NCBI GenBank assembly: GCA_902586495.1 | Contig: CACIHQ010000002.1 | Location: 1-35,000 of the forward strand | Direction: 5' to 3' | From: an uncultured Pelagibacteraceae bacterium | GTDB lineage: Bacteria; Pseudomonadota; Alphaproteobacteria; Pelagibacterales; Pelagibacteraceae | Length of the DNA stretch: 35,000 nucleotides | Shown: in pieces, positions 1 to 35,000 of the stretch | Layout: each line of letters begins with the position of its first letter | Position numbering within the stretch: position 1 is the stretch's first letter | Made by a program: the position numbers and the translations under genes | The notes under the pieces: generated by a model | Database searches by the model: none | Seen by the model: only the letters and a program-made list of their open reading frames with translations | Told to the model about the DNA's origin: nothing

Positions 1-1247
1 CTTTTTTAAAAGATAATTTAGAAGTTATTTTTTTTTCATTAATATTTTACGGTCTTTCATTTTTTTTATTAATCAAAGAATATTTAGTTATTTCCAATTC
101 TTTATTCTTTTATAACTTCCCAATATTAGAATTTTATAGATTTTTAATTATTTTAATTTGTTTTTTCTGTTTATTTTTTGGAAAAAAAACTTTTAATAAA
201 TACATATTCTTTTTAATCATCCTAAATTTATTTTTTTTATATAGCTCATTTTTTGGAGAACAAATCAGTTTTACACTTCCAGCAAATATTTACTATGCAT
301 TAAGATTCGACGATGAAATAGACGAATTTTTTTTTCAAAAAAACAAAGTAATATTAATTAACACATTTAATATAATTCTTCCTTTAATTGCTATTTCATT
401 CTTAAAGATCTCTACAGATAAATTAAATAAATTTAAAAATTTAAGTATAAATATTTGCGATATTTTGCTGATTTTATTAGTTTTATTACTGTCTTATAAA
501 TATTTCTTTATTTCGCTCCCTCGTGCAATTTCTATCGATAACTTATTGATAAATTTTCACTCATCAATGTATTTCTTAAATATTTATTTCATTATTATAT
601 CTGAAAATATATTTCAAAAAAAAGAAATAAATTTTTTTGTAATTATAAAGATTTTACTAATTTTTTATTGTTTTTTAATTGGTGACTCAATTTTGCATCC
701 TCTAATTTGTTTGTTAACCTTTATGATTTATCTTTTATTTTACAAAAAAAACAAATATGTTTTAATATTGTTCTCCCTCTTTTTTTTGATTATTTTAATA
801 TCTAACATTTTTAAACTTTCTTCTTTAAATCTAGAATTAATAAAATTCCATTTGATAGATTATCAAACTTCTGGCACAGTTTTGCATTCAATTTTTTCTA
901 GATTAGAACATATAGAATACTTTTTATTTCTATCGACTAATTTAAATTTTTTAATCGGCAATAACATTTTTTATATAGATGCTTACACATATCCTCATAA
1001 TTTATTTGTGGATATTTTTATAACTACAGGTGTTATAGGTTTAATAATTTTTATTTATTTAATCTTCAATCTAATAATCCTGATTAAAAAAAAATTTATC
1101 AAAAATAATCTTTTTATCTTAATTTTATTTTTTCAATCCTTTATTTTTTCTAATCTTTCAGGATTCTTTTTTAATAACACAATACTAATTATATCTTTGG
1201 CTGCTTGTTTTTGTGTCTTAAAACCAAAACATTTTAGTATTTCATAA
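1..1247 (+). CDS. O-antigen polymerase/ligase-like membrane protein (Wzy type), 5' end outside window
   Basis: The frame is open from the left edge (first full codon at base 3) to a TAA at 1245-1247, giving at least 414 residues. A TTG near 465 could pass for a start, but the frame continues upstream without a stop and with the same hydrophobic character, so the gene begins before the window. The product is a polytopic inner-membrane protein with roughly ten hydrophobic helices. A late loop carries PHNLFVDIFITTGVIG, the His-Asn-Leu-Phe motif before a Gly-rich helix that is typical of Wzy polymerases and WaaL-type ligases. Such proteins join lipid-linked repeat units, or transfer the chain to lipid A core, at the periplasmic face. 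Sequence alone does not separate polymerase from ligase. The last 115 bases overlap the 3' end of the opposite-strand flippase gene. Confidence 0.8.
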   Translation, partial: FLKDNLEVIFFSLIFYGLSFFLLIKEYLVISNSLFFYNFPILEFYRFLIILICFFCLFFGKKTFNKYIFFLIILNLFFLYSSFFGEQISFTLPANIYYALRFDDEIDEFFFQKNKVILINTFNIILPLIAISFLKISTDKLNKFKNLSINICDILLILLVLLLSYKYFFISLPRAISIDNLLINFHSSMYFLNIYFIIISENIFQKKEINFFVIIKILLIFYCFLIGDSILHPLICLLTFMIYLLFYKKNKYVLILFSLFFLIILISNIFKLSSLNLELIKFHLIDYQTSGTVLHSIFSRLEHIEYFLFLSTNLNFLIGNNIFYIDAYTYPHNLFVDIFITTGVIGLIIFIYLIFNLIILIKKKFIKNNLFILILFFQSFIFSNLSGFFFNNTILIISLAACFCVLKPKHFSIS

Positions 1248-2485
1248 ATTTCAAATGGACTTGGAAGATTTGTAATTAAAAATGCAATCAGAGTTGAAAA
1301 AAGACTTGCCAGTGCAGCACCAGCAATACCATACGAAGCTATCAAATAACTATTTAAAATAATGTTAAATAGAATTGTTGCTAATTGATAAAACAATATA
1401 TTTAAATGATTAGATAACAAAAATTGTTTTTGTATCCATAAATTTATTACTAAAGAGAAGAATAAACTAATAGATAAAATGATAAATGAATTATGTGCAA
1501 CAATATAATCCTTTCCAAATAATTTTAAATACAACTCACCAAAAATTACCACTGCCCCTAAGAATAAAAGTGAAGAATAGAAACTTAAAAATATTATATT
1601 TCTAAAAATTCTACTCATAGTATTTTTATCATTAATAAATCTAGATAAATTTGGATATATAAATTGAAAAAATAATGTGCTAAATATTAAGATTATAGTT
1701 ATTAATCTTGAAGCGGATGAATAGTAGGCTGATTGCTCAGGGTTTAAAATATTTGAAATCATTAAAATGTCTATCCTCATTGCAACGATTAATGAAAAGG
1801 CAAGCAGAGGAAACAAAAAAATTTTATTTATAATTTTTATTGTATATTCTTTTTCAAATATTAAATTCATAAAATTATTCCCATTTTTTTTAAAATAAAA
1901 AATAACAAGCAAGGCAAAAAATAGACTTTCTAAAAAATAAGCAAGAGCTATATAAATGAAGTCAAATTTATTTAGAATAATAAATAATTTAATACAAAAA
2001 AAAATTAAACTTTGTATAACCTTAATCTTAAAGATTATTTTGAACTGACCTCTAACAAATATTTCACTATAAAAAATAGAAAATGGTTCAACAATTAAAA
2101 TTAAACTAATAATGAGTATCAAATTTTTAAGATCCTCATCTAAAAAGAAAAAATTTAAACTTAAAGCTAGTAAAGTGTAGAGAAATACTGAAGCATAAAA
2201 TGTTATTAAAAAACAAGAGCCAATTTCTCTTCTTCTATTTTGAAAATTTTGAGAAATAGCCTTATTTAAATAATAATGAATATTTGAAAATGAGAGACTA
2301 TAAAGTAAAAAAAAAATTGTTTGAGCAACTGTAAATTTACCAAATTCCAAAGCAGAATAGTTTCTAGCAAAAAGCAAAATCACTATAAATGAACATATTT
2401 GAGTAATAATATTAGATGAAAAAAAATAAGATAAATTTGGAAGAAATGATTTAAAGTTTTCTAAATTAGAATAAATTTTTTTCAT
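1133..2485 (-). CDS. wzx: Polysaccharide flippase, Wzx/MOP superfamily
   Basis: A 450-residue protein with about 12-14 predicted hydrophobic helices from residue 15 to residue 410 and few charged loops, the length and layout of Wzx O-unit translocases in the MATE/MOP exporter superfamily. The opening helix pair followed by a short loop and an FGKFTVAQ-type stretch is typical of the family. It would move lipid-linked repeat units from the cytoplasmic to the periplasmic face for a Wzy polymerase. The ATG at 2485 overlaps the upstream glycosyltransferase by 20 bases, so it is the last gene of a leftward operon. The C-terminal tail, about 38 residues and hydrophilic, is encoded in DNA that also encodes the end of the convergent Wzy-like gene. 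Confidence 0.88.
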   Translation of the reverse strand: MKKIYSNLENFKSFLPNLSYFFSSNIITQICSFIVILLFARNYSALEFGKFTVAQTIFFLLYSLSFSNIHYYLNKAISQNFQNRRREIGSCFLITFYASVFLYTLLALSLNFFFLDEDLKNLILIISLILIVEPFSIFYSEIFVRGQFKIIFKIKVIQSLIFFCIKLFIILNKFDFIYIALAYFLESLFFALLVIFYFKKNGNNFMNLIFEKEYTIKIINKIFLFPLLAFSLIVAMRIDILMISNILNPEQSAYYSSASRLITIILIFSTLFFQFIYPNLSRFINDKNTMSRIFRNIIFLSFYSSLLFLGAVVIFGELYLKLFGKDYIVAHNSFIILSISLFFSLVINLWIQKQFLLSNHLNILFYQLATILFNIILNSYLIASYGIAGAALASLFSTLIAFLITNLPSPFEIYEILKCFGFKTQKQAAKDIISIVLLKKNPERLEKIKD

Positions 2486-3632
2486 AAATTCCTATATTTT
2501 CTCTTATAACCTTATCTAAAATTTTAACTCTATTTTTATAATTGTGTTTGGAAAATGTTTTTTTGTGTCCATTTTTTGCAACTAATAATAATTTTTTTTT
2601 ATTTTTTAAATAAAAAACAATTTTACTCATTAAGTCTACAAGGTTTTTATAAACAACTATCTGTCTATTGATTGAAAATAACTTATCTAATCCAATTTTA
2701 TTGTCAGTTAAGACTAGGCACCCCATACCCGTTCCCTCAAACAATCTCATATTTCCAGCATACTTCGTATCTTCAATATGAGAATTTATTAAAAGCTTGC
2801 TTTTATTTAAAAGTTTCAACATATCATTTCCATAAACTGCTTTTCTACAATTAATTAATATGTAAAATATTTTATAAATTAATTTTAATTTTTCGGAGAG
2901 TTTATAATCAGAATTAAAAGAAAACAAAAAAATCAATAAATAATAAAAATTTTTAATAGGGAAATCAACACCTATATATGTATTATTAAAATTTTTTAAT
3001 AAAATATAAATTAAATTTACTCTATTAATATGAAGACCAGATTTCATATAAAGCGAACCAACAAAAGTTACATCTATAGATCTTTTTTTGTTTTTTAAAT
3101 ATTTTTTAGGAAAGGCATTAAAAGCATGATGAATTATAAATGTTTTTTTTTTAATTTTTTTTTCTATCTCAATTTTATAACCATAAGTACACGTAATTAT
3201 TATGTCTGCGAGTTTTAATTTTTTTCTAATTTTTTCTGTGACCGGAGAACAATGAAAAGCTATAATTAATTTTACATGCTGTAATTTTTTAATCTTATTT
3301 ATAAATTCTTTATTTAGAAGAGAATAATTTCCAATATATACTATATTTGATTTAAAATGGGATATCTGCTTTATTAAAAGATCTTTGTCATTCTTTTTTC
3401 CCAAATATTCCTCAGACCATTTATTTTGTAAAGTTTTAATATTTGTAAAAATTTCATTACATTTATAATTTTTTTTTGCTAGCTCTTTAGTAATATTATT
3501 TTTTTCGCCAAAACTAAATTTCAAAACTTCGTTTAATGTATCTTTGTAGCTTGATTTTTTTTTATAAATTTTATTTTCGATCAATTTTACAGCAGACGGA
3601 TATAAAGACGAAATTCTTGTAAAATTAAGCAT
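2466..3632 (-). CDS. CgeB/Glyco_trans_1_2-like glycosyltransferase (GT-B fold)
   Basis: The product is 388 residues from the ATG at 3632. A TTG one codon earlier is possible but less likely. The C-terminal third is characteristic: NMRLFEGTGMGCLVLTDN at about residues 294-311, then a region resembling the DLMSKIVFYL stretch and a SKHNYKNRV-like ending. This is the YkvP/CgeB-type glycosyltransferase pattern, whose members bind the nucleotide sugar in the second Rossmann domain. The N-terminal half has the weaker alternating strand-helix pattern of the acceptor domain, with a hydrophobic patch near residues 229-240. Donor and acceptor cannot be read from sequence. It overlaps the DegT gene by 8 bases and the flippase gene by 20, so it is translated within the same operon and probably adds one sugar of the repeat unit. 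Confidence 0.78.
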   Translation of the reverse strand: MLNFTRISSLYPSAVKLIENKIYKKKSSYKDTLNEVLKFSFGEKNNITKELAKKNYKCNEIFTNIKTLQNKWSEEYLGKKNDKDLLIKQISHFKSNIVYIGNYSLLNKEFINKIKKLQHVKLIIAFHCSPVTEKIRKKLKLADIIITCTYGYKIEIEKKIKKKTFIIHHAFNAFPKKYLKNKKRSIDVTFVGSLYMKSGLHINRVNLIYILLKNFNNTYIGVDFPIKNFYYLLIFLFSFNSDYKLSEKLKLIYKIFYILINCRKAVYGNDMLKLLNKSKLLINSHIEDTKYAGNMRLFEGTGMGCLVLTDNKIGLDKLFSINRQIVVYKNLVDLMSKIVFYLKNKKKLLLVAKNGHKKTFSKHNYKNRVKILDKVIRENIGIYEKNLF

Positions 3633-4728
3633 CAAAAAAGGATTTTATACACAAACATACTTTTTTTAATTTTAATGTGTCCATGTGTTCACCAATAGGT
3701 AAACTAATTATACTATTTTTCCATCTAGTTGCATTCATTTTAATGCCATAAGACTTATGTTTTTTTCTAAAAACAGGAAGTTCAGGCAAAGGTGAGGGGT
3801 AATGAATAGCTGTAGAAATTCCATTTCTTAATAAATATTCTTTTAGTTCATTTCGTTTACTAGTTTTAATTACGAACAGATGGTTAGAGCTTTTTGAATT
3901 TTCAATTTGCTTTACAAATCTTATGTCTCCTACTCCATTTAAGTTGTATCTATAAAATTTTGCTTGTTTTTCTCTTAAATTGATCCATTTATCTAAATAA
4001 TTTAACTTAATATTTAAAATACCTGCCTGAATATTATCAAGTCTTGAGTTCCTACCAACAATTAAATGATTATTTTTTTTTAAACCTCCATGATTTGCAA
4101 TTTTCTTAGCTTTTAAAAAAAGACTTTTTTTGTTCGTAACTATACATCCTCCATCGCCGAAACATCCTAAGTTTTTTGATGGAAAAAAACTAAAAGTTGA
4201 AATATCACCAAAAGTTCCTGTTTTTTTTTTATTATATTCTGAGCCATGTGATTGAGCACAATCTTCTATTAATTTTATAGACTTATTTTTAGAAAGTTTT
4301 TTGATTTGATTTATATTTGCAGGATTTCCGAATAAATGTACAATTATTATGGCAGATGTTTTTTTGGAAATTTTTTTTTTTAAATCCTTAATACAAATAT
4401 TGTGAGTTTCGTCGATATCAACAAATTTAACATTTAGGTTATTATTGATAACTGCCTCAGCGGTTGATATCCAAGTATTCGCTGGTACAATTACTTCACT
4501 ATTTTTTTTTAAACTTAAAGATCTAATTGCTATTTCAAGTGCATCAGTACCATTCGCAACCCCTAAACAAAATTTTACATTTAAGTATTTAGAAAATTTT
4601 TTTTGAAAATCAATTAGATCTTTTCCACCTACAAATGCAGAGTTGATGATGTTTTTTTTAATTGAATTAAATATTTTTTTATCAAATCCGTTTATTTGTT
4701 TTTTTAAATCTAAAAAAGAAATTTTCAT
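3625..4728 (-). CDS. DegT/DnrJ/EryC1/StrS family sugar aminotransferase
   Basis: A complete 367-residue PLP enzyme with the family landmarks in order: an ANGTDAL phosphate-binding stretch near residue 58, LIEDCAQSHG with the ring-nitrogen aspartate D156, and FFPSKNLGCFGDGG with the Schiff-base lysine K185. It would transaminate a keto group on a nucleotide-linked sugar using glutamate. Its overall look is closest to the 3-amino sugar enzymes (FdtB/QdtB/WbpE-like), but this is a judgement from motifs. It lies between an SDR and a glycosyltransferase in the operon that also holds a Gfo/Idh oxidoreductase, which could supply the keto substrate as WbpB does for WbpE in Pseudomonas aeruginosa. The gap to the upstream SDR is 13 bases. 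Confidence 0.9.
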   Translation of the reverse strand: MKISFLDLKKQINGFDKKIFNSIKKNIINSAFVGGKDLIDFQKKFSKYLNVKFCLGVANGTDALEIAIRSLSLKKNSEVIVPANTWISTAEAVINNNLNVKFVDIDETHNICIKDLKKKISKKTSAIIIVHLFGNPANINQIKKLSKNKSIKLIEDCAQSHGSEYNKKKTGTFGDISTFSFFPSKNLGCFGDGGCIVTNKKSLFLKAKKIANHGGLKKNNHLIVGRNSRLDNIQAGILNIKLNYLDKWINLREKQAKFYRYNLNGVGDIRFVKQIENSKSSNHLFVIKTSKRNELKEYLLRNGISTAIHYPSPLPELPVFRKKHKSYGIKMNATRWKNSIISLPIGEHMDTLKLKKVCLCIKSFFDA

Positions 4729-4741
4729 TTTGATTTATTTT

Positions 4742-5743
4742 TTAAATTAATTTTTTAACCCATGTAGATGGTGTCTTTTCATTAATTATTTCAACTGGTA
4801 AATGGTACTTGAAAGGTTTCACTCCATTTTGTTTAACATAATTAGCTGTGTGTTTAATAGCATCCTTTAATGAGGTTCTTGTTTTATAATTAAGTAATTT
4901 TCGAGATTTATTTGAGCTACATGTTGCAAATTTTACCTCTTTAGGCCTAACTGGTAAAAAGATTGGATTCCCGTTATATCCTACTTCGTTTGCAACAATT
5001 TCAGCGACTTCTTTAATTGTTATTTCTTCTTCATCAGGACCAACATTAATAATCTCTTTATTGATATTTTTATCTAAAGCAATTTTTTCTAAACAATAGA
5101 TAACATCATCAATATATGAAAAACATCTTTTTTGTTTGCCATCACCGTATATTATTGAAGGTTTATTTTGCAAGTTTCTGTTAATAAATATAGAAACAAC
5201 ATTTCTAAATGGATCATCATATTTTTGATTAGGACCAATAATATTATGTGGAACAGCTATATTCCATTCCATTCCATTTAAATCAGCTAATATTTTCAAC
5301 ACGTTTTCTCCGGCAACTTTAGCTATACCATACGGATCCTCTGGTCTTGGCATCATTTCTTCATGAAAAGGTGGGGTTTGGTTTCCATATCTTGCCATCG
5401 ATGAGCAATAAATAAACCTTTTTGCTTTATTTTTTATCGCGGCTGTTATTACTGAAACGCTTGCTTGGAAAATATTATTTGTAATTATATGTGGAGAAAA
5501 AACTGATAAACCCTCGTGAGCTGTAGCGGCACAATGGTAAACTATTTCACATCCTTGGGTAATTTTACTCATTTCATCAAGGTTGTTACAATCTGTGTTA
5601 AAAAAAGAAATTCTTTTATCTAAATTTACCAAATCACCTCCAATCAAATTATCATTTCCAACAATTTCATGACCTAAATCAAGCATTCTTTTTGCTAAAT
5701 GACTTCCTAGAAAACCTGCTACTCCAGTAATAAAAATTTTCAT
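4742..5743 (-). CDS. NAD-dependent epimerase/dehydratase (extended SDR) acting on a nucleotide sugar
   Basis: The product is 333 residues. GVAGFLG at residues 7-13 is the NAD-binding glycine motif, S114-S115 lies in the CSSM strand, and Y138-x3-K142 (PYGIAK) is the catalytic pair of extended SDRs. A YIDDV segment and a C-terminal substrate domain follow. The family contains 4-epimerases, dehydratases and reductases on UDP- or dTDP-sugars, and the exact reaction is not evident. The ATG at 5743 is preceded by a 21-base gap from the Gfo/Idh gene. The gene looks less AT-biased than its neighbours (fewer homopolymer runs, more Gly/Ala/Val/Pro codons), either because it is strongly conserved or because it arrived more recently. 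Confidence 0.88.
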   Translation of the reverse strand: MKIFITGVAGFLGSHLAKRMLDLGHEIVGNDNLIGGDLVNLDKRISFFNTDCNNLDEMSKITQGCEIVYHCAATAHEGLSVFSPHIITNNIFQASVSVITAAIKNKAKRFIYCSSMARYGNQTPPFHEEMMPRPEDPYGIAKVAGENVLKILADLNGMEWNIAVPHNIIGPNQKYDDPFRNVVSIFINRNLQNKPSIIYGDGKQKRCFSYIDDVIYCLEKIALDKNINKEIINVGPDEEEITIKEVAEIVANEVGYNGNPIFLPVRPKEVKFATCSSNKSRKLLNYKTRTSLKDAIKHTANYVKQNGVKPFKYHLPVEIINEKTPSTWVKKLI

Positions 5744-5764
5744 AAAATTGTTTTTACAGTTATT

Positions 5765-6808
5765 TTAATTAATTCCAAGTCTTTTAGAATTAGTTAATTG
5801 ATTTAAGTAAATTTCTTTATTTTTTTCTATAGATCTATAAATAGCATTAATCAAATTTACAGTTTTAAATGCTTCTTCACACTCAAATTCTGATTTTCTA
5901 TTTTTTTTAAGTGAAAATATAAAATGTTTATAAAATTCTAAATGGCCAAATCCATAGACATTTTCTGGCTTTGTAATATACTTTCTCTTATCGATATTTT
6001 TCTTAGGGTAATAATAACTGATCTCATTCAAAGCAAATCCTCCTATTTTAACTGAACCCTTAGCGCCCATTAAACTAAATGAACCTTCTACATTATGAGG
6101 TCTCATTGCTGTTGTAGCTTCCATAATTCCAGTTTTATTTCCTTTAAATTTAAAAAGAATTAAAGCTGTATCTTCACACTGGATTTTTGCTAAGTGACTA
6201 GTAGCTTTCGCGAAAACTGATATTGGATCTCCCATTATAGTTCTCATTAAATCCAAATGATGACATGCTTGGTTTGCAACTACACCACCATCATATTTCC
6301 ATGTACCCCTCCAACTCGCTTGTTTATAGTAGTTTTTATCTCTCATCCACCTTACAATAACACTTCCATGTAATAATCTACCAAATTTTTTTTTTTTTAA
6401 ATCTTTGAGTAACTTTTTAATTGGAGTATTAAATTTATTTTGCATGACTACAAAAACTCTTTTTTTTGTTTTTTTTGACAAATTTAAGATATTTTTTGCA
6501 TCTAAATTTTTCAAACACATTGGTTTTTCTACAATCACATGACATTTGTTTTTTAATGAAAATGAAATATGCTCTGCGTGTAAACCTGATGGTGTTAATA
6601 TAATTACAACATCAGGATTTGTGAGTAAAATTGCTTTTTTATAATCTTGATAAAATTTTAATCTATATTTTTTATTTATTATAATCTTTTTTTTTATATT
6701 TGAATCGCATACACCAATAATTTTAATCTTTTCTTTTCCTAGTTTTTTTAAACTATCAAAATGCTTAGGAAATATTCTCCCACAACCTATAATTAATGCA
6801 TTTATCAT
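5765..6808 (-). CDS. Gfo/Idh/MocA family oxidoreductase, probable NDP-sugar dehydrogenase
   Basis: A 347-residue protein with an N-terminal Rossmann fold (IIGCGRI at about residues 6-12) and the EKP motif at residues 94-96 (VIVEKPM), which carries the family's catalytic lysine K95. The C-terminal half holds a WRGTWKYDGGVVANQACHH stretch, where the GG and the second His match the substrate-binding face of the fold. Family members oxidise a sugar hydroxyl with NAD; in O-antigen loci they make 3-keto UDP-uronates (WbpB) or related intermediates. It starts by an ATGA overlap with the upstream amidotransferase gene, so the two are translationally coupled. With the DegT enzyme two genes downstream it makes an oxidise-then-aminate pair. 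Confidence 0.87.
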   Translation of the reverse strand: MINALIIGCGRIFPKHFDSLKKLGKEKIKIIGVCDSNIKKKIIINKKYRLKFYQDYKKAILLTNPDVVIILTPSGLHAEHISFSLKNKCHVIVEKPMCLKNLDAKNILNLSKKTKKRVFVVMQNKFNTPIKKLLKDLKKKKFGRLLHGSVIVRWMRDKNYYKQASWRGTWKYDGGVVANQACHHLDLMRTIMGDPISVFAKATSHLAKIQCEDTALILFKFKGNKTGIMEATTAMRPHNVEGSFSLMGAKGSVKIGGFALNEISYYYPKKNIDKRKYITKPENVYGFGHLEFYKHFIFSLKKNRKSEFECEEAFKTVNLINAIYRSIEKNKEIYLNQLTNSKRLGIN

Positions 6809-7914
6809 AGTAATTTTTTTATAACTTTTTTTATTAATAGAAATAGCTGATTATTATAAATATCTATATCATAATCTGAGTGGCTTTTAGGTTCTTCTGA
6901 CATAATTTTTTTAAATTCTTCGTCTGATAATTGAAGCTTTTTTTTAAAAAAATTCTCAAATTGATTGATATTTTGTCCAGGTATTGGAGGGAAAGACATC
7001 ATCTCTAAAGCATGATCCCTGCTAATTTCTTTATTTCTAATTTTACACGAGAGATGTAAAATTCTTTTATCTATATTAAATTTCTTTGGCAAAATATAAC
7101 CCTGAAAAAACATAGTAAAAAAAGATTCTTGATGCTTTCCACCATAATCCTCCCAATTAAAATTTTTTTGTAAAATATCTTTAGCTTTTGTAGAATTATA
7201 ATTAATATAATCTAAAATATTTATAACATTTATCTTTTTTTTTATTTTCTCATAGTAAAACTTTTTAAAAGGATACATTCTTGGAAAGGTTTTTAATTTT
7301 TTTTTTCCAAATTTTTTGTGAATTTTTTTAATATGACTAAAATCATCTTTTCTCCACCCCCAACTATTTATTGTACTATGCTCAGTGGCAAAGTTTACAC
7401 CAGATAGAATATATTTTATTTTCTCTTTGATTGCGAAATCAATTATATATGCAAATATTGCATGATCAGTAATTAATTCAATATCAGGTACACCAGCTTT
7501 CAAGAAGCTGATTTGTAAATCTCTAAATTCCTGCCAATCTAGCACCAGAGTTTTATAATCAAAGCCTGTTTTGTCTAATATCTTACTTATATTGTGATTA
7601 GAGATTTTTGAATTCCAACCATTGTCCATATGTATGACAATTGGTTTCAATCCTAACTTCCAAGCTTTATAAACAACAAAGCTGGAGTCTATACCTCCGC
7701 TTAATCCAATTACACAATCATATCTATTATTTTTTTTACTATCAGTAATTCTGTTTTTAATTTCTGATAAATTTTTGCTTATTTCAGTTTCTGTAAAATT
7801 TGTATAAAGATTTTTTTGCTTCTCCCATTCAACACAAAAATTACAAATATTTTTTTTTGTTATTTTGAATTCTTTGATTGAATCATCCATAATACAAATG
7901 GGACAACTAACCAT
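6805..7914 (-). CDS. wbpG: N-acetyl sugar amidotransferase (WbpG/PseA family)
   Basis: Start taken at the ATG at 7914 (369 residues); a GTG 21 bases upstream would only add residues inside the hisF-like gene. The N-terminus has two CxxC pairs (C4/C7 and C24/C27), as in this family, then the PP-loop SGGIDSS at residues 72-78 that binds ATP. The enzyme activates the N-acetyl group of a sugar and replaces its oxygen with ammonia, giving an acetamidino group. Ammonia comes from the HisH/HisF-like pair encoded immediately upstream. This trio is known from P. aeruginosa O5 (WbpG/HisH2/HisF2) and acetamidino-nonulosonate loci. It overlaps the HisF-like gene by 8 bases. Whether the target is an amino-uronic acid or a nonulosonic acid is open. 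Confidence 0.9.
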   Translation of the reverse strand: MVSCPICIMDDSIKEFKITKKNICNFCVEWEKQKNLYTNFTETEISKNLSEIKNRITDSKKNNRYDCVIGLSGGIDSSFVVYKAWKLGLKPIVIHMDNGWNSKISNHNISKILDKTGFDYKTLVLDWQEFRDLQISFLKAGVPDIELITDHAIFAYIIDFAIKEKIKYILSGVNFATEHSTINSWGWRKDDFSHIKKIHKKFGKKKLKTFPRMYPFKKFYYEKIKKKINVINILDYINYNSTKAKDILQKNFNWEDYGGKHQESFFTMFFQGYILPKKFNIDKRILHLSCKIRNKEISRDHALEMMSFPPIPGQNINQFENFFKKKLQLSDEEFKKIMSEEPKSHSDYDIDIYNNQLFLLIKKVIKKLL

Positions 7915-8668
7915 ATAAGTGCTCCTTTTCTTCACCAGAAGGGTAGTTTAAAACTATTCCACCACCTGGTTTTTTCATAATAAATATTGTTGAGCTTGCA
8001 AAAGCTCTAACTCTAGTCTTTAAAACTTTTTTAATATCCGAGTAATCTTTGGCACCACCTTTGTATATTATTGGAACTTCAAAAATATTTTCTAAATTCT
8101 CAATTATTTCTAAGTTTGAACCTGACATAGAGCCATCTATACCAACATTTGTTATACAAATCTCACCTACACCTGTTTTTATTAGTAATTTTAAATAATC
8201 TTTAAGATCTAACTTTAGTTTTTTACTATTAATATAGTTATATAAATGAAAATCATTTTCGTGTTTAATAACGTCTACTGAAGCGATTACACTTTGAGAG
8301 CCAAGTACCTTTATGCATTGATCAATTAAATCAAAATTTTTTAAATTTTTATTATTTAAAATAATTTTTTCGAAACCAGATTCAATAATTTGTTCAGCCT
8401 CTTCTACGGACGATATTCCACCTCCATAACTCATTGGGAAAAAAGCTTCACCTGAAATAATCTTAAGATATTCTATATCAACTTTAGATTTATTTTTTGT
8501 TTTATATACATCTAAAATAATCATCTCATCAACTTCATAGTCATTAAAAACATTGATTACATTGATAGGATCTCCAACATATATTTCTTTTTCTTTATCA
8601 AATTTTGTAATATGGATTAAATTTCTATTTTTTAATAATAAAACTGGAATTATTCTCTTAAGTAACAT
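7907..8668 (-). CDS. wbuZ: HisF-like ammonia-channel subunit for sugar amidination (WbuZ/HisF2 family)
   Basis: Start placed at the ATG at 8668 (253 residues), matching the usual start of the family; a GTG nine bases upstream is the alternative. The product is a (beta/alpha)8 barrel of the HisF type: KRIIPVLLLKN at the N-terminus, a phosphate-site GGGIS near residue 82 and SVDVIKH with D132. In true HisF the first strand reads CLDVKDG with catalytic Asp11; here that position is Leu11, while the second catalytic aspartate (D130 in HisF, D132 here) remains. This argues against imidazole-glycerol-phosphate synthesis and for a role in passing ammonia from HisH to the amidotransferase. No other histidine gene is nearby, and the gene overlaps both partners (11 and 8 bases). 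Confidence 0.9.
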   Translation of the reverse strand: MLLKRIIPVLLLKNRNLIHITKFDKEKEIYVGDPINVINVFNDYEVDEMIILDVYKTKNKSKVDIEYLKIISGEAFFPMSYGGGISSVEEAEQIIESGFEKIILNNKNLKNFDLIDQCIKVLGSQSVIASVDVIKHENDFHLYNYINSKKLKLDLKDYLKLLIKTGVGEICITNVGIDGSMSGSNLEIIENLENIFEVPIIYKGGAKDYSDIKKVLKTRVRAFASSTIFIMKKPGGGIVLNYPSGEEKEHLYG

Positions 8669-9260
8669 CGACAACACTCTTTAATAAAAAATTAATTAAA
8701 TTAATCCCATTTCTATGACTTTTTTCTGGATGAAATTGTATACCTATAATATTTTTTTTTCTAACAATTGATGGGAATTTAATAAAATGATTAGATGTTG
8801 ATAAAATATAATCACTATCACATTCAACATAATAATTATGAGCAAAATAAAATTTTTTTTTATCAAAATCTTTCAATTTTTTTGTATAAATTTCATTCCA
8901 ACCCATGTGAAGACTGGCTTGATTTTTTGGACTTAAAAATTTTTTTACTTTACCAGAAATTAATCCCAAACCACTTAGCTTACCTTCCTCACTACTGTCA
9001 AATAAAATTTGCATACCAGCACAAATACCAATTAAATAAGTTTTATTTGAATCATTCAAATTTTTTAGTTGTTCGATAAGTTTTATCTTTTTTAAGTTAT
9101 CTATAACTTTATCAAAAGAACCAATACCTGGTAGAAAAACTAAATCGAAATCCTTAAGAATATCTCTGTCATCATAAATTTTAGCATTAAATCCACAATG
9201 GAAAAGTATATTTTTTAATGAAAGAATGTTACCACCTGAATTAATAATCAATATTTTCAT
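8658..9260 (-). CDS. wbuY: HisH-like glutamine amidotransferase subunit (WbuY/HisH2 family)
   Basis: A 200-residue class I glutamine amidotransferase. The catalytic triad is visible: C80 in LIGICAGMQIL, and H177 and E179 in GIQFHPEKS. The oxyanion-loop region reads LPGIGSF at residues 43-49. It would hydrolyse glutamine and hand ammonia to the HisF-like barrel, then to the PP-loop amidotransferase. It overlaps the hisF-like start by 11 bases and follows the GT2 gene by 6 bases, so the three subunits should be made in step. The length equals that of histidine-pathway HisH, but the neighbourhood is wholly polysaccharide. Confidence 0.9.
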   Translation of the reverse strand: MKILIINSGGNILSLKNILFHCGFNAKIYDDRDILKDFDLVFLPGIGSFDKVIDNLKKIKLIEQLKNLNDSNKTYLIGICAGMQILFDSSEEGKLSGLGLISGKVKKFLSPKNQASLHMGWNEIYTKKLKDFDKKKFYFAHNYYVECDSDYILSTSNHFIKFPSIVRKKNIIGIQFHPEKSHRNGINLINFLLKSVVDVT

Positions 9261-9266
9261 TTTATC

Positions 9267-10139
9267 TCAATTTTTTTTAAATTGTACTTTGTGAAAAGTT
9301 GGTTCTTTTAATATTAAATCTCTTAATAACAAAAAGGGTACAATAAAAATAATCGCAATAAAAATTAAATATTTTTTTTTTAAAAAAATTTTTTTTAAAT
9401 ATAAAAAATATATGTTTAATCTACGTATGAAATAAGCAAAATATTTAAAATATTTGTCTGTACTTGATCTTGGGTAGAATTTTTGACCATAGTCATGATT
9501 AATCCATTTACAGTTTTTATTATTTAAAAAAAGTATTTTACCATTTAATATTAAATCCATTTGAAAAACATAACACCAATTTGAAAGAGACATTTTATTT
9601 GGCCACCAATAACCTTCGAATGAACATTGTTTTAAAAAACTTAACCTGTGTAAACCATAAAAAAAAGCATCATCTGAATTGTAACAATATAAAAAAACTC
9701 TCTTAAAAACTGACTCGATGTCAAAATAACTTGGACGTAATAGTTTTTTATCTAATTTCTCATTGTAAAGTAACCAATATGGAACAGCGGTAGTGGCCAT
9801 TTTTTCTGAACTTAAAATTAAATATAAGTTTTCAATCGTAAATACATCAATTTCATCATCATCAGCCAACCACATAAAATATTCTGTAGAACACCTATCT
9901 CTTAAAAATAAAAAATTTTTTAAACTTCCAATATTTTTTTTATGATAATAAAACTCAATTTTTTCTGAGGAAAATTTCTTTTCTATATTTTTATAATCAG
10001 TGTATTTGTCATCTATTCCATCAACAGAAACTATTATATTAATTCCAAATTTTTCATAACTTTTTAGGCTATTTAACGCTCTTAATAAAAGATTTGGCCT
10101 TTGGTAAGTAGGTATACCAACTGTTATCTTGTTATTCAT
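9267..10139 (-). CDS. Family 2 glycosyltransferase with C-terminal membrane segment
   Basis: The product is 290 residues. The GT-A start VGIPTYQRP (residues 7-15) and the metal-binding acidic cluster LADDDEID (D93-D95) identify a GT2-type enzyme. A strongly hydrophobic stretch at about residues 253-272 next to a lysine-rich segment suggests anchoring to the inner leaflet. It is first in the leftward operon that includes the acetamidino trio, so it may transfer that sugar or initiate its part of the repeat; this is inference. The ATG at 10139 has no obvious Shine-Dalgarno sequence. Confidence 0.85.
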   Translation of the reverse strand: MNNKITVGIPTYQRPNLLLRALNSLKSYEKFGINIIVSVDGIDDKYTDYKNIEKKFSSEKIEFYYHKKNIGSLKNFLFLRDRCSTEYFMWLADDDEIDVFTIENLYLILSSEKMATTAVPYWLLYNEKLDKKLLRPSYFDIESVFKRVFLYCYNSDDAFFYGLHRLSFLKQCSFEGYWWPNKMSLSNWCYVFQMDLILNGKILFLNNKNCKWINHDYGQKFYPRSSTDKYFKYFAYFIRRLNIYFLYLKKIFLKKKYLIFIAIIFIVPFLLLRDLILKEPTFHKVQFKKN

Positions 10140-10229
10140 ATTTATCTGATTATTAATCTAAAAATATAAAAATTATACAATTTTTTATAATAAATATTTA
10201 TTAAAGATGAAATTATTATATTTTTTAAA
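10140..10229. promoter_or_regulatory. Divergent intergenic region, likely promoters for both flanking units
   Basis: Ninety bases separate the starts of a leftward nine-gene operon and a rightward methyltransferase gene. One of only two sizeable divergent gaps in the window, it must carry both promoters unless transcription reads through from elsewhere. A TATAAT hexamer on the plus strand (10186-10191) is a candidate -10 box, but no convincing -35 box is visible, and such hexamers occur by chance in DNA this AT-rich. No operator-like palindrome stands out. Confidence 0.35.
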
Positions 10230-10928
10230 ATGATAAAAGTTTTTAAATTTTTAAAATCTAGATTTATATATATAGTCAATTATTTTTTAAAACCAATATT
10301 ATACTTGCATCACTATAGTTCAAAAAAAATCAACTATGATTGGGATGTATCAAATGCAGCATATGAAAGAATTAATATTTTAAATAAAATTTCTGAGCAA
10401 ATATCTGCGAAAAAATACCTTGAAATAGGCTGTGATACTGATGTTGTTTTTAATAAAGTTAATTGTGAAAATAAGATAGGAGTAGATCCAATTAAAGGTG
10501 GGACAATTAGAGATACTAGTGATAACTTTTTCAAAAACAATAAAGAAAAATTTGATTTAATTTTTATCGATGGTTTACATACATTTGACCAAATTTTAAA
10601 AGATTTTCAAAACTCCTTTAAATTTTTGGAAGATGGAGGCTATATAGTAATGCATGATTTAATGCCTAGAAATTGGTTAGAAGAGCACGTTCCAAGAATA
10701 AGTAATAATTGGTGTGGTGATGTTTGGAAAATTTCATTCTTATTAAATGATATTCAGTATCACGAATATAATGTAATTTTGACTGATTTTGGACTAGGAG
10801 TCTTTAAAAAAAAAGGAAACAAATTATTTTTAAATAAAATAGATATGAAAAGAAAAAAATTTGATTTTTTTTGTGAAAATTTCCCAAAACTAAACTTGAT
10901 TAAAAAAGAAGAATTTTTAAAAAAATAA
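10230..10928 (+). CDS. Class I SAM-dependent methyltransferase (Methyltransf_24-like)
   Basis: A 232-residue protein. Motif I is KYLEIGC (residues 62-68), the acidic end of strand 2 is IGVDP (83-87), then FIDGLH (112-117) and the post-II stretch GGYIVMHDLMP (136-146), the order of Rossmann-fold SAM methyltransferases of the Methyltransf_24 group. The VDP...FIDGLHTF...HDLMP combination is typical of small methyltransferases in surface-glycan and nucleotide-sugar loci. A hydrophobic N-terminal segment (about residues 10-26) could make it membrane-associated. It is a single rightward gene between two leftward units, and its stop abuts the stop of the convergent NeuB-like gene with no bases between. 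The methylated substrate, perhaps a terminal or repeat sugar, is unknown. Confidence 0.8.
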   Translation: MIKVFKFLKSRFIYIVNYFLKPILYLHHYSSKKINYDWDVSNAAYERINILNKISEQISAKKYLEIGCDTDVVFNKVNCENKIGVDPIKGGTIRDTSDNFFKNNKEKFDLIFIDGLHTFDQILKDFQNSFKFLEDGGYIVMHDLMPRNWLEEHVPRISNNWCGDVWKISFLLNDIQYHEYNVILTDFGLGVFKKKGNKLFLNKIDMKRKKFDFFCENFPKLNLIKKEEFLKK

Positions 10929-11726
10929 CTAATTTTTTCTAAATCTTCCTCTGTAATTTTCATACACATCTATCTCACTTCTTTGAATATTCAGTCCATG
11001 ATCAATCATCATTTTTTGTATTTCTTTTTCGTAATTACAAATTTGTTCCAATTCTTTAGGAAGTATGGCAAATTTATTATCTCTACCTTCCAATTTATTA
11101 TCTATAGTAAAATGTTTTTCAATTACTTTTGCTCCATTACTCAAGGCAAATAATGCATCATTAATACCCTTTGCGTGTCCAGAATAACCAACATTTCTAA
11201 AATTTTCTTTTAAATAAAAGAATTTTTTAAAATTACAATAATCATAATCTAGAGGATATGTACTTACACAATGTAAAATAAAAAATTTTTCTAAATCTTT
11301 AAATTGTAATAAATTTTCTAATTCATTTTTTTTCAAAGCACCTGTTGAGACAAACACATACTCAAAATCATTTAAGGATTTTTTTATAAGGTCTATATCA
11401 TAAGCTTCCACAGAAGGTATTTTTATATATTTTGTGCTAACTGATTTAAGAATTTCATATTCTTTATCACTAAAAATAGAGGCAAAGCATTCAATGTTTA
11501 TGGATTTAGAATAATTAAATAATTCTAAATATCTATCATGATTCAAAAAAGCCTTTTGGTAAATCTCGCGTCTGCCATCATTATCCCATTCCCCCTTTTT
11601 TAAATTAGAAGGATCCCACAATTGAAATTTAACAATTTTACAACCTGATTTTTTAGAAGAATCAATCATCTTTTTTGCTAACTGAAGATCTCCTAAAAAA
11701 TTCCAACCAATTTCAGAAATAACCAT
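10929..11726 (-). CDS. NeuB-family nonulosonate synthase, short form without SAF domain
   Basis: A 265-residue TIM-barrel protein related to N-acetylneuraminate/pseudaminate/legionaminate synthases, which condense phosphoenolpyruvate with a six-carbon amino sugar to give a nine-carbon 3-deoxy acid. It begins directly at ISEIGWNFLGD (canonical AEIGxNHxGD). The metal-site histidines appear as SGH (H184) and IEKH (H205), and HCVSTYP (residues 152-158) matches the family. Normal NeuB proteins are about 340-350 residues, with a C-terminal SAF (antifreeze-like) domain that completes the partner subunit's active site. Here the chain stops just after the barrel. A stop codon lies three codons upstream of the ATG, so the N-terminus cannot be longer. 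It is last in the long leftward run, 30 bases after the radical SAM gene. Confidence 0.85.
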   Translation of the reverse strand: MVISEIGWNFLGDLQLAKKMIDSSKKSGCKIVKFQLWDPSNLKKGEWDNDGRREIYQKAFLNHDRYLELFNYSKSINIECFASIFSDKEYEILKSVSTKYIKIPSVEAYDIDLIKKSLNDFEYVFVSTGALKKNELENLLQFKDLEKFFILHCVSTYPLDYDYCNFKKFFYLKENFRNVGYSGHAKGINDALFALSNGAKVIEKHFTIDNKLEGRDNKFAILPKELEQICNYEKEIQKMMIDHGLNIQRSEIDVYENYRGRFRKN

Positions 11727-11756
11727 TAATGTCTATTCCATATTTGTTCATTTAAA

Positions 11757-12824
11757 TTATTTTACAAAATTAACCCAGAGCTTTTTATTGGTTACTAAAG
11801 CTACATTTTGAGCACAACCCCAATCACAATGACAATTATTTTTTATATTACTACTTTCAATGAATTTATCAGAATTTAAAGCTAATAAAGATTTAAGATT
11901 ATTGTTATAATTTTTAACATTTCCCAATTTATTTGATAAAACTTCACAAGGATAAACATCTCCGTATTCTGATAAAACAACAATTTTTTTAGATGCGTTG
12001 CAATATTTACCTAAATTTTGTTCTTTTTCAAAATCTGATCTGATTTTTTCTTTTGTCTTTTTAACTAATAAAGACAGTCTTGTTATTAAGCTACCTTTTT
12101 TTTTTTGTTCTTTATTGATTTGATCAACTTTAGCTAACAATTTCTTAAAATGTAAAAAGTCTAAACCAGACTTACCTTTAGCGTTTCCATGTACTTTTGA
12201 TAAAATCATTCTATTAAAAAAAAAGTTTTTTTTTGAAAAATCAATTAATTCCTCGACTTCGGCTGCATTGAATGTAGAGTAAGTAATTACAATTTTAGTA
12301 GATAAATTTTTGTATTTTTTTGAAAGTTTTTCAACAACTTTATTAGTTTCTATCATTTTTTTAAATAACCCAGGAATTTGTCTGATCTCATCATGCTTTT
12401 TTTCAGGGGCATCGATCGACAATTGAATGTTTATTTCCGTTTCAGAGTATTCTTCTAACAAATTGGTCAACTTTTTTTCTATCTTATCAGGATAAGAACC
12501 GTTTGTTGGCACACTTATCATAAGAGGTTTAGAATTTTTAATTATAATCCTTATTATATCATCTAAATCATTTCTTAAAAACGGCTCTCCCCCACTTAAC
12601 GAAACATATGGAATATATCCAGCAAGTTTAAAAATTTGCTCAATTTCATTTATCTTTAATTCTTTACTTAAATTTTGATTAGCGAGCTCTATGTTATCTA
12701 AATAAAAACAAAATTTACATCTAGCATTACATCTTGCTGTTACAAAATAAATTAAATGAAAAATTTCATCATTTTTTTGCGCGCTGTAAATAGCCTTTGA
12801 GACATTTAAAATATTTTTAATCAT
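11757..12824 (-). CDS. Radical SAM enzyme with SPASM-like C-terminal cysteines
   Basis: The product is 355 residues. TARCNARCKFC gives C32, C36 and C39, the CxxxCxxC cluster-binding motif of radical SAM enzymes, and SLSGGEPFLR provides the GGE SAM-contact motif. The C-terminal part has a string of cysteines (KYC, YPCEV, NNCHC, WGC) resembling a SPASM/twitch auxiliary Fe-S domain. Such enzymes do C-H chemistry on peptides, sugars or nucleotides, and the substrate here cannot be deduced. The start overlaps the upstream GT2 gene by 8 bases, and the next gene is a NeuB-family synthase, so a role in making or altering an unusual glycan sugar is a reasonable guess. A maturase role for a ribosomal peptide is less likely because no precursor ORF is nearby. 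Confidence 0.85.
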   Translation of the reverse strand: MIKNILNVSKAIYSAQKNDEIFHLIYFVTARCNARCKFCFYLDNIELANQNLSKELKINEIEQIFKLAGYIPYVSLSGGEPFLRNDLDDIIRIIIKNSKPLMISVPTNGSYPDKIEKKLTNLLEEYSETEINIQLSIDAPEKKHDEIRQIPGLFKKMIETNKVVEKLSKKYKNLSTKIVITYSTFNAAEVEELIDFSKKNFFFNRMILSKVHGNAKGKSGLDFLHFKKLLAKVDQINKEQKKKGSLITRLSLLVKKTKEKIRSDFEKEQNLGKYCNASKKIVVLSEYGDVYPCEVLSNKLGNVKNYNNNLKSLLALNSDKFIESSNIKNNCHCDWGCAQNVALVTNKKLWVNFVK

Positions 12825-13632
12825 TAATAAAACTTCTTACTTTTTCTTTATCCAAATTAAACAAGTAAAGTAAAAATAAAAATAATATACTTAACATAGA
12901 TTTTACAAATGTAAGACTTAATTTACTTTTCTTCAAGACGTTAAAAATATAAATTCTATTTGTGAATAAACAGTATATTAGTTTAAGTTTTGTCATCTTA
13001 CTTGATATTGACACTCCATAAATCTCGTATTTTTTTACAAAATATTCCTGAATATTGTATCCTTTTCCGATTGTTAATAATTTTGAAATTAATCGATGAT
13101 CTTCACCAAATGAAATATTCTCATCGTACATGTCCGTAAGTAAAAAATCTTTTTTTTTAAAAATTATTGAGGAATGACAAAAAGGATTGTAATAGTAAAT
13201 TGTTTTTATTATATCGGTAAAAGATTTTTTTCTTTCTGAAAAACTCTCCCTTTTATAATTACTAATAATTACATTTGATCCTACAATCGAATACTCTCTA
13301 TTTTGTATAAGAAAATTTATTTGTTTTTCAGTTTTAAGTGGAAAAATAAAATCATCTGAGTCTAAAATAGATATATATTCTCCTTTACTGACCAAAATTC
13401 CATGGTTTCTACATTTTGAGGGCCCAATATTTTTGTTTTTTTTTATTAAAATAAGATTTTTTAAATTTAGCTCTAAAACTATTTGAACAGTATTGTCATT
13501 AGAAAAATCATCAATTACTATAATTTCTATATTTGGGTATGTTTGATTTAAAACACTTTTAAGACACCTAAGAATGGTTCTTTCACTGTTGTATGTTGGA
13601 ATAATGATGCTGACTAATGGTAAATTACTCAT
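12817..13632 (-). CDS. Family 2 glycosyltransferase (GT-A fold)
   Basis: A 271-residue protein beginning with PLVSIIIPTYNSE (residues 5-17), the classical GT2 opening. A VIDDFSNDNT loop (about 39-48) and ISILDSDDF with the metal-binding D91/D93/D94 follow. An acidic GEDHRL motif near residue 180 probably contains the catalytic base. A hydrophobic segment at about 242-262 could attach it to the membrane. It lies between a LIC12162-like transferase and the radical SAM gene, with a 40-base gap upstream and an 8-base overlap downstream. Donor sugar not determinable. Confidence 0.88.
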   Translation of the reverse strand: MSNLPLVSIIIPTYNSERTILRCLKSVLNQTYPNIEIIVIDDFSNDNTVQIVLELNLKNLILIKKNKNIGPSKCRNHGILVSKGEYISILDSDDFIFPLKTEKQINFLIQNREYSIVGSNVIISNYKRESFSERKKSFTDIIKTIYYYNPFCHSSIIFKKKDFLLTDMYDENISFGEDHRLISKLLTIGKGYNIQEYFVKKYEIYGVSISSKMTKLKLIYCLFTNRIYIFNVLKKSKLSLTFVKSMLSILFLFLLYLFNLDKEKVRSFIND

Positions 13633-13672
13633 AACTTAAAAGTTTCATTGTAAGTCTACTTTCATAAATTTA

Positions 13673-15295
13673 TTATATAAGAAAGTATTTAGACCAATCA
13701 CTTACATAAGTACTATTAACATTACCAAATTTTTTTTTAAAAATCCTCAATTTTTTCTGTCTTTCTTTTTGAAACCACCAGAAACTTATATCATTTTTTT
13801 TATCTAAAAAATCCTTTAAATCATTGTAATTTGAAAAATATAAATTCATCTTTTTTAAATCGTTAATAAATTCTTTGCCAAGCTTCGATAAGGAATGTTT
13901 TTTTTTATCAAGTACTAATAAAAAAGGTATATCAAAAGATAAAGTCTCAAATAACATTGTACTGATATATTCAAATATAATTAATTTAGATTTAAATATT
14001 ATATCTTTATCAGTTTTAATTTTTTTTATTGGTACATCAAATTCTTTACTAACCTCTTCAATTGAAAGCTGATCTGGATACCTGAATTCAGGGTAATATT
14101 TTACAATTAAATTCTGATTTATATTTTTTAAAAAAAAGGAAATTTCTTTTACATATTTTTTATATAAAAATAACTCTGTAAAAACGGACTGAAAATTACT
14201 CCTTCTAAGCGGTCTAATTACGTAACAAATTTGATTATTTTTTTTACTATTTAAGTAAACTTTGTTTCTCTCATAAAAATAATTAAGTCTTATAGAAGAA
14301 AGTTTTTTAATGAATCTTTTTTTATTTGAAAACCAATTTATAAATATGTCACTAATATCATTTTCATTAGTACCTAAATATTTCAATTTATACAAACCAT
14401 AATTCCCTCCATGTTGACCTATAATTAATTTTTTGAATTTTTGATTCTTCCAATTTGCTAGGTTAATTTTCAATATTTCGTCATCTATATAAGTAGAGTC
14501 TGTATAAATTTTTTCTGGTTTTTTTAAAAAAGATTTACCAAAAGAATTAAGTTCCTCAAAATATTCTAGGTAAAACTTTGGCATAATTTTATTTAAAACT
14601 TTAAAAATATGATAATTTTTTCCGTGCTCATTAAAGCTTTTATTAAATTCAAATCTAAGATTTGACGTTTCATCAATATATTTAATTGATAAATTATTAT
14701 GTAAATTAGGTATAGGAATGATTTTAAAAAACGACGATAAAAACAACTTTAAAAGATTTCTATTACCGAATCTTGAATTAGATAAATACACTGGCTTTTT
14801 AACAAGATAATTTGCAAATTTTAAAAATGATAATTTCCAGTTGAATTTTGCAATTAATTTAATTTTTTTGATTTTTTTGAACTTATCATTATCAAATTTC
14901 AAACATGATATAAAAAACGGATAAAATTCTTTATTATTAACAAGCTTTAAGAATTCATTATAATCTGCGGGGATTTGAAAATTATATTTTTTAGTGTATT
15001 TTTTTAAAGATTTTTGAAACTTATTTCCCTTGAAAAAAAAGCTATAAAATAGATATATAGATAGAGACTTATCCAACCATGGGCCAATTATAACCTGCCA
15101 CTCTAAGCTAGAGAAATTCTTATTATGTATAGAATTAAGTTTAATAGCATACTCTTTTAAAATTTCTCTCCTTAAAATCTTAAAATTTTTATTATAGAAT
15201 TTATTAAAAATAAAATATTTTTTTTCTTTCTGAGTCTCTAAATAATTATCTATTTGTTCAAGACACTTTTTTTTTTTAAAAAAATTTTTTTTCAT
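13673..15295 (-). CDS. LIC12162-family surface-glycan transferase
   Basis: A large 540-residue cytoplasmic protein, very rich in Lys and Phe. The C-terminal half has an IIGQHGGNYG stretch, DIFINWF, VIRPLRRSNFQS and a late TMLFETLSFDIPFLLV motif, in which a Glu follows a Thr-rich turn and precedes a hydrophobic strand. This recalls the putative transferases called the LIC12162 family from Leptospira O-antigen loci (recognition from memory), which resemble GT-B enzymes. No membrane helix is evident. It sits 10 bases upstream of position 15306, where the large membrane protein ends. It may transfer an unusual sugar such as a nonulosonic acid; that is inference from the neighbourhood. Confidence 0.65.
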   Translation of the reverse strand: MKKNFFKKKKCLEQIDNYLETQKEKKYFIFNKFYNKNFKILRREILKEYAIKLNSIHNKNFSSLEWQVIIGPWLDKSLSIYLFYSFFFKGNKFQKSLKKYTKKYNFQIPADYNEFLKLVNNKEFYPFFISCLKFDNDKFKKIKKIKLIAKFNWKLSFLKFANYLVKKPVYLSNSRFGNRNLLKLFLSSFFKIIPIPNLHNNLSIKYIDETSNLRFEFNKSFNEHGKNYHIFKVLNKIMPKFYLEYFEELNSFGKSFLKKPEKIYTDSTYIDDEILKINLANWKNQKFKKLIIGQHGGNYGLYKLKYLGTNENDISDIFINWFSNKKRFIKKLSSIRLNYFYERNKVYLNSKKNNQICYVIRPLRRSNFQSVFTELFLYKKYVKEISFFLKNINQNLIVKYYPEFRYPDQLSIEEVSKEFDVPIKKIKTDKDIIFKSKLIIFEYISTMLFETLSFDIPFLLVLDKKKHSLSKLGKEFINDLKKMNLYFSNYNDLKDFLDKKNDISFWWFQKERQKKLRIFKKKFGNVNSTYVSDWSKYFLI

Positions 15296-15305
15296 TATTT
15301 GATGT

Positions 15306-17267
15306 TTATATCAATCTATACAGATAGATATCACTTAGGTGTGGATGTTTAATATTTTGAAATTTTCTAATAAATTCCAAATTTTTGTCATTATCTTTTA
15401 TCGAAGTAATGGAAAATATATATCTACAGCCAAGATTTTTTAACGCATTATAATTGAGATTTAAAATAATTTCATTTGGAATATTTTTTTTAAATTTTAT
15501 TAAATTCTTACCTAAATCTGCTGAATAAATATAATTTCGTTTACCAGAACTATCATAATATTTTTTAATAACTTGATTTTTTTCTAGCTCAGTTTCGATC
15601 ACTTTTCTGAATTTTTTTTTATATTTAAGATCGTACGAAGATAAGTAAAAATCAACTACGTTAAAACCATTAAATAATGGAATTGACGGCGAAAGACCAA
15701 CACTTCCTACTTTAAACTCTGATATATCCTCAGGTATATAATTTTTAATCTCTGAGAAAAGGTCTTTGTTAAAATATTCATCAAATGTTGTAGTATCTAT
15801 GCCATTGTGATGCCAGCTATATCTATAATCAAAAGATAAAACTTTATTCAGTTTTAAAATATTTAAATTATAGACAGCCTGTGTAAATATCAAAAAATAT
15901 ACAAGAATATATTTAAAGCTGATTTTAGTTTTTAAAAATTTTTTTTTTCTGAATAAAAAAAACGATAAAAACACAATTGATAAAATAAATATTAAAAAAT
16001 TTATAGAGAAAATAATCTTTTTAAGAATATATGGATATTGTAAATTGTAATTTTCTGCTAAAATAGGAACATATAAAATTTTAATCAATATTAACATAAG
16101 TAAAACAAAAAATATAAAATAATTTAATTTATGTAATATTATTTGTTTATCTCTAAAAATTTCGCTTGAATAAATTTTAAATATTGAAAAATAAAAAATT
16201 AAATACCAGATTAGTGGTTGTAACCAATGTATTCTCTCAAACTTAATCATTTTTAAAACCTCAAAATTTCTGAAAATTAGATATTGGATACCTCCATAGG
16301 CCATAATTCCATAAAGAATTGATATCAATAAGTTAAGAGAAACTAATTTAATAAGAATATTTTGTTGAGTATAAAAATTTTTTTTTTTTAGAAACAACGC
16401 AGTTATCAAAGTGATTAACACGAAATAAGTATGCATACTTGGGGAGTGCTCATGACCAAATAAAAATAATCCAAAAGAGTTGCTAAAAGAACTAAATAAT
16501 CTATCTGCCCAAAGTTGACTTTCAAAATAAAATTCTGATCTTATAGATTGGAAGTCAGTTTCAAAGAAAATCAAATATAAACCTTTGTATATCGATGCAA
16601 AATAAAAAATGCACATCAATAAAAAAATTTTCAATAAAGAGTAATTGAAAATATTTTTTTTTATTAATTGATAGAGGAATATCATTGATATTGCTATTAA
16701 GACTGCAAAACCCCCTAAAACTAAATTTGAAAAAAAAGGAAATACTAAACAAATAAACCAATCAATTTTTTTATGTTTTTTTTTATAAAAATTTAAAATT
16801 GAATTTAATAACAAAGGTTGTGCAGCAACTGTTAAAAATGGTGAGGGATTAAATGGAAGAAATGCAAATGTTAATGATAAAAATAAAACTAGATAATTGT
16901 TATTATATTTTAATTTAAAATGGTTTAAGATTAGTAAAAAAAAACCAACAAAAGCAATAATTCTAGTTATAATTTCATTTAAAATATATCCATAATAAAC
17001 TGGTAATATCTTATAAATTAACTCTCCTATATTAATACTTGGAAAAATGTTTCCAATTATTATCCCATCTCCAATCTGCTCTACTATGAATGAAGGATTA
17101 AAATATTTAAATGTATCTTGTGAAAGGAGAGACCAATATACAAATCTTCCATCTAAATTATCAAACGCATCAATAATAGCATTATTATAATTAAAGTATT
17201 TTAATAAAAAAAAAATACCTAGGATAATTAATCCTAAACAAATTAGCTTTGACTCATACCTATACAT
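15306..17267 (-). CDS. Large polytopic membrane protein, GT-C/DUF6044-like
   Basis: The product is 653 residues, with about 12-13 hydrophobic helices over the first 470 residues and a soluble, presumably periplasmic, C-terminal part of about 180 residues. The first loop carries an acidic DAFDNLDGR stretch (D33, D36, D39). Acidic residues at this position, followed by a long helix bundle, are the layout of GT-C enzymes that use lipid-phosphate-linked sugars at the periplasmic face, and it resembles the DUF6044 group. It is coupled by an 8-base overlap to a DPM1-like GT2 gene, the usual partner that charges polyprenyl phosphate with a sugar. A side-branch glycosylation function is plausible but not proven. 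Confidence 0.65.
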   Translation of the reverse strand: MYRYESKLICLGLIILGIFFLLKYFNYNNAIIDAFDNLDGRFVYWSLLSQDTFKYFNPSFIVEQIGDGIIIGNIFPSINIGELIYKILPVYYGYILNEIITRIIAFVGFFLLILNHFKLKYNNNYLVLFLSLTFAFLPFNPSPFLTVAAQPLLLNSILNFYKKKHKKIDWFICLVFPFFSNLVLGGFAVLIAISMIFLYQLIKKNIFNYSLLKIFLLMCIFYFASIYKGLYLIFFETDFQSIRSEFYFESQLWADRLFSSFSNSFGLFLFGHEHSPSMHTYFVLITLITALFLKKKNFYTQQNILIKLVSLNLLISILYGIMAYGGIQYLIFRNFEVLKMIKFERIHWLQPLIWYLIFYFSIFKIYSSEIFRDKQIILHKLNYFIFFVLLMLILIKILYVPILAENYNLQYPYILKKIIFSINFLIFILSIVFLSFFLFRKKKFLKTKISFKYILVYFLIFTQAVYNLNILKLNKVLSFDYRYSWHHNGIDTTTFDEYFNKDLFSEIKNYIPEDISEFKVGSVGLSPSIPLFNGFNVVDFYLSSYDLKYKKKFRKVIETELEKNQVIKKYYDSSGKRNYIYSADLGKNLIKFKKNIPNEIILNLNYNALKNLGCRYIFSITSIKDNDKNLEFIRKFQNIKHPHLSDIYLYRLI

Positions 17268-18024
17268 ATAGATTAATTACATCATGTCGATTATATCGTC
17301 GATAATTAACAGGTTTAGTAACTTTAATTTTTTTTAAAATTTTAATTAATTTAATAATATCAAAGATATTTTGTAAAATTTTTCTTAACATAAAATTTCT
17401 TGGGTTTCTTTTCTCTATATACGGTATTGGAATCTCTGCAATTTTATAACTATTCCTTGCGAGTCTAAGCATTAATTCTGTATCAAATTGACCTCTAGAT
17501 AATCTACAAAGTTTTATTTGATTTAGGGTTTTTTTTCTGTTTATCATTTTCATACCGTGTGTATCTGCGAAAACACTGTTTAAGAAAAAACTTAAAATAA
17601 AATTTAATATGCCACTTAGAATTTTTCTGTATCTAGTTTGTTTATTTAAAAAAGGATCTGACCTTTTAGAACCAATTATTACATCAAAATTTATTTTATG
17701 CTTCCAGCTCCATTTAAAAAAATGATCATCCCATAAATGATCGATATTCATTATCAATATAAAATCGTTTTTAGCTTTAATACACCCTTGCTTTAACGAA
17801 GCACCATAATTAGATTTTTTTCTTCTATAAACACTAATATTCTTAAATTTTTTTTTTAATCTATATATTTTTCTTAAACTTTCATCAGTACTTCCATTTT
17901 CTATTAAGATAAAGTTAAATTTCTTATTCGGAATTATTTTTTTTATTTTTTTATGAATATGAATAATACTTTTTTCTAAAATCATTGACTCATTATAAAT
18001 TGGTATGACAATATCTAATGACAT
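17260..18024 (-). CDS. DPM1/GtrB-like family 2 glycosyltransferase
   Basis: A 254-residue protein beginning SLDIVIPIYNES with LIENGSTDESL near residue 42, the polyprenyl-phosphate sugar synthase (dolichol-phosphate-mannose synthase-like) signature. The usual acidic motif is altered to MNIDHLWDD (about residue 92). RGQFDTELMLRLARN is the conserved acceptor-side stretch of this subfamily. No C-terminal membrane domain is present, unlike GtrB. It would load a sugar onto undecaprenyl phosphate for the adjacent membrane GT-C candidate. It overlaps that gene by 8 bases and the flippase gene upstream by 10, so the three are one expression block. Confidence 0.83.
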   Translation of the reverse strand: MSLDIVIPIYNESMILEKSIIHIHKKIKKIIPNKKFNFILIENGSTDESLRKIYRLKKKFKNISVYRRKKSNYGASLKQGCIKAKNDFILIMNIDHLWDDHFFKWSWKHKINFDVIIGSKRSDPFLNKQTRYRKILSGILNFILSFFLNSVFADTHGMKMINRKKTLNQIKLCRLSRGQFDTELMLRLARNSYKIAEIPIPYIEKRNPRNFMLRKILQNIFDIIKLIKILKKIKVTKPVNYRRYNRHDVINLYV

Positions 18025-19244
18025 TTTTTATAAAAATTATTAAGTGTTATTATACTTAATATAAAAAAAACTCCAAAACTAAAAAAATAAAAGTATAAAA
18101 CTGAATTTGTAAATTCATAAATATAAGTTTTGATACCTAAAAAAGAATTAATCATAAAAAGAAAACATAAAATAAAACCTATAAAGATACTTTTATAATT
18201 TCTATTTGCTAGATTATATAAAATTAGAAAAATTGTCATAATTGTGCAAAATGTTGAACAACAAGAGTAGAGTAAAATTAATGGATCCACATTTTTAATT
18301 TTTAAGATAGATGGAAAATAAAAGTAAGATAAATACACAATTGATAAAATTACAAATGAAATTAATACTATTGAAAAAAATAATAAAAATACTTTTTTAA
18401 GAGCAATAATTTGATTATGTAAATTTGGATACATTGCTTTTAAAAATGGAAGTGAAAACATTAATATAGATTTTGGCAAAACACTTGAAGATGAATAATT
18501 TGAAAAGTTATTTAAATCTGTGAGAAGAAAATAAGATAAAATTACATCAGCATATGCGAAACAAACCATAAATATAAAAAAAATAAAATATATGAAAAAA
18601 TCAAAATTTAGAATCTCTTTTAAATTAAAAAGGCTTAAATTAAATTTTAAATAATTTTGATTATAAAAATGATAAATGATCAAAATTTGTGAAAACAAAA
18701 ATCCTAATAAAATGACAGAAACTCTTACATTTATGAATACTAATATTGAACAAAAAATTAATTTTAAGAAATTAAAAAAAAAAGTATACGTTGAAGATTT
18801 TATATAATGTTTATCTATATCAAGCATTAATCTCAAATATTCGATAAAACACTGTAGTAAAGTAATTAATGAAATAACAAAGTATAGAGTATAATCTATA
18901 CTAAGATAAATGCTTAGAAAATAAAATGAAAATTGCAGCGTAAGGAAATAACAAAATGATAAAGTAATTAAGTTTGAAAAGTTTTCTTGAATATTTTTTT
19001 TTCTATTATTTTCTTTCTTATTTACGATTACTTTTGATATATAAAAGTTGAATACAACACAAGGTGTTATCAAGATGTTTAAAAGAACTATCGAAGTATA
19101 AAAAATTCCAAAATTCAGCTGAGGTAAAAAATTACTAAGCACTACATAATTTAGATAATTAGAACCAAATGAAATTGAAATTAGAGAAAAAAAAATTAAT
19201 AAATTACTATTAGATTTAAGGTTTTCTTTAAGTAACTTATGCAT
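18015..19244 (-). CDS. Second polysaccharide flippase-like membrane protein (MOP superfamily)
   Basis: The product is 409 residues with about 11-12 hydrophobic helices and short loops, the size and topology of Wzx-type lipid-linked oligosaccharide flippases. There is a FGIFYTSIVLLNI-like second-helix start, and a pattern of paired helices separated by KK-rich cytoplasmic turns. It is clearly different in sequence from the flippase at 1133-2485. It lies between an epimerase and the DPM1-like gene with small overlaps on both sides. It may export a different repeat unit, or flip the undecaprenyl-linked sugar made by the neighbouring GT2 enzyme. Confidence 0.8.
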   Translation of the reverse strand: MHKLLKENLKSNSNLLIFFSLISISFGSNYLNYVVLSNFLPQLNFGIFYTSIVLLNILITPCVVFNFYISKVIVNKKENNRKKNIQENFSNLITLSFCYFLTLQFSFYFLSIYLSIDYTLYFVISLITLLQCFIEYLRLMLDIDKHYIKSSTYTFFFNFLKLIFCSILVFINVRVSVILLGFLFSQILIIYHFYNQNYLKFNLSLFNLKEILNFDFFIYFIFFIFMVCFAYADVILSYFLLTDLNNFSNYSSSSVLPKSILMFSLPFLKAMYPNLHNQIIALKKVFLLFFSIVLISFVILSIVYLSYFYFPSILKIKNVDPLILLYSCCSTFCTIMTIFLILYNLANRNYKSIFIGFILCFLFMINSFLGIKTYIYEFTNSVLYFYFFSFGVFFILSIITLNNFYKKCH

Positions 19245-20169
19245 TTATTGAATGATTTTTAAACCATTTCCAGGTTTCAATTAGTGCTTTTTCTAAGGTA
19301 TATTTTGGTTTAAAATTGATCATTTTTCTAGCTTTGATATTTGAGCTAAAATTTCTATTAACCTCTCCATTTCTTAATTTTTTTTTTATAACTTTAAACT
19401 TTGAAGTATTAGTTATTTTAAAAATTGTTTTTATTAAATCATTAATAGAGGTCTCTTTACCACTTGAAAGATGTAATACCTCAAACCTACTTAATTTTTT
19501 TTTTAAGGTATTTAAAATGCCATCACATAGATCCTCAACGTACAGGTAATCTCTTGTAGTCTCTCCATTTCCGTAAATGATCAAAGGTTTTTTATTTAGT
19601 ATGGATTTAAAATATTTTGTAATTACACCTTTTTTATGCCAACTGTACGGACCTAATATATTTGAAAATCTTAGGGCAGTAATTGAAATGCCATAAGAAT
19701 GTGCATAGGCAGAGCAATAAGCTTCTGCTGACAATTTGCTCGCACCGTAAGGTGATATTGGCTTTGGAAGACTATTCTCATCAACAGGGGGATTTTGATT
19801 TCCCATTATTGCCCCGCCAGTTGATGCTATTATAACTTTTTTAATTTTATAATCTTTACAAATTTCTAAAATTTTGAAAGTGCCTATCGTGTTAGCTAAA
19901 AAATTTTCACCCGGATTTTTAATTGAGTCAATTACTGAACCTTTCGCAGCTAAATGTATAAGCGCATATATTTTTTTATTAGGTAATTTTATTTTTTTAT
20001 TAATGTCTTTTTTAATTAGAAGATTATTTCTAGAAAATTGGGAATATCTTTTTTTATTAGTACATAAGTTATCAATTATAATTAGTTTGTATTTTTTTTC
20101 TAATTTTTTTATTAAATTCGTTCCGACAAAGCCGAGACCACCAGTGATAACGATAGTTTTTTTTGTCAT
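19237..20169 (-). CDS. NAD-dependent nucleotide-sugar epimerase (GalE/WbpP-like extended SDR)
   Basis: Start taken at the ATG at 20169 (310 residues), because its ATGA overlaps the stop of the upstream SQD1-like gene in the usual coupled way; a start 21 bases earlier is possible. ITGGLGFVG (residues 8-16) is the NAD-binding motif. IASTGGA carries the catalytic Ser/Thr (S116/T117), and SPYGASK the Y141/K145 pair. TTRDYLYVEDL is the common UDP-sugar epimerase segment, and the FSNILGP stretch fits the GalE-like group. Likely interconverts C4 epimers of a UDP-hexose, N-acetylhexosamine or uronate; substrate uncertain. Confidence 0.87.
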   Translation of the reverse strand: MTKKTIVITGGLGFVGTNLIKKLEKKYKLIIIDNLCTNKKRYSQFSRNNLLIKKDINKKIKLPNKKIYALIHLAAKGSVIDSIKNPGENFLANTIGTFKILEICKDYKIKKVIIASTGGAIMGNQNPPVDENSLPKPISPYGASKLSAEAYCSAYAHSYGISITALRFSNILGPYSWHKKGVITKYFKSILNKKPLIIYGNGETTRDYLYVEDLCDGILNTLKKKLSRFEVLHLSSGKETSINDLIKTIFKITNTSKFKVIKKKLRNGEVNRNFSSNIKARKMINFKPKYTLEKALIETWKWFKNHSINA

Positions 20170-21341
20170 ACATTTTTTTTTGAAGTCCAATAGGAATTAC
20201 ATGGAATTTTTTCTGGATCACATCTTTTGATATATTTTTTTGCAATTTCAGATATTTCATTAAGAAGTCCCTTCTTTAATGTTGTAGGATTTAAGCCCAG
20301 TTCTATAAAATTTTTATTTTTGACTCTAAGTTCATTTTCTTGATCTTCATTTCTTGGGTTGGGCATGTGCTGAATTTTTGATCCAGTTAATTCAGAGACA
20401 ATTTTAGCTAAATCTAAAACTTTATGAGTTTCAGTCATTTGATTAAATATTTTTACCTTATCATTTTTTTTAGGAGGGTTTTTAATGGCTAAGTCCAAAC
20501 ATCTTACGCTATCTTTAATATTTATAAATGCTCTTGTTTGTCCGCCGGTGCCATGGACGGTTAAGGGATAGTTAAGAGCAGATTGCATTAAAAATCTATT
20601 TAAAACAGTCCCATAATCTCCATCATAATCAAATCTATTGATTAACACTTCATCTAAATTTGTTTCATCTGTGGATGTACCCCAAACTATTCCTTGATGT
20701 AAATCTGTTATCTTGAGCTTATCATTTTTATTGTAATAAGCAAAAAGCAAGGCATCTTGTGTTTTTGTTAAATGATATATACTACCAGGATCTGAAGGGT
20801 ATAAGATATTTTTTTTAATATTTTCATTATTGTCATTTTTAATTTCAATATCAATATAACCCTCGGGTATTGATAAATCTGCTGAACTGTATCCATACAC
20901 ACCCATGGTACCTAAATGGACCAAATGAATATCTAATTGACTTTCAACAATTGCGCACAATATATTATTTGTAGAATTAATATTATTGTTTACAGTATAT
21001 ATTTTTGTTTTTGAATTTTTCATCGAATAAGGAGCGGCTCTTTGTTCTGCGAAATGAACTATAGTGTCGGGTTTTTCTTGATTTATCAAATTAAGTAGTC
21101 TTTGATAATTTTTTGCTATATCTATATTAAAAAATTTTATTTTTTTGCCAGTTAGTTGAAACCATTTTGAAATCCTTTTATTTATTGAGCTAATTGGAGT
21201 TAAAGAATTGACCTCTAATTCTAAATCTATTTTTCTTCTTGACAAATTATCAACTATGATAATTTCATGACCATTCTTAGAAAGATGTAAAGATGTTGGC
21301 CATCCACAAAACCCATCGCCACCTGCAATTATAATTTTCAT
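20166..21341 (-). CDS. sqdB: UDP-sulfoquinovose synthase-like enzyme (SQD1/SqdB family SDR)
   Basis: A 391-residue protein with the SQD1 hallmarks in order: GGDGFCGWPTSLHLS (residues 7-21), VDNLSRRKID, NSLTPISSI, HFAEQRAAPYSM (96-107), HLGTMGVYG with T145, SIYHLTKTQDA with Y189/K193, TDLHQGIVWG, TDETNLDEVLINRFDYDGDYG and HGTGGQTRAFI. Characterised members convert UDP-glucose plus sulfite to UDP-sulfoquinovose. Nearly every family-defining block is present, so family membership is close to certain. Use of the product is not: the gene sits among surface-glycan genes and couples by ATGA to an epimerase, with no sulfolipid transferase (SqdX/SqdD) recognised, so the sulfosugar may enter a glycan, as in archaeal Agl3-type N-glycans. 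Confidence 0.9.
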   Translation of the reverse strand: MKIIIAGGDGFCGWPTSLHLSKNGHEIIIVDNLSRRKIDLELEVNSLTPISSINKRISKWFQLTGKKIKFFNIDIAKNYQRLLNLINQEKPDTIVHFAEQRAAPYSMKNSKTKIYTVNNNINSTNNILCAIVESQLDIHLVHLGTMGVYGYSSADLSIPEGYIDIEIKNDNNENIKKNILYPSDPGSIYHLTKTQDALLFAYYNKNDKLKITDLHQGIVWGTSTDETNLDEVLINRFDYDGDYGTVLNRFLMQSALNYPLTVHGTGGQTRAFINIKDSVRCLDLAIKNPPKKNDKVKIFNQMTETHKVLDLAKIVSELTGSKIQHMPNPRNEDQENELRVKNKNFIELGLNPTTLKKGLLNEISEIAKKYIKRCDPEKIPCNSYWTSKKNV

Positions 21342-21390
21342 AAGTTTATATTTTATATAATATAATTATTCTGCTGTTTATATACACTAT
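21342..21390 (-). promoter_or_regulatory. 49-base gap inside the leftward run, possible internal promoter
   Basis: This gap between the dehydrogenase stop and the SQD1-like start is the largest inside the leftward run (the others are 40 bases or less). On the minus strand it is rich in TATA-like hexamers, so a secondary promoter is possible, but no -35 element or hairpin is clear and the sequence composition makes chance matches likely. Confidence 0.2.
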
Positions 21391-22701
21391 TTATGCTTGA
21401 AATATATTATTCATGGGATCAGGTTGATAGCGTCCTCTACAGTCAATAATTACTTTGGAAAAACTTTTAATTTTTTTGAAATTAAAAATATCGTGATCTG
21501 TCAAAATTAACGAAAGATCATACTTTTTAATCAATTCATATTTGAAAGAAATACTTTTTTTTTTATCCTTGAATTTTCTACTTTTAATGTATGGTATATA
21601 TGGATCTAAATAGTCTACCTTAAAATTTTTCCTTTTTAATAATTCAAATATTTTAAAAGAAGGTGACTCTCTTATATCATCAACATTTTTTTTATATGCT
21701 ATTCCTAAAATTAGGATCTTTTTAATATTAAATTTTTTTTTTAACTTTAAAATTTTGCTAATAATATAATCTGGCATACCTTCATTTATTAATCCAGACA
21801 ATTTTATAAACTTAGTATCAAAATTAAATTTTTTGGCTCTCCAGGTCAGTAAAAATGGATCAATAGGAATACAATGTCCTCCATATCCAGGACCAGGGTA
21901 GAAAGCATGAAAGCCGAATGGTTTAGTTTTAGCAGCCTTAATCACATCAAAGATATTAATATTCATTTTTTGACATAAAACTTTTAATTCATTTATCATT
22001 CCAATATTAACTGATCTATAAATATTCTCTAAAAGTTTGGTTATCTCAGCAACTTCTATAGAAGGCGTTTTAATAATTTTAATATTTAAAAGTGAATAAA
22101 CCAATGAACCTATTTCTCGACAATTTTTTGAAAGGCCACCTACAACTTTTGGGATTTTTGTTAAACTAAATTTTTTATTTCCTGGATCTTCTCTTTCAGG
22201 TGAATAAATTATCGAAAAATTTTTTCCAATTTTTAATTTCTTTTTTAACAAGTATGGTAAAATTAATTCCCTGCAGGTGCCCGGATAAGTGGTGCTTTCT
22301 AATGATATTGCTTGATACTTTCTAAAATATTTATAATTACTTTTCATAAAATTAACAATGTAACTCATATCAGGAGACTTATTTTTTTTGAGAGGAGTAG
22401 GAAGACAAACAATAATAAAATCAACCTCCCTAATTTTATTAAAATTATCATAAAAATTGACACCATTAGTAATCATTTCAAAAATATTTTTTTTTTTAAA
22501 ATAATTTATATAACTTTTGCCCGAGCGTAATTTTTCTATTTTCAATTTATCATTATCAAATCCAAAAGCTTTAACCTTTTTACTCTTTGAAAAAGCGTAG
22601 AGAAGAGGTAGTCCAACATAACCAAGACCAATTACACCTATTTTTAAATTTTTATTTTTAATTTTATTATTGAAAATTTTGTTTAATGGGTGACTTACCA
22701 T
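21391..22701 (-). CDS. UDP-sugar 6-dehydrogenase (WbpA/UDP-GlcNAc dehydrogenase type)
   Basis: The product is 436 residues. IGVIGLGYVGLPL (residues 21-33) is the NAD-binding site, VCLPTPL and ESTTYPGT (residues 135-142) follow, and GYGGHCIPIDP holds the catalytic cysteine C277. The GGHCIPIDP form with a following WRAK is typical of the UDP-N-acetyl-hexosamine dehydrogenase branch rather than UDP-glucose dehydrogenase. The C-terminal domain has GIAYKKNVDDIRESP. It oxidises C6 twice to give a UDP-uronate, which could feed the 4-epimerase (24714-25679), the Gfo/Idh and aminotransferase enzymes, or both. It lies three bases after the GT2-NeuA gene. Confidence 0.92.
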   Translation of the reverse strand: MVSHPLNKIFNNKIKNKNLKIGVIGLGYVGLPLLYAFSKSKKVKAFGFDNDKLKIEKLRSGKSYINYFKKKNIFEMITNGVNFYDNFNKIREVDFIIVCLPTPLKKNKSPDMSYIVNFMKSNYKYFRKYQAISLESTTYPGTCRELILPYLLKKKLKIGKNFSIIYSPEREDPGNKKFSLTKIPKVVGGLSKNCREIGSLVYSLLNIKIIKTPSIEVAEITKLLENIYRSVNIGMINELKVLCQKMNINIFDVIKAAKTKPFGFHAFYPGPGYGGHCIPIDPFLLTWRAKKFNFDTKFIKLSGLINEGMPDYIISKILKLKKKFNIKKILILGIAYKKNVDDIRESPSFKIFELLKRKNFKVDYLDPYIPYIKSRKFKDKKKSISFKYELIKKYDLSLILTDHDIFNFKKIKSFSKVIIDCRGRYQPDPMNNIFQA

Positions 22702-22704
22702 ATG

Positions 22705-24048
22705 CTACAAAATGTTAATTACATTATCTCTGCTATTTTCTTTAAAACTTATACTTTTTTCAAAAATAGATTTTGTTTTAAGCGCCTCAAACCAAAAAGC
22801 AAAAATTGAATTATCATATCTATAAGTTAACTCATTATTATATTCTAAATTATCAAATCTTCCTTTATTTATACAAAAGAAATTTTTTCTTTTGAGAACA
22901 AATAATGGATCAGACTGCTTTATCACTGAAAATGTCGACAATTTACCACTTGAAACTAAAGTATCTAAAACTTGATCTAAATGGCCTTTGTTTTTAACAA
23001 CAGTGTGAATATTTATAAATACAACAATATCTGGATTTTTTTTTTTATTTTTTTTAAAAAAATTACAGCTATCTAACATTACGTCCTCTATTCTTGAAAT
23101 TCCACTATTTAATTTAGGAGATCTTTTAAGAATTTGAAACTTATTAGATATTTTTTTTTTTTGTTTTAGATAATTTATCAATTTATGATCGCTAGTTGAA
23201 ATTATAGAATGATTGATTTTCTTGGATTTATCAACCATATCGATGGAAATATCTATTAATTTTTTTGATTTATATTTAATAAATGGCACATCTTTTTTTT
23301 TTATATAGTTACTTTTAACAGGTATTATAGCCAAGATATCTAAATTTTTTTTTTTGTAAGTATTTTGATTTTTTTTAAAAATTTTTGATCTCTCTTTTAA
23401 TATTTTTTTATAGTTATCAGACAATGAATACCCATGTTTTCTATAATAAAAGAGTGGTAAACGGATACATTTATATTTTACTTTATTTTTTAGTTTAAAC
23501 CATAAATCCCATCCATCTTGAGCCTTAAATTCTGTTGAGTAACCTCCCACTGCAATAAGATCTTTGACTGAAATCAAACAACACGCGCCATGGGGTGGAA
23601 CATTGTCATTTTTAATTAAATCAAAATTATTTTCTACCCCAATAATTTTTCCATAAATATTTGTATAATAATATCCAGAATATACTAAACCATTATTTTT
23701 ATTTTTTTTAATTTCATTGAACATTAATTCTAAAGCGCACTCATGAAGCCAATCGTCTGCATCTAATCTTAAGATGTATTCAGTTTTAATATTTTTAAGT
23801 ACGTGATTAGATAATTTTTGTAAGCCAATACTTTTTTTAAAATTTAAAACTGTTATTTTTTTTTTATTTTTTTTTTTAAAATTATTATATATTTTCAATG
23901 TACTATCAGTAGATCCATCATTAATAAGGTAAAGTTGCCAATGTTTAAAGGTTTGAGCTAAAACACTACCTATTGATTTTTTTAAAAATTTTCCATAATT
24001 TCTTGATACTATATATACACAAATTTTATCTTCTTTTTGCTTCTTCAT
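22705..24048 (-). CDS. Fused GT2 glycosyltransferase and NeuA-like cytidylyltransferase domain
   Basis: A 447-residue protein with two recognisable parts. Residues 1 to about 225 form a GT2 domain: VYIVSRNYGKFL (11-22), LINDGSTDST (41-50), RLDADDW (94-100, metal aspartates D96/D98/D99), and a KAQDGWDLW stretch. Residues about 236-447 look like a CMP-sialate synthetase: LAIIPVK at 239-245 where NeuA has IIPARGGSK, then KKLIDISIDMVDKS, ISTSDHKLI (283-291), and a run matching the later NeuA strands. The nucleotide-binding Arg and Gly-Ser-Lys of NeuA are replaced by Val-Lys-Ser-Asn, so catalysis is doubtful. It overlaps the SpsF-like gene by 23 bases. Both halves are in one open frame with no stop or frameshift. 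Confidence 0.8.
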   Translation of the reverse strand: MKKQKEDKICVYIVSRNYGKFLKKSIGSVLAQTFKHWQLYLINDGSTDSTLKIYNNFKKKNKKKITVLNFKKSIGLQKLSNHVLKNIKTEYILRLDADDWLHECALELMFNEIKKNKNNGLVYSGYYYTNIYGKIIGVENNFDLIKNDNVPPHGACCLISVKDLIAVGGYSTEFKAQDGWDLWFKLKNKVKYKCIRLPLFYYRKHGYSLSDNYKKILKERSKIFKKNQNTYKKKNLDILAIIPVKSNYIKKKDVPFIKYKSKKLIDISIDMVDKSKKINHSIISTSDHKLINYLKQKKKISNKFQILKRSPKLNSGISRIEDVMLDSCNFFKKNKKKNPDIVVFINIHTVVKNKGHLDQVLDTLVSSGKLSTFSVIKQSDPLFVLKRKNFFCINKGRFDNLEYNNELTYRYDNSIFAFWFEALKTKSIFEKSISFKENSRDNVINIL

Positions 24049-24709
24049 ACAATTTAGCTATTTTTTTAATATTTTTTTTATCGTAGTTTTTAATTATAAA
24101 ATTAATAGTTTTTAGATCTTTTTTATAATCAATTGTGTATTTATATTGCTTTTTAAATAATTTAGAAAAAGAAATTTTATAATTTTTAAATAATCTATTA
24201 TTTTTGTATAAATAGGTCACCATATGCTCTTTGTCTCTACTTGAAAGTTTTTTTTTGGGAATTTTCTTAAAAATTGAGCTTTTGATAAATTCTATTGTCA
24301 AACCTTGATCAATTTTTTCGTTATTACTGTTCGTAGAAATAAAATCGTACTTTTTAAATTTCTTAAAATTTTTAATTAAATTTTTTATCTTCAATATATC
24401 TATAATAGGCCTATCACCACAGTATCTCAAAAAATAATCAACTCCAAAAAAATTACAACAATCAATTGTTCTTTTTATTAAATTGTTTTGGCTTCCTTTA
24501 AAATATCTTATGCCATTTTTTTTTGCAATATTACATAGAAAATTATCCTCTTTATTTTTTGTTGTTGCTAATATTATTTTTTTTTTGGGCAAGATTAATT
24601 TAGCTTGGTCAATAACTTGTTCAATTAACATTTTATTATTAATTAAGCGAATTATTGCTTTGTTCTTAAACCTTTTTGAAGCAAGTCTAGAAAATATAAT
24701 TATATACAT
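24026..24709 (-). CDS. spsF: SpsF-like cytidylyltransferase (CTP_transf_3 family)
   Basis: The product is 227 residues. It opens IIIFSRLASKRFKNKAI (residues 3-19), the NTP-binding loop of SpsF/KdsB/NeuA-like enzymes, and has RYCGDRPIID (95-104) with a metal-site aspartate. The late DKEHMVTY and YKYTIDYKKD motifs match SpsF proteins of spore-coat and nonulosonate loci. Expected to activate a 3-deoxy acid sugar to its CMP form. It is shorter than KdsB/NeuA (about 230-250) but complete. It follows the UDP-GlcA 4-epimerase by 4 bases and precedes the GT2-NeuA fusion, so activation and transfer may be linked. Confidence 0.85.
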   Translation of the reverse strand: MYIIIFSRLASKRFKNKAIIRLINNKMLIEQVIDQAKLILPKKKIILATTKNKEDNFLCNIAKKNGIRYFKGSQNNLIKRTIDCCNFFGVDYFLRYCGDRPIIDILKIKNLIKNFKKFKKYDFISTNSNNEKIDQGLTIEFIKSSIFKKIPKKKLSSRDKEHMVTYLYKNNRLFKNYKISFSKLFKKQYKYTIDYKKDLKTINFIIKNYDKKNIKKIAKLYEEAKRR

Positions 24710-24713
24710 TAAA

Positions 24714-25679
24714 TCAATAATAATCTCTATACCAGTCTATAAATTTTTTAACACCAATTTTGTAATGTGTTCTTTTTCTAAATTCTTTATATCTGTTTAA
24801 TTTTGTATTATCGCTTAAGATATTTTTTACATCTCCTTTCTGCATCGGTAAATACTTTATTTTAGCTTTTCTTTTCAAATTTTTTTCTATTTCTTTTAAA
24901 TATTTTTTTAAGTGAACAGATCTACCATTTCCAACATTAAAAATTCTATAAAATTCTTTTTTTTTAAACTTTAACTTTTCTACTAACTCAATTGCATTCA
25001 CTGCATCATCTATATATGTAAAGTCTCTTTTATGATCTCCGTAATTAAATAAAGAGATTTTCTTTTTTTCTAATATTCCTTTAGTAAATTTAAAAAGAGC
25101 CATATCCGGCCTTCCTAACGGTCCATATAAAGTAAAAAATCTTAAAACAGATACTTTCATTTTATATATATTTGAATATGAATGTGCCATCAATTCACAT
25201 GATTTTTTTGAAGCTGCATAAAATTGCAAAGGTTTATCAGTGGAAAGTGTTTCATTAACTCTTTTTTTTTTTGTAAAACCATAAACGCTACTTGTCGATG
25301 CAAGTATCAAATGTTTAATATTTTTAATTCTACAAATTTCTAAGATGTTAAATGTTGCACAAATATTATTTTCAACATAATCAATTGGTTTTAGAAGTGA
25401 ATGTCTTACACCAGCTTGGGCGGCAAAATGGAATAATGACTGGATATTGTAATTTCTTAATTTTCTTTCTAATATCTCTTTTTTTCTCAAGTCAATGTGT
25501 AAGAAAATAAAGTTTTTGTTTTTTTTAAGAATTTTTAGTCGGGATTTTTTAATTTTAACATCATAATAATCATTTAAATTATCTATGCCAATTACTTGTT
25601 TATTTTTATCCAATAATTTTTTACAGAAACTGAAACCAACAAATCCAGCCACACCAGTAATGATTTGTTTTTTTTTCAT
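24714..25679 (-). CDS. UDP-glucuronate 4-epimerase-like SDR
   Basis: A 321-residue extended SDR. IITGVAGFVG (residues 6-15), GIDNLNDYYDVKIKKSRL (31-48), FHFAAQAGVRHSL (83-95), STSSVYG with the catalytic Ser/Thr near 128-131, YAASKKS with Y154/K158, and RFFTLYGPLGRPDMALFKF are the run of blocks seen in UDP-glucuronate 4-epimerases (LpsL/GalAE type), giving UDP-galacturonate. The NDYYD and GPxGRPDMA segments separate this group from plain GalE. The 6-dehydrogenase three genes downstream could supply the uronate. First gene of the long leftward run, facing the divergent gap at 25680-25790. Confidence 0.9.
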   Translation of the reverse strand: MKKKQIITGVAGFVGFSFCKKLLDKNKQVIGIDNLNDYYDVKIKKSRLKILKKNKNFIFLHIDLRKKEILERKLRNYNIQSLFHFAAQAGVRHSLLKPIDYVENNICATFNILEICRIKNIKHLILASTSSVYGFTKKKRVNETLSTDKPLQFYAASKKSCELMAHSYSNIYKMKVSVLRFFTLYGPLGRPDMALFKFTKGILEKKKISLFNYGDHKRDFTYIDDAVNAIELVEKLKFKKKEFYRIFNVGNGRSVHLKKYLKEIEKNLKRKAKIKYLPMQKGDVKNILSDNTKLNRYKEFRKRTHYKIGVKKFIDWYRDYY

Positions 25680-25790
25680 TTTTTAAAAACTTTATTTAGT
25701 GTATTAGTATAATATAATAATGATAACTTGAAATAATATATAATTTTTAATAAATCATAATAACCCTTAATTATTACTTAGAATAAATAA
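25680..25790. promoter_or_regulatory. Divergent intergenic region between the two large glycan operons
   Basis: The longest gap in the window, 111 bases, lies between the starts of the leftward run (25679) and the rightward nonulosonate operon (25791), so it should carry the main promoters for most genes here. On the plus strand two overlapping TATAAT hexamers occur at 25708-25713 and 25713-25718, and more A/T-only matches follow. No confident -35 box, operator palindrome or riboswitch-like structure was seen. No Shine-Dalgarno sequence precedes the ATG at 25791. Confidence 0.4.
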
Positions 25791-26954
25791 ATGAGAAAAA
25801 AAATTATATTTGGCCAACCATCTATCGGGAATGAAGAAATAAATTATATTACTAAAGTAATTAAATCTAAATGGATTGGAAGTGGCAAGGTAACTGAAAA
25901 ATTTGAAAATAATTTTAAAAATTACAAAAAAAGTAAATTTGCAGTTTCCGTAAATTCATGTACAGCTGCATTACATCTGTCTTTAATATATTGTGGTGTT
26001 AAAATAGGAGATGAGGTAATAACAACACCAATGACTTTTGCATCTACAATCAATTCTATTGCCATGATTGGTGCAAAACCGATTTTAGCAGATATCAACC
26101 CAGAAACTTTTAATATAGATCCTAAAAACATTGAAAAACTTATTACAAGAAAAACAAAAGCAATCTTAATTGTTCATTTAGCAGGTTTGCCTTGTGAAAT
26201 TATGAAAATAATGAAAATCGCAAAAAAATATAATTTAAAAGTAATTGAGGATTGTGCACATGCTATTGAAAGCAAAATAAATGGTAAACATGTTGGGAAT
26301 TTTGGAGATGCAGGTTGTTTTAGTTTTTATTCAACAAAAAATCTTACTACAGGTGAGGGTGGTATGATAATTTGTGATGATAAAAATTTTTATAAAAAAA
26401 TAAGGGTAGCAAGACTTCATGGATTATCAAAAGACGCCTGGAAAAGATATTTGCCAGAAAGTGTTAACAAAAAATATTATGAGCATTATGATGTCACAGA
26501 AATAGGTTACAAGTATAATATGATAGATATCAATGCAGCTATGGGAATAATTCAACTTAAAAAATTAGATAAAAACTGGATGATAAGAAAAAAATTATTC
26601 TACATCTACAAGAAAAAACTTAAAAATCTTCCAATTAAATTTCAAAAAATCGAATTCAAAAATATTAAACACGCTTATCATTTATTTTTATTGGTAGTTG
26701 ATAAAGATAAAACAAATAAAAATCGCAATGACTTAATAAAATTTTTAAACTTAAAAGGTGTTGGAGTAGGTATAAATTACAGAACGGTCACAGACATGAG
26801 TATTTTTAGAAAAAAATTTAATTGGAATAATAGGACATGTCCAAATTCAAAATATCTTGGTGATAATACTTTAAGTCTACCGATTCATCCTAAAGTTCAA
26901 AAAAAAGAGGCATTATATATTTGTGAAAAAATCAGAGAATTTTTTAATAAATAA
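25791..26954 (+). CDS. DegT-family NDP-4-keto-sugar 4-aminotransferase (ArnB/PseC/LegC-like)
   Basis: A 387-residue PLP aminotransferase. SKWIGSGKVTEKFE (26-39), NSCTAALHLSL (55-65), DEVITTPMTFAST (74-86), VIEDCAHAIE with D154, and FYSTKNLTTGEGGM with K183 follow the ArnB/PseC/LegC pattern of 4-amination on a nucleotide-linked 4-keto sugar. In pseudaminate and legionaminate routes this follows a 4,6-dehydratase, none of which is visible here. First gene of a rightward operon continuing with a PseG-like hydrolase, SDR and NeuB, which supports a nonulosonate role. ATG start, 32-base overlap with the next gene. Confidence 0.9.
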   Translation: MRKKIIFGQPSIGNEEINYITKVIKSKWIGSGKVTEKFENNFKNYKKSKFAVSVNSCTAALHLSLIYCGVKIGDEVITTPMTFASTINSIAMIGAKPILADINPETFNIDPKNIEKLITRKTKAILIVHLAGLPCEIMKIMKIAKKYNLKVIEDCAHAIESKINGKHVGNFGDAGCFSFYSTKNLTTGEGGMIICDDKNFYKKIRVARLHGLSKDAWKRYLPESVNKKYYEHYDVTEIGYKYNMIDINAAMGIIQLKKLDKNWMIRKKLFYIYKKKLKNLPIKFQKIEFKNIKHAYHLFLLVVDKDKTNKNRNDLIKFLNLKGVGVGINYRTVTDMSIFRKKFNWNNRTCPNSKYLGDNTLSLPIHPKVQKKEALYICEKIREFFNK

Positions 26955-27951
26955 GATAACTTTTAGGTGTGATGCAGGTGAGATTTCTGGCTTAGGCACT
27001 GGTCATGTTTATCGTTCAATTAATATAGCTAATTTCTTAAAAAAAAAATTTCGTTTGAAAAAAAAAAAAATTTTTTTTTTAATAAAATATCAAAATAAAT
27101 TTAAATCTGGATATGAAATCGTGAGAAAAAACGGTTATAAGGTTATTAAGGTAGATAAAAATATTATAAATTATTCATCTAAAGAAATAAAATTATTAAA
27201 TAAATTTAAATCAAATTTACTAATTATTGATAGACTTGGTAAAGTTAATGCACATTTTATTAATAAGATAAAAAATAATTACAAAAAAAAAATAATTTTA
27301 GATGATTCTTCTCAAAATAGAAAAAAGTTTGACTTAAGCTTAAATGCACTAATTAGAGATGTAAGATCAGTTAAAAACTCAAAAATAGGTTTTGAATATA
27401 TGATACTCAGACTTAAAAAAACTAAAAACAAAAAAAATTTAAAAAATAATCAAATATTTATGTTTTTTGGTGGGTTTGATAAAAAAAAATACTCGATACA
27501 TTTATTAAAAATTCTTAATAAATTAAAATTTAGATTAAATATAAATCTCCCAAAAATCTATATAAAAAATCTCAGTGAAATTAAATCTAAACACAAATTA
27601 ACATTTTTTGATAACAAAGATTATCTAGATAAATTAAAAAGAAGTAATATTGTTTTTAGTTCAGGTGGATTAATATTATTTGACTCAATATTAATGAACA
27701 AAAAGATTATTTGTTTGCCTCAATACAATCATCAAAAAAGAAATGCAAATGAACTATTTAAAAAAGGGGCAATAAAATACTTTTCTAAAATTAATGAAAA
27801 CAAAATATTGAATTTTTTTTTAAAAATTTATGATAATCAAGCTTATGAAAGAAAAATTGATTTCGTACAAAAACAAATAATTAATTTGAAAAAAATTAGA
27901 AGAAATTATAATTTAATCGGAAAAATTTATGAACAATCTATCAGTAGATAA
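26923..27951 (+). CDS. pseG: PseG/SpsG-like NDP-sugar hydrolase
   Basis: The product is 342 residues from a GTG at 26923; no in-frame ATG lies near, and the conserved block begins at residue 12. FRCDAGEISGLGTGHVYRS (14-32) holds H28, matching the catalytic histidine of PseG's GxGHxxR motif, though the loop is longer than usual. The C-terminal lobe has FSSGGLILFDSILMNKK and a HQKRNANELFKKGA stretch, the GT-B-like nucleotide-binding side. PseG removes UDP from a 2,4-diacetamido-trideoxy sugar ahead of the NeuB/PseI condensation. Residues 46-53 are encoded by a run of 13 A then 10 T. The start overlaps the aminotransferase by 32 bases. Confidence 0.82.
   Translation: MKKSENFLINKITFRCDAGEISGLGTGHVYRSINIANFLKKKFRLKKKKIFFLIKYQNKFKSGYEIVRKNGYKVIKVDKNIINYSSKEIKLLNKFKSNLLIIDRLGKVNAHFINKIKNNYKKKIILDDSSQNRKKFDLSLNALIRDVRSVKNSKIGFEYMILRLKKTKNKKNLKNNQIFMFFGGFDKKKYSIHLLKILNKLKFRLNINLPKIYIKNLSEIKSKHKLTFFDNKDYLDKLKRSNIVFSSGGLILFDSILMNKKIICLPQYNHQKRNANELFKKGAIKYFSKINENKILNFFLKIYDNQAYERKIDFVQKQIINLKKIRRNYNLIGKIYEQSISR
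27058..27080. repeat. A13T10 homopolymer tract inside the PseG-like gene
   Basis: Thirteen A followed directly by ten T, encoding Lys-Lys-Lys-Lys-Ile-Phe-Phe-Leu near codons 46-53. A gain or loss of one base would end the protein early. Such runs are slippage-prone in replication and error-prone in sequencing. The present count keeps the frame open. Confidence 0.9.
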
Positions 27952-28705
27952 TTTATTCAACTTTAAAAAAAAGATAGTAGTCATAACAGGCTCAAGTGGC
28001 CAATTAGGAAATGCTTTCTCAAAACTTTTTTTGTCACAAGGAGCCTTTGTAATCGGTATGGACATTAAAAATACCAAACTTAAAGATAAAAAATTTTTTT
28101 TTTATAAAATAGAAATTTCTAATAAAAAGAGAGTTGAGCGTTTATTTCATAAAATAATATTAAAATTTAAAAAAATAGATATAATAATAAACAATGCAAG
28201 TATTTCTGTGTATTCAAAATTTGATAAAAGAAAAGATATCGAAATTAATAAAACTTTAAATTCTAATTTGAAAGGCAGCTTAAATTTAATAAATACTTAT
28301 TTATCTGAGCATAAAAAAATGAAATTAAAAAAATGTAATATCATTAACATTGGTTCAATTTATGGATTTTTAAGCCCTGATTTTAGGATTTATGGAAAAA
28401 ATGATAATTTTAGTTCAGAAATTTATGGCGCTTCTAAAGCCGCTATAATTCAATTAACAAAATATTACAGTGTGGCATTATCAAAATATAATATTAATGT
28501 GAATTGTATTTCTCCAGGTGGAATATTTAATAAAAAAAATCCTCAAAGTAAGTTATTTTTAAAAAAATATTCTATGAGAGTGCCTAAAAATAGAATTGGG
28601 AAAGAGGAAGATTTATTCACCGCACTTCTTTTTCTATCTAGTGATTACTCTGAGTATATTAATGGTCAAAATATCATTATCGATGGAGGATTATCTTCAT
28701 GGTAA
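27929..28705 (+). CDS. Classical short-chain dehydrogenase/reductase
   Basis: A 258-residue enzyme. VVITGSSGQLG (17-27) is the cofactor-binding TGxxxGxG-like motif. IINNAS (86-91) is the NNAG-equivalent, and S143, Y166 and K170 (EIYGASK) are the catalytic residues. The end NCISPGG and a closing IIDGG are standard. In nonulosonate loci such SDRs (PtmA-like) oxidise or reduce a sugar intermediate; the substrate is not known. It overlaps the PseG-like gene by 23 bases and the NeuB-like gene by 7, so it is part of the same translated block. Confidence 0.86.
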   Translation: MNNLSVDNLFNFKKKIVVITGSSGQLGNAFSKLFLSQGAFVIGMDIKNTKLKDKKFFFYKIEISNKKRVERLFHKIILKFKKIDIIINNASISVYSKFDKRKDIEINKTLNSNLKGSLNLINTYLSEHKKMKLKKCNIINIGSIYGFLSPDFRIYGKNDNFSSEIYGASKAAIIQLTKYYSVALSKYNINVNCISPGGIFNKKNPQSKLFLKKYSMRVPKNRIGKEEDLFTALLFLSSDYSEYINGQNIIIDGGLSSW

Positions 28706-29517
28706 AAAATAAAAACTTTTTAATTGCTGAAGCAGGTATAAATCATAATGGTAATCTAAAAACAGCTCTTAAGCTCGTAGATACTGCAAAAAAAAGTGGG
28801 GCGGATGCGATTAAATTTCAAACTTATATTACTGAAAAAAGAGTAAATAAAAAATATCATAAAATTTTCGATATTTTAAAAAAATGTGAGTTGCCTTTTA
28901 AAAGTTTTAAAATTTTAAGTGACTATTGTAAAAAAAAAAAAATTAATTTTTTTTCAACCCCTTTTGATATTGAATCTGTAAATTTTTTGGAAAGCATAAA
29001 TGTAAAAACTTTTAAAGTTGCATCGTTTGACATAGGAAATTTTGAGTTAATTAACGAAATTATCAAAACAAAGAAAAAAACTATAATTTCAACAGGCATG
29101 GCTAGCTACAATGAAATAAAAAAAGTTTATAAAAAATTCAAAGAAAAAAGAGTGGATATTGCATTACTTCATTGTGTGTCTTCATACCCCAACAAAGAAG
29201 AGACTTCTTACCTTTCTAACATAAGTTATCTTAAAAAAAAATTTAGCTGTGAAATCGGAATTTCTGATCATACAAATGATATAAAAATACCAATTTATGG
29301 TAATTTATTAGGGGCTAACATAATTGAGAAACACCTTAAAATAAACCATAATCATAAATGTGTAGACTCTGCTGTATCAATAACTGGAACACAAATGAAA
29401 ACATTAAAATCAGAATTAGATAAAATAAAAATTATAATTAATAAAACCAAATTTGGGTTAAGAAAGGCAGAAAAAGGGAGTGTGATTTTTAAAAGAAAAA
29501 AAATCTACAAACAATAA
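28699..29517 (+). CDS. neuB: NeuB-family nonulosonate synthase, second short form without SAF domain
   Basis: A 272-residue protein. FLIAEAGINHNGNL (7-20) with E11 is the canonical opening, ADAIKFQTY (35-43) the next block, FSTPFD (85-90), STGMAS (131-136), LLHCVSSYP (157-165), GISDHT with H191 and IIEKH with H212 the metal-site residues. It is a better match to the NeuB/PseI family than the copy at 10929-11726. It also ends at the point where the SAF domain of standard NeuB would start (about 340-350 residues expected), just after a RKAEKGSV-like linker. Preceded by the SDR and a PseG-like hydrolase, which would release the sugar substrate. A run of 13 A at 28930-28942 lies inside it. Confidence 0.88.
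   Translation: MVKNKNFLIAEAGINHNGNLKTALKLVDTAKKSGADAIKFQTYITEKRVNKKYHKIFDILKKCELPFKSFKILSDYCKKKKINFFSTPFDIESVNFLESINVKTFKVASFDIGNFELINEIIKTKKKTIISTGMASYNEIKKVYKKFKEKRVDIALLHCVSSYPNKEETSYLSNISYLKKKFSCEIGISDHTNDIKIPIYGNLLGANIIEKHLKINHNHKCVDSAVSITGTQMKTLKSELDKIKIIINKTKFGLRKAEKGSVIFKRKKIYKQ
28930..28942. repeat. A13 homopolymer tract inside the NeuB-like gene
   Basis: Thirteen consecutive A encode Lys-Lys-Lys-Lys-Ile near residues 78-82. It has the same length as the tracts at 27058, 31080 and 31315, all in one operon. Slippage would truncate the synthase; the tract is also a likely place for assembly errors. Confidence 0.85.
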
Positions 29518-29560
29518 AAATTATTGTTATAAGTTAGTCTGTATATCTAAAAAAATTACA

Positions 29561-30868
29561 ATGAAAACAAGAAAAAGTTTTACTTTATACAAGAAAGCAA
29601 AAAAATTAATTCTTAATGGTAACATGCTTTTATCAAAGAGACCTGAAATGATTTTGCCAAAGAAATGGCCAGGTTATTTTTCTAAAGCTAAGGATGTATT
29701 TGTTACTGATTTAGATAATAACAAGTATTTAGACATGATGTGTATAGTGGGACATAATATATTGGGCTATGGAAATAAAAAAATTGACCAAAAAGTTTCC
29801 AACGAAATTAAAAAAGGTAATATGTGTACCTTAAACTCAAAATATGAAGTTTTGTTAGCCCAAAAATTAATCAAGCTTCATCCCTGGGCGAAAAAATGTA
29901 CTTTTGCTAGATCGGGTGGTGAGGCAAATGCTATTGCTATTAGAATAGCAAGAGCCTTCAATAAAAAGGATAATATTGCAGTTTGTGGATACCATGGATG
30001 GCATGATTGGTATTTATCTCTCAATCTAGAAAGTCCAAATAATTTAAATACTCATCTTTTGAAGGGATTGTCAACTGATGGTGTTCCTAAAAGATTAAAA
30101 GGTTTGACTTCAACCTTTAATTATGGAGATTTTGAAAAATTAAAAAAAATTCACAAAGAGAGAAAATTATCTGCAGTCATAATGGAAGTTTGTAGAGACA
30201 CTTTACCAAATATTAATTTCTTAAAAAAAGTAAGAAGTTTTACCAGTGAAAATGGTATAGTTTTAATCTTTGACGAATGCACGACTGGATTCAGAAGATG
30301 TCTAGGTGGTATACACAAAATTGCCAATGTTAATCCTGATTTAGCGATGTTTGGCAAAGCTCTAGGGAATGGATATGCAATTACAGCAGTACTTGGAAGT
30401 AAAAAAATTATGGATAAGGCAAATAAAAGTTTTATTAGTAGCACTTTTTGGAGTGAAAAAATCGGTTTTGTAGCTGGGCTAACAACACTAACAGAAATGA
30501 AAAGAGTTGAGAGCTGGAAAAAAATTATTCATTTAGGAAAATATGTTAACAAAGAATGGTTAAGATTAAAAAAAAAACATGGTCTTGATTTCAAGATCAA
30601 AGGTATCGAGTCTATGACATCATTTGTTTTTAAAAAAAACCATTTAAAGTATAAGACTTATATTACCCAAGAAATGTTAAAAAAAAATATTTTGGCAACT
30701 AATATGATCTTTCTTACAACTAAACATGATAAAATAATGATAAATAAATATTTAAAAAATTTAGATATAATTTTTAGGAAGATTTCCCACATAGAAAAAA
30801 ATAATTTAGACATAGATAAATTTTTAAAAAGTCCTGTTTGCCACGACACTTTTAAAAGACTTAATTAA
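29561..30868 (+). CDS. Class III (GSA-aminotransferase-like) PLP enzyme in nonulosonate operon
   Basis: A 435-residue fold-type I enzyme. FARSGGEANAIAIRIAR (115-131), CGYHGWHDW (142-150), LIFDECTTGFR with D238 (235-245) and FGKALGNGYAI with the Schiff-base K266 (264-274) give the class III aminotransferase order. GSA aminomutase, the haem enzyme, is a relative but has a GGG-type turn after the lysine, unlike this GNG. The context (NeuB, SDR, PseG upstream; a surface transferase overlapping by one base downstream) points to amination of a glycan sugar or its side chain. It follows the NeuB gene by 43 bases with no terminator seen. Its exact substrate is unknown. Confidence 0.85.
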   Translation: MKTRKSFTLYKKAKKLILNGNMLLSKRPEMILPKKWPGYFSKAKDVFVTDLDNNKYLDMMCIVGHNILGYGNKKIDQKVSNEIKKGNMCTLNSKYEVLLAQKLIKLHPWAKKCTFARSGGEANAIAIRIARAFNKKDNIAVCGYHGWHDWYLSLNLESPNNLNTHLLKGLSTDGVPKRLKGLTSTFNYGDFEKLKKIHKERKLSAVIMEVCRDTLPNINFLKKVRSFTSENGIVLIFDECTTGFRRCLGGIHKIANVNPDLAMFGKALGNGYAITAVLGSKKIMDKANKSFISSTFWSEKIGFVAGLTTLTEMKRVESWKKIIHLGKYVNKEWLRLKKKHGLDFKIKGIESMTSFVFKKNHLKYKTYITQEMLKKNILATNMIFLTTKHDKIMINKYLKNLDIIFRKISHIEKNNLDIDKFLKSPVCHDTFKRLN

Positions 30869-32181
30869 TGAATCTTTACATAGAATTAGAGATATATAAC
30901 AGAGAGATAGAAGCGAAAATGCTACTGGCATTAGAAGCTGTTAAAAGAGGTTATAGTGTACTAATAGCACATAGGTCTGAAATTCAAAAATTAGCCTTAC
31001 AAAATAAAATTCCACCTGGAATTATTCACATGAAAGATGCAAACTCAAATGAGTATCAAGTAAATATACTAAAAAAACTAAAAAAAAAAAAATTCTTTTT
31101 TACTGCTCAGGATGAGGAGTCAGGGATACTAAATAAAAGATATGATAGTTTTGCGAAAATTCGATTTAGTAACTTTAGATCATTTAATTTTTTAAGTTAT
31201 TTTTTTTGCTGGGGAAACAGGGATTACAATTATTTAAAAAGAAAAACAAAAAACGCAATCTTAACAGGTTCACCCAGGTTTGATTTATTCAAACTTAAAA
31301 AACCAAAAAAAAATAAAAAAAAAAAAATTTTAATTATTTCAAGCTTTAATGTGACTGGCGTAAGAAATTTTGCAGATAGAATTTTTGCTACTACAGGATT
31401 AAGGGATAAATATAATGAATTTGCAGAAAAATTTGCTTATAACATGGAAAGTATTCATGCTTTAAAAGTTTACCATTTTGTAAAATTGATAAGATATTTA
31501 TCAAAAAATTTTAAAAACTATGAAATTTCTTTGAGGCCTCATCCTAACGATAACTTTCAAGATTGGACCAAACTGATAAATTTTAAATCAAAAAATATAA
31601 AAATAGAAAATGTTAAAGATTTAACTCTTGATAAATCTATTTTAAAATCTAAGTTTGTTATCCAAAATGGATGTACATCAGCTATTGAAAGCTTACTTTT
31701 GAACATACCCTGCATAAGTTACGTCCCACAAAAATGGAAAGAAGATGAATTATCTGAATTTCCCAACTCACTTGGAATTAAAGCCAAAAATCATTCTGAA
31801 GTGGCAAAAATAATAAAAAAAGAATCTACTGAAAAATTATTAATAAAGAAAAAACTCCTCAAAAAAAGGTTTTTTTTTGAAAAGAGTTCTTACGCTTATG
31901 AAAGACAAATAAATATTTTTGATAAAATAAATAAAAATTTTAAAAAATTTGACCCATCAATTTATTTCAAACAAAAAAATCTGCTAAAAAATACGTTAAA
32001 GGAAATAAAATATATATTTTTGGAAAGAAAGAAATCACCTATTGAGCATAAATTTCCAAAATTTGAAAAAATGAAAATCAGAACAATTATCAATGAAATA
32101 TCCCATTTATCAAAGAAAAATTATTACTCAAATACAAAATTTGAAATTATTTCTGATAGAATATTATTTTTAAGAAAATAA
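30868..32181 (+). CDS. Surface carbohydrate biosynthesis transferase-like protein (GT-B fold)
   Basis: A 437-residue protein starting by TAATG overlap with the class III enzyme. It begins YIELEIYNREIEAKMLL, has a GSPRFDLF block near residue 131, RPHPND near 225 and NGCTSAIESLLLNIPCISY (about 268-286). That HP...G-T-S-ExLLxxxP layout is shared by capsule/sialic transferases and CDP-polyol phosphotransferases, and the N-terminus recalls the group named surface carbohydrate biosynthesis protein. It could transfer the nonulosonate made by this operon. Long A runs at 31080 and 31315 are within the gene. It is the last rightward gene here; its stop lies two bases from the convergent formyltransferase stop. 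Confidence 0.72.
   Translation: MNLYIELEIYNREIEAKMLLALEAVKRGYSVLIAHRSEIQKLALQNKIPPGIIHMKDANSNEYQVNILKKLKKKKFFFTAQDEESGILNKRYDSFAKIRFSNFRSFNFLSYFFCWGNRDYNYLKRKTKNAILTGSPRFDLFKLKKPKKNKKKKILIISSFNVTGVRNFADRIFATTGLRDKYNEFAEKFAYNMESIHALKVYHFVKLIRYLSKNFKNYEISLRPHPNDNFQDWTKLINFKSKNIKIENVKDLTLDKSILKSKFVIQNGCTSAIESLLLNIPCISYVPQKWKEDELSEFPNSLGIKAKNHSEVAKIIKKESTEKLLIKKKLLKKRFFFEKSSYAYERQINIFDKINKNFKKFDPSIYFKQKNLLKNTLKEIKYIFLERKKSPIEHKFPKFEKMKIRTIINEISHLSKKNYYSNTKFEIISDRILFLRK
31080..31092. repeat. A13 homopolymer tract inside the surface-carbohydrate gene
   Basis: Thirteen A near codon 72 of the surface-carbohydrate transferase, encoding Lys-Lys-Lys-Lys after Leu. With the tract at 31315 the gene has two slippage-prone sites; either would knock the frame out. 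Confidence 0.85.
31315..31327. repeat. Second A13 homopolymer tract in the surface-carbohydrate gene
   Basis: Thirteen A encoding Lys-Lys-Lys-Lys-Ile before an ILIISS strand. It is the fourth tract of the same length in the rightward operon and could vary in length between cells or in sequencing reads. Confidence 0.85.
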
Positions 32182-32183
32182 TT

Positions 32184-32816
32184 TTATTTTTCTTTTAAAA
32201 TCCTTAATAAAAATTTTTTTTTTCTAAATATAAAAAAAGCTGGGAAATTGTTATTGTCGCAAATCCTTAGAAGATCAAATTGAGACTTTAAACTTTTGTT
32301 TATATTTATTTCGCTATCCTTATTTGTTCTACGTCTTAAGAAGTTAATTTTCTTAGGGGTAAACATTTTATATTTCTTTTTCTTAAAATACGATTTGATC
32401 ATATCAATTGAGTTTTCAAATTGTTTGTTTTTTATTTCATCGTAAAGCAAAGTATCATCATAATAATAATTTTTTTTTATAATAACCTGACCATCATCTA
32501 ATCCTTTTTTTGAATCTATAATAAATAAAGTGGAGGTAATTTTTTTTTTCCCTTGAAGTATTTGCCAGAATAAAGGTGAAAAGCCTTTATTTTCTGGTAA
32601 GTTTGATTCGTGGTTTACTATAAATTTGAGTGATTTATTTAAATATTTTTTTGGAATGATTTTATAATAACTCAAAACAAAACATAATTTTTCGTTTAAG
32701 TTTACCTTTTTTGGATCTGTAAAAATTTTAATATTCTTTTTAAAAATTTTACGAATTTGCTTTCTTTTGTATAAGTAAAACCATGAAGATTTTGAGGTTA
32801 AAATACAGAAATTCAT
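32184..32816 (-). CDS. Small sugar N-formyltransferase-like protein
   Basis: A 210-residue protein. FIVNHESNLPENKGFSP (65-81) holds H69 of the formyltransferase HxSxLP block. TLFIIDSKKGLDDGQVI (96-112) supplies the catalytic aspartate (D107), and RRRTNKDSEI near residue 160 matches the C-terminal substrate stretch of N-formyltransferases. It would transfer a formyl group from N10-formyl-tetrahydrofolate to a sugar amine. The catalytic Asn normally two residues before His is a Val here, with Asn at -1, and the N-terminal domain is short, so activity is less certain. It overlaps the SpsF gene by ATGA and is the second gene of a leftward pair. Confidence 0.75.
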   Translation of the reverse strand: MNFCILTSKSSWFYLYKRKQIRKIFKKNIKIFTDPKKVNLNEKLCFVLSYYKIIPKKYLNKSLKFIVNHESNLPENKGFSPLFWQILQGKKKITSTLFIIDSKKGLDDGQVIIKKNYYYDDTLLYDEIKNKQFENSIDMIKSYFKKKKYKMFTPKKINFLRRRTNKDSEININKSLKSQFDLLRICDNNNFPAFFIFRKKKFLLRILKEK

Positions 32817-33589
32817 AAAAAAACTTTTTTTCTACGAAACCTTTGTTTAACCACATTTTTTCTCATGATCTTTTCAATTTTTTTATTTTTTTTGATTATA
32901 TCAACTAGTTCAGTTGTATTTCCAAATATTTTTGATTTCATAATCTTATTAATTAGGTATTTTACCACTAAAATGTCGGTTTTATAATCAATAGTATATC
33001 TATAATGAGAAAAATCCTCTTTTAAAGGATATATTTTTGTTTTAAATTTTTTTGTTGACCAAAATTTGTTTGTCACATGTTCTTTGTCATCTCTATTTAA
33101 ATTCATCTCAGACATCTTTTTTAGAGCCTCAATAGTAAAAATTTCTATATCAGCTCCATCAGGATATTTCTTAATTTTTTCGGGTAAAGTATTAGATAGA
33201 TAATCTAATTTCTTTTTCCTAAAATATGTGTACATTTTTTTTATTAAAAAAGGATCAACTAATGGGCAATCAGAAGTAACTCTGATTATATTTTTAGTGT
33301 TGAATTTCCTTGAACAGTCTAAATATCTTTTTAATACATTTTTTTCGGACCCTTCAAAATATTTTATTTTGTGCCTGTCTAAAATTTTTTTAATCTTAAA
33401 ATTTTTTTGATCTTTAGCTAAAGCAAAAATTATTTTACTTTCGTCAAATTTTTTTAGTAGTCTTAAAATTAAGAATTCAATTACAGTAAATTTTCTATAT
33501 ATTTTTTTTAAAATTTTATTTTTTAATCGATTAGAATTTAATCTAGCTTGTATTATTATTGCATAACTAATATAATTATTGCTTACCAT
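32813..33589 (-). CDS. spsF: SpsF-like cytidylyltransferase, second copy
   Basis: Start put at the ATG at 33589 (258 residues); a TTG nine bases upstream is the only alternative. YAIIIQARLNSNRLKNKIL (9-27) is the NTP-binding loop and IIRVTSDCPLVDP the metal/NTP region; DKEHVTNKFW and YRYTIDYKTD are the late SpsF blocks. It fits CMP-activation of a nonulosonic acid. It differs strongly from the copy at 24026, as expected if two different acids are activated, or the same one in two gene sets. Its start codon abuts that of the rightward formyltransferase. It is transcribed ahead of the small formyltransferase and coupled to it. Confidence 0.86.
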   Translation of the reverse strand: MVSNNYISYAIIIQARLNSNRLKNKILKKIYRKFTVIEFLILRLLKKFDESKIIFALAKDQKNFKIKKILDRHKIKYFEGSEKNVLKRYLDCSRKFNTKNIIRVTSDCPLVDPFLIKKMYTYFRKKKLDYLSNTLPEKIKKYPDGADIEIFTIEALKKMSEMNLNRDDKEHVTNKFWSTKKFKTKIYPLKEDFSHYRYTIDYKTDILVVKYLINKIMKSKIFGNTTELVDIIKKNKKIEKIMRKNVVKQRFRRKKVFL

Positions 33590-33592
33590 ATG
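33587..33592. promoter_or_regulatory. CATATG palindrome formed by two head-to-head start codons
   Basis: The minus-strand ATG of the cytidylyltransferase gene (33589-33587) and the plus-strand ATG of the formyltransferase gene (33590-33592) touch, forming CATATG. No bases separate the two genes, so each promoter and leader must lie inside the other's coding sequence unless mRNAs are leaderless. No Shine-Dalgarno sequence was seen on either side. Confidence 0.75.
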
Positions 33593-34564
33593 AAACAATC
33601 AAAATTAAGACTCTGTCTATTTGGAACCAGTATTCTAAATGAATATATCTCACAAAACTATAAAAAAAATAAGATAGAATATATGTGCATAATTACTCAT
33701 AAGGATGATAAGAGAGATTTAAATTTGTTAAATAATTATAGATTGTTTCCTCTGAAAAAAAATATTAAATGTGATATCTATTATCTTTCAAAATATGATG
33801 AGAAAAAAATTATAAAAATTTTAAATCAACATAAGATTAATTTTGGTATATCTATAGGCTGTAGATTTATTTTTAAAAGTAGAATTATTAAGTATTTTAA
33901 GAATAAATTATATAATGTTCATGATTCATATTTACCCTATTACAAAGGAGGGGCTCCTATATCTTATTCAATAATGAATAATGAAAAATATATCGGGATA
34001 AGTTTTCACGAAATAAATGAAAAAATTGATGGAGGAAGAGTTATTTTAAAAAAGAAATTTGTGATAAAAAAAAATATAAAACCGATAGATGCAATTAATA
34101 AATATTATTACCACTTAAAAAAAGATATCTTTAAATTCATTAAATTAAAAAAAAGGACTAAAATTCAGAATAGTTTACAAAGTACATATTTTCCGAGATT
34201 GAACTCTGAAATGAATGGTTTTTTAAATTTAAATTGGAATGCTGAGGAATGTGTTTCGTTTATAAATAGTTTTTCTGATCCATACCCAGGAGCTCATGCC
34301 CTCTATAATGGGAAAAAAATAATTATCAAAAATGCTAAAATTCAATCAAAAAAAAAGTACCATTCATTTTTAAACGGTAAAATTATAAACATTGGTAAAG
34401 ATTATATAAGAGTAATAATGGGAAATAAAATAGTTCAGCTTAAGAATTTAACTTTCAAAAATCGGATTATTAAACCTAAGTTTTTTTTTAAAGCTGGAGG
34501 CACTATTTTTAATTATGATACAAAATTAACAAAAGCCAAAAAAGCGATTAAAAAATATTTTTAA
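33590..34564 (+). CDS. Sugar N-formyltransferase (methionyl-tRNA formyltransferase-like)
   Basis: Start taken at the ATG at 33590 (324 residues); 14 codons upstream are open but run back into the divergent gene. LYNVHDSYLPYYKGGAP (107-123) contains N109 and H111, and EINEKIDGGRVIL contains D147, the Asn-His-Asp triad of formyltransferases. A LNLNWNAEECVSFINSF stretch and a DPYPGA segment near residue 240 mark the C-terminal part, followed by a beta-rich domain resembling that of methionyl-tRNA formyltransferase. In this setting it more likely formylates an amino sugar than Met-tRNA. It stands alone between the divergent SpsF gene and the ABC exporter gene. Confidence 0.85.
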   Translation: MKQSKLRLCLFGTSILNEYISQNYKKNKIEYMCIITHKDDKRDLNLLNNYRLFPLKKNIKCDIYYLSKYDEKKIIKILNQHKINFGISIGCRFIFKSRIIKYFKNKLYNVHDSYLPYYKGGAPISYSIMNNEKYIGISFHEINEKIDGGRVILKKKFVIKKNIKPIDAINKYYYHLKKDIFKFIKLKKRTKIQNSLQSTYFPRLNSEMNGFLNLNWNAEECVSFINSFSDPYPGAHALYNGKKIIIKNAKIQSKKKYHSFLNGKIINIGKDYIRVIMGNKIVQLKNLTFKNRIIKPKFFFKAGGTIFNYDTKLTKAKKAIKKYF

Positions 34565-34614
34565 GGTGTAAATTTTGTGAATAATTAAAGTTAATAAATG
34601 ACAAAAATCTGTAA

Positions 34615-35000
34615 ATGTCCATTCTAACATTTGAAAACTATAAACCCTTTAAAAAAATTATTTTTGAAAATAAGAAAGAATTTTTAATTCTGGTTTTTCT
34701 ACTTTTTATTGAAATTTTAGTTTTAACCTCTGCAGTTGTTAGCAGTATACCTTTAGTTGATTTTATTATTGACCCTAATTTAAAAAACCCAAATAAATTT
34801 ACTTTATTTATACTAAAGTTCACTGAATTTTTAAATTTAAAGCCAAGCCTTATTCTGTTTTTAACTTTCTTCGTTTTGTCAAATATAATTAAAAGTGCTC
34901 TATCAATAGCGGTATATAATGAAATAATTAAAATTAAGAATTTCATAGAGATTAAATACACAAAAAACTTTAGTAAAATATTTCTAGAATCTGGTATAAA
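34615..35000 (+). CDS. ABC transporter permease/ATPase start, probable lipid-linked glycan exporter (3' end outside window)
   Basis: Open from an ATG at 34615 to the window edge (128 full codons). The readable N-terminus has a charged start, a first helix (about residues 22-43), a SSIPLVDFIID block and a second helix (about 78-97), then KSALSIAVYNEII. This fits the opening of the membrane domain of type-IV ABC exporters in the PglK/MsbA-like group, in which the SxxPLxDFxxDP motif is common. The ATPase half would lie beyond the edge, so the call rests on the membrane half. It starts 50 bases after the formyltransferase. An apparent 107-codon minus-strand reading on the same DNA is only the reverse of this gene. 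Confidence 0.65.
   Translation, partial: MSILTFENYKPFKKIIFENKKEFLILVFLLFIEILVLTSAVVSSIPLVDFIIDPNLKNPNKFTLFILKFTEFLNLKPSLILFLTFFVLSNIIKSALSIAVYNEIIKIKNFIEIKYTKNFSKIFLESGI

Follow-up and report, generated by a model that had tools for sequence, protein, structure and literature searches.

A rare SAR11 variant of a widespread nonulosonate gene cluster, with a proposed nonulosonate aminotransferase

The six-gene operon described here, from an uncultured Pelagibacteraceae (SAR11) genome, carries an SDR oxidoreductase and neither an aldo/keto reductase (AKR) nor PseB, and represents a rare form of a nonulosonate gene cluster that is widespread but functionally undescribed. The reading that we prefer, and to which we give an even chance, is that the product of the operon is a CMP-activated nonulosonic acid resembling pseudaminate or legionaminate and bearing one extra amino group, for use in a surface polysaccharide, with the operon's class III PLP aminotransferase (AT3) aminating an oxidised C8. 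The window, by which we mean the whole stretch of DNA that was analysed, covers positions 1 to 35,000 of contig C2, starting at the contig end, in a genome assembly of 1.05 Mb that is 79.5% complete.

The ORF listing confirmed six genes on the forward strand at 25791-32181. Successive genes are separated by -32, -23, -7, +43 and -1 bases, and they therefore probably form one transcription unit. The first encodes AT1 (25791-26954, +), a DegT/PseC/ArnB-like sugar aminotransferase (Pfam DegT, 390 bits) that scored 317 bits against the PseC model, where the cut-off is 423.5, and 322 bits against ArnB, also under the cut-off. This gene shares 32 bases with the next, which encodes a PseG-like UDP-sugar hydrolase (26923-27951, +; GTG start from the ORF list), for which the TIGR03590 score was 80.5 bits against a cut-off of 153.6. 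These are followed by a PtmA-like SDR oxidoreductase (27929-28705, +), with scores of 152 bits to PRK09186 and 101 bits to PtmA, each below its cut-off, and by a 272-aa NeuB synthase core without a C-terminal SAF domain (28699-29517, +; Pfam NeuB, 220 bits). AT3 itself (29561-30868, +; Pfam Aminotran_3, 133 bits) precedes a TIGR04396 surface carbohydrate biosynthesis protein, possibly a transferase (30868-32181, +; 201 bits, above the cut-off of 125). The initial annotation had described this six-gene order, and both the ORFs and their families stood up to analysis, but it had overlooked a neighbouring cytidylyltransferase and two formyltransferase-like genes. Fmt1 (32184-32816, -; Pfam Formyl_trans_N, 32 bits) is a small formyltransferase-like protein and a candidate for N-acylation, and its relatives occur inside nonulosonate clusters among the AT3 loci described below. 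The SpsF-type cytidylyltransferase (32813-33598, -; Pfam CTP_transf_3, 55 bits) is a candidate for CMP activation, and Fmt2 (33548-34564, +; Pfam Formyl_trans_N and Formyl_trans_C), whose real start probably lies 3' of the listed TTG, is a further candidate for N-acylation. Judged by sequence, the SpsF-type enzyme and the two formyltransferase-like proteins could supply the CMP-activation and N-acylation steps.

Of 197 family genomes, 33 have relatives of AT3, and beyond the family such relatives occur in hundreds of genome records from several phyla. For the analysis of gene context, 98 AT3 loci were gathered with AT3 as the sole query, so that the neighbouring genes were not selected for. 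An SpsF-type gene is fused to AT3 or lies near it in 69 of these 98 loci, an AKR is found near AT3 in 69/98, and NeuB (58/98), PseC (53/98) and PseB (49/98) lie within 8 kb. In the common form of the cluster, the AKR is upstream of SpsF-AT3, with PseB, PseC, PseG and NeuB around them. One locus (L038) encodes an AKR-SpsF-AT3 triple fusion, as does L040 with the AKR cut short, while in two others (L107 and L121) an EpaA-like cytidylyltransferase-AKR protein adjoins SpsF-AT3. The annotated order on a Pseudosulfitobacter plasmid is pseB-pseC-AKR-GNAT-hypothetical-class III-pseG-pseI. At 14 further loci AT3 lies beside NanA and/or NanE, and the one locus of this type that was examined in detail also encodes the kinase NanK and a transporter of the peptide type; in the tree, the Nan-type copies branch from among the biosynthetic members at two or more points. 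Taken together, the partners of AT3 in the biosynthetic and Nan-type loci point to a nonulosonate as its substrate. Around biosynthetic AT3 genes an SDR and an AKR seldom appear side by side: both were present once, an SDR only 7 times, an AKR only 68 times and neither 8 times (Fisher p ~1e-5, the loci not being independent). Measured against the AKR-SpsF-AT3 cassette, the window has AT3, an SpsF-type partner and NeuB, with an SDR instead of the AKR. EpaA-like genes were also sought in phage records, which gave a single weak match only.

By sequence AT3, the proposed nonulosonate aminotransferase, falls in a family of its own. The PLP lysine, K266, is invariant in 98/98 family members, and a YHGWxDWYL motif, FISSTFW and a C-terminal FKRLN are nearly always present among the 98 relatives; our literature search found no assayed member. 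A role in haem metabolism, which the initial annotation had named as a possible refutation, is ruled out: against the HemL model AT3 scored 187 bits, with a cut-off of 527, and AT3 was rejected as HemL on this score. Alphaproteobacteria normally reach the haem precursor by a different route. In GabT and ArgD, an arginine holds the carboxylate of glutamate. This residue is missing from AT3 and its relatives in the aligned sequences, as it is from HemL, which weakens any assignment of an amine donor and makes an aminomutase possible. Such a HemL-like enzyme would, once a neighbouring hydroxyl had been oxidised, shift an existing amine, for example from C7 to C8 or from C5 to C4. We consider this quite unlikely: HemL models are among those closest to AT3 and the shared lack of the arginine fits, but the known 8-amino sugar has nitrogen at C5 and C7 as well (PMC3210612), and among the structures close to the predicted AT3 model (mean pLDDT 83) are ordinary aminotransferases, FumI and GenB3/GenB4 for instance. 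The model matched class III aminotransferase structures with Z of 33-36 over ~330-360 residues, and its Foldseek matches likewise include GenB3 and GenB4. Both of these enzymes aminate a sugar side chain.

On the preferred reading, in which AT3 acts as an aminotransferase, AT1 would put an amine on a nucleotide-linked 4-keto-6-deoxy sugar, the PseG-like enzyme would strip the nucleotide from the aminated sugar, and NeuB would couple that sugar to phosphoenolpyruvate, with the neighbouring SpsF-type enzyme attaching CMP; the order of these steps is one that we infer. The PtmA-like SDR would turn a side-chain hydroxyl, most likely that at C8, into a ketone, which AT3 would transaminate to the amine. 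Elsewhere it is mostly the AKR that would perform the oxidation, and in the window the SDR, which also sits between PseG and NeuB in two relatives (G182 and G220), is proposed to stand in for it as the C8 (or C4) oxidase. C4 is no less open to amination than C8.

The choice of C8 draws on published chemistry. EpaA, a cytidylyltransferase-AKR protein, and the SDR EpaB convert pseudaminate to its 8-epimer, as NMR showed (PMC12053666), and the exchange of one SDR gene for another accompanies the 8-epimer of acinetaminic acid, with which the SDR AciE is associated (PMC5595891). The O-antigen of Flexibacter maritimus contains an 8-amino-3,5,7,8,9-pentadeoxy nonulosonic acid in which C5 and C7 bear amides (PMC3210612), and a literature search found no genes for an 8-amino nonulosonic acid. 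By analogy, the best model to join these facts would be formation of an 8-ketone by an AKR or SDR, followed by amination by AT3. That the class III enzyme adds an amino group at the tail of the acid, as first suggested from the DNA, thus appears well supported by the conserved nonulosonate partners of AT3, by EpaA/EpaB and by the F. maritimus sugar, with C8 as the best reading. The AT3 family would then supply candidate enzymes for the synthesis of 8-amino nonulosonic acids, a sugar type known chemically. The AT3 cluster possibly also explains an unassigned flagellar sugar of 403 Da in Aeromonas hydrophila AH-1, a strain cited as an example of a small single-sugar island, in which three fragments lie one unit off those of Pse5Ac7Ac9Ac (PMC4691044). 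The odd mass fits an odd nitrogen count on our present reading; the authors propose otherwise, and in their ranking a nitrogen-free formula came first (PMC4691044). The relatives of AT3 in operons for sialic-acid catabolism (NanA, NanE, NanK) suggest that abundant marine bacteria may make, and possibly degrade, such sugars.

Comparison with known systems places the window close to the Aeromonas flagellin glycosylation islands of group I, which have the order pseB-pseC-AKR-pseF-class III aminotransferase-pseG-pseI; most group I islands contain the AKR and the class III aminotransferase (PMC7874193). By published gene order, the likeness lies in a class III gene beside the cytidylyltransferase and PseG, together with PseC and NeuB homologues, whereas the window has an SDR for the AKR, no PseB and a SAF-less NeuB. 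The cluster itself was drawn in Aeromonas with no function given (PMC7874193), and the claim of a wholly undescribed pathway is consequently weaker and supported in part only. In Legionella Sg6/12, a gene named as an aminomutase/class III enzyme lies between PseG and the cytidylyltransferase (PMC3694923). The Campylobacter and Helicobacter pseudaminate and legionaminate pathways share PseC-, PseG- and NeuB-like steps and a PtmA-like SDR with the window, which differs in having no 4,6-dehydratase or PseH over cut-off, an extra class III enzyme, and formyltransferases nearby. In Shewanella, amination at C8 of an ulosonic acid, in the synthesis of Kdo8N, is achieved by the dehydrogenase and aminotransferase pair KdnA/KdnB; there, the enzyme families are different and the sugar has eight carbons. 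As described, the Acinetobacter systems EpaA/EpaB and AciE resemble the window in a cytidylyltransferase-AKR fusion and in SDRs with a bearing on C8, but they yield an epimer where the window has an aminotransferase (PMC12053666, PMC5595891). The Bacillus subtilis sps genes for legionaminate share an SpsF-type cytidylyltransferase, SpsG/PseG and a dehydratase gene set apart; a class III enzyme, which the window has, is not reported for them (PMC7439481).

Parts of the cassette recur in SAR11 relatives. G220 (92% complete) carries PseG (cut by a contig end), SDR, short NeuB, AT3 and SpsF in the same order. In G182 (94% complete), AT1-SpsF is followed by two opposite-strand genes, then a radical SAM gene and PseG-SDR-short NeuB, with AT3 ~4 kb further on and on the opposite strand. 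G297 has AT1, PseG (49% identical) and a 572-aa carbamoyltransferase-like protein before the SDR, with masked sequence thereafter; its AT1 is 71% identical to that of the window, compared with 57% for the G182 copy. Because the G297 cassette lies near the same flanks as in the window contig, namely a 430-aa peptidase-like gene and a PrmC-like gene, the cassette seems to lie in a variable part of the SAR11 chromosome. Among the genomes searched, no AKR was detected in the present one (G000), G182, G220 or G297, but G003 has one. The link between SDR and AT3 is weaker than that between AKR and AT3, since the AT3 copies in the SDR contexts of G220 and G003 are distant (~43%) and that of G182 is encoded on the opposite strand, ~4 kb off.

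The opening 4,6-dehydratase (PseB/LegB) and the N-acetyltransferase had been described as missing from the window, and this was borne out across the whole, 79.5% complete, assembly, in which no match passed the cut-off for PseB (best 38 bits versus 408), LegB (122 versus 475) or PseH (34.8 versus 93). The formyltransferases may replace PseH. No disguised PseB or LegB was found among the epimerases of the window, none of which came near the cut-offs and whose motifs, read by eye, are epimerase-like rather than dehydratase-like. The missing dehydratase may reflect the incomplete assembly or a remote gene, such as that for the Bacillus dehydratase SpsM, whose gene stands away from the rest of the sps genes (PMC7439481). 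Either would suit an ordinary pseudaminate or legionaminate route, with PseB or LegB in the fifth of the genome that the assembly lacks and AT3 serving a minor purpose or one that does not concern the sugar skeleton, as would the position of the window at a contig end. This we hold to be unlikely, as G182 and G220 have the same cassette, no PseB match at E 1e-12 and no LegB over the cut-off, and fusions bind AT3 to the cytidylyltransferase. PseB is present in G003, whose cluster is of the common form. The best LegB-like matches in G182 and G220 are RmlB-like genes adjoining a thymidylyltransferase-like gene; these, and one in G297, were rejected as the dehydratase, being RmlB-like in a conserved context. 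The absence of the dehydratase is thus reproduced in relatives, and there may still be a distant one.

A further alternative is that the pathway does not start from UDP-GlcNAc, and that AT1 takes another 4-keto sugar, for example the product of RmlB, with the SAF-less NeuB accepting a sugar that has no 2-acetamido group. The SAF domain contacts the acetamido group of the substrate. Its lack in the window NeuB would agree with this alternative, as would the lack of PseB and LegB in this genome, G182 and G220, each of which encodes an RmlB-like enzyme next to a thymidylyltransferase. We nonetheless regard such a start as very unlikely, because NeuBs without the SAF domain also occur elsewhere, in 6ncs and in other SAR11 loci. 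The chance is similarly slim that these features make up a separate SAR11 pathway, in which a non-GlcNAc 4-keto start, the SAF-less NeuB, and the SDR with a class III amine at C8 would lead to a nine-carbon acid of undescribed amino pattern.

Shortening of the NeuB gene by a frameshift was rejected, as no SAF-coding remnant was found in any frame of the stretch that follows it and two orthologues are equally short and SAF-less. The conserved NeuB residues are retained, and the protein falls short of the equivalog cut-offs for PseI and NeuB; the solved chain closest to it, 6ncs, is likewise short at 290 aa. A search of 385 class-level genomes gave no additional match at E 1e-70, and the search in G297 was empty, the stretch 3' of its SDR being masked. 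At E 1e-60, relatives of this NeuB were found in 3 of 297 family genomes (this one, G182 and G220). Another SAF-less NeuB is encoded in the window at 10929-11726.

Relatives of AT3, the class III aminotransferase of the main operon, were also seen in other settings. A marine alphaproteobacterial locus (L058, 849-16349) contains one alongside NanA, NanE and NanK, together with an ABC transporter of the peptide type and a possible sialidase with BNR repeats, and degradation of aminated nonulosonates by this locus is possible. Another (42%) lies on a plasmid of the haloarchaeon Halorussus aquaticus (L137, 8965-10308), close to NeuB, DegT and SDR genes. In G182, a 94% complete family genome, a B12-binding radical SAM gene (L133, 6750-8372) is located directly upstream of PseG-SDR-NeuB, and its product might act on the sugar, or on a precursor of it, as a modifying enzyme.

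Besides the main operon, the window holds another acidic-sugar cluster on the minus strand (3625-11726), in which a NeuB without SAF (10929-11726) is accompanied by a WbuX amidotransferase, HisF-like and HisH-like genes, a DegT aminotransferase, a Gfo/Idh dehydrogenase and an epimerase, a gene set as for an amidino sugar. The C-terminal half of a GT2 glycosyltransferase (22705-24048, minus strand) resembles CMP-sugar cytidylyltransferases at 22.5 bits, slightly below the cut-off.
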